Below the pieces are notes generated by a model. That model did no database searches and was not told the DNA's origin. It saw nothing but the letters and a program-made list of their open reading frames with translations. From the NCBI RefSeq assembly GCF_001515525.1, contig NZ_BCNQ01000013.1, positions 1-64,000 on the forward strand: a DNA stretch of 64,000 nt, written 5' to 3'. This document shows, in pieces, positions 1-64,000 of the stretch (positions are counted from its first letter, which is position 1; each line of letters opens with the position of its first letter). The translations under genes and the position numbers were made by a program. The DNA is from Piscicoccus intestinalis NBRC 104926 (lineage in GTDB: Bacteria; Actinomycetota; Actinomycetes; Actinomycetales; Dermatophilaceae).

Positions 1-1995
1 GCCGCGGTGGCCGTCCTCGCGCTGGTCGCGCTCGCCCCCGGCGCCCTCGTCCTGGCCGTGCTGCCGCCGGTGCCTCGGCCCGTCGCCGTCGTCGCGGTGC
101 CCGCGATCGGGGTCTCGCTGGTCTCCCTGGCGCTGTCTGCCCAGCTGGCCGCAGCCTCGCTCGCCCCGGCGGCCACCCAGTGGACCCTGACGGTCCTCGG
201 CGCCGTCGGCGGCGCCGTCCTGACGCTGCGCGGCGGTGACGACGCGCGGGTCGGCCCGGCTCCCGACGAACGACGGGGCGGCCCCATCTGGGGGATCGCC
301 CTCCCGCTGGTGCTGGCGGCGGCCGCCACCGCCGCGTGGATCGCCGCCCTGCCCTCGGCCCGCGCGGCGGCGTACAGCACCTTCGGTCTCGCGCCCCAGG
401 CGCCGTTGCTCGTCGTCGCGGTGGTGCTCGCCCTGCTCGGGGTGCTGGCGGCAGTTCGAGCCGGTGGGGGTGCCGGCGGGGGTCTGGTCGGCTGGGTCGC
501 CCTCGTCGCGCTGGTGCTCGCCCGCCGCGGCTACACCCTGTGGGCCACGGACGCCCCGCTCTACCAGTGGACGTACCGGCATCTGGGCGTCATGGACTGG
601 TTCACCCACAGCGGCACGCTGGCCCGCGACGTCGACGTCTACTCCAACTGGCCCGGCTCCCTGGCCTTCGCGGCCTGGGTCACGCAGGTCAGCGGGCTCA
701 GCCGCTTCGATCTCGCGTCGGCCTACATCATCGGTCACCACCTCGTGCTCGTCGTCGTCGTGTACGCGCTGGCACGGGCCGCCGGTGCGGATCGGCGCCC
801 CGCACTTCTCGCCGCCGCGCTCGTGGAGGTGACCGACTGGGTCGGGCAAGACTACCTCGCGCCCCAGTCGTTCGGGTTCCTCCTCGGCGCCGTCGTCATC
901 GCCGGCTGGCTCGCCTCCCGCGTGGACCGCTACCGCGTCGGGAGTCTGTGGGTCGCGGGAATCGCGTTCACCGGCAGCACGTGGGCGCACCAGTTGACGC
1001 CGGTCTGGCTGCTGGCGGTGCTGGTGGCGTTGATCGTCCTGCGGGTGGTGCGACCGGCCTGGGTCCTGCTGCCGTTCCTGGCGATCTGGGGCGTCATGGT
1101 GGCGGTGAACCTGCCGGCGCTGCTCGCGCACAGCACCGGGATCTCGTTGAACCTGCTGTCCAATTCCGCGGGCAACATCACCTCCCCCGTCAGCGCCGGG
1201 CAGGCCGTGACGAGCCGCACGGTCACCGTCCTGGCGATCGTCCTGTGGGTGGCGACCGCTCTCGTGGCAGGCGCGCGGCTGCGCCGCGATCGGGCCGGGC
1301 TGGTGGCGCCGATCATCGCGTTCTCGCCGATGCTGCTGCTGCTCACCGGCTACGGGGGTGAGGCGATCTACCGCGTCTACCTGTACTCGCTGCTGGGCTG
1401 CGCGCTCGTGCTCGCGGGCCCGCTGACCGGTCTGCTGCGGGCCGGGATCGCTCGGACGTCACTCGCGGCGATCGCGGTGGGAGCGCTGACGCTCGCCTCA
1501 CTGCAGGGATCGCTCGGCGGCTGGTTCGCCGGGTTGTTCCCGCGCGCCGACGTCGACCTCGCGGTGCGGCTGGAGCGCGCGGCGGGCGAGAACGGGCTCA
1601 TCGCCACCCCCACCGTCGGTTTTCCCCGCCAGGTCACCTGGTACTACGTGCCGCAGGCGCGGCGAGACGCGCTCGGGCTGGCCGTGTGGTCGCTGCAGAA
1701 CGAGCTCGTCACGCCCGACGGCATCAGTGCCACCCCCGTCGACCGACTCACCCGGGGCGCCTCGCAACAGATGGCGGACGAGCCGGTGTACGTCGTCATC
1801 GCCGGCCCGATGCGCGTCTACGCCGAGCAGTACGGCGCGCTGCCCCCGGGCGGCCTCGACGAGCTCGCGGCGCTCCTGCGGGCGCGTGGCTGGGTGCCCG
1901 CAACGACGGCCGCCGACGGCACCGTCGTCTACGCCAACCCGGCCGGCCAGCGCGCTTGGCAGCGCTCTGCCGACCTCCCGCTCGAGACCGAATGA
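1..1995 (+). CDS. Multi-spanning membrane protein of the EPS locus, 5' end cut by window
   Basis: The frame is open from the first base, so the N-terminus probably lies outside the window; a GTG at 7 is only an internal candidate start. The visible 660 residues contain more than ten hydrophobic segments rich in Ala, Val and Leu. They end in a soluble C-terminal domain of about 150 residues that begins after the last helix near 1530. The shape (many helices, a periplasm-facing loop with aromatic residues near 540-600, a soluble tail) is that of GT-C glycosyltransferases or polymerases, but I recognise no family motif. It ends in an ATGA overlap region with the GT14-like gene and lies in a plus-strand run of sugar genes. 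Function in polysaccharide assembly is inference. Confidence 0.7.
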   Translation, partial: AAVAVLALVALAPGALVLAVLPPVPRPVAVVAVPAIGVSLVSLALSAQLAAASLAPAATQWTLTVLGAVGGAVLTLRGGDDARVGPAPDERRGGPIWGIALPLVLAAAATAAWIAALPSARAAAYSTFGLAPQAPLLVVAVVLALLGVLAAVRAGGGAGGGLVGWVALVALVLARRGYTLWATDAPLYQWTYRHLGVMDWFTHSGTLARDVDVYSNWPGSLAFAAWVTQVSGLSRFDLASAYIIGHHLVLVVVVYALARAAGADRRPALLAAALVEVTDWVGQDYLAPQSFGFLLGAVVIAGWLASRVDRYRVGSLWVAGIAFTGSTWAHQLTPVWLLAVLVALIVLRVVRPAWVLLPFLAIWGVMVAVNLPALLAHSTGISLNLLSNSAGNITSPVSAGQAVTSRTVTVLAIVLWVATALVAGARLRRDRAGLVAPIIAFSPMLLLLTGYGGEAIYRVYLYSLLGCALVLAGPLTGLLRAGIARTSLAAIAVGALTLASLQGSLGGWFAGLFPRADVDLAVRLERAAGENGLIATPTVGFPRQVTWYYVPQARRDALGLAVWSLQNELVTPDGISATPVDRLTRGASQQMADEPVYVVIAGPMRVYAEQYGALPPGGLDELAALLRARGWVPATTAADGTVVYANPAGQRAWQRSADLPLETE

Positions 1996-2024
1996 CCACC
2001 GACGGGAAGCGAACTGAGGCAGAC

Positions 2025-2900
2025 ATGACCGACGCACCCACGCCCACCCCGGCGGCCGTCGTCATCGCGCACGACAAGCCGCGCCAGCTGCGTCGGCTCA
2101 TCGACGCGATCGATCCGATGCCGGTCTTCCTGCACGTCGACGCCAACACCCCCGCGGCGCTGTTCGAGCAGATGACCGCGGATCTGCCGCAGCGGGTGCG
2201 GCTGCTGCCCAGGCAACGCTGCGGCTGGGCCACCTACGGCGTGCTCGCGGCCGAGCTCCAGGGATACCGCGCCGCGCTCGAGCACACCGACGCGGCGCAC
2301 ATCGCGCTGCTGTCCGGCGCCGACTATCCGCTGGCGAGCACGCGTGACATCGAGGCGGCGCTGGCCGCCCGCGCGGGGCGCTCGTTCGTCGAGTTCTTCC
2401 GTCTCCCGCAGCGGCGCTGGCCGCCGCTGGCCGGGTACGACCGCTTCTACTTCCGCAACTGGCCGTGGCGCCGGCACCGGCTGCTGCTGCCGATTCCGCG
2501 TCGCATCCCCGCCGGCCTGCGGCCGGCCGGTGGGTCGCCGTCGAAGATTCTCGCGCGGGGCCACGCCGAGCGCCTGCTGGCGGTGCTCGACGCGCGCCCC
2601 GAGATCGAACGGTTCTTCCGCCGCGCCTGGGCACCGGACGAGGTGCTGGTTCCGACGGTGCTCACCAGCCCCGCCGTCTCACCCGACTGGGACGACGAGA
2701 CCGCGGGCGCGGCACCCGCCTTCTTCATCGACTGGGGGGTCATCCCCAAGAAGAACCCACCGTGGCTCGGCCCCGCGGATTTCGACCGGATCGCCCAGGC
2801 CGCGCGGCGCACCGACTCACCCGCGCTGTTCGCCCGCAAGTTCGCCGACGACGCCGACGAGATCACCGGCCGCATCGACGCGGAGCTGCGCCGCGCCTGA
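2025..2900 (+). CDS. Core-2/I-branching (GT14-like) beta-1,6-N-acetylglucosaminyltransferase family protein
   Basis: This 291-residue protein starts AAVVIAHDKPRQLRRLIDAI and continues with FLHVDANTP, SGADYPL and a C-terminal APDEVLVPTVL. This order (xxAHxxP, HxDxK/N, SGxDxPL, PDExxxPT) is typical of the bacterial Branch domain of GT14, which adds branching sugars. No signal peptide or membrane helix is seen, so the protein is probably cytoplasmic. I chose the ATG at 2025 because GAGG lies seven bases upstream. An in-frame ATG at 1992 overlaps the previous stop by four bases (ATGA) but has a poor ribosome binding site. The tight packing implies co-transcription with the upstream membrane protein. 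The acceptor and donor cannot be told. Confidence 0.8.
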   Translation: MTDAPTPTPAAVVIAHDKPRQLRRLIDAIDPMPVFLHVDANTPAALFEQMTADLPQRVRLLPRQRCGWATYGVLAAELQGYRAALEHTDAAHIALLSGADYPLASTRDIEAALAARAGRSFVEFFRLPQRRWPPLAGYDRFYFRNWPWRRHRLLLPIPRRIPAGLRPAGGSPSKILARGHAERLLAVLDARPEIERFFRRAWAPDEVLVPTVLTSPAVSPDWDDETAGAAPAFFIDWGVIPKKNPPWLGPADFDRIAQAARRTDSPALFARKFADDADEITGRIDAELRRA

Positions 2901-2911
2901 GGCCGCCTCGG

Positions 2912-3787
2912 TCAGCCGGAGGTCGTGTCCGACCACACCCGCACGTAGTCGACCGTCATCGCGGCCGGCGCCGGGTTCGCGTCGCGAGCCACGCCCATGC
3001 CCAGCACGAGGTACATCGGCTGGTCCGGCACGTCCTGCCCCGCGAACACCGGCCCCGGCTGGCCGTCGAGGTAGACCTGCAGGCGACCCGGTTCCCAGGA
3101 AAGCCCGTACGTGTGCCAGGAACCGGCGTAGCTGGTGTTCGGGTCGCCGTACGGCGTCGGGCCCAGCTGGCGCTGTTCGCTGTAGGCATCACGCCAGTGC
3201 ACATTGAACGTCGGCCTCGTCGTCGAGCCGAGCGCGGCGGAGAACTCCGCGATGTCGATCTCCGGGGGCCACTGGTCGTCCACGGGCGTCGGCAGCATCC
3301 AGAACGCGGGCCAGTAGCCGGCGTCGTCGGGCACGAGGATTCGGGCCTCGGCGTACCCGTACGTGTACGCGAAGTGCGCGCCGGTGTGCACGACACCGGA
3401 GACGAATCCGTAGGTCGCACCACCGAGTTCGTCCTGCACCCGGCGCGGGGTCGCGGACAGCCGCAACGCCCCGTCCTCGACGCCGACCTGTTCGGGTTCG
3501 AAGAGGGTGTCCTCCAGCTGCGGATTGAACGGGGAGCCGTAGGTGTGCGGGGCGACGCCGCGGCGGTCCGTCCACTTGGTCGAGTCGAGCCGGTCACCGT
3601 CGAAATCGTCCTCGAACACGAGACGGTGCCCCGGCCCCACCGGCGGCGGTTCGGACCGGCGCAGCCCCGTCCACAGGACGCCCGCCACGACGAGCACCAC
3701 GACGAGCAGACTCACGGCCACCGCCAGCAGCAGTCGCGGCCGGCGACGCCACGCGGGCACGCGGGAGTCGGGCTCGGCAGGCGTCAT
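2912..3787 (-). CDS. Membrane-anchored glycoside hydrolase family 16 (endo-beta-glucanase-like)
   Basis: The 291-residue protein has a positively charged start (RRRPR), a single membrane helix at about residues 20-42 and an extracellular GH16 jelly-roll domain. The diagnostic GH16 active-site motif is present as EIDIAEF, with the nucleophile Glu176, the assisting Asp178 and the acid/base Glu181. FEDDFDG near the domain start and WHTYGLSWEPG toward the end are also GH16 hallmarks. GH16 enzymes cut or transfer beta-1,3/1,4-glucans and galactans. Here it probably trims or processes the exported polysaccharide. It is convergent with the GT14-like gene, with 11 bases between the stop codons. The substrate is not predictable. 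Confidence 0.87.
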   Translation of the reverse strand: MTPAEPDSRVPAWRRRPRLLLAVAVSLLVVVLVVAGVLWTGLRRSEPPPVGPGHRLVFEDDFDGDRLDSTKWTDRRGVAPHTYGSPFNPQLEDTLFEPEQVGVEDGALRLSATPRRVQDELGGATYGFVSGVVHTGAHFAYTYGYAEARILVPDDAGYWPAFWMLPTPVDDQWPPEIDIAEFSAALGSTTRPTFNVHWRDAYSEQRQLGPTPYGDPNTSYAGSWHTYGLSWEPGRLQVYLDGQPGPVFAGQDVPDQPMYLVLGMGVARDANPAPAAMTVDYVRVWSDTTSG

Positions 3788-3975
3788 GGGTCAGCTCCGG
3801 CGGGCAGGGGTCGGGGTGGAGCGCAGTGCGTTTCGGCTCCGTGGCGGCCCCACTGTACGTGACCAGGCCGAACGCTCCGCGCGCTGTTAGGGTGCTCGCG
3901 TCGCTGCCTCGCACCCGCGCCGACGTCGCGCGCCGGACAGCGAAAAGCGCACCGACCGAAGGGAGCCCCCCGACC

Positions 3976-4974
3976 ATGTCGACCTCGACCGGACCCTCGA
4001 TGGCGGCGGTGGTGTGCTGCTACACGATGCAGCGCTGGGACGACACGGTCGCCGCGGTGGAGTCGCTGCGCACCCAGCAGCGGGCGCTGCAGCGGATCGT
4101 CGTCGTCGTCGACCACAACGACGAATTGCTCGCGCGCTGCCGGGAACGCTGGCCGGAGGGCCAGACGGGGGTGACGGTTCTGGCCAACGAGGGCCGGCAG
4201 GGCCTGTCCGACGGGCGCAACACCGGGCTGCGGGCCACCGACTGTGACGTCGTGGCCTTTCTCGACGACGATGCCTTCGCGGAGCCGGACTGGTCGGCGC
4301 GGCTCGCAGACTGCTACACCGACCCGGCACTGCGTGACGTGCTCGGCGCCGGCGGCTACATCGAGCCCGACTGGCCCGGCGGCACGGCCCCGACCTGGTG
4401 GCCGCGCTCGTTCGACTGGGTCGTCGGCTGCAGCTACGTCGGGCTGCCGACGCGGCGCACCACGGTGCGCAACGTCATCGGCGCCAACATGAGCCTGCGC
4501 CGCGACGTCGCCCTCGAGGTCGGCGGCTTCAACCCGTCGATGGGCCGCGTCGGCAAGACCCCGCTCGGCGGCGAGGAGACCGAGATGTACATCCGGGCGG
4601 CCGCCGCCCGGCCCGGCTCCCGCGTCGTCTATGAGCCGGCGGCGCGGGTACGCCATCACGTGACGCCCGAGCGGGCCACGCTGCGCTACTTCGTCTCCCG
4701 GTGCTACGGCGAGGGCCTGACGAAGGCCGCGCTGTCGGGCATCACCCGTTCATCGGCGGCCCTATCGAGCGAATCGGCTTACGCCACCAAGGTGCTCCCG
4801 GTCGAGTTCGCGCGCGGACTGATCAGTGGCGACCCGCGGCGGGGTCTGAGCGTCGCGCTGGGGCTCGGTGTGACGTGCGTGGGTTACGCCCGCGGGCTCG
4901 TCAACGGTGCCCGCCCCGAGGGCGGCTGGTCCGAGGCGGCTCGACGCCCCATGGCTCGCCTCCAGGCGCGCTGA
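3976..4974 (+). CDS. GT2-family glycosyltransferase
   Basis: The 332-residue protein opens with the GT-A signature AAVVCCYTMQRWDDTVAAVE and contains the donor-binding motif FLDDDAFAEPDW near residue 95. It also has NVIGANMSLRR and a GGEETEMYIR acceptor-side motif, which together define a family 2 inverting transferase. The sequence resembles AglG-type and actinobacterial rhamnosyl/glucuronosyl transferases, but the donor is not certain. The ATG at 3976 is preceded by GGGAG at a spacing of 10. An upstream in-frame ATG at 3826 would add 50 Arg-rich residues and lies in the promoter region of the divergent GH16 gene, so I rejected it. No membrane helix is seen. Confidence 0.85.
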   Translation: MSTSTGPSMAAVVCCYTMQRWDDTVAAVESLRTQQRALQRIVVVVDHNDELLARCRERWPEGQTGVTVLANEGRQGLSDGRNTGLRATDCDVVAFLDDDAFAEPDWSARLADCYTDPALRDVLGAGGYIEPDWPGGTAPTWWPRSFDWVVGCSYVGLPTRRTTVRNVIGANMSLRRDVALEVGGFNPSMGRVGKTPLGGEETEMYIRAAAARPGSRVVYEPAARVRHHVTPERATLRYFVSRCYGEGLTKAALSGITRSSAALSSESAYATKVLPVEFARGLISGDPRRGLSVALGLGVTCVGYARGLVNGARPEGGWSEAARRPMARLQAR

Positions 4975-5450
4975 GCGAGCGCACTGACCCACGTGGTCGG
5001 CACACCGACTCCGACGGTGGGCCGCTTTGCCGCACAGGGGTATTCGTGATTCACGCCATGCGATCGAACGTCCACATGGTGAGCGCGGTTTTTCGGCATG
5101 TCCGTTCGGGGGTTGCCATCGGCAGCGCTGCCGAACCGTCGCTATGACCTGCCAATTTACCTGGCATTTACGTGAATTCGCGAGCAACACCGGCCCGCGC
5201 AAGGCTCTGATCCGCGCACCATGCACGGGGCCGGCTGGTCACAAGCAAACCAGGCCGGATATTGTCTCATCGTCGTCCTTAATCGGAGCCTCGGTCGTCG
5301 AGGTCGGCGCAGCGGCGAGCCGCCGCACGCGTCTTCGGCAACCGGAACACGCAAAGGCGCGAGAGCCCTCCCGCCCCGCTCCCACCGGAGCGCACCGCGC
5401 GGGTCGGCCCGAGAACCCCCTGGCCGCCACAGAGAGAAATCCCCCTCCAC
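4975..5450 (+). other. Intergenic region upstream of a GT2 gene, no convincing gene
   Basis: This 476-base gap separates two plus-strand glycosyltransferase genes. It contains a perfect 14-bp palindrome at 5120-5133 and a locally AT-richer stretch around 5150-5170, which could hold a promoter. No frame has plausible coding character and no tRNA-like fold was noticed. Confidence 0.4.
5120..5133. promoter_or_regulatory. 14-bp perfect palindrome, possible operator
   Basis: CGGCAGCGCTGCCG is its own reverse complement. It lies about 320 bases upstream of the GT2 gene that starts at 5451. A regulator site is possible, but palindromes of this length arise readily in GC-rich DNA. Confidence 0.25.
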
Positions 5451-6332
5451 ATGTCGCACACACGCAACACCATCAACCCCCGGGTGACGATCGTCATCCC
5501 CGTGCTCAACGAGGCTCGCAACCTGGAACTCGTCATCCCGGAGCTGCCCCCGGTGCACGAGATCGTCGTCGTGGACGGCAACAGCACCGACGACACGGTG
5601 CAGACGGCCCGGCGGCTGGCGCCCGAGGCCACGATCGTCACGCAGGCTCGCAAGGGCAAGGGCAACGCCTTGGTCACGGGCTTCGAGGCCGCGACCGGCG
5701 ACATCATCGTCATGTTCGACGCCGACTACTCCGCCGACCCGGCCGAGATCGCGGCGTTCGTCGAGGCGCTGAAGAACGGCGCCGACTTTGCGAAGGGCAG
5801 CCGCAACGCCCCCGGCGGTGGCAGCGAGGACATCACAATCATCCGAGGCCTGGGCAACCGGGGCCTCAACGTGCTGTCGAACATGCTCATCCGCAGCAAG
5901 TACACCGATCTGTGCTACGGCTACAACGCCTTCTGGGCCGACATCTTGCCGGCGCTGCACCTGCCCGCCGCGACGACCGCGACCAACGAGCCGGTCTGGG
6001 GCGACGGCTTCGAGATCGAGACCCTGCTGACCTGCCGCGTCGCCGCCGCCGACCTCAAGGTCACCGAGGTGCCCAGCGTCGAGCGCCAGCGCGCTCACGG
6101 CGTCAGCAACCTCAACGCCGTCAGCGACGGGCTGCGCGTGCTGCGCACGATCGTCGTCGAGAAGGCCAACGAAAAGGCGCGTGCCTCGCAGGCCCGCGAA
6201 GAGCTGCCGGCCGCTCCCGCCCCGGCGTTCGAGTCGAGCCCGCGGCACGCCGACGAGGCCGAGCGTCGCCGTCGCCTGCGCGGCACCGTGCGTCGTGTCC
6301 GCCCGGCCCGCGAGCACAGCTCCGCCCGCTGA
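5451..6332 (+). CDS. GT2-family polyprenyl/dolichol-phosphate mannosyltransferase-like
   Basis: The 293-residue protein has a classic DPM1-like GT-A domain: VTIVIPVLNEARNLELVI at residues 11-28, VVDGNSTDDT, RKGKGNAL and the metal-binding MFDADYSADP near residue 87. A conserved CYGYNAFW segment follows. Members transfer a sugar from a nucleotide donor to polyprenyl phosphate or to a growing glycan. The last 60 residues are a charged, Ala/Arg-rich tail without membrane helices, so it is of the soluble or peripheral type. The ATG at 5451 follows a plausible AGAGAGAAA region. It stands alone on the plus strand, facing a convergent phosphodiesterase gene. The substrate is unknown. Confidence 0.85.
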   Translation: MSHTRNTINPRVTIVIPVLNEARNLELVIPELPPVHEIVVVDGNSTDDTVQTARRLAPEATIVTQARKGKGNALVTGFEAATGDIIVMFDADYSADPAEIAAFVEALKNGADFAKGSRNAPGGGSEDITIIRGLGNRGLNVLSNMLIRSKYTDLCYGYNAFWADILPALHLPAATTATNEPVWGDGFEIETLLTCRVAAADLKVTEVPSVERQRAHGVSNLNAVSDGLRVLRTIVVEKANEKARASQAREELPAAPAPAFESSPRHADEAERRRRLRGTVRRVRPAREHSSAR

Positions 6333-6416
6333 GCGGCCGCCGCGGCCCGTTCGCGGTGGCGCGCACCCAGGCTCCGCCCCCGTCACCCGCGTCTCGCCTG
6401 ACGGGGGCGCCTCGCG

Positions 6417-7508
6417 TCACGGGAGCGGGTCCAGCCGCGCCCACACCGCGGCGTGATCGGTGCCGGGGACCCGCACGACCGAGTCCTCGACGCAGACCCG
6501 GCCGCCCGCCACGATGTGGTCGATCTGCACGAACGGCGGCACATCGCCGAGGCCGGGGACGCTCATGGGCCAGGTGCGCACCCACGGCAGGCCGTGTCGC
6601 GGCGATCGGTCGAATCCGGCCGTGACCGCGCGGAACACGGGGTGCACCGGCCCCGCGTTGAAGTCCCCGGCCACGACCAGCGGCCGGTGCGCGTGGCCCT
6701 GGAGCCAGAGCCCCATCTCGTGCTGTTCACGGCGCCAACGCGCCGGGTCGGGTCGCGGCGGCCACGGGTGCGCGGCCCGCACCAGGGTGCCGTCAGCCAG
6801 TTGGGCGACCGGCTGGTCGAAGGCGGTGCCGCTGCCGCGTCGCTCACCCCGGGTGGTCACGTCACAGCGGCCGCCCGGGGAGTCGGGACACGTCAGCGGG
6901 TGAGCCGAGGCGATGATCGAGCCGCCCGCGTCACTGCCCACGCTGCCCGTGACGTGCGGGAGCAACTCGCTCAGGCCCGCCTCCTGGAGCGCGGCCCAGT
7001 GCTGCGGGGTCTCCTCCAAGAGCACGAGTAGATCGACTCGGCGGTGCCGCACCTGCTCGACGATCGTCGTCGGATCGGCCTGGCCGTACTCGGTGTTCAG
7101 GCTCAGCACCGACAGGCTCGTCGCGTCGCCGGGCGGCGAGCCGGTGCTGCCGCCGGACTCGACGACCGGCGGCAGCACGGGCCAGAGCATTGCCCCGCCC
7201 GCGACGAGACAGGCGAGCGCCGCGGCGCCGAGCCGGGCGATCCCGGCTCGGCGGCGGGCGCTGCGGATCGCCACGGCAGCGACGGCCAGGGCCGTTGCCA
7301 GGGCGAACGCGGCGGCCACGAGCACCACACCGCCGATGGGCGCCAGCGCCTGCAGGAGCGGCACCGGACCGGCCAGATCCACGTACGGGAGCGCGGCCAG
7401 GGCGGCCAACACGACGGCTGCGCCCACCCCCGCGGCCGTGCTCACTCGTGCCGGGCCTCGCGGGGATGGGGGCGCGCCTCGACCAGCAGCCTGTTCGTTG
7501 TCCGACAC
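6417..7508 (-). CDS. Membrane endonuclease/exonuclease/phosphatase (EEP) family protein
   Basis: The 363-residue protein has three N-terminal membrane helices (about residues 20-110) followed by a C-terminal EEP domain. The metal and phosphate-binding motifs are all visible: LNTEYG (Asn), LLEET (Glu), VVAGDFNAGP (Asp/Asn), QIDHIV and the final GTDHAAVWA (Asp-His). Such proteins hydrolyse phosphodiesters, for example in phospholipids, isoprenoid phosphates or nucleic acid, outside the cytoplasmic face. The GTG at 7508 is preceded by GGGAAG at about 10 bases; a more upstream start at 7613 would add 35 low-complexity residues. It is divergent from the small Cys/His protein gene. Confidence 0.8.
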   Translation of the reverse strand: MSDNEQAAGRGAPPSPRGPARVSTAAGVGAAVVLAALAALPYVDLAGPVPLLQALAPIGGVVLVAAAFALATALAVAAVAIRSARRRAGIARLGAAALACLVAGGAMLWPVLPPVVESGGSTGSPPGDATSLSVLSLNTEYGQADPTTIVEQVRHRRVDLLVLLEETPQHWAALQEAGLSELLPHVTGSVGSDAGGSIIASAHPLTCPDSPGGRCDVTTRGERRGSGTAFDQPVAQLADGTLVRAAHPWPPRPDPARWRREQHEMGLWLQGHAHRPLVVAGDFNAGPVHPVFRAVTAGFDRSPRHGLPWVRTWPMSVPGLGDVPPFVQIDHIVAGGRVCVEDSVVRVPGTDHAAVWARLDPLP

Positions 7509-7711
7509 GACGCAGATTCTTCCCGGCGCCCGACGGCCCTCCGCCGCGGCCCCTCGTCCGACCGTCAGGGAGGCTCTGAGCACGCCTGGGCGGCAGTGCC
7601 TTTCGACGGGCACGGCATGTCTGTGCGTTCACCGCCGTACACTCCCCGCTAACTCGCGACAGGTCCGACGTCTCCGGCAGCGGATGCCGCCGAGGAAACC
7701 AGGAGGTTCAC

Positions 7712-7888
7712 ATGTCGACGCAGATGTGCCGCTGTGGGCATCCGCAGCACGCCCACCGGCATTTCCGCCGCGGCAGCGACTGCTCCCAGTGCGACTGCGT
7801 CAGGTTCCGTGGCGGCCCCGCAGCGTTCCTGGCCCGGCTCGCGCGTCGGCGCGCTCACGGCGGACAGGGTCCTCGGCCACAGCTGTGA
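7712..7888 (+). CDS. 58-residue Cys/His-rich protein, putative small zinc-binding protein
   Basis: A perfect AGGAGG Shine-Dalgarno at 7701-7706 sits five bases before the ATG, which strongly supports translation of this short frame. The N-terminal half contains a dense metal-ligand pattern: CRCGHPQHAHRHF followed by DCSQCDCVRF, giving five Cys and four His within about 30 residues. This would suit one or two zinc sites. The C-terminal half is Arg/Ala-rich and basic. I do not recognise a named family, and a role in regulation or nucleic-acid binding is a guess. It lies between the divergent EEP gene and the NnrS-like gene, 122 bases upstream of the latter. Confidence 0.65.
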   Translation: MSTQMCRCGHPQHAHRHFRRGSDCSQCDCVRFRGGPAAFLARLARRRAHGGQGPRPQL

Positions 7889-8010
7889 GCCTGCGCACCC
7901 GCCCCCGGACAGCCACGCCCGACCACCGGATCACCGCGGCCTGACCCCGGGCACCCGGCGGTGACTAGCATCGGCGGCGTCGATCGAACGGCGCGCGAGA
8001 GGAGCAGACG

Positions 8011-9291
8011 GTGGGCACCGCGGAGGGCTCGGGCGACGCCGGTGCCTCGCGCGGCATTGGCGGCACCGGCGGCACCGGCGGCACCGGCGGCACCGGCGGC
8101 ACCGGCGTCACGGCGTACCCGGCGAGCTGGCCGGGCTCCGGGCCGTGGGTGGCCTCGAGCCGCGTGCTCTTCGTGCTGCTGTGCCTGTGGGCGGCGGTCG
8201 TGGTGCCGCTGTGGTGGTGGCTGCCGCTGCGTACCCCGCCGGGGTGGCACGCCCACGAGATGGTCTTCGCGGTCGGAGGCGGTGCGCTCGCGGCCTATGT
8301 ACCGACCGCCTGCAACAGCTGGACCGGGCGAGCCCCGGTGCGCGGTTGGCCCGTCGCGATGCTCGCCGCCCTGTACGTCACCGCCCGCGGGGCCGCGCTG
8401 CTGCCGCCCCACGCGCTGCCGCGGTGGCTGTTCGCCCTCGCGTTCGCGGCGCCGCTCTGGTGGATCGCGGCCGTCGTGCTGCGGGAGCTGCGTTCGGCGC
8501 GGAAGTCGCTGCGGGCGGCCGTCTTTCCGCATTCGGTGCTGGCCTTCTGCGCCCTGGCCGGCGGCGTCTCGGGGTGGTTCGGCTCCGGGGTGATGACCGG
8601 CTCCCCGAACCCGCTCCTGCCGCAGGTCGTCGTCGGCGCCTTCGCCCTGCTGCTCGCCGGGGTCGGCGGGCGCATGGTCCCGGCCTTCCTCAACGCCGCC
8701 GCCGAGCGCGTGGGGCTGCCGGTCGTCAAGCAGCACCGCTGGTCGCGGCTGCCGTTCCTGACGGTGCTCGGTCTCGCGGTGCTCACCGCGGGACGACCGG
8801 AGTCGGCGCCGCTCACCTTGCTCGCGGGACTGCTCGTCGCAGCGCACGTCGCCCGGTGGCCATGGCGGTACGCCCGCCACGACGGCATGGCCGCCGCGAC
8901 CCTGTGCGTCTACCTGTGGATCCCGATCGGCCTGCTGGGCTGGGGCACAGCGCGACTGGCCACCCGGTGGGGGCCGGGGCTGCCGTTGGGTCCGGCCGCC
9001 GCCTCCCACCTGCTGACGATGGGCGCGCTCACGGGTCTGGTCGTCGCCGTCATGGCCCGCACCAGCGCCCGCCGCGGCGACCACCGTCTGCACATCCGGC
9101 CCACGACCCTGGCGGGGCTGGTCGCGCTCATGCTCGCCGTGCCGGCCCGGCTCGCCGAGGTCGACGGCGTCGCCGTCGGGCTGTGGTGCCTGGGTTGGGT
9201 GCTCGTCGCGTTCGGGCACCGCCACCACCTGGTCGGCCCCCTGCAGCGGCCGGTGTTCAGCGCCCGCCGCCACCCCGTCTCCGACGCCTGA
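8011..9291 (+). CDS. NnrS-family haem/copper-type membrane protein
   Basis: The 426-residue protein has about 12 hydrophobic segments. Early in the sequence it has GWHAHEMVFAVGGGALAAY followed by NSWTGRAP, which matches the WHAHEM...nWTG signature of NnrS. GGRMVPAFLN and a GALTGLVVAVMARTSARR segment, also typical of NnrS, follow. NnrS proteins are linked to nitric-oxide stress and denitrification. The GTG at 8011 is preceded by AGAGGAG. The cytoplasmic N-terminus contains a GTG tripeptide repeat encoded by a 9-bp DNA repeat. A single stand-alone copy without nor or nir genes nearby suggests NO tolerance rather than respiration, which is inference. Confidence 0.75.
   Translation: MGTAEGSGDAGASRGIGGTGGTGGTGGTGGTGVTAYPASWPGSGPWVASSRVLFVLLCLWAAVVVPLWWWLPLRTPPGWHAHEMVFAVGGGALAAYVPTACNSWTGRAPVRGWPVAMLAALYVTARGAALLPPHALPRWLFALAFAAPLWWIAAVVLRELRSARKSLRAAVFPHSVLAFCALAGGVSGWFGSGVMTGSPNPLLPQVVVGAFALLLAGVGGRMVPAFLNAAAERVGLPVVKQHRWSRLPFLTVLGLAVLTAGRPESAPLTLLAGLLVAAHVARWPWRYARHDGMAAATLCVYLWIPIGLLGWGTARLATRWGPGLPLGPAAASHLLTMGALTGLVVAVMARTSARRGDHRLHIRPTTLAGLVALMLAVPARLAEVDGVAVGLWCLGWVLVAFGHRHHLVGPLQRPVFSARRHPVSDA
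8053..8106 (+). repeat. 9-bp tandem repeat inside the NnrS-like gene
   Basis: Six in-frame copies of GGCACCGGC (the first is degenerate, GGCATTGGC) encode Gly-Thr-Gly repeats in the N-terminal tail. The unit is a multiple of three, so copy-number change would alter tail length without shifting the frame. Confidence 0.85.
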
Positions 9292-9523
9292 GACGCGACG
9301 GCCGCTTCGCACCTCGCCGACGCCCCTGCGGGAACGGCCGAGACGAAAGTGGCATACGCACTCGGGGATCGCCCGCGGCGCGGCTGGCATCACCGCAGGT
9401 CACAGCACCGCGAGAACACGCGGCGAGCCCCTGCCGGCGGAGTATGTATGCCATCCTCGTCTCCGACCCGGCTGTACTGGCTCGACACCGCGCGAACCCG
9501 GCCGGCAAGAACCGCAGACCGCC

Positions 9524-13201
<3,678 letters not shown>

Positions 13202-13352
13202 GGGGGCAGCGACTTCCGACGACGTGATCTGTGCTCGTCCAGGGTAGAACCCGGCACCGACAGCCCCTGCGCGGCCGGGCGACCGGCCCGCCGCCACGCG
13301 AGCCGCCCAGCCACCGCCACGCCCGCCAACGCGCCCGCGCCGGCCACCTCCC

Positions 13353-13374
13353 CGACACGTGTCGACACGTGTCG
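13353..13374. promoter_or_regulatory. 22-bp perfect palindrome, candidate operator
   Basis: Two overlapping copies of CGACACGTGTCG form a 22-bp sequence identical to its own reverse complement. It lies between mfd and the divergent module, about 150 bases upstream of the mfd start. Nested CACGTG cores suggest a dimeric regulator site, though none is identified. Confidence 0.4.
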
Positions 13375-13525
13375 ACCCACGTCGGGAACCCACATCCGCA
13401 GGCCGGGCGGACCGCGGGTCGCGCTCGGATTACGTTGCGCCGCAAATGGTCCGGAAAATCTCACAGATAAACTGCCGAGTAATCACACAGTGATAAGTGA
13501 ACGCAGGCAATCCGCCACGGTGCTA

Positions 13526-13564
13526 ACCTTCCACCGTCGGCTACCAGGGGTCCGTCTGGAAGGT
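13526..13564 (+). promoter_or_regulatory. Hairpin in the probable 5' leader of the ACP module
   Basis: ACCTTCCA at 13526-13533 pairs with TGGAAGGT at 13557-13564 across a 23-base loop. It lies 82 bases before the first start codon of the module. It could be an attenuator or processing site. No known riboswitch consensus was recognised. Confidence 0.3.
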
Positions 13565-13645
13565 GGCCGAGCGGCGGGGGGCCAGCGAGATGACGACCCG
13601 ACTCCTGCCGTGACAGCACAGTCGTCAGCGGGGGGTTCATTGTTC

Positions 13646-15592
13646 ATGCGCGCCGTCGACCCGACGCCGCTCTCGTCGGGGATTGAGTCGAGTCCCACAC
13701 CGGACGCACCCGAATCCATGCCCGAATGGGTGCGTCACCGGCGGTTGAGCTGGATCCGCTCCGCGGACCGCTGGCTCTGCGCCCGCGTCGACGAGCCGGA
13801 CGACCGGGTGGCCCGGGGCGCGGTGATCGTCGCCCCCTCCTTCGATCGCGAGGCGGTCGTCTCCTTCCGCACCACGCGCGCGCTCGCCGCCCGGGCCCGC
13901 CGCGCCGGCTTCGTCGCGTACACCTTCGCCTGGTCCGGCGACGCCGACTCCAGCACGCTGCCCGAGGACGGCGACCTCGCCCGGCTGTGGCTCGAGGACC
14001 TCACCGCCGTCATCGGGCACGCCCGCGGGCTCGTCGGCCCCGACGCCCCCGTCCACGTCGTCGGCCTGCGGTTGGGAGCGGCCGTGGCGGCCCTGCTCCC
14101 GGACCACGGACCGGGGCGCCGGCTCTACTGGGAGCCGATCTCCGGCGGCTCGTTCCTGCGCCACCACAAGCTCATCCGCCAGACGTCGGTGCCCGTGCCG
14201 ACACTGGAGTCGGTCGTCGAACTCGACGGAATGACCCTCACCCCCGCGCAGGTCAGCGGTCTGCGTCGGCTGCGGGCCCCGAGCGCCGCGAGCCTGGGCC
14301 CGCACGAGGAGCTGCGTACCGAGTCCGACCGGCGCGCCGCCATGCGGCTGGTGCTCGGCGCCCCCTACTTCGCGCACGTACCGCACGCCGCGCTCGACGA
14401 GATCGTCGAGCGCCTCCCGGCCGGCGAGCCCGTCGACCTGCCCGCCTGGACCCCTCAGCTCGTCGCCACGATGAGCGTTCCCGACGCCGAGGGACGTCCG
14501 GCGACCGTCACCGAGGCGATGTGCGAGATCGGCCCGAAGCGGCTGCCGGGCATCGTCACCCGCAGCGCCGACGTCGCGCCTCGGGCGGCGGTGTTGTTCA
14601 CCGCGATGGGCGCCGAGATCAAGGCCGGCCCCGGCGGCGCCTGGTCGCGCGCGGCCCGCGAGCTGGCTCCCGAGGGCGTGTTGTCGCTGCGGGCCGATCG
14701 CGGCGGGCTCGGCGACGACGCGGATCCCGACCACGCCCCCGAGCCGCGGCCCTACACCGACTCCGCGGTGCTCGACGTGGCGTCGGCGACGTCGTGGCTG
14801 TCGGGCCGCGGCCTGCCGGTCATCGGAGTCGGGGTGTGCGCCGGCGCCTGGGCTCTGCTGCGCGCCGCCGCCGACCACGACGCCGCGCTGCGTGCGGTCT
14901 TCGGCGTCAACGTCGTGCACTGGAGCCCGGATTCGGCGGTGTACACCGAGGCGTTCTACGCCCACTACCACGGCCAGGAAGCCGCCGACCGGAGCGCGCC
15001 CGCCGACCGCTCCCCCGAAGGCCGCTCCCCTGAAGGCACCGACACCCCGGACGACGCGGAGGGCGACATTCCCGGCGCCTCGCGCCGCGGAGCCGGCACG
15101 GTGCTGCGCGGTGGGCTCTCGGCCCTGCGGGAGCTGGTGAGCACCGAGCTGGCCATCCGCCTGCCCCGGCTGCGTTCGGCCCTGCGCCCCGACGTGCCGC
15201 TCGACCTCACCGAGCCGCTGCTGCGCACGGTGCCGCGGCGGGTCGGCATCACGCTGCTGTACGGCTGCCACGACCACCGCATCTTCCTCGGCAAGGGCGG
15301 CGGCCGCTCGATGCGGCGGGCGACGCGCGGCGGGCAGCAGTTCGAGGTCGTCGTCGACCCGGCCATCGACCACAGCCTGTTCGCGCAGGCGGCCCAACGG
15401 GAGACGCTGGAGCAGTTGCGCCGGCGGATCGACGCCGAGGCGCCAGTCATCCCAACCGAACCCGCCACCGCGCCGGCGCCTTCGACGGCAGAACCGGGAG
15501 CCCCGGTCATCACCCTCACCCGGGTGGCCGGCGTCGATCACGTGCGGCATCAGGGGCAGGTCTCCCCGGTCTCGAGGGAGGCGGGCCGGTGA
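13646..15592 (+). CDS. Tandem alpha/beta-hydrolase fold protein with Cys nucleophile in second domain
   Basis: The 648-residue protein contains two alpha/beta-hydrolase-like halves. The first (about 35-200) has GAVIVAPSFDREAVVSFR and the elbow GLRLGA, where the nucleophile position is Arg142 rather than Ser; it is probably catalytically dead. The second (about 310-620) has AVLFTAMGAEIKAGPGGA and the elbow GVCAGA with Cys398 as the candidate nucleophile. It ends with a catalytic-type DPAIDHSLF (His576). A G-x-C-x-G elbow is known from polyhydroxyalkanoate synthases and some thioesterases, so acyl transfer is as likely as hydrolysis. The ATG at 13646 has a G-rich site about 10 bases upstream; an alternative ATG at 13718 has none. 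It overlaps the ligase gene by GTGA, so the two are translationally coupled. Substrate unknown. Confidence 0.75.
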   Translation: MRAVDPTPLSSGIESSPTPDAPESMPEWVRHRRLSWIRSADRWLCARVDEPDDRVARGAVIVAPSFDREAVVSFRTTRALAARARRAGFVAYTFAWSGDADSSTLPEDGDLARLWLEDLTAVIGHARGLVGPDAPVHVVGLRLGAAVAALLPDHGPGRRLYWEPISGGSFLRHHKLIRQTSVPVPTLESVVELDGMTLTPAQVSGLRRLRAPSAASLGPHEELRTESDRRAAMRLVLGAPYFAHVPHAALDEIVERLPAGEPVDLPAWTPQLVATMSVPDAEGRPATVTEAMCEIGPKRLPGIVTRSADVAPRAAVLFTAMGAEIKAGPGGAWSRAARELAPEGVLSLRADRGGLGDDADPDHAPEPRPYTDSAVLDVASATSWLSGRGLPVIGVGVCAGAWALLRAAADHDAALRAVFGVNVVHWSPDSAVYTEAFYAHYHGQEAADRSAPADRSPEGRSPEGTDTPDDAEGDIPGASRRGAGTVLRGGLSALRELVSTELAIRLPRLRSALRPDVPLDLTEPLLRTVPRRVGITLLYGCHDHRIFLGKGGGRSMRRATRGGQQFEVVVDPAIDHSLFAQAAQRETLEQLRRRIDAEAPVIPTEPATAPAPSTAEPGAPVITLTRVAGVDHVRHQGQVSPVSREAGR

Positions 15593-16845
15593 CCGCGTCG
15601 ACAACCGGGCTCGTGCGGCACGCCGACCCGACGATCCGCCGGAAGGTCGACGAATTCGCCTCGGCGTTGACGCGGGGCGACTCGATCCTCGTGCGCCCCA
15701 AGGCCGACTACGACGGGATCGACCGGGTCGTCGCCACGATCAGCGGGGCCGCCGCGGCCGCAACCGGTCGGCTGCTCGTCACCGACCTTGAGTCCGAGGA
15801 GCTCACGCAGACAATCGAATCCGTCGAACACCCCGAGTCGTCGGCGGGATCGACGCCGCTGTTCGCGTTCCACACCTCCGGCTCCACCGGCTCCCCGAAA
15901 TGCGTGATCTACGAACGGCCGCAGGTGATCTCGCACGCGGACGCGGTGATCGCCACGCTCGGGTTGAGCGCGGCTGAGAACTACGTCGCGCTGCCGCCCA
16001 TGCGGTTCGCCTACGGGTTGAGCATCGTGGTCAGCCACCTGCTCGCCGAGGTGCCGGTGACCTTCGCCGACGCCGAGTGGGGGCTGCCGGCGCTGCAGGC
16101 TGCCGCCGACGACGACGAGCGCCCGTTGGCCGTGTACGCCCTCCCCCAGCACACGCCGCTGCTGCTGGCCAGCGACCTGGCCCCGGACCGCCTCGAGCGG
16201 TTGCTCATCGCGGGCGGCCGGCTCTCGGGCGCTTCGGCACAGGCCCTCGCCCGCCGCTTCCCGCGGATGCGCCTGACGAACATGTACGGCCAGGCCGAGA
16301 TGGGGCCGCGGCTGGCCACCTGGCACGGCGACCCCGCCGACTTCACCGAGGGCCTCATCGGGAGCCCGATCCCCGGGGTCGACCTCGACGTCGCCGACGA
16401 CGGGGTGCTGCTCGCGCGCAGCGACCACGCGATGACGGCCGCGATGCGCGCCCCGTACGAGGCGATGGAGCCGTTCGCCGGGCGGAACGAGGCCGTGCGC
16501 ACCGGCGACCGGGCGACCCGCCTGCACTCCGGCCCGCACGCCGGGCTGCTGCGGCACGACGGCCGTGCCGACCATGTGCTCAACGTGGCCGGCACCAAGG
16601 TCGATCTGCATCGTGTGACGGCGATCGTGCAAGAGGTGACCAAGCCGCTGCTCGTCAACGTCGGCACGCGCCCGGCACGCCGCGGCGGCGACCTCGTGCC
16701 GGTCGTGGAGATCGTGCCGAACGGACCGGCTCCGAGCAGCACCGCGCCCGTGCGGCGCGCGCTGCACACCGAATTCGGCGGACTGGCCGCCTTGTTCGAC
16801 CTGAGATACGTCGACCGACTCACGCTGAAGGAGAGTGGCAAATGA
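15589..16845 (+). CDS. AMP-forming acyl/aryl ligase (ANL superfamily) that probably loads the adjacent ACP
   Basis: The 418-residue protein is a compact adenylate-forming enzyme. The P-loop A3 motif is HTSGSTGSPKCVIYER (residues about 100-115), A5 is NMYGQAEMGPRL, A7 is RTGDRATRL, and a hinge-like GRADHVLNVAGTK follows. The C-terminal catalytic lysine lies in LTLKESGK at the very end. At 418 residues it is shorter than most acyl-CoA ligases (500-600), mainly through a reduced N-terminal domain. It would activate a carboxylate with ATP and pass it to the phosphopantetheine arm of the ACP encoded 1 kb downstream. The GTG start overlaps the hydrolase stop by four bases, and its own stop overlaps the next start by ATGA. 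Confidence 0.85.
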   Translation: MTASTTGLVRHADPTIRRKVDEFASALTRGDSILVRPKADYDGIDRVVATISGAAAAATGRLLVTDLESEELTQTIESVEHPESSAGSTPLFAFHTSGSTGSPKCVIYERPQVISHADAVIATLGLSAAENYVALPPMRFAYGLSIVVSHLLAEVPVTFADAEWGLPALQAAADDDERPLAVYALPQHTPLLLASDLAPDRLERLLIAGGRLSGASAQALARRFPRMRLTNMYGQAEMGPRLATWHGDPADFTEGLIGSPIPGVDLDVADDGVLLARSDHAMTAAMRAPYEAMEPFAGRNEAVRTGDRATRLHSGPHAGLLRHDGRADHVLNVAGTKVDLHRVTAIVQEVTKPLLVNVGTRPARRGGDLVPVVEIVPNGPAPSSTAPVRRALHTEFGGLAALFDLRYVDRLTLKESGK

Positions 16846-17774
16846 GCACCGTGCAGGAACGCTGCACCTGGATCACCGAGCAGGTACACCGGCTGGGGCG
16901 CCGGGGTGCGCTCGTGCAGCTGTCGGGAGGGATCGACTCCTCGGTCGTCCTGCACCTGTGCGCCAAGGCCCTGGGGCCGGACAACGTCGTCGCCTTGTAT
17001 CTACCGGATGACTCAACCGGGCCCGAGACGAAGGCCTTCGTCGAGGCGGCCGCGCAGAACGCGGGCGTGCGGCTCATCGAGCGCTCGATCGCGGCGACGA
17101 TCGAGGCCCAGCAGCCGATCGCGCAGATCAACGAACTCATCCGCAAGTACGAACCGGGTTACGACCCGAGCACGCACGCGTACTCGGTGAACGCCGCGAG
17201 CACGATCGCGCGCCGCCTCGGGGCCCTGGTGTACGAGGTCGCGATCGGCCCGCGCCACGGCAGGCCGGAGAAGACCGTGCGGCTCTCGGTCGAGGACCTG
17301 CGGGCCCTGATCGCCTACCAGAACCGCAAGCAGCGCACCCGCATGCTGTTCGCCTACGCGGAGGCCGAGGCGCTCGGGTACGCGGTGGTCGGCGCGAGCA
17401 ACGGCGACGAACTCGACACCGGATTCGTCGTCAAGTACGGCGACGACGCGGCCGACATCTGCGCGATCGGAGACCTGTCCAAGCCGCAGGTCTACGAGTT
17501 CGCCCGCGAATTGGGCGTGCCACAGCAGATCATCGACCGCACCCCGACGACGGACACGTACGCGCTGGAGCAGACCCAGGAGGACTACTACTACGCGCTG
17601 CCCGCCGACGTGCTGCGCCGGCTCGTCGGCGACGGGGAGAGCGCGATCACCGACGAGGTCATCGAGGAGGTGCTGCCGCAGTGCCCGGGCTGGAAGGCCG
17701 CCGCGCTGCGACAGGCCGCCACGGGCCTGGCCGCCACCCTGCGCTACCAGCGCATCCGCAGTCTTCGCCCGTGA
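16842..17774 (+). CDS. NadE-like ammonia-dependent synthetase (N-type ATP pyrophosphatase)
   Basis: The 310-residue protein carries the N-type ATP pyrophosphatase loop SGGIDSS at residues 28-34. It also has the NAD synthetase signatures YQNRKQRTRM, GASNGDELDTGFVVKYGD and GDLSKPQVYEFARELGVP. NadE adenylates nicotinate adenine dinucleotide and forms the amide with ammonia. This protein lacks the N-terminal glutaminase domain usual in actinobacterial NadE. It is embedded in an operon with an ACP and a ligase, so it may amidate a different carboxylate. Start and stop overlap or abut its neighbours (ATGA with the ligase; 44 bases to the ACP). A housekeeping NadE role is not excluded. Confidence 0.8.
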   Translation: MSTVQERCTWITEQVHRLGRRGALVQLSGGIDSSVVLHLCAKALGPDNVVALYLPDDSTGPETKAFVEAAAQNAGVRLIERSIAATIEAQQPIAQINELIRKYEPGYDPSTHAYSVNAASTIARRLGALVYEVAIGPRHGRPEKTVRLSVEDLRALIAYQNRKQRTRMLFAYAEAEALGYAVVGASNGDELDTGFVVKYGDDAADICAIGDLSKPQVYEFARELGVPQQIIDRTPTTDTYALEQTQEDYYYALPADVLRRLVGDGESAITDEVIEEVLPQCPGWKAAALRQAATGLAATLRYQRIRSLRP

Positions 17775-17818
17775 GCACTACTGCATCCCAAGGCTTTTCA
17801 CTTACTGAGGAAGGAATC

Positions 17819-18061
17819 ATGAAACCCGACTGGAGCACCGTCGAGAAGGACCTGCTCGAGAATGTCTTCTACGCCTTCGACGCGCAGGCCGTGCGTGACT
17901 CCGACGATCTGACCCGCGACGGGATGCTCGACTCCCTGTCGGTCGTGGCGATTCTCGAGGCGCTCATCGAGGCGACCGGCGAGGAGGAGGCGTTCGACGA
18001 CGCCCAGGCCGACGACTTCCGCAACCTGGCCGCGATCCACGAACTGTACGAACGGGTCTGA
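17819..18061 (+). CDS. Acyl carrier protein
   Basis: The 80-residue acidic protein has the phosphopantetheine attachment motif in DGMLDSLSVV, with Ser39 as the carrier site, between predicted helices I and II. Its size and acidity are typical of discrete carrier proteins that serve AMP-ligases. A strong GAGGAAGGA ribosome binding site lies just before the ATG. It sits between the NadE-like and AsnB-like genes with one base to the latter, so it is the likely tether for the module's substrate. It is too divergent to be the fatty-acid AcpP (no DSLDxVE). Confidence 0.88.
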   Translation: MKPDWSTVEKDLLENVFYAFDAQAVRDSDDLTRDGMLDSLSVVAILEALIEATGEEEAFDDAQADDFRNLAAIHELYERV

Positions 18062-18062
18062 C

Positions 18063-19961
18063 GTGTGCGGGTTCGCGGTCGTCATCGGCCCGGAGGCGGT
18101 GGCCGCCGCGCTCGCCGCACCGGCCTGGGAGGATCGCGAGCGCCGGGTCGAGGAGGCCCTCGCCCGGCGCGGACCCGACGAGCACGCGTGGCGGCGCACC
18201 GACGAGGCGATCGTCGCGTCGTCGCGGCTGACGCACTGGGAGGAGGGCGCCTCCACCCAGCCGTTCACCGACGACGAGGGCGGCCTAGGGGTCTTCAACG
18301 GTGAGCTGTTCAACCTGACGGCCCTGCAGGAGCGCGTCGGCCGCCCGGGCGCCTCGGAGATCGAGGTGCTCACGGTCGGTTTCCGCCAGGAGGGGCCGAG
18401 CTTCTTCCGCGCGATCGACGGGCAGTTCGCGGCGCTGCTGCGGGCGAGCACGGACGCGCCGTACGTCGCGGTGCGCGACCGGTTCGGCATCTGCCCGCTG
18501 TACCTCTCGCACGTCGAGGGCGGCGTGGCGCTGGCCTCGCACCTGGAGTCGCTCATGGCGTTGGCCGACGGCGACTGGGGGCCGTCGATGGCGGGGCTGC
18601 ACGGGGTGCTGACGACGTGGGCGCCGACCGACGGACGCACGGCGTTCGAGGGCATCCGCCAGGTGGCGCCCGGCGAGCTCGTCGTCGTCGACCCCGACGG
18701 GCGCGCGCACCGGCAGGTGTGGAGTCCGCCGCTGCCGCGCCCGGAGCCGCGCCCGGCCGCGGGCGGCGTCGATCTCGCCGAGCAGCTGGAGACGGAGTTG
18801 CGGCAGGCCGTGCGGGCGCGGATGCGTTCGATCACGCCGGTGTCGTGCCTGGTCAGCGGCGGGATCGACAGCACGGTCATCGCGGCGCTGGCCGCGCAGG
18901 AGGGCGCCCGCACCGCGGTCGGCCTCGTGCTCGAGGGCGACGAGATCGTCGGTTCGCGGCAACGTCAGGTGGCGCGGGCGGTGGGCCTGGACATCATCCA
19001 ACACACGCTGACACCCGCGGAGACCGTGGAGGTCTTCGAGCGGTACGTCGCGACGCGCCGGGTGCCGCTCGTGCGCCTCGGCCCGGTGGGCATGACCGCG
19101 CTGGCGCGGCGGGCGCGCCGCGAAGGCGTGCGGGCGGTGCTCTCGGGCGAGGGCGCCGACGAGCTGTTCGCCGGTTACGACTCCTACCGGGTGCTCGCGG
19201 CGCGGGCCGGGGTGTTCGGGCCGGTCAACGACCTCGACTTCGCGGCCTTCGGGGAACCGGAGTTCGACGCCGAACGCGGCCCGCGCTGGGCCCGCGGCTA
19301 CTGGCGCACGCTGGTGCGCCTGGCCGGCGGCTCCGCGACCGGACGCGCCGACCTGCTGCGGCCGGTCGCGGCGATGCTCGACGAGGGGCTGCTCGCGGGC
19401 GACGAGCCGGCCGCCCCGGCTCCGACGGGCGATTCTTCGACGAGCGACGCGCTGCTGGACCGCCGGCAGGACGACCTGCGCGACCTGCTCGGGGCGTACC
19501 TGCTGACGGTGCAGGGCGATCACGCGTGGATGGAGGAGTCGGTGGAGCTGCGCCCGCCGTACCTCGCGCAGGGCGTGGCGCGGCTGGCGCTGGAGCACAA
19601 CCCGGCCGACTTCGTCGCGGTCGGCGGCGGCAAACAGCCGGTGCGCGGACTGCTCGCCCGGCTGGCCCGGGAGCGGCCGGCGTTGGCGGAGCTGGACTTT
19701 GCGAAGGCGGCGTTTCGGGTCGACGTGCGTTTCGTGCTGCGCGACCCGGCCGCGTTCGACCGTCTCACCAGGCTCGTCGCGGCCTGCCCGCGCGAGTTCG
19801 TCGACACCGACGCGGTGCTCGAGCGCGCGGCCCACTGCCGCCGCGTGGGCACCTGCAGCGAGGCCGAGTCGATGCTGTTCACCTTCGCCGCGAGCCTGGG
19901 GGTGCTGGCACGCGTCGATGAGCCCGCGACCGAGCCCGCGACCGCCCCGGTCGTCGATTGA
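18063..19961 (+). CDS. AsnB-like class II glutamine amidotransferase
   Basis: The GTG start is followed directly by Cys2, the N-terminal nucleophile of class II glutaminase domains (MCGFAVVIG), which confirms the start. The glutaminase half has VFNGELFN and GDRFGICPLYL-type segments. The synthetase half has the PPi loop SGGIDS at residues 265-270 and LSGEGADELFAGY at 360-372. At 632 residues the length is that of asparagine synthetase B-like enzymes. In EPS and exosortase loci such proteins amidate unknown carboxylates rather than aspartate. One base separates it from the ACP gene, so a carrier-bound substrate is plausible. Its end is the last gene of the module. Confidence 0.88.
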   Translation: MCGFAVVIGPEAVAAALAAPAWEDRERRVEEALARRGPDEHAWRRTDEAIVASSRLTHWEEGASTQPFTDDEGGLGVFNGELFNLTALQERVGRPGASEIEVLTVGFRQEGPSFFRAIDGQFAALLRASTDAPYVAVRDRFGICPLYLSHVEGGVALASHLESLMALADGDWGPSMAGLHGVLTTWAPTDGRTAFEGIRQVAPGELVVVDPDGRAHRQVWSPPLPRPEPRPAAGGVDLAEQLETELRQAVRARMRSITPVSCLVSGGIDSTVIAALAAQEGARTAVGLVLEGDEIVGSRQRQVARAVGLDIIQHTLTPAETVEVFERYVATRRVPLVRLGPVGMTALARRARREGVRAVLSGEGADELFAGYDSYRVLAARAGVFGPVNDLDFAAFGEPEFDAERGPRWARGYWRTLVRLAGGSATGRADLLRPVAAMLDEGLLAGDEPAAPAPTGDSSTSDALLDRRQDDLRDLLGAYLLTVQGDHAWMEESVELRPPYLAQGVARLALEHNPADFVAVGGGKQPVRGLLARLARERPALAELDFAKAAFRVDVRFVLRDPAAFDRLTRLVAACPREFVDTDAVLERAAHCRRVGTCSEAESMLFTFAASLGVLARVDEPATEPATAPVVD

Positions 19962-20187
19962 CGAGCTGTCGGAAAGCCGCCGCCCCGATCAACCGTCAAC
20001 AACACCGTCATCCCGAACATTGGGCGTCATGGTGGACGTCACACGCAGCGGGTGGCTGGAAACCGGCTCCGGCCCGGTGCCCAGATGAGCGCACCGACGA
20101 GCCGATGGTCGGGCAGCCACCTGCTCGCGCCGACGATCAGCAGTGGTAGCAACACGACGCCGACGGCCATGAGCAGCCACAGCAGAT
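19962..20187. other. Convergent spacer with an unlikely leftward membrane-segment frame
   Basis: The AsnB-like gene and rmlA converge here. A leftward frame, open from the end of rmlA, encodes a hydrophobic stretch (NLLWLLMAVGVVLLPLL) ending near 20039. It has no ribosome binding site or good start codon, so I do not call it a gene. No clear terminator hairpin was seen. Confidence 0.3.
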
Positions 20188-22169
<1,982 letters not shown>

Positions 22170-22222
22170 ATCTCCGTCGCCCCTGCTTTCTGACAGCCCA
22201 GCCGACCCGAAGGAACTGCAGC

Positions 22223-23611
22223 GTGACCGACCTCGCCGTGCGCACCACCGCCATCCCGGGCCTGCTCGTCGTCGACCTGCCGGTCCACGGCGACAACCGG
22301 GGCTGGTTCAAGGAGAACTGGCAGCGGGCCAAGATGACCGCCCTCGGGCTGCCCGACTTCGGGCCCGTGCAGCAGAACGTGTCGTTCAACGACGAGCGCG
22401 GCGTGACACGCGGCATCCACGCCGAACCCTGGGACAAGTTCGTCTCGGTGGCCACCGGGCGCGTCTTCGGCGCGTGGGTGGATCTGCGCGAGGGCTCGTC
22501 GTTCGGGGCCGTGGTCACGTGTGAAATACAGCCTGGCACCGCCGTCTTCGTGCCGCGCGGGGTCGGCAACGCCTACCAGACCCTGGAGCCGGCGACCGCC
22601 TACAGCTACCTGGTCAACGACCACTGGAGCGCCGCGGCCCGGGAGCGCTACACGTTCGTCGGCCTGCACGACGAGTCGCTCCATATCGATTGGCCCATCC
22701 CGTTGACACAAGCCACGCTCTCGGAGGCCGATCGGCAGCACCCGCTGCTGGTCGACGCCCGACCGGTCGCCGCGCCGCGCACCCTCGTGCTCGGCGCCGG
22801 CGGTCAACTCGGCGCCGCCCTGGTGAACACGCTGCCCGGCGCGCGCGGCCGGACCCGCGCCGAGTGCGACCTGGCCGACCCGGCCGCGGTGGCCGGCCTC
22901 GACCTCGCCGACGTCGACGCGATCGTCAACGCCGCCGCCTACACCGCCGTCGACCAGGCCGAGACCGCGGACGGCCGGCGGGCGGCGTGGGCCACGAACG
23001 TCACCGGCCTGGCCGGGCTCGTCGAGCGCGCCCGGGAGCGCGGCATCCCGATCGTGCACGTCTCCTCCGACTACGTCTTCGACGGCACCGCGGCCGAGCA
23101 CCCTGAGGACGAGCCGTTCAGTCCGCTGGGCGTGTACGGGCAGACGAAGGCCGCCGGCGACGCCCTCGTCGCGGCCTATGAGCGGCACTACCTCGTGCGC
23201 ACGAGCAGGGTCGTCGGGACGGGCAAGAACTTCGTCGCGACGATGGCGATGCTCGCCGACAAGGGCATCTGCCCCAGCGTCGTCGACGACCAGCACGGCC
23301 GGCTGACGTTCACGACCGACCTGGCCGCAGGCATCGCCCACCTGCTGGCGACCCGCCCGCCCTACGGCACGTACAACCTGACCAACACCGGCCCGGTGCA
23401 GACGTGGGCCGACATCGCCGCCGACATCTTCGAGCTGCGCGGCCGCGACCGGTCCGACGTCACCCCCGTCTCCACCGCCGAATACGGCCAGGGCAAGTCG
23501 ATGGCGCCCCGCCCCGAGCACAGTGCCCTGCCGCCGGGGAAGATCGAGGCCACGGGCTTCGTCGCGAGGCCGGCCGCGGACCGGCTCCGCGAGTATGTGG
23601 CCGGTCTGTAG
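22223..23611 (+). CDS. rmlCD: Fused RmlC-RmlD: dTDP-4-dehydrorhamnose epimerase and reductase
   Basis: The 462-residue protein is a fusion. Residues about 1-180 are an RmlC cupin: HGDNRGWFKENW, FNDERGVTRGIHAEPWDK with the catalytic His66 region, and AYQTLEPATAYSYLVND. Residues about 187-462 are RmlD: TLVLGAGGQLGAAL, VNAAAYTAVDQAE, VSSDYVFDG, GVYGQTKAAGD and VRTSRVVG. Together they would turn dTDP-4-keto-6-deoxyglucose into dTDP-L-rhamnose. The GTG start at 22223 follows AAGGA at eight bases. Fusions of this kind occur in some actinobacteria; here the fusion completes a four-activity rhamnose pathway in three genes. Confidence 0.93.
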   Translation: MTDLAVRTTAIPGLLVVDLPVHGDNRGWFKENWQRAKMTALGLPDFGPVQQNVSFNDERGVTRGIHAEPWDKFVSVATGRVFGAWVDLREGSSFGAVVTCEIQPGTAVFVPRGVGNAYQTLEPATAYSYLVNDHWSAAARERYTFVGLHDESLHIDWPIPLTQATLSEADRQHPLLVDARPVAAPRTLVLGAGGQLGAALVNTLPGARGRTRAECDLADPAAVAGLDLADVDAIVNAAAYTAVDQAETADGRRAAWATNVTGLAGLVERARERGIPIVHVSSDYVFDGTAAEHPEDEPFSPLGVYGQTKAAGDALVAAYERHYLVRTSRVVGTGKNFVATMAMLADKGICPSVVDDQHGRLTFTTDLAAGIAHLLATRPPYGTYNLTNTGPVQTWADIAADIFELRGRDRSDVTPVSTAEYGQGKSMAPRPEHSALPPGKIEATGFVARPAADRLREYVAGL

Positions 23612-23945
23612 ACCCGCCGACAGACGCGACGACCCCGACGTGAGGACGCGATGATGGCCGATGACCCTCGACCGCTGCGCCTACCGCAGGTCGGTCCGGA
23701 CGAGGTGCTGGTCGCGGTCATGAATGAGACGTTCCTCTCGTTGGAGGATGCCGAATCCTCTTGATGCCAGCAGATATTGCCGGTCGACCGCACGCGTGGT
23801 ATGCGCTCGCCCCGGCTGGCGCCGGGCGCGACCCATGTGGGTGCACCCGGACCCGGCTATCCTGTCGAAGGCGCTGCGAGAGCGCTGCTTTCAACCCTCG
23901 CCGCCACTCACACCATGCCGGTGATCCGGTGAAACAGAGGTGCCC
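23612..23945 (+). other. Intergenic region with a possible promoter and a 37-codon frame
   Basis: The gap holds a short frame (listed separately), a GGGTGCACCC palindrome at 23839-23848 and TATCCT at 23858-23863, which could be a -10 element for the following methyltransferase operon. No -35 hexamer of good quality was identified. Confidence 0.35.
23651..23764 (+). CDS. Very short frame of 37 residues, doubtful or gene remnant
   Basis: The frame begins with ATGATG after GAGGACGCG, a fair ribosome binding site, and encodes an acidic peptide that includes MADDPRPLRLPQVGPDEVL. Codon bias is GC-rich like its neighbours. I do not recognise the peptide. It may be the N-terminus of a decayed gene or a small peptide translated after rmlCD. 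Confidence 0.22.
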   Translation: MMADDPRPLRLPQVGPDEVLVAVMNETFLSLEDAESS

Positions 23946-25214
23946 GTGAACCCCGTCCGCAGTTGCCGGATCTGCGCAAGTCCACTGACCCGCACGTTCG
24001 TCGATCTCGGGGCCGCTCCCCCGTGCGAGGCGATCCTGTCGGCCGACGGCGCCGAGAAGGGCGAGACCGCCTACCCGCTGCACGTGCGGATCTGCGAACG
24101 GTGCCTGCTCGTGCAGCTTCCCGAGGTCGTCCCGGCCGAGGAGATCTTCACAGCCGAGTACGCGTACTTCTCCTCGTTCTCGACCTCGTGGATCGAGCAC
24201 GCCCGCCGCTACACGGTGGCGATGGTCGAGCGGTTCGGGCTTTCCGAAGACTCCTTCGTCGTCGAGGTGGCCAGCAACGACGGCTACCTGCTCCAACACT
24301 TCCGCGACGCCGGCATCCCCTGCCTGGGAATCGAGCCGACCGCCAACACCGCGGCTGCCGCCGTCGAGCGAGGGATACCGACCGAGGTCGTCTTCCTCGG
24401 TGAGCAGACCGGCTCCGACATCGCGGCGCGGCACGGCCGGGCCGACCTCGTGGCCGCGAACAACGTGTACGCCCACGTGCCCGACCTCGCGGACTTCACG
24501 AAGGGCCTGGCGCAGCTGCTGGCGCCGACCGGCACCCTGACGATGGAGTTTCCGCACCTGGCCCGGCTCATCGAGCAACGCCAGTACGACACGATCTACC
24601 ACGAGCACTTTCAGTACTACACGCTGCTCACGGCCCAACGCGCCGTCGCACTCGGCGGGCTGAGCATCGTCGACGTCGAGGAGCTCCCGACCCACGGCGG
24701 CTCGCTGCGCATCTACTGTCGGCACTCGCAGGCCGCCGGCGAGCCCAGCGCCGCAGTGCGTGATCTGCTCGCCCGCGAGCAGGCCGCCGGGCTGCACGGT
24801 CTCGACGGCCACGCCGGTTTCGAGGACGCGGTGCGCGTGGTCAAGCGCGACCTGCTGCGGTTCCTGCTCGACGCGCAGGAACGCGGCGAGTCGGTGGTCG
24901 GCTACGGTGCGCCGGGCAAGGGCAACACGCTGCTCAACCACTGCGGCATCCGGCCCGATCTGCTGGCATTCACCGTCGACCGCAACCCCCACAAGCACGG
25001 AAAGTTCTTGCCCGGCAGCCGCATTCCGGTGATGGCGCCGGAGGCGATTGCGGCGGCTCGGCCCGACTACGTGCTCGTGCTGCCGTGGAATCTACGCGCA
25101 GAGATCTCCGCGCAGCTGCACTACGTGGCGCAATGGGGCGGCCGGCTCGTGTTCGCCATCCCGTCGCTGCAGATCGTCGAACCAGCGCTCGAACCAGGAG
25201 AGGAAGCGCGATGA
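23946..25214 (+). CDS. TylC3/NovU-type sugar C-methyltransferase
   Basis: The 422-residue protein has an N-terminal zinc-binding domain with paired CxxC motifs (CRIC at residues 7-10 and CERC near 50). It then has a SAM-binding core (VVEVASNDGYLL near residue 100) and the catalytic TIYHEHFQYYT segment with Tyr218, Glu220 and His221. THGGSLR and a C-terminal domain with YGAPGKGNTLLN follow. This is the architecture of C-3 methyltransferases acting on dTDP-4-keto deoxysugars (TylC3, TcaB9). I chose the GTG at 23946, six bases after AGAGG; the GTG at 23940 directly abuts that site. The stop overlaps the next ATG. It would add a branch methyl to a deoxysugar of the polysaccharide. Confidence 0.9.
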   Translation: MNPVRSCRICASPLTRTFVDLGAAPPCEAILSADGAEKGETAYPLHVRICERCLLVQLPEVVPAEEIFTAEYAYFSSFSTSWIEHARRYTVAMVERFGLSEDSFVVEVASNDGYLLQHFRDAGIPCLGIEPTANTAAAAVERGIPTEVVFLGEQTGSDIAARHGRADLVAANNVYAHVPDLADFTKGLAQLLAPTGTLTMEFPHLARLIEQRQYDTIYHEHFQYYTLLTAQRAVALGGLSIVDVEELPTHGGSLRIYCRHSQAAGEPSAAVRDLLAREQAAGLHGLDGHAGFEDAVRVVKRDLLRFLLDAQERGESVVGYGAPGKGNTLLNHCGIRPDLLAFTVDRNPHKHGKFLPGSRIPVMAPEAIAAARPDYVLVLPWNLRAEISAQLHYVAQWGGRLVFAIPSLQIVEPALEPGEEAR

Positions 25215-26056
25215 AGGTCGTGTTGTTCTGCGGCGGCTACGGAATGCGGATGCGCGACGGCGTCGATGACATCCCCAAGCCGATGGCGATGGTCGGCGAT
25301 CGGCCGCTCATCTGGCACGTCATGCGCTACTACGCGCACTTCGGGCACCGCGAGTTCATCCTCGCGATGGGCTACGGCGCGCGGCACATTTCCCGGTACT
25401 TCCTGGAGTACGAGGAGATGCACAGCAACGACTTCGTCATCGACTGCGGCCGCGCAACCCCGCTGACAACCGACATCTCCGATTGGCGAATCACGTTCGT
25501 GCACACCGGCATCGAGACACCGATCGGAGAACGGCTGCGGCGTGTTCGCGACCATCTCGGCGCCGACGAGTTCTTTCTGGCGAACTACTCCGACGTGCTG
25601 ACCGACGCCCCGCTGGATCGCGTCGTGGCCCGCCTGCAGTCCTCGGACGCACTGGTCAGCCTCCTTGCGGTACCGCCGCAGTCGGCCTTCCACGTCGTCG
25701 ACACCGACGCCCACGACACGGTCACCGGCATCCACTCCGTGGCGACGATGAACGTGCGGGAGAACGGCGGCTACTTCGTCATGCGCCGCGAGATGCTCGA
25801 CCACCTGGAGCCGGGCAAGGACCTCGTCGCCGACACGCTCACCGCGCTCGCCCACCAGGGCAAGGTGCTCGCCTACCCCTACGACGGGTTCTGGATGCCG
25901 GCCGACACCGTCAAGGAGCGGGTGGTGCTGGACCGACTCGCGCACAGCGGCGAGGCGCCGTGGGAGATCTGGCGACACTGCCGGGAGGCGCTGGAGCCGA
26001 CCGGCGCCTCCGATCCGGCGGTCGCCGACGTCGTCGAACCGCTGTCGGGACGCTGA
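25211..26056 (+). CDS. Glucose-1-phosphate cytidylyltransferase-like nucleotidyltransferase
   Basis: The 281-residue protein opens MKVVLFCGGYGMRMRDG and continues IPKPMAMVGDRPLIWHVMRYY, YSDVLTDAPL and ENGGYFVMRREMLD. This closely resembles RfbF/DdhA, which makes CDP-glucose. RfbF usually partners a CDP-glucose 4,6-dehydratase, which is not in this window, so the base specificity or sugar may differ. The ATG overlaps the methyltransferase stop by four bases and one base separates its stop from the deacetylase start. The set therefore looks like one tailoring operon. Confidence 0.85.
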   Translation: MKVVLFCGGYGMRMRDGVDDIPKPMAMVGDRPLIWHVMRYYAHFGHREFILAMGYGARHISRYFLEYEEMHSNDFVIDCGRATPLTTDISDWRITFVHTGIETPIGERLRRVRDHLGADEFFLANYSDVLTDAPLDRVVARLQSSDALVSLLAVPPQSAFHVVDTDAHDTVTGIHSVATMNVRENGGYFVMRREMLDHLEPGKDLVADTLTALAHQGKVLAYPYDGFWMPADTVKERVVLDRLAHSGEAPWEIWRHCREALEPTGASDPAVADVVEPLSGR

Positions 26057-26057
26057 C

Positions 26058-26714
26058 ATGCTCGAGTTCGATCTGCCCGACCCCGGTCGCCCGCTGCGAG
26101 TGCTCGCCGTCGGAGCTCACTGCGACGACATCGAGATCGGCGCCGGCGCCACGTTGCACGCCCTGGCCGCCGCCCGGCCCGAGACACAGTTCTGTGCGGT
26201 GATCCTCACGTCAGTGCCGCAGCGGGCGGCGGAATCACGAAGCTGCCTGGCCGCGTTCGTCGAACCGGCGACCATCGAGGTGACGGTGCACGACCTGCCG
26301 GACACCCGGCTCCCGGCCCACTTCGACGAGGTGAAAGACATCCTCGCGGAGCTGTCGCGGAGCCCGTGGGATCTTGTGTTAAGTCATCAACCCAACGACG
26401 CGCACCAGGACCACCGGCTGCTCGGCCAGTTCGTCCCGACGGCCTTTCGCGGCCACCTCGTCTGGCAGTTCGAGATCCCGAAGTGGGACGGCGACCTGGG
26501 CTCCTCCGGCGCGAACGTGTACGTGCCGCTGTCGGCGGACGACATCGCACGCAAGTGGGCCACACTCGATGAGCATTACCCGAGCCAGCGCGGCAAGGAC
26601 TGGTGGGACGCGCAGACGTTCGCGGCCCTCGCCCGGCTGCGCGGCATGGAGTGCCGGGCGCCGTACGCGGAGGCGTTCCGCGTGGACAAGCAGCGGGTGC
26701 GATTCGAGGGTTGA
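26058..26714 (+). CDS. PIG-L (LmbE) family deacetylase
   Basis: The 218-residue protein has the PIG-L metal motif GAHCDDIEIG (His21, Asp23, Asp24) and the second metal ligand in HQDH (residues 116-119). Family members remove N-acetyl groups from GlcNAc-type sugars, as in MshB and antibiotic biosynthesis. The small size is typical for EPS and aminosugar loci. Its place between a nucleotidyltransferase and a methyltransferase-like gene suggests action on a nucleotide sugar or sugar amine. It is cytoplasmic, with no signal peptide. Confidence 0.88.
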   Translation: MLEFDLPDPGRPLRVLAVGAHCDDIEIGAGATLHALAAARPETQFCAVILTSVPQRAAESRSCLAAFVEPATIEVTVHDLPDTRLPAHFDEVKDILAELSRSPWDLVLSHQPNDAHQDHRLLGQFVPTAFRGHLVWQFEIPKWDGDLGSSGANVYVPLSADDIARKWATLDEHYPSQRGKDWWDAQTFAALARLRGMECRAPYAEAFRVDKQRVRFEG

Positions 26715-26717
26715 CGC

Positions 26718-27857
26718 ATGAGTGAGCAAACTGCGGACGCCTCAGGCGCGGTCCGGGTGACGGCCTGCCGCGGGTGCGGCTGCGACGACCTCACCGGCGT
26801 CATCGACCTGGGGATGCAGAGCGCCTGCGACCACTTCCCGCCCCTGGACGACCCGGCCGACGACCCGCGCTGGCCGCTCGGGCTCGTGCTGTGCGGGCGC
26901 TGCGCGCTACTGCAGCTCGACCACGACTCCCCCGCCCCGGAGGAGCCGCTGGCCGTGGAGAGCGCGACCCTGCAGGCCCACGCCCGGGACGCCTCCCGGC
27001 GGCTGCTCGAGCGCATCGAGGCGCCGGCGGGACTGCGGGTGCGCGAGTTCTCCAGCCACCACGGCGGATCGTGGCTCGGGGCCCTGACGGAGGCGGGCTG
27101 CCGCCCGGTCGACTCCGACGCCCAGCTCGTCATCGACAACCACTCGATCATCCACGCCGAGGCGCTGGAGCCGGAGTTTGCCGAGCGCGTCGCCGCGCTT
27201 GCGGACGACGGGCTGCTCGCGATCGAGTTCCACCACGCGCTGGCCCAACTGGAACAGGGCCAGTTCGACACCGTGCGCCACGGCCACCCCCTGTACTTCT
27301 CGCTGCACTCGTGGGCCGCGGCGTGCCGGCGGCACGGCCTGAGCGTCGTCGACGCCTGGACCGAGGACGTCTTCGGCGGCTGCCTGGTCGTGCTCGCCCG
27401 CCGCGGCGAGCACGAGCCGAGCAAGGCGGCCCAGCAGATCCTCGACTCCGAGCGGCGCGCTCGCGCGACCAGCCCGGAGGGGTACCGCGACTTCGCCGCC
27501 CACGCCGCCACCACCGTCGCGGCGCTGCGCGAGCACGTCCGGCAGGCGCGCGCGGCCGGTCGCACGGTCGCCGCCTACGGTGCCGGCTCCAAAGCCGTGA
27601 CAATGCTCGGCGTCGCCGGCCTGACCGCCGAGGACCTGCCGCTCGTCGCCGACCTCGGGCCCGGCAAGCAGGGCCGCCGCATCCCCGGCGCCGGCATCGC
27701 GATCGTCTCACCCGAGGAGCTGATCGCCGCCGCACCCGACGACGTCATCATTCTGACCTGGGACATCGCGCCCGAGGTCGTCGCCCAGCTGCGCCGCGGC
27801 GGCCTCACCGACGCCCGCTTCTACGTGCCCCTGCCGACTTTCGCGCAGGTCAGCTGA
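26718..27857 (+). CDS. Degenerate paralogue of TylC3-type methyltransferase
   Basis: The 379-residue protein keeps the fold order of the methyltransferase encoded at 23946: an N-terminal zinc site (CRGCGCDD; CGRCALLQL), a central domain and a C-terminal part with AAYGAGSKAVTMLGV. The functional motifs have changed. The SAM loop VEVASNDGYL is replaced by VREFSSHHGGSWL, and the catalytic YHEH is replaced by RHGH (residues 187-190), with Tyr lost to Arg and Glu to Gly. THGGSLR has become FGGCLVV. It may bind a sugar without methylating it, act as a partner subunit, or catalyse another reaction. Three bases separate it from the deacetylase gene. Confidence 0.75.
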   Translation: MSEQTADASGAVRVTACRGCGCDDLTGVIDLGMQSACDHFPPLDDPADDPRWPLGLVLCGRCALLQLDHDSPAPEEPLAVESATLQAHARDASRRLLERIEAPAGLRVREFSSHHGGSWLGALTEAGCRPVDSDAQLVIDNHSIIHAEALEPEFAERVAALADDGLLAIEFHHALAQLEQGQFDTVRHGHPLYFSLHSWAAACRRHGLSVVDAWTEDVFGGCLVVLARRGEHEPSKAAQQILDSERRARATSPEGYRDFAAHAATTVAALREHVRQARAAGRTVAAYGAGSKAVTMLGVAGLTAEDLPLVADLGPGKQGRRIPGAGIAIVSPEELIAAAPDDVIILTWDIAPEVVAQLRRGGLTDARFYVPLPTFAQVS

Positions 27858-28124
27858 CGCGGACCGCGCTCACCGACGTAGCCACCGCCGCCGGTCGCGT
27901 AGACCTGCGCGACCCGCTGCAGTCGCAGCATCACCGAACGGTTCCACGGGCGGTGAGGCGCACCACAGCTCGCTCGTCTCGGCAGATCGAAGCCCGAACT
28001 GAGCGGTTTGTCGGCTCAGTGACCCCAGCGGCCGGCCGATAGGCGCCCGTCTCCGCGACCGACCCCTCCCTCCCCTCTTGCGCGCGGCGGCTGCGTCCTG
28101 CCCCCGACGGCAAGAGGCCCCGCC

Positions 28125-29528
28125 ATGTCCCCACGGTCCCGCGCCCTGCGACGCGTGTTCGCCCTAGCGCTCGCGCCCCTCATGCTCGCCGCCGCAATGA
28201 TCACCCCCGACGGGGCCGCCAGCGCCGAGGTCAACACCGTTCCCCAGGCGCCCGCGACCGCCGAGGTCTACAACCCCCATCGCGGGATGTACTCGTGGCT
28301 GGAGCAGCCGAGCATCGTGCCCGGATGGAAGACGTCGGACATCTACTGGCGCGACCAGATCCAGTGGGGCTCCCAGGTGGAGCGCACCCGCGGCCAATTC
28401 GACTTCTCGGCCTTCGAGCGCGGGATGCAGGCCGCCAAGGCCACCAACGGCCGATTCTCCTTCCGCGTCATGGCGATGTGCCCCGGCTGCGGCGGCAACC
28501 TCACGCCCTCCTATGTGCCCCGGCAGGCCAACGGCGCCCCGGACTGGAACAGCGAGGCGTTTCTCAGCGGCTACGAGAGGCTCATGAACGCCCTGGGCGC
28601 GCGGTACGACAAGGATCCGCGGCTCGGCATCATCGACGTCGGAGCCTATGGCATGTGGGGCGAGTGGTACTGCGACGAAAGCTGCGGCACCCCGATGACC
28701 CAGGCCAACCTCCAGCGCGTGGTCCGCGCGGTCTCGACGGCGTTCCCGTCCAAGTACCTAGTTATGCCGATCGACCTGGAGGCCGCGCAATACGGGGCCA
28801 GCATCAACCCCAAGATCGGGCTACGGTACGACTGCATCGGCGGGGATTTCGCGATGACGCTGCGCTACCTGCCGGATTCGCTCCGTGACGTCTGGAAGCG
28901 TGCGCCGGTCGTCGGCGAGTGGTGTCCCATGGCGGGCTCCACGCCGCAGAAGGGCATCCAGGACGTGCGCGAGCTGCATCTGTCGATGCTCAGCAGCGCC
29001 AACTTCGCCACGCCGTACGACCAGCTCGACTCCGCTGGCCAGGCCGCCGTGCGGACGGCGTACGTCACCAGCGGTTTCCGCTACACCCTGACGTCCTACG
29101 ACGCGCCCGGCACCGCCACGGCCGGCGGCTCGGTGCCTGTGAGGGTCACGGTGCGCAACCTCGGGGTGGCGCCGACCTACGACTCGTGGCGGACCCGGCT
29201 ACACGTCGTCAACTCCGCCGGCGTCACCGTCGCCTCCGCCACCCTGGGCCTCGACCTGCGCCGGCTCGCCGAGGGCTCGGCCACCCACGGCAGCACCATC
29301 TGGCTCCCGCGGACAATGCCGGCAGGCAAGTACCGCCTTGCGATCGCGGCCACCGACAACCTCGGCTACCTCAAGCCGCTCGCCTTCGCCAACCCCGGCC
29401 GCGACGGCGCGGGCCGATACAGCCTGGGCTACGTCTCCGTGACGGCGCCGGCGGGCACGACGGCCGCCAAGCGTAAGCCCGGGCGCCGCACGGGGACGAC
29501 GTCCAGGACACTGCACTCCACACGGTGA
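28125..29528 (+). CDS. Secreted DUF4832-type glycoside-hydrolase-like protein (copy 1)
   Basis: The 467-residue protein has a Sec signal peptide (RRVF, then a hydrophobic run, cleavage near GAASA at about residue 35). A TIM-barrel-like domain follows with NPHRGMYSWLE, SDIYWRDQIQWGSQVER, FSFRVMAMCPGCGGNL, GAYGMWGEWY and RYDCIGG. A beta-sandwich tail contains VTVRNLGVAPTYDSW. This combination corresponds to the DUF4832 group of putative beta-glycosidases. The paired WGEW and nearby acidic residues may be catalytic. The start has AGAGG eight bases upstream. A close paralogue is encoded at 33462. It probably acts on exported polysaccharide; the substrate is unknown. Confidence 0.8.
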   Translation: MSPRSRALRRVFALALAPLMLAAAMITPDGAASAEVNTVPQAPATAEVYNPHRGMYSWLEQPSIVPGWKTSDIYWRDQIQWGSQVERTRGQFDFSAFERGMQAAKATNGRFSFRVMAMCPGCGGNLTPSYVPRQANGAPDWNSEAFLSGYERLMNALGARYDKDPRLGIIDVGAYGMWGEWYCDESCGTPMTQANLQRVVRAVSTAFPSKYLVMPIDLEAAQYGASINPKIGLRYDCIGGDFAMTLRYLPDSLRDVWKRAPVVGEWCPMAGSTPQKGIQDVRELHLSMLSSANFATPYDQLDSAGQAAVRTAYVTSGFRYTLTSYDAPGTATAGGSVPVRVTVRNLGVAPTYDSWRTRLHVVNSAGVTVASATLGLDLRRLAEGSATHGSTIWLPRTMPAGKYRLAIAATDNLGYLKPLAFANPGRDGAGRYSLGYVSVTAPAGTTAAKRKPGRRTGTTSRTLHSTR

Positions 29529-29564
29529 AGCAGTGCCGCGAGCCCGACGGCTACGTCACTCCCG

Positions 29565-30455
29565 TCAGAGCCCGAACTTTCTCAGCCGGCGTTCCAACAG
29601 CAACTTGTTCGGACCTCGGGCAACGCTTGCGGCCCGTACGAGCTGACCGAAGTGCCTGAGCGAGTCGGACGGGGGGCCGTCCCCGCTCCACGCGCACATA
29701 AGATCCCGAAGCCAAAACGCCTGGGAGCCTAGGGTCTTGTGCGCAACGGCGTCGTAGCTCTCCGCCAGGGGGCGGTCCTGCAGGAGACGCTCGAGCCAGG
29801 TGGCACCGGCCGTCAGTTGCCCCGGGTGGTAGCGGTAGCGGAGCGTGGGCAGAGCCAGGCGACGAAGCCTACGACCCGAAAGGATCAGTCGGAGCCACAG
29901 GTCATAGTCCTCGGCCACGGTCACCCGATACGCGCCGGTCTGGCGGATGATGTCAGTCCATCCGAGCATCGTGGAGTGCGTGACGGGGTTGGCGATGAGC
30001 AGGTGCATGGCGAAGAGTTCGGTCGAGATGGGGAACGGGATGTTCCGCGTGGTCAGAGCGCGGTCATCGGTCATCGCCGCGGATGAGGTGAAGAGGACGT
30101 CGACCCCTGACATCTGCTTCTTGCACCAGTGGAAGCGCCACGGGAGGCACACATCGTCGGCGTCCATGCGCGCGACCAGGGGGGTCCGCACCTGTTCGAG
30201 GAGACGATTAAGGCCGCCAGCGACGCCGAGATTCTCCTCCCCCTCGATAAGGACGAGGCGAGGATCCGCATGCTGCTTGATGATGGCGACCGTGCCATCC
30301 GTGCTGGCGTCGTCCCTGACGTAGAGGCGATCGACGGCGGTGAGGGCCTTCAGGGTGCTACTGACCGCGACCGCGACCGTTCGCTCGGCATTGTAGGTGG
30401 GCATCAATACACTCACCGGCGCTGCAGGTCCCAACCCGGGGCTTCCTCTCGTCAC
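29565..30455 (-). CDS. GT2-family glycosyltransferase
   Basis: The 296-residue protein has a standard GT-A start (VSVLMPTYNAERTVAVAV), DDASTDGT, GGLNRLLEQ and the divalent-metal motif ARMDADDVCLPWR near residue 97. Its acceptor region includes VAEDYDLWLRL. It is thus an inverting transferase for polysaccharide assembly. The GTG start has only a weak ribosome binding site and the true start could lie slightly downstream. The IS1380-family element is inserted about 120 bases upstream, possibly separating it from its original promoter. Its codon use is less GC-biased than in mfd. Confidence 0.82.
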   Translation of the reverse strand: MTRGSPGLGPAAPVSVLMPTYNAERTVAVAVSSTLKALTAVDRLYVRDDASTDGTVAIIKQHADPRLVLIEGEENLGVAGGLNRLLEQVRTPLVARMDADDVCLPWRFHWCKKQMSGVDVLFTSSAAMTDDRALTTRNIPFPISTELFAMHLLIANPVTHSTMLGWTDIIRQTGAYRVTVAEDYDLWLRLILSGRRLRRLALPTLRYRYHPGQLTAGATWLERLLQDRPLAESYDAVAHKTLGSQAFWLRDLMCAWSGDGPPSDSLRHFGQLVRAASVARGPNKLLLERRLRKFGL

Positions 30456-30574
30456 TGCCGGGTGCGTGCCTGTGCGGGAAGTTGATCAGGAGCATCTGCC
30501 CAACCGGCGCTCGGCGGCGGCGAGGCCTGCTCCTCCGAGGAGGGTCTACCCACGAGGCCGTGCGATGGCATCGG

Positions 30575-30578
30575 CTAA
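30575..30578 (+). repeat. Target-site duplication (CTAA), left copy
   Basis: CTAA directly flanks the left inverted repeat of the IS1380-family element and matches the four bases after its right end at 32263-32266. A 4-bp duplication is typical of the family and indicates a fairly recent insertion. Confidence 0.85.
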
Positions 30579-30614
30579 CCCGGAGATTTCATCGGGTGAG
30601 TGACCCCTGAACGC

Positions 30615-30686
30615 GAGAAGTGCCCTTGACCTGCAAGGATGTCGATTGCTGAAGTCGATAACCGCAGGATCTGAAGGGCACTTCTC
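30615..30686 (+). promoter_or_regulatory. Hairpin over the transposase ribosome binding site
   Basis: GAGAAGTGCCCTT at 30615-30627 is the perfect complement of AAGGGCACTTCTC at 30674-30686. The second arm contains AAGGG, the only plausible Shine-Dalgarno for the GTG at 30689. A transcript reading in from outside would fold this stem and hide the site, damping transposase synthesis. Confidence 0.6.
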
Positions 30687-30688
30687 AG

Positions 30689-32092
30689 GTGAGTAAGCGT
30701 AGCGGGCTGTACCCGCATGTCCGAGTCGACGCCGCTCATGTGCCGGCGGTGGCGCAGGCGGGCGGTGCGCTGCTGACGCGCACGGTGCGGGTCGCGGGCC
30801 TGGACGCGGCATTGAGTGAGGCGTTGCGGCCGTGGCGTAAGCCGCTGGCCAGGCACGATCCCGCGAAAGTGCTGCTGGATGTCGCGGTCTCGTTGGCGTT
30901 GGGTGGGGACGCCTGCCGTGACGCAGCCCTGTTGCGGGCCGAGCCGGGGGTGTACGGGCTGGTGGCCTCGGACGCCACGATCTGCCGCACCATCGCCGCC
31001 CTGGCCCGCGATGTGGCGCGGGTGGAGAAGGTCATCGCAGCCGCCCGCGGCACCGCGCGTGGCCACGTGTGGGACCTTGCCGCCGACGCGTCGCCGAGTC
31101 ACGCTATCGACGCGACGAATCCGCTGGTCATCGACCTGGACGCGACCCTGGTGACTGCGCACTCCGACAAGGAGCAGGCCGCGCCCACATTCAAGAGAGG
31201 CTTCGGGTTCCACCCGTTGTGCGCGTTCGCCGACCACGGACCGGCCGGCACCGGGGAGCCGCTGGCGATGCTCCTGCGGCCCGGGAACGCGGGCTCCAAC
31301 ACGGCCGCCGACCACGAGGCCGTGATCAAGTCCGCGCTGGCCGCGGTCCCTGGGATCAACCCGTCCCGTCCGGGACGCAAGGTGTTGATCCGCACCGATG
31401 GCGCCGGCGGCACGCGGGAGTTGTTGTGGTTCTGCCACCGCCGCGGCCTGTCGTACTCGATCGGGTGGACCCTGCCCGCGGCCATGCCGCAGCTGTACCG
31501 CCTCATTCCCGAGGACGGGTGGACGGCCGCGTACAACGCCGACGGGCAGGCCCGGGACGGGGCTGACGTCGCCGACATCACCGACCTGTTGATGGCTCAC
31601 GGGAAGCTGAAGGGGTACCCGCCCGGCCTGCGGGTCATCGTTCGCCGGGAACGTCCTCACCCCGGCGCGCAGCTACGGTTCGAGGACATCGACGGGTACC
31701 GCCTGACTGCATTCGTGACAAACACACGCCGCGCGCAGCTCGCTGACCTGGAGCTACGACACCGTCGGCGGGCTCGTTGCGAAGACCGGATCCGGATCGC
31801 CAAAGACACCGGCCTGGCGAATCTGCCCCTGCAAGGCTTCGATCAAAACCGGATCTGGCTACTCATCGTGCAACTCGCGAACGACCTGCTCGCCTGGATG
31901 ACCATGCTCGCCCTGGACGGCCATGAGGCCCGCCGGTGGGAACCCAAGACGCTACGGCACCGCCTCTTCACGATCGCAGCGACCCTGGCCCGCACGAGCC
32001 GGCAACGACTCCTGCACATCAAGGACACCGCTCCCTGGGCGGCCCTGTTCACCACTGCCTGGAACAAGCTCACGAGCCTGGCCCCACCCTGA
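30689..32092 (+). CDS. IS1380-family transposase
   Basis: The 467-residue protein is a DDE transposase with VIDLDATLVTAHSDKEQ (first Asp), IRTDGAGGTRELLWF (second Asp) and RCEDRIRIAKDTGLANLP (Glu). The family-typical FNxxWLLIVQLANDLLAW-like helix is near the C-terminus. The reading frame is uninterrupted, so the element may be active. The GTG start begins two bases after the leader hairpin. It carries out cut-and-paste or copy-out transposition with a 4-bp target duplication. Confidence 0.95.
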   Translation: MSKRSGLYPHVRVDAAHVPAVAQAGGALLTRTVRVAGLDAALSEALRPWRKPLARHDPAKVLLDVAVSLALGGDACRDAALLRAEPGVYGLVASDATICRTIAALARDVARVEKVIAAARGTARGHVWDLAADASPSHAIDATNPLVIDLDATLVTAHSDKEQAAPTFKRGFGFHPLCAFADHGPAGTGEPLAMLLRPGNAGSNTAADHEAVIKSALAAVPGINPSRPGRKVLIRTDGAGGTRELLWFCHRRGLSYSIGWTLPAAMPQLYRLIPEDGWTAAYNADGQARDGADVADITDLLMAHGKLKGYPPGLRVIVRRERPHPGAQLRFEDIDGYRLTAFVTNTRRAQLADLELRHRRRARCEDRIRIAKDTGLANLPLQGFDQNRIWLLIVQLANDLLAWMTMLALDGHEARRWEPKTLRHRLFTIAATLARTSRQRLLHIKDTAPWAALFTTAWNKLTSLAPP

Positions 32093-32262
32093 TCAGCAGG
32101 CCGATGAGTCCCTTCGAGCCCAGCATCATCCTCGTCCGTGGAAGACGACGCCCACCGGCAGCGACAACCCGGAGCATTGTCGTCCCCACCTGCAAGAATC
32201 ACCCGCATTCAACGGCAACGGCGCCGACCACGCCGACGCCGCCACCCGATGAAACATCCGGG

Positions 32263-32266
32263 CTAA
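32263..32266 (+). repeat. Target-site duplication (CTAA), right copy
   Basis: This copy matches the CTAA at 30575-30578 and directly follows the right inverted repeat of the IS1380-family element. Confidence 0.85.
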
Positions 32267-32430
32267 GGACGGTAACACAGAGCACCTGGAGGGACGCTGA
32301 AACCATTCGCACGGGCCAGCACCTGCGACGGCTCCGCAGGAGACACCGCCGATCGAGCACGCTGTCGGGGCCAGTCGGCTCGGCGGTGCTCCATGCCCAC
32401 ACACGGGTAAGCTGACCCTTAGGCGGGGGG

Positions 32431-33465
32431 ATGGCGGAGCTAGGGGGCAGTCCGGTGGGGTCGACGGTGACCATTCACGATGCATTCGGATCGGGAACGG
32501 TCCTCACCATTGTCGTACCCACGTACAAGCGACCCGATCTTCTTGTTCAGTGCCTGAGGTCTCTCGCGGCCCAGACGTTCACAGGATTCGTCGTCCTGGT
32601 GTGCGATAACTCCCCGGAGCGAGAGGCGCAGCAGGTCGTGGAGTCCCTGGGGGATGAACGCTTCCGGTACCTCCCGCGAAACGAAAATCTCGGAATGCTG
32701 CGCAACGTCCTCGCGGGGTTCATGGAGGCGTCCACTGAATTCGTGATGGAGGTGGACGACGACGATCTCCTGTACCCAGAATGTGTCGAAGAGCTCCTCG
32801 CGCCGTTTGCCTCGCACCCCGCACTCACCATCGTGTTCGGCGATCTTGTCGTCATAGACGACGATCTGCAAGTGATGCCCCTACAGCGCCGAGTCAAGTA
32901 CCTCCCTAGCTTGGACTTTCTCGCTGAGGGCGTCCATCAGCCTTTCACCAGTCTCGCGGCCCACGGGTACGTCTTCCTCATGGCGTCGATCATTCGCCGA
33001 GACTGCATCGACTGGGCCGGGGTTCCGGACAGCGCGGCGACGGCATATGACCGGTACCTCACGCTGGCAGCCTCACGAGGTGACGCTGCAGGGTACTTTG
33101 TTCGGAAGGCGGTCATGGCGTATCGCGTTCACGAACGCTCCGACGGGCTTCGCTTCACGACACAGTCTTTACGCGGCGCGCTGGACGTGCTTACCCGGGA
33201 GGTGCCGCGCACCGCTCCGGGATCCAGGAAGTGGGTCGAACGCGAGGTGGCGCGGACCCGCTTGCAGTTGCTTCGCGCGCTGCGAGCGACGAACGACCGG
33301 CAGGGCGTCCGCGATCAGGCACGGTCGCTCATGGCACCTCCCGGCATTCGCGCACTGGCCTACCTGGCCCTTCGGCAGTACCTTCCTCAGCAGTTGCGCC
33401 TCGCGCGCAGCGTGACCCGCGATCGCCTCCGTAACGCGCCGCTGGGGCGGACACCCGGACGGTGA
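32431..33465 (+). CDS. GT2-family glycosyltransferase
   Basis: The 344-residue protein carries VLTIVVPTYKRPDLLVQCLR, VCDNSPE, RNENLGMLRNV and the donor-binding MEVDDDDLLYPE near residue 110. It is a cytoplasmic inverting transferase with a C-terminal basic helix region that may touch the membrane. The ATG at 32431 follows AGGCGGGGGG closely. The stop overlaps the GTG of the second DUF4832-type gene, so the transferase and the secreted protein are co-expressed. Its preceding 165 bases, between the IS right end and the start, are the likely promoter. Confidence 0.83.
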   Translation: MAELGGSPVGSTVTIHDAFGSGTVLTIVVPTYKRPDLLVQCLRSLAAQTFTGFVVLVCDNSPEREAQQVVESLGDERFRYLPRNENLGMLRNVLAGFMEASTEFVMEVDDDDLLYPECVEELLAPFASHPALTIVFGDLVVIDDDLQVMPLQRRVKYLPSLDFLAEGVHQPFTSLAAHGYVFLMASIIRRDCIDWAGVPDSAATAYDRYLTLAASRGDAAGYFVRKAVMAYRVHERSDGLRFTTQSLRGALDVLTREVPRTAPGSRKWVEREVARTRLQLLRALRATNDRQGVRDQARSLMAPPGIRALAYLALRQYLPQQLRLARSVTRDRLRNAPLGRTPGR

Positions 33466-34844
33466 CCGTTGAGCGAGGCCGCCGATACCTTCGCCTCGTC
33501 GGCCTGGCAATGCTGGCCCTCCTAGTCGCGTTGACCCCCGTCGCGCCACCGGGAGACGACCCGTACGGCTTCGCCGACCCCGCGGAGGCGCTACCGACGT
33601 ACGAGGTCACCTCGGTGGGCGTGGCGTTCACTCCGCCCAGCATCGGCACAGATGCCGACGTGCCAAACCCCGGACGCGGACAGTACCAGTGGCTGAACGT
33701 CGCTTCTGCTATTCCCGACCTGGCAAGCACCGACGTCTACTGGCGCGACCAGTTGCAGTGGGGGGCCCAGATAGAGAAGGAGAGGGGGGCCTACGACTTC
33801 TCGGCCTTCGACGCGGGCTTGGCGGCAGCAGGAGCCAACCGATCCCGCTTCATGTTCCGCATCATGGCGTTCTGCCCGGGTTGCGGAGAGAACCTGACAC
33901 CGGCCTACATTCCGCGTCAGCCCGACGGCACTCCGGACTGGAACAGCGAGGAATTCCTGGAGGCGTGGGAGAATCTTATGTCCTCCCTGGGCTCCCGCTA
34001 CGATCACGACCCGCGTCTCGGGTTCATAGATGTTGGGGGATACGGACATTGGGGTGAGTGGTACGTCCCAGAGAGGTCATCCAGCACACCGATCACGATG
34101 CCGAATGCCGCCCGCCTCATCCGAGCCGTCGTGCGCGCTTTTCCCCACAAACACGTACTTATGAACTACATCGACCCCTTTCCAAGGACCGCCGTCGCCA
34201 TGAGCTCCAAGGTGGGACTGCGCTACGACTGCATCGGAGGCTTCCCGCAGACGCTGAAGTTCCTTCCCGACGGCATGGATCAGCTCTGGCGTCGCAGCCC
34301 GATCGTCGGCGAGTGGTGCCCCCACGCCGAGACGACAGCGTCCCTGGGCCTGCGCACAGTGCACGACCTGCACCTGTCGATGCTCTCGTCGGGCAATTTC
34401 CCGCACCCCCTCGATACTCTGCACCCCTCCGAGCGGGCGGCATACGCCCAGGCCTACCACGACAGCGGCTTCACGTACCGCCTCGACCGTGTGACATTGA
34501 CCGGGCAGCTCGCCCCCGGCGGGCGCCTACGGATCACGTCGACGTGGTCGAACTCAGGCGTGGCTCCCACCTACGACGAGTGGACACCGCGGCTGCAGTT
34601 GCGCACGGCGAGGGATAAAGTCGCCTGGCAGTTCCCGCTGTCGGTCGACCTGCGAGCGGTTACTTCGGATCGCGGACCCCGGATGACAGTCGACAGCGCC
34701 GACATCCCGGAAGGTCTCCGGGGCGTCTTCGCTGTCACGGTCGTGGCTGAGGATCCACAGGGCTATCTCGCCCCGTTGCGGTTGGCGAACGGCCAGCGCC
34801 GCCCTGGTGGCGGCTACTGGCTGGGATACCTGCGGCTGGGATGA
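33462..34844 (+). CDS. Secreted DUF4832-type glycoside-hydrolase-like protein (copy 2)
   Basis: The 460-residue protein is a clear paralogue of the one encoded at 28125. Shared blocks include NPGRGQYQWL, STDVYWRDQLQWGAQIEKER, FRIMAFCPGCGENLTPAYIP, GGYGHWGEWY, RYDCIGGF, VGEWCP and LHLSMLSSGNF, and the C-terminal SNSGVAPTYDEW. An N-terminal hydrophobic segment (GLAMLALLVALTPVAP) acts as signal peptide or anchor. Both copies keep the Cys pair in FCPGCG. The GTG start overlaps the upstream glycosyltransferase stop (GTGA). It probably works extracytoplasmically on the repeat unit or polymer. Confidence 0.8.
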   Translation: MTVERGRRYLRLVGLAMLALLVALTPVAPPGDDPYGFADPAEALPTYEVTSVGVAFTPPSIGTDADVPNPGRGQYQWLNVASAIPDLASTDVYWRDQLQWGAQIEKERGAYDFSAFDAGLAAAGANRSRFMFRIMAFCPGCGENLTPAYIPRQPDGTPDWNSEEFLEAWENLMSSLGSRYDHDPRLGFIDVGGYGHWGEWYVPERSSSTPITMPNAARLIRAVVRAFPHKHVLMNYIDPFPRTAVAMSSKVGLRYDCIGGFPQTLKFLPDGMDQLWRRSPIVGEWCPHAETTASLGLRTVHDLHLSMLSSGNFPHPLDTLHPSERAAYAQAYHDSGFTYRLDRVTLTGQLAPGGRLRITSTWSNSGVAPTYDEWTPRLQLRTARDKVAWQFPLSVDLRAVTSDRGPRMTVDSADIPEGLRGVFAVTVVAEDPQGYLAPLRLANGQRRPGGGYWLGYLRLG

Positions 34845-35000
34845 CAACGCCCCTGTTCACCCCAGCGGGCCGCACCGGAGCCCTCAACACGGCTGCCCTG
34901 CGAAAGTCCTTCCCACCCAAGTGGATTAGCGCCGTTCGCACATTTTCGCTTCGCGCGCAGGCGAGCTTGTTGCGAAACTGTAACTGAAGCAACGTGACCA

Positions 35001-35021
35001 GGCGCCCACAACAGGGGCGCC
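35001..35021 (+). promoter_or_regulatory. Hairpin before the Wzz-type gene
   Basis: GGCGCCC at 35001-35007 pairs with GGGCGCC at 35015-35021 across a 7-base loop, 14 bases before the ATG. It may affect translation of the following gene, or be a terminator-like stem for the preceding DUF4832-type gene. Confidence 0.35.
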
Positions 35022-35035
35022 AGTAGACTCGGAAA

Positions 35036-35785
35036 ATGAACGCCGGAGACCGCTGGTCCACGCTCGGGGGACGGGCCTGGACGCGCGCGGCAGGGATGAG
35101 CCGCGTCGCCAAATTGAGAGCCATGATCGTGACCTTATGCCTACTCCTGACGGTTGGATCCGCTCTCATCTACGCCCTCGCGAAAGGGCCCGAATACACA
35201 GCATCCACCGAAATGACGGTCGCCGTGACCTCGGCAGAATCGCTGGCCGCACTCAACGAGGGCACCGCGTACATCGACCGCCAGATGGACACCTACCTGG
35301 CCTTGCCGCAGTCGGCGAGTGTCCTGGAGGCAGTCGCGGCCCGTGTGCCACAGTCGCCACCCGTGGGCACGATGAGAGGAAGGATCTCCGTCGGACATCC
35401 CCCAGCGGCGAACGTGTTCACCGTCTCCTACAAGGATGCCCAACCTGATCAGGCCGCAAGGTATGCGAACCTAGTGTCTGAAGAAGTCGTCACTACGATC
35501 AGGCAACGCACTCCCGCCATCGCTGGGCGCACACGCAGCATCACGCCCTTCATCGTGTCTGCCGCCCAACCACCCGCAGAAAGGTCGCGCCTGACCTACG
35601 CGCTCGCCGCCCTGCCGATTCCCGCCGCAATATCGATCGTCCTGGCAGCCTCGGGTCTACTTCTCGTGGAGGCGTGGCGACAACGCGGTCAGCGCTCGCC
35701 TCGACACTCGGAGAACCCCTCGATGCGAGTCCGGCTGGGGACAGAAACCACATCCACGGGCGAGGGAACGGATCGCCGTCCTTGA
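35036..35785 (+). CDS. Wzz-type polysaccharide co-polymerase (no kinase domain)
   Basis: The 249-residue protein has two membrane helices (about 30-50 and 190-212) that enclose an extracytoplasmic domain beginning ALAKGPEYTASTEMTVAV. This is the Wzz/YveK topology, in which the protein sets polymer chain length. No kinase domain follows the second helix, and the tail is short and basic. The ATG at 35036 has a weak site (CGGAAA); the ATG at 35096 is an alternative that would still retain both helices. Its stop overlaps a TTG of the following beta-helix frame, so expression is coupled. Confidence 0.75.
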   Translation: MNAGDRWSTLGGRAWTRAAGMSRVAKLRAMIVTLCLLLTVGSALIYALAKGPEYTASTEMTVAVTSAESLAALNEGTAYIDRQMDTYLALPQSASVLEAVAARVPQSPPVGTMRGRISVGHPPAANVFTVSYKDAQPDQAARYANLVSEEVVTTIRQRTPAIAGRTRSITPFIVSAAQPPAERSRLTYALAALPIPAAISIVLAASGLLLVEAWRQRGQRSPRHSENPSMRVRLGTETTSTGEGTDRRP

Positions 35786-35805
35786 CCCGGACGGCCAGGA
35801 CCTCG

Positions 35806-37308
35806 ATGAGCGCACCGCGCCCTGGCGCGCTGTTCCTTTGTGCGCTGGCACTGACGTCCTGCACCGCAGCCCTCCCCTCCTCACCCGAGGCCGGCAGCCC
35901 ACGCGCGATTCCGGGGCTCACAACAATCGACACGCTGCGCCCCACAGAGGGCTCGGACATCACGGAGGTCCTGCAGCGCCATGCCGATGAGGGCGTCTCG
36001 GTTCGCCTGCCCCCAGGGCACTACCTGATTTCCCACACCATCGTCCTGCGGTCCGGAAGTTCTGTCCTCGGATCGAACGCCGCCACGCGCATTACGGCAT
36101 CACCCGAGGCGACGGGAACATTGGCCGAGTCGGGGCTCTACTTCTCCCTGGAGTCTTCCGGATCGGGAGTGGCCGACCTGGAGTTGACATCACGTGGCCG
36201 ACCGTTACGGAGATCGTCTCCCGAACTCTCTACCATTCGGGTGTTCTCACCGGAATCACGCATCGAAGGAGCCTACGTCCGAAATTGTCGCCTCCTGGGT
36301 CCGAACCTCGACGGGATTCGCGTCAAGGGAGGCCAGACCCACCGCACGAGGATAGAGGGAAACCTCCTCAAGAACGCCGGGGGGATAATCTATTCGTACA
36401 TGGGCGCGAGCGGGACGCGCGCGACAGAGAACCGCATCGAACAATCTGCCGAGAATGGAATGTCTGCCAGCTCCAAAGAGGAGGAGCCAGCGAGCGACAA
36501 CGTGGTCTCGCGAAATACGATCGTCTCTCCAGGCCGAATGGGGATCGAGGACTGGGGTACGCAAAACACCCACCTCACGGATAACGAGGTTGTCGGCCCT
36601 CGCGGGGTGGGAATATCGGCAGTGGGCTCCTCGGCACGCGTCGAGGACAATGTCGTGTCGCAACCGGACGAAACGGGCATAGAAGTTTCGCCCAGCGCGC
36701 GGGTCGTCTCAGGAAACCGAGTCCACTACTCGACGATCTCCGGAAAGGCGACGGGGATTGTCGTCAACGGCAGCGATAGGTCCAGCACCGTCACTATTAT
36801 CGCAAACCGCATCATAGGCGCCAATGTCGCTATCCAGACCCTGGGAAGCCTGGGCGAAGCCCGGATCCAGAAGAACGTCGTAGAGAATTGGAGCGAGAGC
36901 GGAATATCACTGGCAGCGAAGGCGACGCGCAAGTACGAACTCGAGGGGAATCGCCTCACTCAGAATATGCCACCGGCCTCCCCCGATGCCAGGGCTGCGG
37001 TGATAGTCGACGAGGGGCCTGTCACACTTCGGGCCAATGCCGTGGTCATGAACTACACGCATCGCGGACCCAGCGGCCCAGAATTCGCGGTCAAACTGGG
37101 AAACGTGAAGGTTGTCGACATTCTCGACAACGTCCTCGACGCCGCACAAATGCATTCCACGGTGCGCCTGGCCATTGGCACCGGCGGAGCCCGGGCTTCT
37201 GAGGTTCGCATTGCCGGTAATCAGGCAAGAGGTGAGGTCGTAATCGAGACCAACTTCATATCCGGCATGTCCATTGAAGACAACCTGGGACTAGTTCAAT
37301 ATCCCTAA
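35806..37308 (+). CDS. Beta-helix lipoprotein (copy 1 of a paralogous pair)
   Basis: The 500-residue protein starts with a lipoprotein signal, PGALFLCALALTSC, whose lipobox LTSC puts the lipidated Cys at residue 19. A right-handed parallel beta-helix follows, with many NxV/NxI turns (for example SRNTIVSPGRMGIEDWG, DNEVVGPRGVGISAVG). Such folds occur in pectate lyases, epimerases and tailspike-type polysaccharide enzymes. I chose the ATG at 35806 with AGGA upstream; a TTG at 35782 overlapping the previous stop is possible. Base composition is visibly less GC-rich than the flanks. It lies between the Wzz-type and Wzy-type genes, so it may process or bind the nascent polymer. Confidence 0.8.
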   Translation: MSAPRPGALFLCALALTSCTAALPSSPEAGSPRAIPGLTTIDTLRPTEGSDITEVLQRHADEGVSVRLPPGHYLISHTIVLRSGSSVLGSNAATRITASPEATGTLAESGLYFSLESSGSGVADLELTSRGRPLRRSSPELSTIRVFSPESRIEGAYVRNCRLLGPNLDGIRVKGGQTHRTRIEGNLLKNAGGIIYSYMGASGTRATENRIEQSAENGMSASSKEEEPASDNVVSRNTIVSPGRMGIEDWGTQNTHLTDNEVVGPRGVGISAVGSSARVEDNVVSQPDETGIEVSPSARVVSGNRVHYSTISGKATGIVVNGSDRSSTVTIIANRIIGANVAIQTLGSLGEARIQKNVVENWSESGISLAAKATRKYELEGNRLTQNMPPASPDARAAVIVDEGPVTLRANAVVMNYTHRGPSGPEFAVKLGNVKVVDILDNVLDAAQMHSTVRLAIGTGGARASEVRIAGNQARGEVVIETNFISGMSIEDNLGLVQYP

Positions 37309-37336
37309 ACCACATCAGCAGGAAGGGGGGATAACG

Positions 37337-38635
37337 GTGCCCGGAATTATGTTGCGCGACCGGGCCCTGCCCGGAGTATTCGCCGTCGCAATGCTGCTCT
37401 TCGGGACTCGCTGGATTTCCTATTTGGGACATGAGCCCTTCTTCCTCACCGACGCTCTACTTCTGGCTGCAGCCGTCGGCGTCATCCTCGCCGGATGGCC
37501 CCACGGATCGGCGTGGGCGCGTGGCCTCAGCCCTTGGCTCATCCTGGCCACAACCTGGGCCCTCGTCCGGTTCGCCACCGGCCCGGACCACTCCATGTCG
37601 GCTCTGCGAGATTACGCACCGTTCTTGTACATCGGCGTCGGCCTGATCGCGGGGACGGCAACGGCATTCATCGGGGCCGTGGGAATTTTCCGCACCGGCC
37701 GCATCCTCGAGTACGCGGTGTACGGCCACGGCCTATGGAATGCTCTCTCCGCCGTCTTTCCGACCTTGCCCGAAGCGCTGCCCCTCATCTCCCGCGACCA
37801 GCAGCTGTGGGTGTTCACCATCAGGTCCGACATCGACAGCGCCGTGTCCGGTATCGCCGCGGCGCTCTGTGTCCGGATCGTCGTGTTCGGCCGCGGCTGG
37901 CGGCCTCCGCTAGCCGCCGCGGGACTCGTCGTCTTTGCATCGGCCATCTTCCTCAACGGAAGCCGGGCCGGCCTGCTGGGCGCCTCCGCTCTCGTCGCGC
38001 TCGTCCTGCTCCGCAGCATCACCGCGGCCGACGTACCACGGAGCCGCGTTCTCTTCGTCCTTGGCGCGCTGCCGTACGTGGCCACGCTGGCCGTGGCCCA
38101 GATCGCGGCGACCGGAATCGGGGATCGCATTCTGGGCACCTTCGGAATGGCCTCGAGCGAACGGAGCATGGGCGCAGCGGGAACGGCCCAGGCGCGCATG
38201 AAGGCCTGGGAGGCCATCGTGAGCTGGTTCCTCAGCACAAACGAGAGGATCCACCTCGGCGCTGGATTCGGAATAAATTTCATGTCGGCCTCGGGCGCCG
38301 ACTACAAGCTCGTGGGGACCCGTGAAGTCGGGCAGACTATCCCGCGCTCGCCTCACAACTTCTGGTTGACACTCCTCGCGCGACTCGGACTTTGGTACGC
38401 GCTCCTGATTGCGCTCATCATCATCGTGAGTATCTGCCTGGGAGGATGGATGTGGTGGCGGTGCAGCCACAGCACCCTGCTGCTCATCGTATTCGGAATC
38501 AGTCTAACGGTGCCGATAACGAGCTCACTGGGCGTCGTGCTCGAGTCACCGTTCGGCGCCGTGCCGTTCTGGTGGGCGGTCGGGGTTATCCTCGGCGGAC
38601 GTTTGGAGTTCGCCGAGCGATGTCCGCCACACTAG
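37337..38635 (+). CDS. Wzy-type O-antigen polymerase/ligase-like membrane protein (intact)
   Basis: The 432-residue protein has about ten membrane helices and a large extracytoplasmic loop between helices in the C-terminal half, which contains the PHNFWLTLLARLG segment typical of the Wzy_C/O-antigen ligase family. FLNGSRAGLLG matches the common SRxG motif. The GTG start is preceded by GGAAGGGGGG with six bases spacing. It would link lipid-borne repeat units at the outer membrane face. It ends five bases before the convergent second beta-helix gene, leaving no room for a classical terminator. Confidence 0.8.
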   Translation: MPGIMLRDRALPGVFAVAMLLFGTRWISYLGHEPFFLTDALLLAAAVGVILAGWPHGSAWARGLSPWLILATTWALVRFATGPDHSMSALRDYAPFLYIGVGLIAGTATAFIGAVGIFRTGRILEYAVYGHGLWNALSAVFPTLPEALPLISRDQQLWVFTIRSDIDSAVSGIAAALCVRIVVFGRGWRPPLAAAGLVVFASAIFLNGSRAGLLGASALVALVLLRSITAADVPRSRVLFVLGALPYVATLAVAQIAATGIGDRILGTFGMASSERSMGAAGTAQARMKAWEAIVSWFLSTNERIHLGAGFGINFMSASGADYKLVGTREVGQTIPRSPHNFWLTLLARLGLWYALLIALIIIVSICLGGWMWWRCSHSTLLLIVFGISLTVPITSSLGVVLESPFGAVPFWWAVGVILGGRLEFAERCPPH

Positions 38636-38640
38636 CAGGC

Positions 38641-40119
38641 TCAGATGATGCGGAGTCCCGGGTTGTCTTCGAGTTCCAAGCCGTCGAAGTCGGACTCGTA
38701 CAATACGGCATCACCCAGTGCCGAGTTGCCTGAGATCGTCGTCGATACGGGGTGCGCGCCGTTCGATCCCACGACGGCCGGGCGGCTGGCCCGGGATCGA
38801 CTCGCGTCAAACGTGTTGCCTGTGACCACCACGCCACTCACGTTGCCCATCTTGAGGAAGTAGTCCCAACCCAGGTCTGACGACGGCGTTTCAAAGGCAC
38901 AGCTGTTCCGATCGATAAGGGCCTGATCCGCGTCAACCAGCAGGCAATGGCGGATGACGTCCTCGGCCCGGTTCACTCCCCGCGTCGCGATCTGGTTCGC
39001 TTGAACGGTGAACCTCGCGTGGGGACTCGCCTCAAGGACGATCCCGGAACGCCACCAGTCCAGGACTTTGTTTCCGCGCACCTGCAGTATCCCAACATTG
39101 CCATGGCTTTGTATGCCGATCCGCGTTCCGACAACTTTGTTCTCGACAATCTGAATATGACCCGGGACACGCTGCGACCCCCCATCTGCGATGATTCCCG
39201 GGATGGGGCGATAGCCACTTGACGAGACCGTGTTACGGTATACGCGAGTTTCTCTTGCCGCGACCTCGATGCCCGCATCACGCGCGTCCGAGACCGTGTT
39301 GTATTTCACCTGAGAGCGCCATCCCACCGCGGAAATTCCGATACCGAACGAGCTCTCCACCCGGTTGTTTCGGATGATTGCACCGGAGGTTTCACCCCAA
39401 TCCTCGATGCCCATGCGTCTGGGTCGCACGATGCTGTTGGAGTCGACGATGCTCCCCGAGGACTCCGATCCGTCGACAGCAGCCGACGACATTCCATTTC
39501 CACTGGAGTCCAGCACGGTGTTCCTGATCGCTCTGGTCCCCTTGGCTCCCATGTACGAATAGCTGATACCAGCGGCCTTTTCCAAATAGTTTCCTCGCAC
39601 GGTCGTGTCGCTAGTCAACGTTCCCTTCACTCGTATTTCGTTCAACCCGGGTCCCAGGAGCCGGCAGTTCATCACCCGAGCGCCGGAAATCGACGTTCCC
39701 TCACGGAATACCCTGATGGTGGAGGGCTCGTCGGAGGTGTATGCCAGCGGCTTGCGCGGTTGCAGAATCGTGATGCCTTCTACGCCGGCACCCGATCCTT
39801 CGATGGAGATGTGCAGGCCGTTTGCGTCTAATTCACCGCGAGGGTTGGCCCCGGCCACGATGTTCACTGCACCGTCTGCCTTCAAGACGCTGCCTCGAGA
39901 GAGTCTGATGGTTTCATTGATCACGTATGTACCCGGGGGCACACTCACCGTCGTACCGCTCCGGGCCCACCGCTGCAGTTGGTTCGTTGCGTCGGGCGTG
40001 TACGCCGCGGAGGCCGGCGTCTGCGCCATACCCACCACAAGAGCCGCCACGCACATGCCGAGAGGGGCGACCACCCGGCCGAAACCCGTGCGGACTACGT
40101 CAGGAATGGACTTCGGCAT
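38641..40119 (-). CDS. Secreted beta-helix protein (copy 2 of a paralogous pair)
   Basis: The 492-residue protein has a Sec signal peptide (APLGMCVAALVVGMAQTPASA, cleavage near residue 38). Its beta-helix is homologous to the lipoprotein encoded at 35806: both contain a VxNCRLLGP block, SYMGAxGTR, GNGMS/ENGMS, RMGIEDWG and GIGISAVG or GVGISAVG. The second copy is secreted rather than lipid-anchored. A polysaccharide lyase, epimerase or binding role is inferred from the fold and locus. The ATG has GGAG six bases upstream. The two copies flank the Wzy-type gene in opposite orientation. Confidence 0.8.
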   Translation of the reverse strand: MPKSIPDVVRTGFGRVVAPLGMCVAALVVGMAQTPASAAYTPDATNQLQRWARSGTTVSVPPGTYVINETIRLSRGSVLKADGAVNIVAGANPRGELDANGLHISIEGSGAGVEGITILQPRKPLAYTSDEPSTIRVFREGTSISGARVMNCRLLGPGLNEIRVKGTLTSDTTVRGNYLEKAAGISYSYMGAKGTRAIRNTVLDSSGNGMSSAAVDGSESSGSIVDSNSIVRPRRMGIEDWGETSGAIIRNNRVESSFGIGISAVGWRSQVKYNTVSDARDAGIEVAARETRVYRNTVSSSGYRPIPGIIADGGSQRVPGHIQIVENKVVGTRIGIQSHGNVGILQVRGNKVLDWWRSGIVLEASPHARFTVQANQIATRGVNRAEDVIRHCLLVDADQALIDRNSCAFETPSSDLGWDYFLKMGNVSGVVVTGNTFDASRSRASRPAVVGSNGAHPVSTTISGNSALGDAVLYESDFDGLELEDNPGLRII

Positions 40120-40322
40120 GGGGCGCTCCGCTCTCGGCCGTGAACGCTCCCCACCGGGCGGGCGCAGACCAGCGCGCGCGTGGTCGGCGTCAGTCCGGCC
40201 GTTGCTCCGGGCTGCGACAAGGAGCGACTGTCGTCCAGTCGAGTCGGCGCAGACAAGCCGTGCCTGAGCGAGATGAGCCGGAAATGTCGCGCTGTCACCG
40301 GCCGGGCCGGAGGAGGGTCAGG

Positions 40323-41636
40323 CTAGGACTGCTCGGCCGCCGCGCGGGCCAACACCCGGCGAACCTCAGCCCGCACTGCGTCCCCCCAACCTCCGACGAT
40401 CCGCCACGCCGGTTCACTGAAGCCTGACCGGCCTCCTCGGATCTGCTCTACCCGTTCGAGAACCCAATCCGCGGTTGCCTGCTCGATGGGCCGGTCGAAC
40501 CCGAAGACCTCCGCCGTCGCAAGCAGGTCAGCGTTCTTGGGCGCGTAGCTCAGCGACACGACCGGTCGATTCATCATGAGCGCGGCGACAACGTTGTGAT
40601 AGCGCGTTGCGATGACCAGGTCGGTCTCTCCGACCGCCTCGAGGAGACCGCGAAGATCCACGATCGAGGGCAGACGCAGGCTGGTCCGCAAGGCCGGACG
40701 GCTACGACGGATGACTTCCTCAACGACCGGCAGGTCGCACGGCTGCCCCACGAGGAAGCGCACGGCGTGCCCCTGCCCCACGAGTCGGTCGACGACGTCA
40801 ACGAGGCACTCGACATACTTTTCGTAGATGGGCCCCTCACCCTCGGCCGACCATCCCCCGTACAACATGACGCCGACACCCACGACCAAACGCTGTGCGG
40901 AGGGGTTCGCGGCCCGGGCCGCCGGCCGCTCCATCCCGAAAACGAGGTCAGGGCAAACGCGCGCGTCCTCGCGTTCCGCACCGATGCCCTTCATGAACTG
41001 CAACGACCCCTCGTCGCGGTATGACACGAGCGTGGCCAATCGAGCCGCCACGACGAACAGCAGGCGGCTCACGGGATTCACCACCGGGCCGGCCCCCACG
41101 GCCAGGAAGGCGAACGGCCGCCGGTAGAGCCGTGCCAGGCCTGTCCACGAGAGCAGGGCGTACGGCATGTTCCACGGGTTCTCACCGAAGTCGTCGAAGA
41201 TGCCCGTCCCGGTGACGACCAGCAGGTCGGCGCTCCGCACGAGGATCGCTGCTTCCCGGAGTCGGCGCACTTCCCCGAGAGCGATGGCCTTGACGATTGC
41301 CCCGCGGGAACCCAGGTTGAGGTACTGCGTCATGTTCTGTCGCATGGGCAGAACGGGCAGATCGAGCAGGTTCCGAGCTCCGTCGGGGAAGGGAGTGGCG
41401 ACCCGGAAGTCGGCGCGGGGGCGTTCGGCACGGATGAGATCGACTGCCGTCGCTAGCGATGCATCGTTGCCGACGTTGCCCGTGCCCACTCCGCAGAGCA
41501 GAACCGCGCGCAACTCCGCCAGGGCGCGCTTCGGTTGACCGGGCGGCCTGAGGACGGTGCCGCCATCACTGTGCGAGGCTGCTCGTGACTCTGCCCTTCG
41601 ACCCGCGCGCGGCCTGACCATCCACATGGGCAGCAC
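40323..41636 (-). CDS. Polysaccharide pyruvyl transferase family protein
   Basis: The 437-residue protein shows the family pattern: AVLLCGVGTGNVGNDASL near the start, TGTGIFDDFG and AVGAGPVVNP. Near the end is the substrate-binding TRYHNVVAALMMNRPVVSLSY with the conserved Arg-x-His. Such enzymes add 4,6-ketal pyruvate to terminal sugars from phosphoenolpyruvate and give the polymer acidic charge. The start is a GTG with an alternative ATG five codons downstream; the first 40 residues are Arg-rich and may not be native. It is divergent from the flippase gene. Confidence 0.85.
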   Translation of the reverse strand: MLPMWMVRPRAGRRAESRAASHSDGGTVLRPPGQPKRALAELRAVLLCGVGTGNVGNDASLATAVDLIRAERPRADFRVATPFPDGARNLLDLPVLPMRQNMTQYLNLGSRGAIVKAIALGEVRRLREAAILVRSADLLVVTGTGIFDDFGENPWNMPYALLSWTGLARLYRRPFAFLAVGAGPVVNPVSRLLFVVAARLATLVSYRDEGSLQFMKGIGAEREDARVCPDLVFGMERPAARAANPSAQRLVVGVGVMLYGGWSAEGEGPIYEKYVECLVDVVDRLVGQGHAVRFLVGQPCDLPVVEEVIRRSRPALRTSLRLPSIVDLRGLLEAVGETDLVIATRYHNVVAALMMNRPVVSLSYAPKNADLLATAEVFGFDRPIEQATADWVLERVEQIRGGRSGFSEPAWRIVGGWGDAVRAEVRRVLARAAAEQS

Positions 41637-41765
41637 GCTATACCCCGCCGTTTCGGACCCGTCCTACGTGCGGCGGCCCTATGCAGGCGACCCTCGCGCC
41701 CGATATTCACCGGTGTCCGGGAGGCTGCCATACTGGCGTCGCCCTGGCTGAGGTGTGGAGGTGAC

Positions 41766-42989
41766 GTGTCCGTTCGGAGGAAGCTCTTCGGCGGTATCGG
41801 CGACTCGGCCTTTTCGGCGCTGGGGACTTTTGCGGTCGGGGCCTACGCGGTCCGCCACCTGCCGGACGCCGGGGTCGCTCTCTTCAGTCTCACCTTGACG
41901 AGCTGGGTGATCGGGGCGGTCTTTCCCCGCGGCCTGGTGCTGACGCCGCTGGAGGTACGCGTCAACCGCGAGTCCAACGGTTCTCTGCCACCGTTCCAGG
42001 CCACCTTCGCCGCCGCTCGTTCGTCACTCGTCGCCGCGGCTCTCGTGGCGGCATTAGGTGGCCTGCCCCTGGCGCGAGAGGTCCCCGTGGCGAGTCTGGC
42101 GTTGATGAGCGCGACGGCCGCCGCGGCCACGGTCGGCACAGCGCTGCTGTCCCACGTCCGGGCGTCGCTGCATATCGCGGGACAGCACGAGGCCGCCGGC
42201 GTCACCGCCTTCCTGAGCACCGCCGTCACCATCGGGGTACTGTTCGCGGGTTCGTTCGCGCCGCGCGGCCCGGTGGACTACGCCCTTCCGTTCGGTGCAC
42301 TGGCGCTCGGCCAACTCGTGGGGGTACCCGTCTGGCGGTGGGCGCAGCATCGCTGCGGCACGGTGAACCCGGGAGTGTTGCCGCCTCTGCGCGAACGCGC
42401 GTTCTTGCTCGTGCCCGTGCTCGTCACCCAAGTCACGATCTATCTGCAGGGCGCCCTAGTGCTGCAGATCCTCGGCAGTTCCGCCAACGCCCACCTCGAA
42501 GGGGCACGGGTGGCGGCCAGCCCCGTATTCGTGCTGGCCAACGGGTTGAGCTGGGTACTATTCCCCGGTCTGGTCCGCGCGATCGGCGCCGGGGCGAACC
42601 TGGGAATTCCCCGCAAGATCGCCGAGCGGATGGGCATCCTTGTCGCCTCCGGGCTGAGCTACGGGCTCGTGCTCCTGCTCAGTGGCAACCTCCTATCCGC
42701 CGCGCTCGGGCGACCTGTCGACGCCCTGCTCGCGGCGGCGCGAGCGGCCGGGTTCGCGCTGGAGGGCGCGGGCAACGTGCACCTGAGCTTCTTCATCGCC
42801 CTGGACTCGTTCCGTCAGCCCGCACTTCTCAGCATCATCGCGGCAGGGGTCTCGCTGCTGACCACTTATGCGCTGCTGTCGCCGTGGGGTGTGTTTGCGG
42901 TACCGGCCGGGCAAGCGGCGTCGGCCGCGGTCACCGCCATGGTCGGGCTGCTCCTCGTGTCTCGGCACCTGCGGCGTCGCTCAGCCTGA
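41766..42989 (+). CDS. Wzx-type polysaccharide flippase-like membrane protein
   Basis: The 407-residue protein has about 12 regularly spaced membrane helices and the SDSAFS-like GDSAFSALGTFAVGAYAVRH opening common to MATE/Wzx-type exporters. The helix-loop rhythm of 20 residues and lack of large soluble domains support a flippase for lipid-linked repeat units. The GTG start has an excellent GGAGG site five bases upstream. It ends 11 bases before the convergent GT4 gene. It is the only Wzx candidate seen in the window. Confidence 0.72.
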   Translation: MSVRRKLFGGIGDSAFSALGTFAVGAYAVRHLPDAGVALFSLTLTSWVIGAVFPRGLVLTPLEVRVNRESNGSLPPFQATFAAARSSLVAAALVAALGGLPLAREVPVASLALMSATAAAATVGTALLSHVRASLHIAGQHEAAGVTAFLSTAVTIGVLFAGSFAPRGPVDYALPFGALALGQLVGVPVWRWAQHRCGTVNPGVLPPLRERAFLLVPVLVTQVTIYLQGALVLQILGSSANAHLEGARVAASPVFVLANGLSWVLFPGLVRAIGAGANLGIPRKIAERMGILVASGLSYGLVLLLSGNLLSAALGRPVDALLAAARAAGFALEGAGNVHLSFFIALDSFRQPALLSIIAAGVSLLTTYALLSPWGVFAVPAGQAASAAVTAMVGLLLVSRHLRRRSA

Positions 42990-43000
42990 ATCGCGCGTGG

Positions 43001-44167
43001 CTAGGCCAGCCCATACCACTGTGTGAGCAGTTCCGGCAGACGCTCCCGACGCCACATGTCGGTGGTCGTCCCGGGCCGACGCAGGGCCTCGGTGACCGCG
43101 TCGGCCAGCGCCTGCGGTGAGTCGTCGCGAGCCACCACCCCGGCGCCGCCCAGGTGGATCGTTGAGTCCGCACCGGTCCGCGGCGGCGCAACCGGGACCG
43201 TGCCCACTGTCTGGGCCTCTGCGATCACCCAGGTAGCCCCCTCGTTGCGCGATGTGTGCAGCAGGACGGCGCTGCGGGCGATCTCGCGCAGGGTGTCTTC
43301 CGGCGTGAGTTTGCCAAGGAAGTCCACCCGTGGGCCGAGTCCGAGCTCGTGGCATCGCCGCCGGAGATCGTCCTCCAGCGGGCCGCTGCCGACGATGGCC
43401 ATCCGCAGATCGCGGTCCTCCAGGAGAGCGAATGCCTGTAGGGCGAGCTCCTGCCGCTTGCGAGGGATCAGTAGGCCCACGTTGATGATGCGCTTGGGGT
43501 TCCGGATGACCTCCTCGATCCCCGCGGGCGGATCGACAACCACGTTCGGACACGCGAGCGCGTTCTTAGCACCCAGACGCAGGAAGACCGGCACGAGGTC
43601 GAGGGTCTGCGCTACCGCGAGGTCGACACCAGCGAGGTTGTAGCGACCCACTGCGGTGCGCATGAGTTGGATGCCGCGTACCCGCAACCCCGGATTGTCG
43701 GGCAACTCCATCGACGAGCTACCCGCGGGGCCGAAGACGAACGTCGGGCTGCTGCCGTCCGGCCGTCGGATCCGCCGCTCGAAGGTCGGCACGGCGACGG
43801 TCGCGAAGGTCACATGGTGGACGACGACGCGGTCCTTCGCCGGCACGTCCCGCAGGTCTGCCTGCACCCTCGACGTGGCGCGCCGCTGCCACCACACGTA
43901 TGACAGCCGGGCCCACTGCCACTGCAGCCGCCGGGCCAACGGGGCCCAGATTGCGACGGGCACCACCTCAAGCCGGTGCCCGGGAACGTCCGCGTCGAGG
44001 GCTGCCCGTAGCTTCCCCAGACGGTGCGACCGCGTGTACAGACGGACGATGCAGTCGTCGCGCCGGGACACCGCGGCCAGAGCCCTGGCGAACTCGGCTC
44101 CGGCCCCCGGCTCGCTGCCCCGGCCCGGCTCGGCGGCGAAGGCCAGGGCGAACACGCGGGTCGTCAT
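43001..44167 (-). CDS. GT4-family glycosyltransferase
   Basis: The 388-residue protein has a GT-B fold. The C-terminal half shows INVGLLIPRKRQELALQAF, MAIVGSGPLEDDL, VDFLGKLTPED and the GT4 nucleotide-binding HTSRNEGATWVIAEAQTVG with the Glu-x7-Glu pair region. The N-terminal half begins VFALAFAAEPGRGSEPG. It transfers a sugar with retention of configuration. It is the last gene of the leftward operon interrupted by the IS3 element, so its transcription may be reduced or driven from within the element. Confidence 0.88.
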   Translation of the reverse strand: MTTRVFALAFAAEPGRGSEPGAGAEFARALAAVSRRDDCIVRLYTRSHRLGKLRAALDADVPGHRLEVVPVAIWAPLARRLQWQWARLSYVWWQRRATSRVQADLRDVPAKDRVVVHHVTFATVAVPTFERRIRRPDGSSPTFVFGPAGSSSMELPDNPGLRVRGIQLMRTAVGRYNLAGVDLAVAQTLDLVPVFLRLGAKNALACPNVVVDPPAGIEEVIRNPKRIINVGLLIPRKRQELALQAFALLEDRDLRMAIVGSGPLEDDLRRRCHELGLGPRVDFLGKLTPEDTLREIARSAVLLHTSRNEGATWVIAEAQTVGTVPVAPPRTGADSTIHLGGAGVVARDDSPQALADAVTEALRRPGTTTDMWRRERLPELLTQWYGLA

Positions 44168-44230
44168 TGTGGACTCGTTTCTCGAGGCGGTGTGGGCATT
44201 AGGGCAATCCTGCCGTCAGACCGGTGACCT

Positions 44231-44443
44231 TCACGGGTACCCCGTGTGCGCCCTCGCCGGCTGCGCCCACTCCCAGGTCATGACGGGGACGGCCGCTGCT
44301 GTCGCACGCAGAGAGATCCCGACGATGACGCCAACCGGCATCATGATGAACTGGTAAACGATCACGTTGTCCGTAATCGCCAGCAGCACCACCGACAGCA
44401 GCGCCATTACGGCGGCCCAGTGCCGCACCTCGTCCTGGGCCCG
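44231..44443 (-). pseudogene. 3' fragment of the IS3-split Wzy-type polymerase gene
   Basis: This fragment encodes the last membrane-spanning part of a polymerase (RHWAAVMALLSVVLLAITD, then a second helix) and ends at a TGA at 44231. It lacks its own start and lies directly beside the left end of the IS3 element. Joining it to the 5' part after removal of the element and one CCCG copy gives a continuous frame (codons for Arg-Ala-Gln-Asp-Glu-Val across the junction). It was therefore one gene before the insertion. Confidence 0.85.
44440..44443 (+). repeat. Target-site duplication (CCCG), left copy
   Basis: CCCG flanks the left end of the IS3-family element and is repeated at 45776-45779 after its right end. 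IS3 elements make 3-4-bp duplications. Confidence 0.8.
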
Positions 44444-44474
44444 TGTGGTTCCCCCCGAATCGTGGAGGACTTTC

Positions 44475-45443
44475 CTATGCGGCTTCCCGGTCGGGGGTCG
44501 CGGTGTTCTCGTAGTTGATGGGACTCATCATGCCCGCCGAGCTGTGCCGACGCTCGTGGTTGTAGAACCCGTAGCACCAGTCCAGCACAACAGCCTGGGC
44601 TTGGGGGGTGTCGGCGAACTCCTGGCGCGAGAGCACCTCCCACTCCAGGGAGCTGAAGAACGCCTCGGCGGCGGCGTTGTCGAAGCACGAGCCAACCCGG
44701 CCCATGGACTGGCGGATGCCGAGCTTGCGGCACAGCTTGGTGAACGGGTTGGCCGTGTAGGTCGAGCCGCGGTCGGTGTGGAAGATGACCCGCTTCGCTT
44801 CGTCCTCGCGCCAGCCGGGCTGGTTGACCGCATCGACACCGCCGCGGGCTGCGACGGCCATCTTGATCGCCGAACAGGCCAGCGCAGCGTCGGGATGCAG
44901 CCCGGTGGCGGCGCCGAGCAGCCGCCGGGAGTACAGGTCGATCACGGTCGCCAGGTACAGCTTCGGTCCGGGCCGGCCGTGCTCGTCGACGGTCGGGATC
45001 TCCGTCATGTCGCCCACCCACCGGGCGTTCGGCCGCTCGGCGGTGAAGTCCCGACGCAGCAGGTCGCCGAACTTCGCAGCGGTCTTGTCCTGCCTGGTCA
45101 GCCCGTTGCGGCGCTTGATCCGGCGGGCGACCAGACCTTGGCGGCGCATCGAGTCCGCCACGGTCTTCTCACTCACCTTCCAGCCGTCATCGACCAGGTC
45201 GGCGCGCAACCGGGGTGAGCCGTGCAGGCCGCGCTTCCTGTCAAACATCACCCGCACCGCTCGGTCGATGGTGTCGCGACGCCGATCGGTCGGCGTGTGC
45301 AGACCGCTGGCAGCTGACGGCCCCGCGGCCCGACCGAGCCACTTGTACAACCACGCCACACTGACGCCCAGCAGGGCACACGTGATCGTGTGTGGCACCC
45401 GGTACTTGGTCCTCTGGTCAGCGATAAAGCGTGCCACGCTCAC
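44475..45443 (-). CDS. IS3-family transposase OrfB (DDE catalytic subunit)
   Basis: The 322-residue protein has an HTH_21-like N-terminal part (KRGLHGSPRLRADL) and the integrase core. The DDE residues lie in VGDMTEIPT, FHTDRGSTYT and SCFDNAAAEAFFSSLE, with the ending YNHERRHSSAGMMSP. I chose the GTG at 45443, which overlaps the orfA stop by GTGA and is preceded by AAGGAGG seven bases upstream. OrfB can thus be made by coupled re-initiation. A frameshifted OrfAB fusion, common in IS3 elements, is also possible because the two frames overlap. Confidence 0.93.
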   Translation of the reverse strand: MSVARFIADQRTKYRVPHTITCALLGVSVAWLYKWLGRAAGPSAASGLHTPTDRRRDTIDRAVRVMFDRKRGLHGSPRLRADLVDDGWKVSEKTVADSMRRQGLVARRIKRRNGLTRQDKTAAKFGDLLRRDFTAERPNARWVGDMTEIPTVDEHGRPGPKLYLATVIDLYSRRLLGAATGLHPDAALACSAIKMAVAARGGVDAVNQPGWREDEAKRVIFHTDRGSTYTANPFTKLCRKLGIRQSMGRVGSCFDNAAAEAFFSSLEWEVLSRQEFADTPQAQAVVLDWCYGFYNHERRHSSAGMMSPINYENTATPDREAA

Positions 45444-45730
45444 TTCGTCGCCTCCTTGACCCACAGGACCACGGATCGCTTGAGGACATCACGCTCCATC
45501 CGCAGCTCGGCGTTCTCCGCACGCAACCGCCTGAGCTCCTCGACGTCGTCCTTCGACAACTCGCCCCGACCCTCGCGAGCCTCCTTGGCGCGAGCCACCC
45601 AGTTGCCCAGGGTTCCCTCGTTCACGCCGAGGTCGCGCGCGATCTGAGCAATCGGCTTCCCGGTCTCTTCGACGATCCGGACAGCTCCCTCACGGAACTC
45701 CCCGTCGTACTTCTTCCGTTTCTCTGGCAT
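45440..45730 (-). CDS. IS3-family transposase OrfA (HTH subunit)
   Basis: The 96-residue protein begins MPEKRKKYDGEFREGAVRI, the usual opening of OrfA. It has a helix-turn-helix (IAQIARDLGVNEGTLGNWV) and a leucine-zipper-like C-terminus (ELRRLRAENAELRMERDVLK). It binds the inverted repeats and multimerises with OrfB. The ATG at 45730 follows GAGG by five bases; an ATG at 45742 would contain that site within the gene. Confidence 0.92.
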   Translation of the reverse strand: MPEKRKKYDGEFREGAVRIVEETGKPIAQIARDLGVNEGTLGNWVARAKEAREGRGELSKDDVEELRRLRAENAELRMERDVLKRSVVLWVKEATK

Positions 45731-46901
45731 CTCGATCCTCATTGTCGATGCCTCTACGGTCCGGGGGGAACTTCACCCGGGCCTTGCGCCAGCACCTGAT
45801 GAGGAGCGCGAACATCCCGCCCCAGAACAGGACAACCCCCACGAAACCCAGGTCGTTGAAGACCCGGAGGTAATCATTGTGGGGGTGGCCAACGCCCGGG
45901 ATGGCAAAGAACCTGTCGATGACTGTCATCGAATCACCGGGGCCGTGGCCCCACACAGGTGTCCTCATCGCGGAGTCGTAGGTGATCTTCCACAGGACGC
46001 TGCGCCCGGACGTGTTCATGCGGATCCCGCCGACCTGTGCGTTGTCTCCCTCGGTGAATCGGGCCAGGATCGGTGGATAGACGGCGACGACCAGCGCCAG
46101 CAGCATCACTCCGGAGATCGAGGCCATGACGACGGCGGGGACGCGCAGTCTCTTGTGGGCCCTCACAGCCAAGAACAGCAACAGCACCAGCGCGACGGCC
46201 AGCGCGGTCCGCGAGAGGCTGAAGAGCAGGACGGCCAGGATGAACAGAGGCCAGAACAGAGACCGTGGTGGGGAATCCGGGTCGACATTACGCCGCTTCG
46301 CGGGCACCAAGACCGCGAGCCCGATCAGTGCCGTCATGGCGTAGGAGCGGTCGCCGATGAACAGGCGATGCCCTCCTTCGCCGGTGTTGAAGATCAGCTG
46401 CTGGATCAGGTACAGCGCCGAACTCGCCACCGCGCACCACGCCAGGTAGCGGATGACGCGGCGGTAGTCGAACCGCAGCGAGGTGGCCGCGACGAGGATG
46501 GCCAGAACGAACATCGCATAACACAGCAGGTTCTGCACGCCCTCGGGCGTCGGGGCCATGGCCAACCGCACGAATCCGTAGATCACGAAGCAGATGAGAA
46601 GGACCGGCGACCTACGGAGCCCTTCGCGCAGTGCGAGCCGGGCCTGCGGTCTCATTCGCCCTCCCGCGACAAGAAGGTTGAGGACGAAGAGGATGCCCAG
46701 CAGCCAGGTCAGCAGGATCGTGATGGCGGCCGATACGGAGTTCGCGCCGAACCGAAGCTGCGTGGGGTAGTCGATGACCAGCACGAAGAACATCGCAGCG
46801 AGCGCCTCGACCGACGGTACGCCCCTGATCAGGCGCATGACGCGGGCCCGCCGGGAGGGGGCATACGCGACGAGCGGCTTGCGACCGACCCCGGTGGCCA
46901 T
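45690..46901 (-). pseudogene. 5' part of the IS3-split Wzy-type polymerase gene
   Basis: Up to 45776 this frame encodes about 375 residues of a Wzy/O-antigen ligase-like protein. It has about nine membrane helices, LFSLSRTALAVAL (SRT motif), MNTSGRSVLWKITYDS, TPVWGHGPGDS and the family-typical GVGHPHNDYLRVFNDLG. After 45776 it runs into the IS3 element and stops at 45690, with about 28 foreign residues. The restored full-length product would be 444 residues. The ATG at 46901 overlaps the upstream GT4 stop by one base. The truncated protein lacks the last helices and is probably inactive. Confidence 0.88.
45776..45779 (+). repeat. Target-site duplication (CCCG), right copy
   Basis: This copy matches CCCG at 44440-44443 and directly follows the right end of the IS3 element. 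Confidence 0.8.
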
Positions 46902-48067
46902 CAGGGTGACCGCCGACTCGCCCGCTCCACCTGGGCCGCCCGGTACACCTCGCCGATGCCATCGACCCACGCCTGCTGCGAGAAGCCCTCCCAGTACCGC
47001 CGGCTTGCCGCGTCCCGATATCGGTCGTGGTCGTCACCCACCGCGGAGACCAGGCGAGGCAGCTCCTCGAAGCGATCGAAGACACGGCCGGAGCCATGCT
47101 CCGCGATGTCGTCGGCGGCGCTGTTGCCGCTGTGCGCCACGACCGGCACACCGGCGGCGAGGCTCTCCAGGTATACCGTCGGCAGCCCCTCGGCGAAGAG
47201 GCTGGGAAAGACGAACCCTGCGTGCCACGGGATCCGAGCCAGCAGCGCCTCACGCGGGAGGGGGCCCCGATACTCCACCGCCCCTCGGCAGAGCCGCGCG
47301 ACCTGCTCCTCGTCGGGCCCGGCCCCGTAGACGAGTAGAGGCACCTCCTGCGGCCACGCCCGCAGCATCGGCACGACACCCTTCTCGGGTGCGAGTCGCC
47401 CGAAGTAGAGCCACGGAGCGTCGCCAGGGTCGGCCGCGCCAGAGGCGCCCTCGTTCGGCTCCACGAAGTTTGGCAGCACGACGGACCGGTCCAGGTGGGA
47501 GTAGCCGGCGTCGGCGTAGATGCCGCGTGCCCGGGGAGCGAGGAAGATGATCCGATCGGCCCGCCTCAGAACGGGATGGGCGTTGACCCCCCCGACGTTG
47601 GCGACGGCCAGCGGTGCGGTGGCCAGCAACGAGGACCGGTAGCACCGATGCCGCAGGGCGGGCATCGGAATCCGGCGGCCCACGCACTCCACGCATTGCG
47701 CCCCGTCCCGCGCAAGCGTGCCAGCGGCGCACAGCGGCCGGTAGTTGTGGATCGTCGCGACGATCGGCCCCTCCCAATGCCCCAGCCAGCGAGTCGAGAT
47801 GTTGGGAAAGAGGTTGTGGATGTGCACGATGTCAGGGCGGGCGGCCCGGAGACGCTCGGTCGGGTCCCAGCCGCGGCCTGTGGCCACGCCCACGGCAGTG
47901 CGTACGGGATACAGCGGGTGCGCCGACAGCTGGTCGGTCGACACGCCGACCTGGGTGACGTCGTATCCGGCCGCGCGCAGCGCCTCCGCCTGCAACCCGA
48001 CGGCCACGTTCTCTCCACTGGGTGCTGAGCCGGAATAGGCGCTGTGCAGGAGGGCGACGCGCATCAT
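46901..48067 (-). CDS. GT4-family glycosyltransferase
   Basis: The 388-residue protein is GT-B fold: N-terminal VALLHSAYSGSAPSGENVAV and DIVHIHNLFPNIS. A Cys-containing insert follows (CAAGTLARDGAQCVECVGRR), then C-terminal FGRLAPEKGVVPMLRAW and PSLFAEGLPTVYLESLAAGVP with the GT4 Glu pair. Proteins of this type with the CxxC-like insert transfer sugars in capsule synthesis. The ATG at 48067 overlaps the previous stop (ATGA); an ATG at 48064 is also possible. It precedes the split polymerase gene, with the stop and start sharing one base. Confidence 0.9.
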   Translation of the reverse strand: MMRVALLHSAYSGSAPSGENVAVGLQAEALRAAGYDVTQVGVSTDQLSAHPLYPVRTAVGVATGRGWDPTERLRAARPDIVHIHNLFPNISTRWLGHWEGPIVATIHNYRPLCAAGTLARDGAQCVECVGRRIPMPALRHRCYRSSLLATAPLAVANVGGVNAHPVLRRADRIIFLAPRARGIYADAGYSHLDRSVVLPNFVEPNEGASGAADPGDAPWLYFGRLAPEKGVVPMLRAWPQEVPLLVYGAGPDEEQVARLCRGAVEYRGPLPREALLARIPWHAGFVFPSLFAEGLPTVYLESLAAGVPVVAHSGNSAADDIAEHGSGRVFDRFEELPRLVSAVGDDHDRYRDAASRRYWEGFSQQAWVDGIGEVYRAAQVERASRRSP

Positions 48068-49383
48068 GCCGCTCCGGTTGCCTGTTCGGCCTTGCCCTGT
48101 CGAGCGGTCCAGCGGGGTGTGAGGCCGCGGTCCAGAACGAGCAGACCCCCGATGCTGCCCTCCCGAAAGCCCAGGCCGGCATCGATGACGTGGTCGACCG
48201 CGGTGGTCGTGTCCGCGAGCAGAATGACCTCGTCGCTGAGGTCGGCGAGGGCGGCTGCGTCGGGTCCGCTCAGGGCGGCGGGCGTGCTGACGAGGACGAT
48301 GTCGCACTTCTTGCGCAGTGCGGCAAAGACGTCGCGGGCGCGCGGGGAGAGAAGCAGCCTGGTGCCCGCAGTGTGACTGGACGTGGGCAGCACCTGCAGC
48401 GACGAGTCGAGCCAGGGCCGCAAGTCCGTGCCCGGGTCCCGGCCGTTCTGCAGCGCGGCGGCCAGCCCCCCGGACTGCGCGCCGCCCAGGGTGGGCCGCT
48501 GCAGGTCGGCATCGACGACGAGAACCCGACGCCCCAACTGCGCCAGGGACTGGCCCAGGCCGAGCGCGGTGCGGCAGTCGCTCGGTCCCTCGACCGCGGT
48601 GAGCGCCACCACGCGGCCACCCTCGGCCGCCTCCATGAGGCCCGCGCGCGCGATGGCCGTGACGTGCGGCGGCCGGGGGCGCACGACCTCCAGGGCACGG
48701 TTCCGCTCGCGAGGGATGGTGCCGAGGATCGGGAACGGCACGATGTCGTCGAGATCGAGGGATTCCCCGACTGTCGGCTTGACCGCGCTGCGAAGCACCA
48801 GCACGAAGTACGCCAGAACGGGCAGCGCTAGCATTCCGGCCGCCGGCAGGAGCCAGCGTGGCAAGCCCTTGGACCAGGACTCGTCCTGGGCGCTGGGCGG
48901 GGTGACGTCCCGGACGAGGAGCGCGGCCTTCGCGGAGTCCGCGAGTGGCGATGTCAACTCCTCGTTGGCCCGGATGAGGCGCTCCGCGGCGGCGCGAGCA
49001 AGCTGGGTTGCGAGCTGTCCCTCGGACGCCGTGGCCGTGATCTCGACGTAACTGGTGTTGGGCGGGACCGACGCGGCGATCGTCGCGCCGGCCGCGAGGG
49101 CCGGGTCCGCACCCAGCGTGCGCAGCGCCTCACCCACCGTCGACCCCGAGTTACCGACGTAGGCGAGCGCCTGCGCCTGGCTGGCGGCCAGCGTCCCGCC
49201 CTGCGACAGATCGCTGAGTCCCGTGGCCCCCTGAGCGGTGACGACGAGGAGCCGACTTGCCATGAAGCTGACGGGCATCATCCGGGAGGCGGCGACCCCG
49301 AGGACGAGGCCGATCAGCGCCAGCGCGACGAGCTTGCGCCAGTGCGCCCGCAATGCGCCCAGGTACACGGCCGCAGTGATCAT
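48064..49383 (-). CDS. Wzz/BY-kinase-like protein with degenerate ATP-binding motif
   Basis: The 439-residue protein has an N-terminal Wzz domain between two membrane helices (about 17-37 and 178-198) and a C-terminal MinD-like kinase domain. In normal BY-kinases the Walker A loop ends in Gly-Lys-Ser/Thr; here the loop near residue 260 reads LTAVEGPSDCRTALGLG, without the Lys. Walker A' (RVLVVDADLQRP) is kept. The Walker B-like strand is CDIVLVSTPA, with Ser in place of Asp. There is no C-terminal Tyr cluster. It is therefore probably a catalytically dead co-polymerase. The ATG at 49383 is family-like; an upstream in-frame start at 49440 would add 19 residues. Confidence 0.82.
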   Translation of the reverse strand: MITAAVYLGALRAHWRKLVALALIGLVLGVAASRMMPVSFMASRLLVVTAQGATGLSDLSQGGTLAASQAQALAYVGNSGSTVGEALRTLGADPALAAGATIAASVPPNTSYVEITATASEGQLATQLARAAAERLIRANEELTSPLADSAKAALLVRDVTPPSAQDESWSKGLPRWLLPAAGMLALPVLAYFVLVLRSAVKPTVGESLDLDDIVPFPILGTIPRERNRALEVVRPRPPHVTAIARAGLMEAAEGGRVVALTAVEGPSDCRTALGLGQSLAQLGRRVLVVDADLQRPTLGGAQSGGLAAALQNGRDPGTDLRPWLDSSLQVLPTSSHTAGTRLLLSPRARDVFAALRKKCDIVLVSTPAALSGPDAAALADLSDEVILLADTTTAVDHVIDAGLGFREGSIGGLLVLDRGLTPRWTARQGKAEQATGAA

Positions 49384-49593
49384 GACAGTCCCGTTCTCGT
49401 TGGGTGGCCCGCAGGCTACGGTGAATCGCAGAGTCACCACGCCGCGCGGTCAGGCCGCGGTCGACTGCCGCCACCCGCAGTTTACGGCGGGCAGCACGAC
49501 CATCAGTGGGTCACCGGCGCCGGTTCAGCCTGGTTACAGGTATGCGTCACCCGACTTCACGCCACCGATCCGACGTGGGGCGAATGACAGAGC

Positions 49594-50544
49594 TCAGACC
49601 ATGGGACCGTGCTCCAGGTACCACCGGTAGGTCGAGGCGATGCCGTCGCGCAGCTCGATGGTCGGCTCCCAGCCGAGGGCGCGTAGGCGGCTGACGTCGA
49701 GCAGCTTGCGGGGGGTGCCGTCGGGCTTGGAGGTGTCCTGGACGATCTCGCCGGTGAAGCCCACGACGTCGGCGACGATCTGCGCGAGCTCGCGGATCGT
49801 CAGGTCCTCGCCGGTGCCGACGTTGATCGGGGCCGGGTCGTCGTATTTCTCCAGTAGCAGCAGGCATGCGGCCGCGAGGTCGTCGACGTGCAGGAACTCC
49901 CGCCGGGGTGTCCCGCTGCCCCACAGCACGACCTCGTCGACCCCGGCCCGCGCGGCCTCGTGGAAGCGACGGATGAGCGCGGGGAGCACGTGGCTGTTTT
50001 CGGGGTGGAAGTTGTCGCCCGGGCCGTAGAGGTTCGTCGGCATCGCCGAGATCCAGTGCCGCCCGTACTGCGTGCGGTGGCTTTGCACGGCGATGATCCC
50101 TGAGATCTTCGCAAGCGCGTACGCGATGTTCGTCTCTTCCAGCGGCCCGGTGAGCAGCGCGTCCTCGGTGATGGGTTGCGGCGCCATCTTCGGGTAGATG
50201 CAGCTCGACCCGAGAAAGAGGAACTTCTCGACACCCTGCTCGGCGGCGGCATCCATGAGGTTGAGCTGGATCCGCAGGTTGTCGCTGAGGAACTCGGCGG
50301 GGTAGGTCGAGTTGGCGAGGATGCCCCCGACGCGGGCGGCGGCGTCGATGACGACGTCGGGGCGCGTGGTCCGCAGGTAGTCGGTCGTGGCGGCGCGGTC
50401 ACGCAGGTCGACCTCGGAGCTGCTCGCGCCGACGAGGTTCGTGAAGCCGGCGGCCTCCAGGTGGCGCCAGACGGCCGATCCAACAAGCCCCCGATGACCG
50501 GCTACGTACACCGTCGAGGAACGGTTGAGTGGAGCCGTGGACAT
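49594..50544 (-). CDS. fcl: GDP-L-fucose synthase
   Basis: The 316-residue extended SDR begins VYVAGHRGLVGSAVWRHL and has ARVGGILANSTYPAEFL, FLGSSCIYPKMAPQPI, the catalytic YALAKISG and NLYGPGDNFHPENSHVLP, all typical of Fcl/WcaG. It converts GDP-4-keto-6-deoxymannose to GDP-L-fucose by epimerisation and NADPH reduction. The ATG at 50544 matches family starts. It is divergent from gmd, which makes its substrate, with a strong hairpin in the spacer. Confidence 0.95.
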   Translation of the reverse strand: MSTAPLNRSSTVYVAGHRGLVGSAVWRHLEAAGFTNLVGASSSEVDLRDRAATTDYLRTTRPDVVIDAAARVGGILANSTYPAEFLSDNLRIQLNLMDAAAEQGVEKFLFLGSSCIYPKMAPQPITEDALLTGPLEETNIAYALAKISGIIAVQSHRTQYGRHWISAMPTNLYGPGDNFHPENSHVLPALIRRFHEAARAGVDEVVLWGSGTPRREFLHVDDLAAACLLLLEKYDDPAPINVGTGEDLTIRELAQIVADVVGFTGEIVQDTSKPDGTPRKLLDVSRLRALGWEPTIELRDGIASTYRWYLEHGPMV

Positions 50545-50578
50545 AGGCGCCGTCACCACTTTCGGGAGCGAGGGGATG

Positions 50579-50608
50579 CGAAGCCCCCGAGCTTTGCCGG
50601 GGGCTTCG
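50579..50608. promoter_or_regulatory. Perfect 11-bp stem hairpin between fcl and gmd
   Basis: CGAAGCCCCCG at 50579-50589 is complementary to CGGGGGCTTCG at 50598-50608, with an 8-base loop. Because the two genes diverge, it lies in the 5' leader of fcl (35 bases upstream) and about 75 bases before gmd. It has no T-run on either side. It may be an attenuator, a bidirectional insulator or an mRNA stabiliser. Confidence 0.5.
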
Positions 50609-50683
50609 GGCAGGCGATAGCATAGCCCGTCTCGATCGCCCTCGGCCGACCGGGATCTTCCCCTGACCTCGAAGGATCCCCTC

Positions 50684-51685
50684 ATGTCCAAGACCGCCCT
50701 CATCACGGGCATCACCGGCCAGGACGGCTCGTACCTCGCCGAACTGCTGCTCAGCAAGGGCTACACCGTCCACGGGCTGATTCGCCGCGCGAGCACGTTC
50801 AACACGCACCGCATCGACCACCTCTACCGGGACCCACATGACCCGGACTCCAAGCTCTTTCTGCACTACGGCGACCTGTCCGACGGTGCGAGATTGGTCA
50901 CGTTGCTCGCCGAGATCCACCCGCAGGAGGTCTACCACCTCGCCGCGCAGAGCCACGTGCGCGTCAGCTTCGACGAGCCCGAGCACACCGGCGACGTCAC
51001 GGGCATCGGCACGACCCGCCTGCTCGAGGCGATCCGGATGATCGGTCTGGACTGCCGCTTCTACCAGGCGAGCACGTCGGAGATGTTCGGTGCCACCCCG
51101 CCGCCACAGCGCGAGGACACCCCCTTCTACCCCCGCTCTCCCTACGGCGCGGCGAAGCTCTACTCGTACTGGATGGTGCGCAACTACCGCGAGGGCTACG
51201 GGATGTTCGCCACCAACGGCATCCTGTTCAACCACGAGAGCCCGCGGCGCGGCGAGACGTTCGTGACCCGCAAGATCACGCGAGCGGTGGCTGACATCGC
51301 CTCCGGGAGGGCCGACCACGTCTTCCTCGGCAACCTCGACGCGGTCCGCGACTGGGGCTACGCCCCCGAGTACGTCGAGGGCATGTGGCGAATGCTGCAG
51401 GCCGACGAGCCCGACGACTTCGTGCTCGCCACCGGCCACGCCTACACGGTGCGCGACTTCGTCGAGGCTGCCTTCGGCCACGCCGGCCTGGACTGGGAGA
51501 AGCACGTGCGCTTCGACGACCGCTACCTGCGGCCCACCGAGGTCGACGCACTGATCGGCGACGCGTCCAAGGCCCGCAACGTGCTCGGCTGGGAGCCCAG
51601 AGTACTCACTCCCGAACTGGCCCGGATTATGGTCGACGCGGACATCGAGCGCGTCCGCGCGCCGGAGGCTGCCCGACTCGCCTAA
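50684..51685 (+). CDS. gmd: GDP-mannose 4,6-dehydratase
   Basis: The 333-residue protein starts [19 protein letters not shown], followed by [27 protein letters not shown], the active-site STSEMFG and the catalytic [12 protein letters not shown], all diagnostic of Gmd. It forms GDP-4-keto-6-deoxymannose, the substrate for the divergent fcl product. AAGGA precedes the ATG by seven bases. The length is typical. With fcl it indicates GDP-L-fucose (or a related 6-deoxyhexose) in the polysaccharide. Confidence 0.96.
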
Positions 51686-51797
51686 GAGTCCGGGAACAGC
51701 ACGACGCCGGCCGTTCGGAGCGAGGGCTCCGTCGGCCGGCGTGGTCGTGAGGGATGGGTCGTGAGGGGATCGTGCGCGGCGCCTGGGGACGCAGGCC

Positions 51798-52616
51798 TTA
51801 GACAGGGCGCGGCGGGTGCTTTGCGACGCCGGAGAGAAACTGTGGCACTGCGATGGCGTAGCGGCGCGTCAGTCGCCCCGGCTCCTGGCTGACGCGGTAG
51901 GCCCACTCCAGCCCGGAGCGCTGGAAGATGCGCGGGGCGCGCCGCACGTCGCCGACGTGGAAGGCGAAGGCCGCGCCGACCCCGATGAGCACGGGGGCCT
52001 CGAGCCGTGGCCGGAACTCGGCCATCCAGCGCTCCTGCTTGGGGGCGCCCAGGCCGACCCAGACGATGTCGGGCCTCGCGTCGTTGACCCGCCCGATGAG
52101 CTCGTCCTTCTCGGCAGGGGACAGTTCCCGGAACGGCGGGCACTCGACGCCGGCCACGGGCAGGCCCGGGAACCGCTGCTGCATCGAGTCGGCGAGCCGC
52201 TGGGCCACGCCCTCCGCGCCGCCGAGGAAGAAGTTGCGCCAGCCCAAGTGGGCCGAGGCTTGTAGAACCTTGGGCAGCAGGTCGGGTCCGCAGACCCTCT
52301 CGATGTCGGTGAACCCGGCCCGGCGGCCGGCCCACACCAGCGGCATGCCGTCAGGCAGGGTCAGGCCGGAGTTGTTGTAGAAGTCGCGCAGCTCGTTGTC
52401 CTTGCTGGCGTGCAGAAGAGCGTTGACATCGCTGACGCAGATGTACTGGCGATCGCGATGGTGGATCCAGTCGTTGATCCGCCACATGGCGTCATCGGGG
52501 TTGGTCACCGAGACGTGCACCCCGAGGATGTCGACCCGCGGGTCGACAATCGCAGGCCCGAGCGCGACCGCGGGCTCGGAAACGGTGGCCTCGCTGGTAG
52601 GTAACTGCGAGTTCAC
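51798..52616 (-). CDS. WecB/TagA/CpsF family (GT26) glycosyltransferase
   Basis: The 272-residue protein has DILGVHVSVTNPDDAM, SDVNALLHASKDNELRDFY and LPDGMPLVWAGR with the conserved catalytic-type Asp. FFLGGAEGVAQRLAD and VGLGAPKQERWM follow, the latter being the GT26 signature. Members transfer an N-acetylhexosamine (often ManNAc) to the lipid-linked first sugar. The GTG start has a perfect AGGAGG five bases upstream. Its promoter and upstream palindrome are described separately. Confidence 0.92.
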   Translation of the reverse strand: MNSQLPTSEATVSEPAVALGPAIVDPRVDILGVHVSVTNPDDAMWRINDWIHHRDRQYICVSDVNALLHASKDNELRDFYNNSGLTLPDGMPLVWAGRRAGFTDIERVCGPDLLPKVLQASAHLGWRNFFLGGAEGVAQRLADSMQQRFPGLPVAGVECPPFRELSPAEKDELIGRVNDARPDIVWVGLGAPKQERWMAEFRPRLEAPVLIGVGAAFAFHVGDVRRAPRIFQRSGLEWAYRVSQEPGRLTRRYAIAVPQFLSGVAKHPPRPV

Positions 52617-52665
52617 TCGTCCTCCTGGCGTTCATAGCCGCCTCTGAGAGGGTGGCAGCGGCGTT

Positions 52666-52695
52666 ATCGTATGTCTTACTCGGACGCTTGTCCAA
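52666..52695 (-). promoter_or_regulatory. Promoter of the GT26 gene
   Basis: On the minus strand TTGGAC (52695-52690) and TACGAT (52671-52666) are separated by 18 bases, close to a sigma-70-type consensus. The start codon lies 50 bases downstream. The -35 element is embedded in the 13-mer at 52684-52696, which recurs at the second PGT promoter. Confidence 0.6.
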
Positions 52696-52710
52696 GTAAG
52701 TGTCACTTAC
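52696..52710. promoter_or_regulatory. 15-bp palindrome adjoining the -35 box, candidate operator
   Basis: GTAAGTGTCACTTAC has 7-bp perfect arms around one central base. It sits directly upstream of the -35 hexamer of the GT26 gene in an unusually AT-rich stretch, a common position for an activator or repressor site. Confidence 0.5.
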
Positions 52711-52784
52711 ATAACCGTTTGTTAGTCAACGGCCGCCACTCCCGAACTTACTCGGGGAGAGCGGAACTCAAGAAACTCTTCAGA

Positions 52785-54104
52785 TCAGACTCGGGCTCGG
52801 AACACTGGCTTGACGCTGCGGCCACCGAGGAACGGCGTCGCGTCCCCCGACTCCAGGGCCTGGGCGTAGACCGGCAGCGCCGCGCCGACGGCCGCGGCGG
52901 TGGTCTCGATGTCTGCGTCGCTCAGCGCCGCGCTGACGACGAAGCTCGGGCCGACGACGCCGTGGTGGATGAGTTGCCGCATGAAGAGGGTCCGATAGGG
53001 CTGTGAGGGCGACCCGGTCTCGTCGAGCGTGGCGAACACAAGGTTGCAGTCGCGGCCCCTGACCTGCACGTAGTCGGACAGGCCCGCCTCCGCCACGACG
53101 GCCTCGACCGCCTCCCTGAGGCGTGCCCCGATCGTCATGAGCCGACGTGCGACATCGTCGTCGCGGTGCACCTGGATCGTCGCCCGCAACGCGGCCAGAC
53201 CCGTGCTCTCGGCCCCGTGCGTCGTCGAGAGCAGAAAGACCCGGTCTGCAGCCGTGTTGAGGCCGCCGAGTTCCATGAGGTCGCGCCGGCCGGCCAGGGC
53301 CGACACCGAGAAGCCGTTGCCGATCGCCTTGCCGAAGGTGCACAAGTCGGGCGTGACCCCGTGCAGGCTGTGCGCCCCGCCGAGCGCCCACCGAAAGCCG
53401 GTGATCATCTCGTCGAAGACGACGACGGCGCCGCGTCGGTGAGCCAGGTCGATCAGCCCCCGCAGGTATCCGGGAGGCGGGGTGGTTCCGCCGGACTCGA
53501 CCTCGAGAAAGATCGCCGCGATCCGGCCGTCATAGGCGTCGAACATCAGGCGGGCGGCATCGAGGTCGCCGTAGGGGAAGCTGACCGTCAACTCGCGCGT
53601 CGACTCGGGGATGCCGGAGGCCATCGGGGTCGTCCCGATGAACCAGTCGTCGGTGGAGAAGAACGGCTGGTCGCGACAGATGCCGATGACGTCGCGGCCC
53701 GTCGCGGCCCGCGCCAGCTTCGCCGCCGCGGTCGTCACGTCGGAACCGTTCTTGGCGAACTTGACCATCTCCATCGTCGGAACCGCCGCCAAGAAGTCCT
53801 CGGCGGCCTGCAGCTCCAGCAGACTCGGTCGCACGAAGTTCGTGCCGTTGCCCAGCGTCGCCGCCACCGCCTCGACGACCCTGGGGTGCGCGTGTCCGAG
53901 GATCACCGCGCGCAGCCCCGAGCCGTACTCGACGTACTCGTTGCCGTCGACGTCCCACACGTGGGAACCCAGGCCCCGCTCGATGACGACCGGGCAGTCC
54001 GCGGGGTACTGGTCGGGCCCCTTGGCGTATGTGTGGGCACCACCGGGAACGAGGTGGGCGAGCCGGTTCGCAGCTCGGATCGAGGCATCGAAGACCCTCG
54101 GCAT
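52785..54104 (-). CDS. Class III PLP aminotransferase (glutamate-1-semialdehyde aminotransferase-like)
   Basis: The 439-residue protein starts PRVFDASIRAANRLAHLVPG and contains GGAHTYAKGPDQYP and GSDVTTAAAKLARA. VVFDEMITGFRW holds the PLP-interacting Asp, and the Schiff-base Lys lies in CTFGKAIGNGFS. It resembles HemL-type enzymes recruited to EPS loci, which make amino sugars or 3-amino acids. I chose the ATG at 54104 because it matches homologues' beginnings; a GTG at 54149 overlapping the upstream gene by 11 bases is possible. The substrate is not predictable. It lies between the PGT and GT26 genes on the same strand. Confidence 0.85.
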   Translation of the reverse strand: MPRVFDASIRAANRLAHLVPGGAHTYAKGPDQYPADCPVVIERGLGSHVWDVDGNEYVEYGSGLRAVILGHAHPRVVEAVAATLGNGTNFVRPSLLELQAAEDFLAAVPTMEMVKFAKNGSDVTTAAAKLARAATGRDVIGICRDQPFFSTDDWFIGTTPMASGIPESTRELTVSFPYGDLDAARLMFDAYDGRIAAIFLEVESGGTTPPPGYLRGLIDLAHRRGAVVVFDEMITGFRWALGGAHSLHGVTPDLCTFGKAIGNGFSVSALAGRRDLMELGGLNTAADRVFLLSTTHGAESTGLAALRATIQVHRDDDVARRLMTIGARLREAVEAVVAEAGLSDYVQVRGRDCNLVFATLDETGSPSQPYRTLFMRQLIHHGVVGPSFVVSAALSDADIETTAAAVGAALPVYAQALESGDATPFLGGRSVKPVFRARV

Positions 54105-54138
54105 ATCGCAGGCCTGACTTTCGAAGGTGTGGGCGCGC

Positions 54139-55689
54139 TCAGTACGCACCGGGACCGTTGACCACGGCGTTGACGGTGCGGAACAGGATGTGCAGGTCGC
54201 CGATCGGCGACCAGTTGTCGACGTAGTGCAGGTCGAGGCGCAGCGACTCCTCCCACGACAGATCGCTGCGGCCGCTGACCTGCCACAGGCCGGTCATGCC
54301 GGGCTTGACCCGCAGCCGTCGCCGGGCGTCCGGCTCGTACTGGTCGACCTCGCGCGGCAGCGGGGGTCGCGGCCCGACGAGCGACATGTCGCCCTTGAGC
54401 ACGTTGAACAGCTGCGGCAGCTCATCGAGGGAGTAGCGGCGCAGGACGCGGCCCACCTTCGTGACGCGTGGGTCGTCCTTCATCTTGAAGAGCACCGTGT
54501 TGCCGTCGCTGCGGGAGGCCAGCCGCGCGAGATGGGCCTCGGCGTCGACGACCATCGTGCGGAACTTCAGCATCGCGAAGTACTCTCCGCTGACCCCGAC
54601 GCGCTGCTGGCGGAAGAAGACCGGGCCGCCGTCGCCGAGCTTGACCGCCAGGGCGATCGCGAGGAGCACCGGGCTGAGCAGGAGCACGAGGACCGCCGCG
54701 AAGCACAGGTCCATGACCGACTTGGAGATCACGTGCGTGCGGGCCGCCGCGGGGCGCTCGACGTGCAGCAACGACAGGTTCTGCGAAGGGCGGATCGACA
54801 GCCTCGGCCCGGCGACGTCGAGCAGGCCGGGCGCGACGATGAGCTCGACCCCGCGTTCCTCGAGCGCCCACGTGAGGCGCCGCAGCGCCGGACCCGCAAG
54901 ATCGGGGTGCGAGGCGACGGCGACCACCTCCGCGTCCGAAACGTCGACCGCCTCGATCGCCAACCTCGGCGGCCCCACGACCGGCACGCCTGCGATCTCG
55001 TGTGACCGCACCTCACCTCCGTTCACGTCAGTGGCGCACGCCGCGACCGGCAGCAGGCCCTGCGTCGGCTCCATGGAGACGGACTGGATCAGCGCGGCCA
55101 CCGAGTCGGCCCGCCCCACGACCACCGTGCGTTGCATGAGGCGACCCTGGCGACGGTTGCTGTGCAGCCAGTGCACGAGGACGAGCCGCGCGACGAGCGA
55201 GCCCACGACCAGCAGCGACATCACCGTGAAGAGGTAGATGCGCGACAGCCCGATGTTCGACAGGAAGGCAACGATCGCCACCGCGGCAAGCAGCGTGATC
55301 GTGGCGCGCGCGACCGCTCGCAGCTGGTAGCTACCGACCGCCAGGCACCGGCTCCCGTACGCGTCGGCCATGGCGAGGGCACCGACCCATACGACGACGA
55401 CCGCCGGCACACCCAACATGTACAACCCGAGGGCCGGCATGACGTTCTCCAGCTGGGTGGCCAGGCCGGCGGCCCCCGCCACGAGGGCGGTGAGCACATC
55501 GCAGGGCACCAAACGACGCAGGTAGCGCGAGTGCCAGGTGCGGTAGCCGGCAGATCGACCGGTGGAGTGCACCTCGTCGAGCGCGGGCACGATCGTGGGC
55601 TGCCACCGTGTGCTCGGCGGTTGGGCGCGATGTCGCCCTGGGGATCGTCGCCTCGGCTCGGTCACGGTCGACGTGGGGGACACGGGCAC
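54139..55689 (-). CDS. WbaP-type undecaprenyl-phosphate sugar phosphotransferase (copy 1)
   Basis: The 516-residue polyprenyl glycosylphosphotransferase has N-terminal membrane helices and a CoA-binding-like middle domain (VVVGRADSVAALIQSV). A membrane-embedded re-entrant segment follows, then a catalytic domain with FFRQQRVGVSGEYFAMLKF, SLDELPQLFNVLKGDMSLVG and a WQVSGRSDLSWEE end. It attaches sugar-1-phosphate to undecaprenyl phosphate to start the repeat unit. The GTG at 55689 has AGGAG just upstream; a GTG at 55683 is also possible. It is nearly identical in motifs to the second copy at 56084. Confidence 0.9.
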   Translation of the reverse strand: MPVSPTSTVTEPRRRSPGRHRAQPPSTRWQPTIVPALDEVHSTGRSAGYRTWHSRYLRRLVPCDVLTALVAGAAGLATQLENVMPALGLYMLGVPAVVVVWVGALAMADAYGSRCLAVGSYQLRAVARATITLLAAVAIVAFLSNIGLSRIYLFTVMSLLVVGSLVARLVLVHWLHSNRRQGRLMQRTVVVGRADSVAALIQSVSMEPTQGLLPVAACATDVNGGEVRSHEIAGVPVVGPPRLAIEAVDVSDAEVVAVASHPDLAGPALRRLTWALEERGVELIVAPGLLDVAGPRLSIRPSQNLSLLHVERPAAARTHVISKSVMDLCFAAVLVLLLSPVLLAIALAVKLGDGGPVFFRQQRVGVSGEYFAMLKFRTMVVDAEAHLARLASRSDGNTVLFKMKDDPRVTKVGRVLRRYSLDELPQLFNVLKGDMSLVGPRPPLPREVDQYEPDARRRLRVKPGMTGLWQVSGRSDLSWEESLRLDLHYVDNWSPIGDLHILFRTVNAVVNGPGAY

Positions 55690-56083
55690 AGCTCTCCTGT
55701 CGGACGAACCGGCCCCTGAACCGGCGAGGATTGTCACGGCCCTTCCCCAAGAGCCGCCGAAGCGTCTTGGACCCCAGTCCAAGACGCTTCGACATTACCT
55801 CGGGAGCCCTTGTCGCTCAAGACCTCTCGACCGATCCACAGGTCGTGACCGAGCCGTGACCTCAGGGCAGCCACCTGGTGTTTCTCGCGGACAGTCTTGG
55901 CATGCGGACTTTTTCGCGCCGGACACGCCGTTCACAAAGCCGCCAGGTGTGAATGCGGCCACTCAAGGAATCGATGTGATATGCGACATATAGCAGCCAC
56001 CAAAAGGTGCAAAGCACCGCGATACGCCTAAATCGACCACCCCACGCGCCGTCGGTGCGGGCGCCGGCGGTCACGCTCACCTG
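55690..56083. other. Intergenic region between the two PGT genes
   Basis: Besides the hairpin listed separately, the gap contains an AT-richer segment near 55960-56010 that may hold a promoter for copy 1. No convincing gene was seen. Confidence 0.4.
55758..55791. promoter_or_regulatory. Perfect 15-bp stem hairpin with repeated AAGCGT/CTTGGAC elements
   Basis: CGAAGCGTCTTGGAC at 55758-55772 is the exact complement of 55777-55791 across a CCCA loop. It lies about 70 bases upstream of the copy-1 PGT start, in the leader or terminator region between the two PGT genes. Both arms contain the AAGCGT and CTTGGAC words seen in the GT26 and copy-2 PGT promoters. Confidence 0.55.
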
Positions 56084-57652
56084 TCAGTACGCCCCCGAGC
56101 CCCCGGTGACGGCGCGGAAGGTGCGGAACAGGATGTGCAGGTCACCGATCGGCGACCAGTTATCGACGTAGCGCAGGTCGAGGCGCAACGACTCCTCCCA
56201 CGACAGGTCGCTGCGGCCGCTGACCTGCCACAGGCCGGTCATGCCGGGTCGCACGTGCAGCCGGCGCAGCGCGTCGGGCTCGTACTGCTGCACTTCGCGC
56301 GGCAGCGGCGGCCGCGGCCCCACGAGCGACATCTCGCCGCGCAGCACGTTGATCAACTGCGGCAGCTCGTCGATCGAGTAACGACGCAGCACCCGGCCCA
56401 CCGCCGTCACCCGCGGGTCGGCCTGCATCTTGAACAGCACCCCGTTGCCGTCACTGTCGCTCGCCAACGACGCCAACCGGCTCTCGGCATCCAACACCAT
56501 CGTGCGGAACTTGAAGATCGCGAACAGCTCGCCCCGCACCCCGACCCGCTGCTGCCGGAAGAACACCGGCCCGGGGTCGACCACCTTGATCGCCGCCGCC
56601 ACGACCGCCAGCAGCGGAGCCAGCGCCACCAGGAGCAACGCCGCCAGCGACCGGTCCATGGCCCCCTTGAGCAGCATCGAGCGGCCCGTGTGCGAGGGGC
56701 GCTCGATGTGCAGCAGTGACAGGTTCGACGACGGCCGGATCGACAGCCTCGGCCCGGCGACGTCGAGCAGCCCCGGGGAGACGATGAGGTCGATGTCCCG
56801 CTCCTCCAGCGCCCACGCCAGGCGCCGCAGCGACGTGCCCGCGAGGTCCGGGTGCGAGGCGACCGCCACCGCCTCCGCGTCGTACAGGTCTGCGGCGGCG
56901 ACTGCATCGCGCGGCTCGCCGAGCACCGGCACCCCCTCGAGGGAGGCGGTCTCGCGCCAGTCGCCGTCGAGTCCGCTGACGCACAGGGCCACCGGCTTCA
57001 GCCCCTGGCCCGGTTCGGCCTGGATGCTGCGTACGAGGGCGGCTGCCGCGTCGGCCCGGCCCACGACGATTGTGCGCTGCATGAGACGCCCGCTCTCTCG
57101 GTGCGCCATGAGCCAGCGACGCGACGCCCGGCGCACCGCCAGCCCGCCGATCATGAGCATCGGCAGCAGGTACAGCACGTACAGCCTCGCCAACAGCACG
57201 TTCGCCAGGAACGCGGTGATCGCCAGCACCGCGAGCAACCCGACGACCGCGCGCCCCACCGCCCGATACTCTTCCCCCGCGACTCCCAGGTAGCGGCGCT
57301 GGTAGGCGTTGGCCATCGCGAGCGCACCCACCCAGGCGACCGGGATGAGCAGCGCGAGCAGCTGGTAGACGCCGGTCAGTCCGTCACCGAAGCGCAGCAC
57401 GCTGGCGATCACCACGCAGCCGACCCCGACGAGCAGGTCGAGCGCGATGATCCGGCGCAGGTACGAGCCCACCCAGTCGGCTCGACCGCGGGCCCGTGGC
57501 GCGGCGGCCAGGGAGGGCGCGAACGGGTCGCTGCTCGTCGTGGTCAGGGCGAGTCGCTCGGTGGGCGGGCGCCGGCGCGCGCGATGGCGCGGGCGCTGGT
57601 CGCCGGCGAGACCGACAAAGGCATCGTGAAGCTGACGCTCGTGGATGGACAA
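56084..57652 (-). CDS. WbaP-type undecaprenyl-phosphate sugar phosphotransferase (copy 2)
   Basis: The 522-residue protein is a paralogue of the one encoded at 54139 with the same order of domains: four or more membrane helices, VVVGRADAAAALVRSIQ, FFRQQRVGVRGELFAIFKF, SIDELPQLINVLRGEMSLVG and WQVSGRSDLSWEE. Both end in an Ala-Tyr-terminated tail (GAY). The start is a TTG at 57652 with GGAGG exactly seven bases upstream, better than the preceding ATG-like options. Its promoter lies at 57836-57864. Two PGTs suggest two polymer types or tandem duplication with divergence of donor specificity. Confidence 0.9.
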   Translation of the reverse strand: MSIHERQLHDAFVGLAGDQRPRHRARRRPPTERLALTTTSSDPFAPSLAAAPRARGRADWVGSYLRRIIALDLLVGVGCVVIASVLRFGDGLTGVYQLLALLIPVAWVGALAMANAYQRRYLGVAGEEYRAVGRAVVGLLAVLAITAFLANVLLARLYVLYLLPMLMIGGLAVRRASRRWLMAHRESGRLMQRTIVVGRADAAAALVRSIQAEPGQGLKPVALCVSGLDGDWRETASLEGVPVLGEPRDAVAAADLYDAEAVAVASHPDLAGTSLRRLAWALEERDIDLIVSPGLLDVAGPRLSIRPSSNLSLLHIERPSHTGRSMLLKGAMDRSLAALLLVALAPLLAVVAAAIKVVDPGPVFFRQQRVGVRGELFAIFKFRTMVLDAESRLASLASDSDGNGVLFKMQADPRVTAVGRVLRRYSIDELPQLINVLRGEMSLVGPRPPLPREVQQYEPDALRRLHVRPGMTGLWQVSGRSDLSWEESLRLDLRYVDNWSPIGDLHILFRTFRAVTGGSGAY

Positions 57653-57835
57653 GACCGATCCTCCAAGGGGGGCACGAGACACGGCGGCGGGCCGACGTTC
57701 AGGTCCTGGGCCGTGTGTGCGGCGGGCGCCTCAGCAGGCTGGTCCCGCCCCCCAGTTCCGCTCCCCCGAGCGGCTCTTCGGATGCCGAACGTCCAACTGC
57801 CTTGACTGTCTCACACTCCGACCCCGGTTTGCCAA

Positions 57836-57864
57836 CCCATATGTGCATGAAAACGCTTGTCCAA
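57836..57864 (-). promoter_or_regulatory. Promoter of the second PGT gene
   Basis: On the minus strand TTGGAC (57864-57859) and TATGGG (57841-57836) are 17 bases apart. The -35 lies in the 13-mer ACGCTTGTCCAAG (plus strand, 57853-57865), which is identical to the one at the GT26 promoter. A leader of about 180 bases would follow. Confidence 0.5.
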
Positions 57865-57918
57865 GAGCGGTATTCAACGATCGACCAAGAGTGAGCGAGG
57901 GCCCGTTGCGGCAAGCTG

Positions 57919-58509
57919 TCAGGGCGTGTGGAAGCGCTGCTGGGTCGCGGTCAGGCCGCTTGCGGCGAGCAGCTCGACGGCGTCGGCCGCGTCGCCGAGC
58001 AGGAACGGCAGCTCCTTGCGCTCGGTCGGCGAGAAGTCGCGCAGCACGTAGTCGGCGGGGTCCATGCGACCGGGCGGGCGGCCGATGCCCACCCGCACCC
58101 GTAGGTAGTCGCGCGTGCCGAGGGACGCGGAGACCGATCGCAGCCCGTTGTGTCCACCCTCCCCGCCGCCGCGCTTGAGGCGGATCGCACCGAAGGGGAT
58201 ATCGAGTTCGTCGTGCACGATGACGATGCGTTCAGGGCTCACCGAGTAGTACGAGGCCAGGCTCGAGACCGGCCCGCCCGACTCATTCATGTAGCCCGAC
58301 GGCACGGCGATCGTCGCGGCCGGCCCGGGTGCGCCGCCGGGCGCGACCCCCAGGCGCGTCGTTCCCGCACTGGCGCGCCCCTTGTGCCGCGAGAGCGTCA
58401 CGCGACCGCGGTCGGCGAGCTCGGCGACGACCATCGCCCCGACGTTGTGCCGGTTGCCGGCGTACTTCGGGCCCGAGTTGCCGAGACCGACGACCAGCCA
58501 GGAATCCAT
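57919..58509 (-). CDS. pth: Peptidyl-tRNA hydrolase
   Basis: The 196-residue protein begins WLVVGLGNSGPKYAGNRHNVG, with Asn11 and catalytic His21, and contains the essential Asp in VHDELDIPFG and the KRGGGEGGHNGLRS loop. It cleaves peptidyl-tRNA released from stalled ribosomes. The ATG at 58509 (MDSWLVV) is the family start; an upstream start at 58584 would add 25 low-complexity residues. It is downstream of rplY on the same strand, as in many actinobacteria, but separated by a terminator-like hairpin. Confidence 0.96.
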   Translation of the reverse strand: MDSWLVVGLGNSGPKYAGNRHNVGAMVVAELADRGRVTLSRHKGRASAGTTRLGVAPGGAPGPAATIAVPSGYMNESGGPVSSLASYYSVSPERIVIVHDELDIPFGAIRLKRGGGEGGHNGLRSVSASLGTRDYLRVRVGIGRPPGRMDPADYVLRDFSPTERKELPFLLGDAADAVELLAASGLTATQQRFHTP

Positions 58510-58572
58510 TGCTGCAGGATACGGGCCGGCACGTGGCGTTGAACCCGGCGCCCGCGCGCGCCGGTCACGACG

Positions 58573-58605
58573 AAGGGTGCGCACCCACGCTGGATGCGCA
58601 CCCTT
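58573..58605 (-). terminator. Hairpin between rplY and pth
   Basis: AAGGGTGCGCA at 58573-58583 pairs perfectly with TGCGCACCCTT at 58595-58605 across an 11-base loop. It follows the rplY stop by about 75 bases in the direction of transcription. It lacks a T-run, as is frequent in high-GC genomes. Confidence 0.55.
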
Positions 58606-58632
58606 CTCGCGTCGCGGCCCGCCTCACCGGCG

Positions 58633-58687
58633 GCTCACTCGCAGCTCACTCGCAGCTCACTCGCAGCTCACTCGGAGCTCACTCGGA
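58633..58687. repeat. 11-bp tandem repeat, five copies, across the rplY stop
   Basis: Three copies of GCTCACTCGCA are followed by two copies of GCTCACTCGGA. The last copy covers the final codons and stop of rplY, so the repeat could alter the protein's acidic tail if it changed length. Confidence 0.85.
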
Positions 58688-59353
58688 GTCGGACTCCTGC
58701 GGCTTCTCCTCGGCGTCGCCGGAGGCGGCCTCGTCCTCGTCGCTCTCCTCGCGCTCGATGCCGGCGTCGGCCTCGGCCTCGGACAGCTCGGCCTCCAGCG
58801 CCTCCTCGGACTGCTGCTGGCTGATGTTGACGACGAGCCACTCGGGGTCGGTGAGCAGTTCGACGCCCGCGGGCAGCGTCAGCTGTCCGGCGAGGATCTG
58901 GGTGCCGGCCTCCAGGCCCTCGACCGAGACCTCGACGTTCTCGGGGATCGCGGTGGCGTCGGCGGAGACGCTGACGACCTGGTTGTCGACGGTGACGACG
59001 GTCTCCGGGGCGGCCTCGCCCACGATCGTCACCGCGACGTCGACGGTGACCTTCTCGCCGCGGCGGATGACGACGAGGTCGACGTGCTCGATGAACGGCT
59101 TGATCGGGTCGCGCTGCACGTCCTTGACGAGCGCGAGCTGCTTGCGGCGGCCGCTCCCGACCTGCAGCTCGACGACCGCGTTGTTGACCTTCGTGGCCAT
59201 CATCGTGTCGTGGCCGGGCAGCGTCAGGTGCACCGGGTCACCGCCGTGGCCGTAGAGGACGGCGGGGATCTTGTCGGCGCGCCGGATGCGGCGGGCCGCG
59301 CCCTTGCCGAACTCGGTGCGCTCCTCCGCCTGGATGGTCGGACGGTCGGGCAT
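58679..59353 (-). CDS. rplY: 50S ribosomal protein L25, CTC type
   Basis: The 224-residue protein starts with TIQAEERTEFGKGAARRIRR and includes IPAVLYGHGGDP and VVIRRGEKVTVDVAVTI, matching the long CTC/TL5 form with an extra C-terminal beta domain. A very acidic tail (ESDEDEAASGDAEEKPQE) ends the protein. It binds 5S rRNA. The ATG at 59353 has GAGGAAG seven bases upstream. The tail ends inside an 11-bp tandem DNA repeat. Confidence 0.95.
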   Translation of the reverse strand: MPDRPTIQAEERTEFGKGAARRIRRADKIPAVLYGHGGDPVHLTLPGHDTMMATKVNNAVVELQVGSGRRKQLALVKDVQRDPIKPFIEHVDLVVIRRGEKVTVDVAVTIVGEAAPETVVTVDNQVVSVSADATAIPENVEVSVEGLEAGTQILAGQLTLPAGVELLTDPEWLVVNISQQQSEEALEAELSEAEADAGIEREESDEDEAASGDAEEKPQESDSE

Positions 59354-59889
59354 GGTCTTCCTCCTCGTGCGCACGGATCGCGGTTCACGGACCCATGCAG
59401 GTGATCGTTGTCGGTGCGGCGACCAGGGCCGGGACGCGATCGCAGGCGTCGACCGGCGCGACCCCTTCGGGTCGACGGGCCGCCGCGTCGATCACGGCCC
59501 GCGCGATCATTTCCCACCGGTGACCCGGTGCCCGGACTGATCGCGCCGCGGCCCTCGCCGAGGCAAACACCGGTAGCTTAGCCCGCCGACTCCGCCGGAG
59601 AGAAACGGACAGAACCGGGGAGAGCCGGGAGACATCCGCGGCGGACCCGGCGGCCGCGCGACGGTGTGCGGTCTCACAGCCTCCTTCGGCCGGCGAACCC
59701 TCATGAGCTCGCCGGCGGCGTCGATGGGATGGACCGTCCCGACAGACTCCTTCGCGGTTCGTGTGGCGCTTGTCCCGGCGCCCCGCCTCCGGCCTGTCGA
59801 GCGGCCCCCCTCGCTCCCCCTCGCTCACCCCTCGGTGTCCGAGGCGCCTAGCGCCGCAACGCCCCTCCCTGTCCTCCCGGAGTCCCCGC
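59354..59889. other. Intergenic region between rplY and a beta-helix gene
   Basis: These 536 bases separate divergent genes. In the rplY leader, CGACCC (59459-59464) and GGGTCG (59469-59474) form a 6-bp stem with a CTTC loop. TAAGCT on the minus strand near 59577-59582 is a weak -10 candidate for rplY. No convincing gene was found. Confidence 0.35.
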
Positions 59890-61137
59890 ATGTCCGCCAC
59901 CCCGCGCTGGGTGACGCGCGTCTGCGCTCTCGCGTGCGCGCTGTCGACCCTGCTTCTGCCCGCCACCGGAGCCGTCGCGGCTCCCGTCGCCACGTCGCTC
60001 GCCGGCGTCTCGCCCGCCCCGTTCCCGACCTCGACGGCGGCGCCCGCCGCCACCGATTCCGACACGACCCTGTACGTCGACCCCGACGGCTCGGACTCGG
60101 ACTCCGGCTCCGAACGCGCGCCGCTGCGCACCATCCAGCGGGCCCTCGACGAGGCCGGTCCCGGCACCACGATCCGCCTCGCACCCGGGGTGTACCGCGA
60201 GCGGCTGCGGACCGTGCGCGCCGGCACCGCCTCCGCGCCCATCCGCATCGTCGGCCCGGAGACGGGTAAGAACCCGGCTGATCGCCGGCAGGCCACGCTC
60301 TACGGCACGAGCCGCATCGTCAGCATCAACCACAGTCACATCGAGCTGCTCGGGTTCACGATCGACGGCCAGGAGAAGCTCGCCGGGCGCAGCTGGCCCA
60401 CCCGCTCCCGCGACGTGCGTGCCTTCAAGGAGTCGGTCCGCGACCAGGTCGCCGACGGCCGGCTCGTCTACGTCGGCGCCGCCGACGACAGCCGCGACAT
60501 CACCGGCGTGCGCATCGACGACATGTACCTCACCGGCGCCGGCGGCGAGTGCGTGCGGCTGCGCAACAACGCCTACGGCAACGTCGTGGAGAACTCGACG
60601 ATCCGGTTCTGCGGCATGTACGCCAAGGGCACCTCCGGCGACCCGTGGCACAACGGCGAGGGCGTCTACATCGGCACGAGCCCCAAGTCCACCGGTCAGC
60701 CCCTGCACAAGAACGATCAGAGCAACCGGAACATCGTGCGGGACAACACGATTCAGACCTTCGGGTCGGAGTGCTTCAACGTCAAGGAGAACGCCCACGA
60801 CAACGTCTTCGAGGGCAACCTGTGCTCGGCCAACCTCGAGGGGACCGACCACCACGGCAGCAACATCGAGTTGCGCGGACACGACAACGTCGTGCGCGAC
60901 AACGTCGTCGACGACTCGGCCAACTGGAACATCAAGATCCAAAGTGACTCAACCCGTTATGACAAGGGCGGCAACTCGGTGACCGACAACACGCTGCGCG
61001 GCGCCGCGACCGCGGCCCTGCGGGTCAAGTCCACGGCCCGTCAGGGCGCGATCTGCGGCAACACCGTGCAAGCCCCCACCCTCAGCGACGGGCTCAGCGC
61101 CACCCAGCGCTCCCAGGCCGTCGCCCCCTGCCGCTGA
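59890..61137 (+). CDS. Secreted right-handed beta-helix protein, polysaccharide lyase/epimerase-like
   Basis: The 415-residue protein has a Sec signal peptide (CALACALSTLLLPATGAVAA, cleavage about residue 31) and LYVDPDGSDSDSGSERAPLR, the usual opening of DUF1565/pectate-lyase-like beta-helix enzymes. Repeated turns such as NNAYGNVVENSTI, RDNTIQTF and NAHDNVFEGNLC form the coil rungs. Paired Cys residues suit an extracellular protein. Likely roles are lysis or epimerisation of acidic polysaccharide; the catalytic residues cannot be assigned. The ATG at 59890 was chosen for the signal peptide. It converges with the next beta-helix gene. Confidence 0.82.
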   Translation: MSATPRWVTRVCALACALSTLLLPATGAVAAPVATSLAGVSPAPFPTSTAAPAATDSDTTLYVDPDGSDSDSGSERAPLRTIQRALDEAGPGTTIRLAPGVYRERLRTVRAGTASAPIRIVGPETGKNPADRRQATLYGTSRIVSINHSHIELLGFTIDGQEKLAGRSWPTRSRDVRAFKESVRDQVADGRLVYVGAADDSRDITGVRIDDMYLTGAGGECVRLRNNAYGNVVENSTIRFCGMYAKGTSGDPWHNGEGVYIGTSPKSTGQPLHKNDQSNRNIVRDNTIQTFGSECFNVKENAHDNVFEGNLCSANLEGTDHHGSNIELRGHDNVVRDNVVDDSANWNIKIQSDSTRYDKGGNSVTDNTLRGAATAALRVKSTARQGAICGNTVQAPTLSDGLSATQRSQAVAPCR

Positions 61138-61164
61138 TCCTGCCGCTGATCCTGCCGCTGACCC
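61129..61164 (+). repeat. 12-bp tandem repeat at the beta-helix gene stop
   Basis: Two copies of TGCCGCTGATCC and one variant TGCCGCTGACCC span the stop codon at 61135-61137 and the following bases. Confidence 0.8.
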
Positions 61165-61176
61165 CTCCCCCGACGA

Positions 61177-61248
61177 CCTGAGAACTGCGTGTCGTGGTCG
61201 GAACTGCGGCACGGACCGCAGTTCCGACCACGACACGCAGTTCTCAGG
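61177..61248. terminator. 33-bp perfect-stem inverted repeat between convergent genes
   Basis: Arms 61177-61209 and 61216-61248 are perfect complements of 33 bases with a 6-base loop. The position between two convergent genes suggests a bidirectional terminator. The very long perfect stem and internal GAACTGCG direct repeat suggest it may belong to a dispersed repeat family. Confidence 0.65.
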
Positions 61249-61318
61249 GTCGTTCGTCGGGTCGTTCGTGGGGTCGTTCGTCGGGTCGTTCGTGGGGTCG
61301 TTCGTCGGGTCGTTCGTC
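61247..61318. repeat. 12-bp tandem repeat, six copies
   Basis: Six units of GGGTCGTTCGTC or GGGTCGTTCGTG follow the inverted repeat directly. The last base alternates C, G, C, G, C, C. Confidence 0.88.
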
Positions 61319-61328
61319 GGGGGGTTGG

Positions 61329-62912
61329 TCAGCGGAGGGTGGCGGTGGAGTACTGGTCGCGGTCGATCTTCACGCCGGCGCTGGGGCTGATCGTCACCGA
61401 CGTGCGGTACTCGCCGTTGCCGCGCAGGCGGAACTGCTGGCCGCTGGGCAGGTCGTTGCCCTCGAACACCGTGCGCGCCGAACGCGTCAGCTCGATCGGC
61501 GTGGTCGCGGTCACGTCGTTCGACTCGAAGACGTAGGCGTCGGAGTCGTTGAGCTTGATGACGCTGCTGCCGCTGTCCTTGATGACGTTGCCGACGAAGC
61601 GGTTGCCCGACGGGCGGCCCGAGGCGTTGGTGTACTGCGCCTTGTCGGAGCCGGCGTACGAGAACACCGCGTACTCACCGGAGTTGCTCACCGTGTTGCC
61701 CCGGAACGTGTTGCCCCGCGCGCCCACCGAGACCCGCAGCCCATACTTCGCGCCGTCGACCGTGTTGTCGCGCACGGTGACGCCCTCGACGTCGAAGATC
61801 GCGATGCCCGCGCCGTTCGGGTTGTTGCTCACGCGGTTGTTCGCGACGACGGTGTTTGTCACACCCCGATGCAACATCATGCCGTGCACCTGCCCGGCGA
61901 TCTCGTTCTCCGGGTCCGGTCCGCTCCACGGCACCCGGCCGTTGCCGGTCGAGACGTTGTCGGTCACCGTCAGCCGGTCGCACGCCTGCGAGCAGATGAA
62001 CCCGTGGTTGCCGTTCTTCTCGAACCGGTTGCCGCTGACGGTGAGGCGGGCGGTGCCGTCGTGCCCGTTGAGGCCGTACATCACCGAGTCGGTGTACGTG
62101 TTGCCGGTGATCTCCATGTCGCGCGCGCCCCACAGGTAGGTGCCCATGTAGTTGTCGCGGAACGTGCTGTTGCGCTGCACGCCGGTGACCGGGGCGTTCG
62201 CGCAGTTCGCGGGGTTCTCGCGACCACACTGCCGCGACTTGTACGCGACGCCGTACGACTCGGCCGCGTAGTAGCCCAGGTGCTCGAACGTCGAGGAGAC
62301 GATGTTCATCGTCGCCTGCCGCGTCGTCCCCCCGGAGTCGGTAAACGAGATCGCGCGCACGAACGCCCGGCCGCGCTGGCTCGAGGACACATAGGTGGGT
62401 GTCGTGTCCGGCTCCCCCGCCTGGTCGTTCCACGAGGTGACGGTGACGTTGCGGGCGTCGATCGTGCCGCCCAGGGCGGTGATCGACTGCACCTCCGTGC
62501 GGGCGTTCGACGAGCGGCTGCGGATGCGCAGCGTGTCGGTGTCGCCGCCGGCCGACGAGCCGTGCAGCGCCAGCGTCGCCCCGGCCTCGACGACGATGTC
62601 GGCGCTGAGCAGCCACGTGCTGCCGCTGACCTTGGCGATCGGCGCGCCCGGGCAGGCCGCCGCGATCGAGGCCGGCGTGTAGGTCTTCGCCGCGGTGAGG
62701 TAGATGACGTTCGTCGTCGAGGCGTACCGCACCCCCTCGCAGGGGGCACCCGGTGCGGCCGGTGCGGCCGGGGCGGCCGGTGCCGACCGGGCCGTGGTGG
62801 TGGATGTGACTGTGCTGGGGGCTGCCGCTGCGGCTGAGGCCGGGTCGACTGCGCCGACGATGCCCGCTGCGGCCAACGCGAATCCGGCGGCCGTTGCACT
62901 CAGTCGTCTCAT
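61329..62912 (-). CDS. Secreted beta-helix protein, mannuronan epimerase/lyase-like
   Basis: The 527-residue protein has a signal peptide (RRLSATAAGFALAAAGIVGA, cleavage after ASA near residue 27) and an Ala/Pro-rich linker. A parallel beta-helix follows whose rungs read NSTFRDNYMGTYLWGARDME, SVMYGLNGHDGTARLTVSGN, RFEKNGNHGFICSQACDR and GMMLHRGVTNTVVANNRV. The NGNHGF and YGLNGHDG rungs resemble those of AlgG-type C5-epimerases and lyases, which have His/Asp in the coil. A terminal beta domain ends the protein. AAGGAG precedes the ATG at 62912. It lies 16 bases downstream of the PL14-like gene, so both are probably co-transcribed. Confidence 0.82.
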   Translation of the reverse strand: MRRLSATAAGFALAAAGIVGAVDPASAAAAAPSTVTSTTTARSAPAAPAAPAAPGAPCEGVRYASTTNVIYLTAAKTYTPASIAAACPGAPIAKVSGSTWLLSADIVVEAGATLALHGSSAGGDTDTLRIRSRSSNARTEVQSITALGGTIDARNVTVTSWNDQAGEPDTTPTYVSSSQRGRAFVRAISFTDSGGTTRQATMNIVSSTFEHLGYYAAESYGVAYKSRQCGRENPANCANAPVTGVQRNSTFRDNYMGTYLWGARDMEITGNTYTDSVMYGLNGHDGTARLTVSGNRFEKNGNHGFICSQACDRLTVTDNVSTGNGRVPWSGPDPENEIAGQVHGMMLHRGVTNTVVANNRVSNNPNGAGIAIFDVEGVTVRDNTVDGAKYGLRVSVGARGNTFRGNTVSNSGEYAVFSYAGSDKAQYTNASGRPSGNRFVGNVIKDSGSSVIKLNDSDAYVFESNDVTATTPIELTRSARTVFEGNDLPSGQQFRLRGNGEYRTSVTISPSAGVKIDRDQYSTATLR

Positions 62913-62928
62913 GGGTGGTGCTCCTTCG

Positions 62929-63873
62929 TCACGATCGGTCGCAGCCGATCTGTCGGGGCGAGATGGCGAATCCGCCAAAGCGCGCCACCTGATCCTTCGG
63001 TGACGCCCACGAACTGTCGCCGCCACCGAAGAACGTGGAGAAGAACAGCCCGTCGATCTGCAGGTCCGGGGTCGTGCGGAACGTCAGGGAGTCGGCGTGC
63101 AGCACCTGGGTGCCCTCGAACCACACGTCGATGACGCCGTCGGCACGGCCCGGCTCGTTGAGGTGCACCCGCTGCTCCAGGCAGGCCCAGCGGCCCCGCG
63201 GGAACGTCCAGGTGCCGCGGCCCAGCGACGACCCGTGGTCGACCGAACTCGGCAGGTAGGCGTACACCTCGCCCTTGCCGTCGGCGCGCCACATGTAGCG
63301 GGTGGAGAACCCGTTCGTGCCGTCGGGGATGTCGCCGCCGGAGGTGTGCTCGCCCCCGTAGAGCCCCGGCAGTTTGCCGCCCTTGACGAAGTCGAAGTCC
63401 GGCGCAAACCACACCCAGTAGCGCAGGTAGGCCTCCTGCAGCGGCTGCCCGAGCGCCCAATACGACTGGGCGCCACCCCCGGCCGCGCCGTCCTCGCGCT
63501 CCACGGTCTGGCTTGCCGAGCCCTGCGGGTAGTCGACCTGCACGAAGTCGCTCACCGGACCGGCTCCGGCCGCGAAGAACGACATGCGCTCGTCACCGAA
63601 CGCCCCGCCGCTGCGCTCGTCGAGGCCCGCGCCGAGAAGCTCGGCCAGGTCGGCGTCGGGTCGGGGGCTAACCTCGCCCGAGTCGCGCGAGTCGCCGCCC
63701 GGCGCACTCGTCGTCGGTGCGCTCGGCGGCGGGGTGGGTGGTTCGGGCGCGCTGCAGGCCGCGACGGCGCCGGTCACGCAGAGGGCGGCGGCCGCCCATC
63801 GGATCGGCCACCGGGCGCTTCCGGCACTTCCGGTGCTTCGGACGCTTCGGTGGGCGGTCCGCGACCGGGTCAT
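62929..63873 (-). CDS. PL14-like polysaccharide lyase lipoprotein
   Basis: The 314-residue protein has a lipoprotein signal with lipobox VAAC (Cys40) and a Pro/Ser/Thr-rich linker. A jelly-roll domain follows with FVQVDYPQGSASQTVERE, YWVWFAPDFDFVKGGKLPGL, YGGEHTSGG and FFSTFFGGGDSSWAS. The GGKLPGLYGG block is typical of polysaccharide lyase family 14, which includes alginate and glucuronan lyases. It would sit on the outer membrane-facing side of the cytoplasmic membrane. The ATG at 63873 overlaps the preceding gene's stop (ATGA). With the beta-helix enzyme it suggests turnover of a uronic-acid polymer. Confidence 0.78.
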   Translation of the reverse strand: MTRSRTAHRSVRSTGSAGSARWPIRWAAAALCVTGAVAACSAPEPPTPPPSAPTTSAPGGDSRDSGEVSPRPDADLAELLGAGLDERSGGAFGDERMSFFAAGAGPVSDFVQVDYPQGSASQTVEREDGAAGGGAQSYWALGQPLQEAYLRYWVWFAPDFDFVKGGKLPGLYGGEHTSGGDIPDGTNGFSTRYMWRADGKGEVYAYLPSSVDHGSSLGRGTWTFPRGRWACLEQRVHLNEPGRADGVIDVWFEGTQVLHADSLTFRTTPDLQIDGLFFSTFFGGGDSSWASPKDQVARFGGFAISPRQIGCDRS

Positions 63874-63998
63874 GCGCCGGCACCCGAGGCCTGCACCTCG
63901 TCCCGACGCCGCCGTCCCTCCCGCAGCCGACGGGTGCCCTCGAAGCCGAGGCCGAGCAGCACCATGGCGCCGGCGAAGATGCCGAGGTTGCGCGGCCC
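63870..63998 (-). CDS. 3' end of a gene cut by the window edge, membrane protein tail
   Basis: The visible 42 residues contain one hydrophobic helix, NLGIFAGAMVLLGLGF, followed by a basic tail (EGTRRLREGRRRRDE). The stop codon overlaps the start of the PL14-like gene by ATGA, so they form an operon. The family cannot be told from the fragment. Confidence 0.6.
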   Translation of the reverse strand, partial: GPRNLGIFAGAMVLLGLGFEGTRRLREGRRRRDEVQASGAGA

Positions 63999-64000
63999 CT

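Follow-up and report, generated by a model that had tools for sequence, protein, structure and literature searches.

A widespread carrier-protein gene block beside a polysaccharide locus in Piscicoccus intestinalis, with a tandem hydrolase as candidate acyltransferase

What is the function of five tightly packed genes that encode a hydrolase, a ligase, a NadE-like protein, an acyl carrier protein (ACP) and an AsnB-like protein next to a polysaccharide locus? The genes lie in a stretch of 64,000 nucleotides from Piscicoccus intestinalis NBRC 104926, the whole of which we call the window. An earlier note on this DNA had described five genes with overlaps or gaps of 44 bases or less, and an ORF check bore this out: all five frames were confirmed on the plus strand and none has an internal stop. 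They encode a tandem alpha/beta-hydrolase of 648 aa (13646..15592), an AMP-forming ligase of 418 aa (15589..16845; PF00501, 3e-21), a NadE-like PP-loop amide synthetase of 310 aa from the ATG at 16842 (16842..17774; PF02540, 3.6e-41), an ACP of 80 aa from the ATG at 17819 (17819..18061; DSL motif and profile match) and an AsnB-like glutamine-dependent amidotransferase of 632 aa (18063..19961; PF00733, 5e-40; PF13537, 1e-15). The successive junctions are two 4-nt overlaps, a 44-nt gap and a 1-nt gap. Four relatives share the order hydrolase-ligase-NadE-ACP-AsnB.

We checked whether the set recurs as a block. Single-protein searches of order and phylum genomes returned only distant NadE-like copies; the useful set came from a family search and a scan of genome contigs. 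All four core genes (AsnB-like, ACP, ligase and NadE-like), which are adjacent on one strand in the window, were found on one strand within 6.5 kb at 66 of 80 NadE-like loci. Core block loci occur in at least 11 phyla and in 12 gene orders, and their members are labeled one by one, for instance as "NAD(+) synthase" or "asparagine synthase". Among close Dermatophilaceae loci, the order ligase-NadE-ACP-AsnB was retained in 10 of 10. Because it recurs both in relatives and across phyla, the module arrangement is not a product of chance. We regard the module as a widespread toolkit that probably puts a small chemical group on a carrier protein.

The core block has been described before, in 2009, as the operon around the ACP SMb20651 on Sinorhizobium meliloti pSymB, and the pSymB record shows the same four families in one operon. 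The S. meliloti NadE-like protein is 38% identical to that of the window, and its ACP likewise has the Asp-Ser site. The 2009 operon reportedly reads asnB-SMb20651(ACP)-SMb20650(ligase)-nadE1, and SMb20651 is said to have received C12 and C18 acyl groups in E. coli, which may not be its native cargo. According to a later account (PMC7232532, citing Ramos-Vega et al. 2009, doi 10.1099/mic.0.022079-0), SMb20651 becomes acylated in E. coli through the SMb20650 ligase, which fails to act as an oleoyl-CoA synthetase; for the S. meliloti homologues, both holo-ACP formation and ligase-dependent ACP acylation have thus been demonstrated. The window differs from this operon in gene order, in its very divergent ACP and ligase (the latter shorter) and in adding the tandem hydrolase and the polysaccharide locus, while lacking a protein of ~370 aa that accompanies most rhizobial blocks. 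This operon, which the earlier note did not mention, is the closest published system, and we found no paper since 2009 that names the product of the block.

The active sites of the core enzymes are intact. Although the ligase has 418 aa against ~500 in its relatives, it keeps the motifs TSGSTGSPK, YGQAE, RTGD and GRADH and the C-terminal Lys (motif conservation was assessed over 85 homologues). The AsnB-like protein has the N-terminal Cys after Met, conserved glutaminase and PP-loop residues, the PP-loop SGGxDS and SGEGADE; against the asparagine synthetase model TIGR01536 it scored 216 bits and did not reach the cut-off of 267. The sequence of the window ACP is very divergent, and it had no match in Pfam or NCBIfam. 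Profile-profile comparison with annotated ACPs of the same block gave a probability of 75% (E 2.5e-5), and the Asp-Ser pair D38-S39 is invariant in 18 of 18 ACPs of the block. This invariant pair, the profile match and an unvarying position within the block are our grounds for calling the protein an ACP; Ser39 (codon 17933..17935, plus strand) is the predicted phosphopantetheine site. The genome has two phosphopantetheinyl-transferase matches (PF01648).

The hydrolase had no match in Pfam. Weak NCBIfam matches run along it, hydr2_PEP first and then hydr1_PEP: residues ~1-285 form a hydr2-like domain 1 (TIGR03101, 25 bits, cut-off 203) and residues ~286-648 a hydr1-like domain 2 (TIGR03100, 22 bits, cut-off 168). 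The AlphaFold2 model (pLDDT 81, pTM 0.81) shows two alpha/beta-hydrolase domains, and Foldseek returned alpha/beta hydrolases over alignments of ~350-380 columns, with an rmsd too high for a closest relative to be resolved. The G-x-S-x-G nucleophile of Ser-type alpha/beta-hydrolases is absent from both domains. In its place, domain 1 has the elbow GLRLG with Arg142 (codon 14069..14071), which lies between strand 136-141 and helix 143-148 of the model; among 20 tandem homologues, 18 have Arg at this position and none has Ser. Domain 2 has GVCAG with Cys398 (codon 14837..14839) between strand 392-397 and helix 399-411, and Cys occupies the elbow in all 20 homologues. Asp575-His576 (codons 15368..15373) lie in DHSLF, a probable catalytic His motif conserved in at least 90% of homologues; these codons, too, are on the plus strand. 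PHA synthase and other Cys-nucleophile acyltransferases of the alpha/beta-hydrolase fold act on acyl thioesters through the Cys of a G-x-C-x-G elbow. The likeness of the tandem hydrolase to PHA synthase would be one of analogy within a common superfamily.

The tandem hydrolase recurs elsewhere, as a fusion or as two genes. The fusion had been put forward as something that set this version apart; fused homologues in Shinella, a "Roseateles" plasmid and Archangium dispose of the idea that it is unique to the window. In Verrucomicrobia, Lentisphaerae and Planctomycetes the two-gene form adjoins the block and shows the same pattern of Cys and no Ser.

Is this, then, an exosortase system under another guise? 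Exosortase A (XrtA/PEP-CTERM) EPS loci contain the same enzyme types, namely ligase_PEP_1 (TIGR03098), hydr1 (TIGR03100), hydr2 (TIGR03101) and an amidotransferase (TIGR03108), and in Nitrospira the core block with its NadE-like gene lies in an exosortase A locus whose ligase_PEP_1 is over cut-off. The window differs from such loci in that its two hydrolases are fused and all of its proteins score well short of the curated thresholds: besides the hydrolase scores given above, we obtained 41 bits against 592 for ligase_PEP_1 and 110 against 817 for the amidotransferase. Nor did the organism's own genome yield an exosortase match (PF09721), in agreement with the earlier note. The parallel with the exosortase hydrolases that the note had drawn holds in a remote form, in that the weak NCBIfam matches point to the tandem hydrolase as a distant relative of the exosortase-linked pair.

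The polysaccharide setting was likewise confirmed. Downstream of the module, Pfam matches mark out an adjoining polysaccharide locus (20188..57682) with RmlA, RmlB, an RmlC-RmlD fusion, C-methyltransferases, GT2 and GT4 glycosyltransferases, Wzz, Wzy, a pyruvyl transferase, WecG and two polyprenyl-P sugar transferases. Within the Dermatophilaceae, at least two polysaccharide markers were present in 13 of 15 hydrolase regions (none of 20 arbitrary regions) and markers were present in six of seven long core loci (none of 20 control regions); Fisher tests on these counts take no account of common descent and serve only as description. A literature search on the core block in the context of EPS or exosortases turned up no functional study. 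Among the hits of a transposon screen in Sphingomonas was an "exosortase associated" amidotransferase from a locus for cell-surface polysaccharide, which is no more than suggestive (PMC11340318).

The reading that we tentatively prefer, giving it a little less than an even chance, is that ligase, NadE-like protein, ACP and AsnB-like protein form one acyl-activation unit and that the hydrolase passes the acyl group to the neighboring polysaccharide. The ACP would be phosphopantetheinylated at Ser39, and the ligase, judging from homology, would adenylate a carboxylic acid and load it onto the ACP. The AsnB-like protein, with its own glutaminase, the NadE-like protein, which would need ammonia, or both may amidate a carboxylate, either on the cargo or on a precursor of it. 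OxyD-type AsnB-like enzymes amidate a malonyl thioester in tetracycline biosynthesis. An AsnB-like enzyme acting on a carrier-bound dicarboxylic acid would, by analogy, perform the same chemistry, although no polyketide synthase was seen in the window. In this lineage, Cys398 in domain 2 of the hydrolase may then receive the ACP-bound acyl group, domain 1 being catalytically dead and serving a structural or docking role, and the hydrolase would pass the group to a sugar of the adjoining pathway, probably in the polysaccharide. Because the window combines a compact form of the block with a candidate transferase, cargo and acceptor become testable. Possible, if rather doubtful, is the wider proposal that a broad carrier pathway puts a probably amidated acyl group on surface glycans or other acceptors through interchangeable transferases. 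In some lineages, Gram-positives that lack an exosortase among them, the nucleophile-less and Cys hydrolase domains together would then be the glycan acyltransferase. This wider proposal, if true, would also explain the unexplained ligase, ACP and hydrolase genes of exosortase loci. For the hydrolase 1/hydrolase 2 pair of those loci, the window suggests a possible chemical role, as a Cys acyltransferase and its inactive partner.

Perhaps the core block instead makes a small diffusible or lipid-linked acyl amide, or some other ACP-derived metabolite, unconnected with polysaccharide, and adjoins EPS genes in this lineage through the clustering of genome islands? We consider this unlikely, though it deserves serious attention. 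About half of the block loci had no polysaccharide marker within 10 kb in a crude marker scan that undercounts, and these include Sinorhizobium, Mesorhizobium and most other rhizobia. EPS is hence not an obligatory partner of the core block. Most rhizobial blocks adjoin, in place of the hydrolase, the uncharacterized protein of ~370 aa, of which we found none in the window; a by-eye impression that it might be a GNAT acyltransferase was dropped, as it had no Pfam, NCBIfam or PDB match. One genome (G615) has the core block and no tandem hydrolase, and in two others (G637 and G594) the hydrolase lies ~20 kb from the block. Against this alternative stand the marker counts for Dermatophilaceae core loci and the position of the block inside exosortase/EPS loci in both Nitrospira and Manganitrophus.

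It is also conceivable, at a fairly low probability, that two separate systems meet here: the four-gene block, and a hydrolase of the polysaccharide pathway that does not use this ACP and, for example, removes or moves acyl groups. The 4-nt overlap of the hydrolase and ligase genes and the gene order shared with four relatives speak against such a separation, as do the hydrolase pairs adjoining the block in Verrucomicrobia, Lentisphaerae, Planctomycetes and Archangium. The hydrolase and the window-type NadE gene co-occur in nine genomes, against 1.3 expected. Nine Dermatophilaceae genomes, however, carry the tandem hydrolase without a window-type NadE gene, in loci that contain glycosyltransferases and, over the up to 20 kb fetched around the hydrolase, no core gene. 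The tandem hydrolase can therefore work without the core block, and in this family it tracks polysaccharide loci, at times without the four genes.

A last question is whether the NadE-like protein is the NAD synthetase of the cell. It lacks a glutaminase domain, exceeds the cut-off for PF02540 (141 bits) and TIGR00552 (131.6 bits, cut-off 63.65) and shares fold and PP-loop with NAD synthetases; the best PDB match of its AlphaFold2 model (pLDDT 91) was the NAD synthetase 1xng (TM 0.69/0.82). It differs from them in the loop after the ATP site, which reads PTTDTYxLxQxQEEFYF in the NadE-like family and PSAxLxxxQTDExxLGxxY, on the deamido-NAD side, in NAD synthetases, and in a middle segment ~50 residues longer. 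The genome encodes a separate glutamine-dependent NAD synthetase of 718 aa (NF002730, 1046 bits), and another NAD-synthetase-like gene lay outside the block in 12 of 12 related genomes tested; we rejected the NadE-like protein as the organism's NAD synthetase on these grounds. Whether it is the only NAD synthetase was a point that the earlier note had raised, and it is not. We hold it very improbable that the module is ordinary metabolism, in which a second ammonia-dependent NAD synthetase (as the name of TIGR00552, NAD(+) synthase, and the fold would have it) and an asparagine synthetase would be clustered with a fatty-acid ligase and an ACP because of supply, given the dedicated enzyme, the altered loop and middle segment, and the nearly constant tie of the NadE-like gene to ligase, ACP and AsnB. 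NadE and AsnB annotations in this subfamily should not be taken to indicate NAD or asparagine synthesis. Against NF002048 (PRK00876), the NadE-like protein scored 238.7 bits and did not reach the cut-off of 313, which the Shinella (506) and Nitrospira (495) proteins pass; this is still its best NCBIfam match, so we place the protein on a divergent branch of the same kind as the S. meliloti block and make no claim that it strictly belongs there. The NadE-like protein does not make the window's version distinct, as had been thought, because a block containing it is already known from the S. meliloti operon and Nitrospira; it is a core member everywhere.

Five open reading frames on the + strand fill 13646-19961 end to end (junctions -4, -4, +44 and +1 nt), confirming the compact module that the earlier note had described. 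They encode a tandem alpha/beta-hydrolase, an AMP-forming ligase, a NadE-like synthetase, an acyl carrier protein (ACP) and an AsnB-like amidotransferase; the ligase, NadE-like and AsnB-like proteins have Pfam matches. A polysaccharide locus follows downstream. Upstream, on the opposite strand, is a 1289-aa ORF that we take, by eye, to be the repair helicase Mfd.

The module had been proposed to build an ACP-bound, amidated acyl group and transfer it to the polysaccharide or its lipid carrier, in a version set apart by its NadE-like member and hydrolase fusion. A genome scan, using one genome per species, yielded at least 549 relatives of the NadE-like protein. At the best 80 of these, AsnB was encoded on the same strand within 6.5 kb in 75 cases, the ligase in 73 and the ACP in 68, the ACP counts probably being lower bounds because the ACP model rested on a small number of window-type, rhizobial and actinobacterial members. 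The complete four-gene set was present at 66 of the 80 loci, in 12 different gene orders. At least 11 phyla are represented among these loci: Actinomycetota, Bacteroidota, Chloroflexota, Armatimonadota, Pseudomonadota, Verrucomicrobiota, Nitrospirota, Acidobacteriota, Planctomycetota, Desulfobacterota and Myxococcota. Genes that stay together through this much rearrangement probably act in one pathway. Among the matches listed, the closest NadE-like sequence is that of Kineosphaera limosa (86%), a species apparently of the same genus as the window organism; Mobilicoccus pelagius has one at 71%. Ten relatives with a window-type NadE keep the order ligase-NadE-ACP-AsnB, and in four of them the tandem hydrolase precedes the block. 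The module is confirmed as a recurrent set and its proposed reading is supported in part; its claimed distinctness is not supported.

The set asnB-ACP-ligase-nadE is present on rhizobial plasmids; this is the operon around SMb20651 of S. meliloti (Ramos-Vega 2009). We conclude that the window module is a variant of this already known, functionally unexplained block; our literature search found no function reported for it since. The deposited record of S. meliloti AK57 pSymB has the asnB-like gene split into several ORFs (L010, 8090-10020), which may be a genuine break or a sequencing error. A later paper (PMC7232532) states that co-expressing holo-SMb20651 and the ligase SMb20650 in E. coli gave acylated ACP. 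SMb20650 could not replace FadD (PMC7232532).

The link to exosortase loci drawn in the earlier note is real in other organisms: in Nitrospira, the four-gene block lies within an exosortase locus with over-cut-off matches to exosortase W (583 bits, cut-off 425), FemAB (331, cut-off 260) and ligase_PEP_1 (822, cut-off 592), the last fused to a second adenylation domain. At L043 (6687-9824), as at further Nitrospira loci, the block ligase is 1045 aa long and comprises two complete adenylation domains, of which the first matches ligase_PEP_1 over its cut-off. In contrast, the window organism's genome has no exosortase, and the window proteins score below the cut-offs of the exosortase-locus models.

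Is the NadE-like protein simply the organism's NAD synthetase? It passes PF02540 and TIGR00552 and retains the PP-loop and fold (model pLDDT 91; TM 0.69/0.82 against H. pylori NadE). However, its middle segment is longer and the loop PTTDTYxLxQxQEEFYF replaces PSAxLxxxQTDExxLGxxY, so that by sequence it departs from NAD synthetases where the nicotinate side is expected to lie. Nor is it the organism's only such enzyme, a case that the earlier note had named as counting against its reading: the genome also encodes a glutamine-dependent NAD synthetase of the fused type, which scores 1046 bits against its model. All 12 relatives tested have another NAD-synthetase-like gene outside the block, four over the glutamine-type cut-off and the rest weaker partial matches.

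The window ACP has diverged too far to be recognised by any of the libraries tried. Profile comparison ties it to annotated ACPs of the block, and Asp38-Ser39 is invariant across 18 ACPs from the block. Most likely, the ACP would be phosphopantetheinylated at the predicted site Ser39, a step that the homologues support; the ligase would then load cargo, AsnB-like and/or NadE-like would form an amide, and Cys398 of the hydrolase would capture the acyl group and hand it to a sugar. Where amino-acid adenylation domains have an amino-group-binding Asp, the window ligase has Ala (Asp in 31 of 85 homologues), which mildly disfavours an alpha-amino acid as cargo.

An AlphaFold2 model (18 sequences; pLDDT 81, pTM 0.81) shows two alpha/beta-hydrolase domains in the first protein, whose NCBIfam matches are only weak (hydr2_PEP for domain 1, hydr1_PEP for domain 2). 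In 20 tandem homologues, the domain-1 nucleophile elbow lacks Ser (Arg in 18; Arg142 here), and the domain-2 elbow is always Cys, nearly always with a DH motif. One verrucomicrobium, one lentisphaeran and one planctomycete carry separate hydr2-like and hydr1-like genes next to the block (L029, 12822-14674; L035, 16788-18484; L091, 10918-12869), which match the two models below cut-off at the two loci scanned. The elbows of these genes show the same Arg/Cys split as the fusion, a sign that it may be common to hydr1/hydr2 pairs in general. PHA synthases use a Cys elbow on thioesters, a precedent that makes acyl transfer by domain 2 plausible; it may instead act as a thioesterase.

Among 150 genomes of the family, Dermatophilaceae, 18 have the tandem hydrolase, 11 the window-type NadE and nine both (Fisher 3e-8, uncorrected for ancestry). 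Two or more polysaccharide markers occur in 13 of 15 hydrolase regions (stretches up to 20 kb) versus 0 of 20 arbitrary regions, and the nine hydrolase genomes without window-type NadE showed no core gene in the stretch of up to 20 kb around the hydrolase. The hydrolase is therefore tied primarily to polysaccharide genes; in this lineage the block is added to them. In G615, a complete single-contig genome, the block lies among polysaccharide genes (L107) and no tandem hydrolase was found. Many block loci, above all rhizobial, have no evident polysaccharide genes nearby; instead, a protein of ~370 aa that matches nothing in Pfam, NCBIfam or the PDB, a candidate partner and perhaps an acyltransferase, adjoins the block in 33 loci, mostly of rhizobia and relatives (including L012, 7116-8192, and L031, 4506-5702). 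This is the chief ground for caution over the mechanism; the acceptors of the block may differ between lineages.

In the window, a single 498-aa ORF (22115-23611) is an RmlC-RmlD fusion (dTDP-rhamnose epimerase and reductase). Also within the polysaccharide locus, two DUF4832 proteins (28125-29528 and 33462-34844) flank a DDE transposase (30689-32092).
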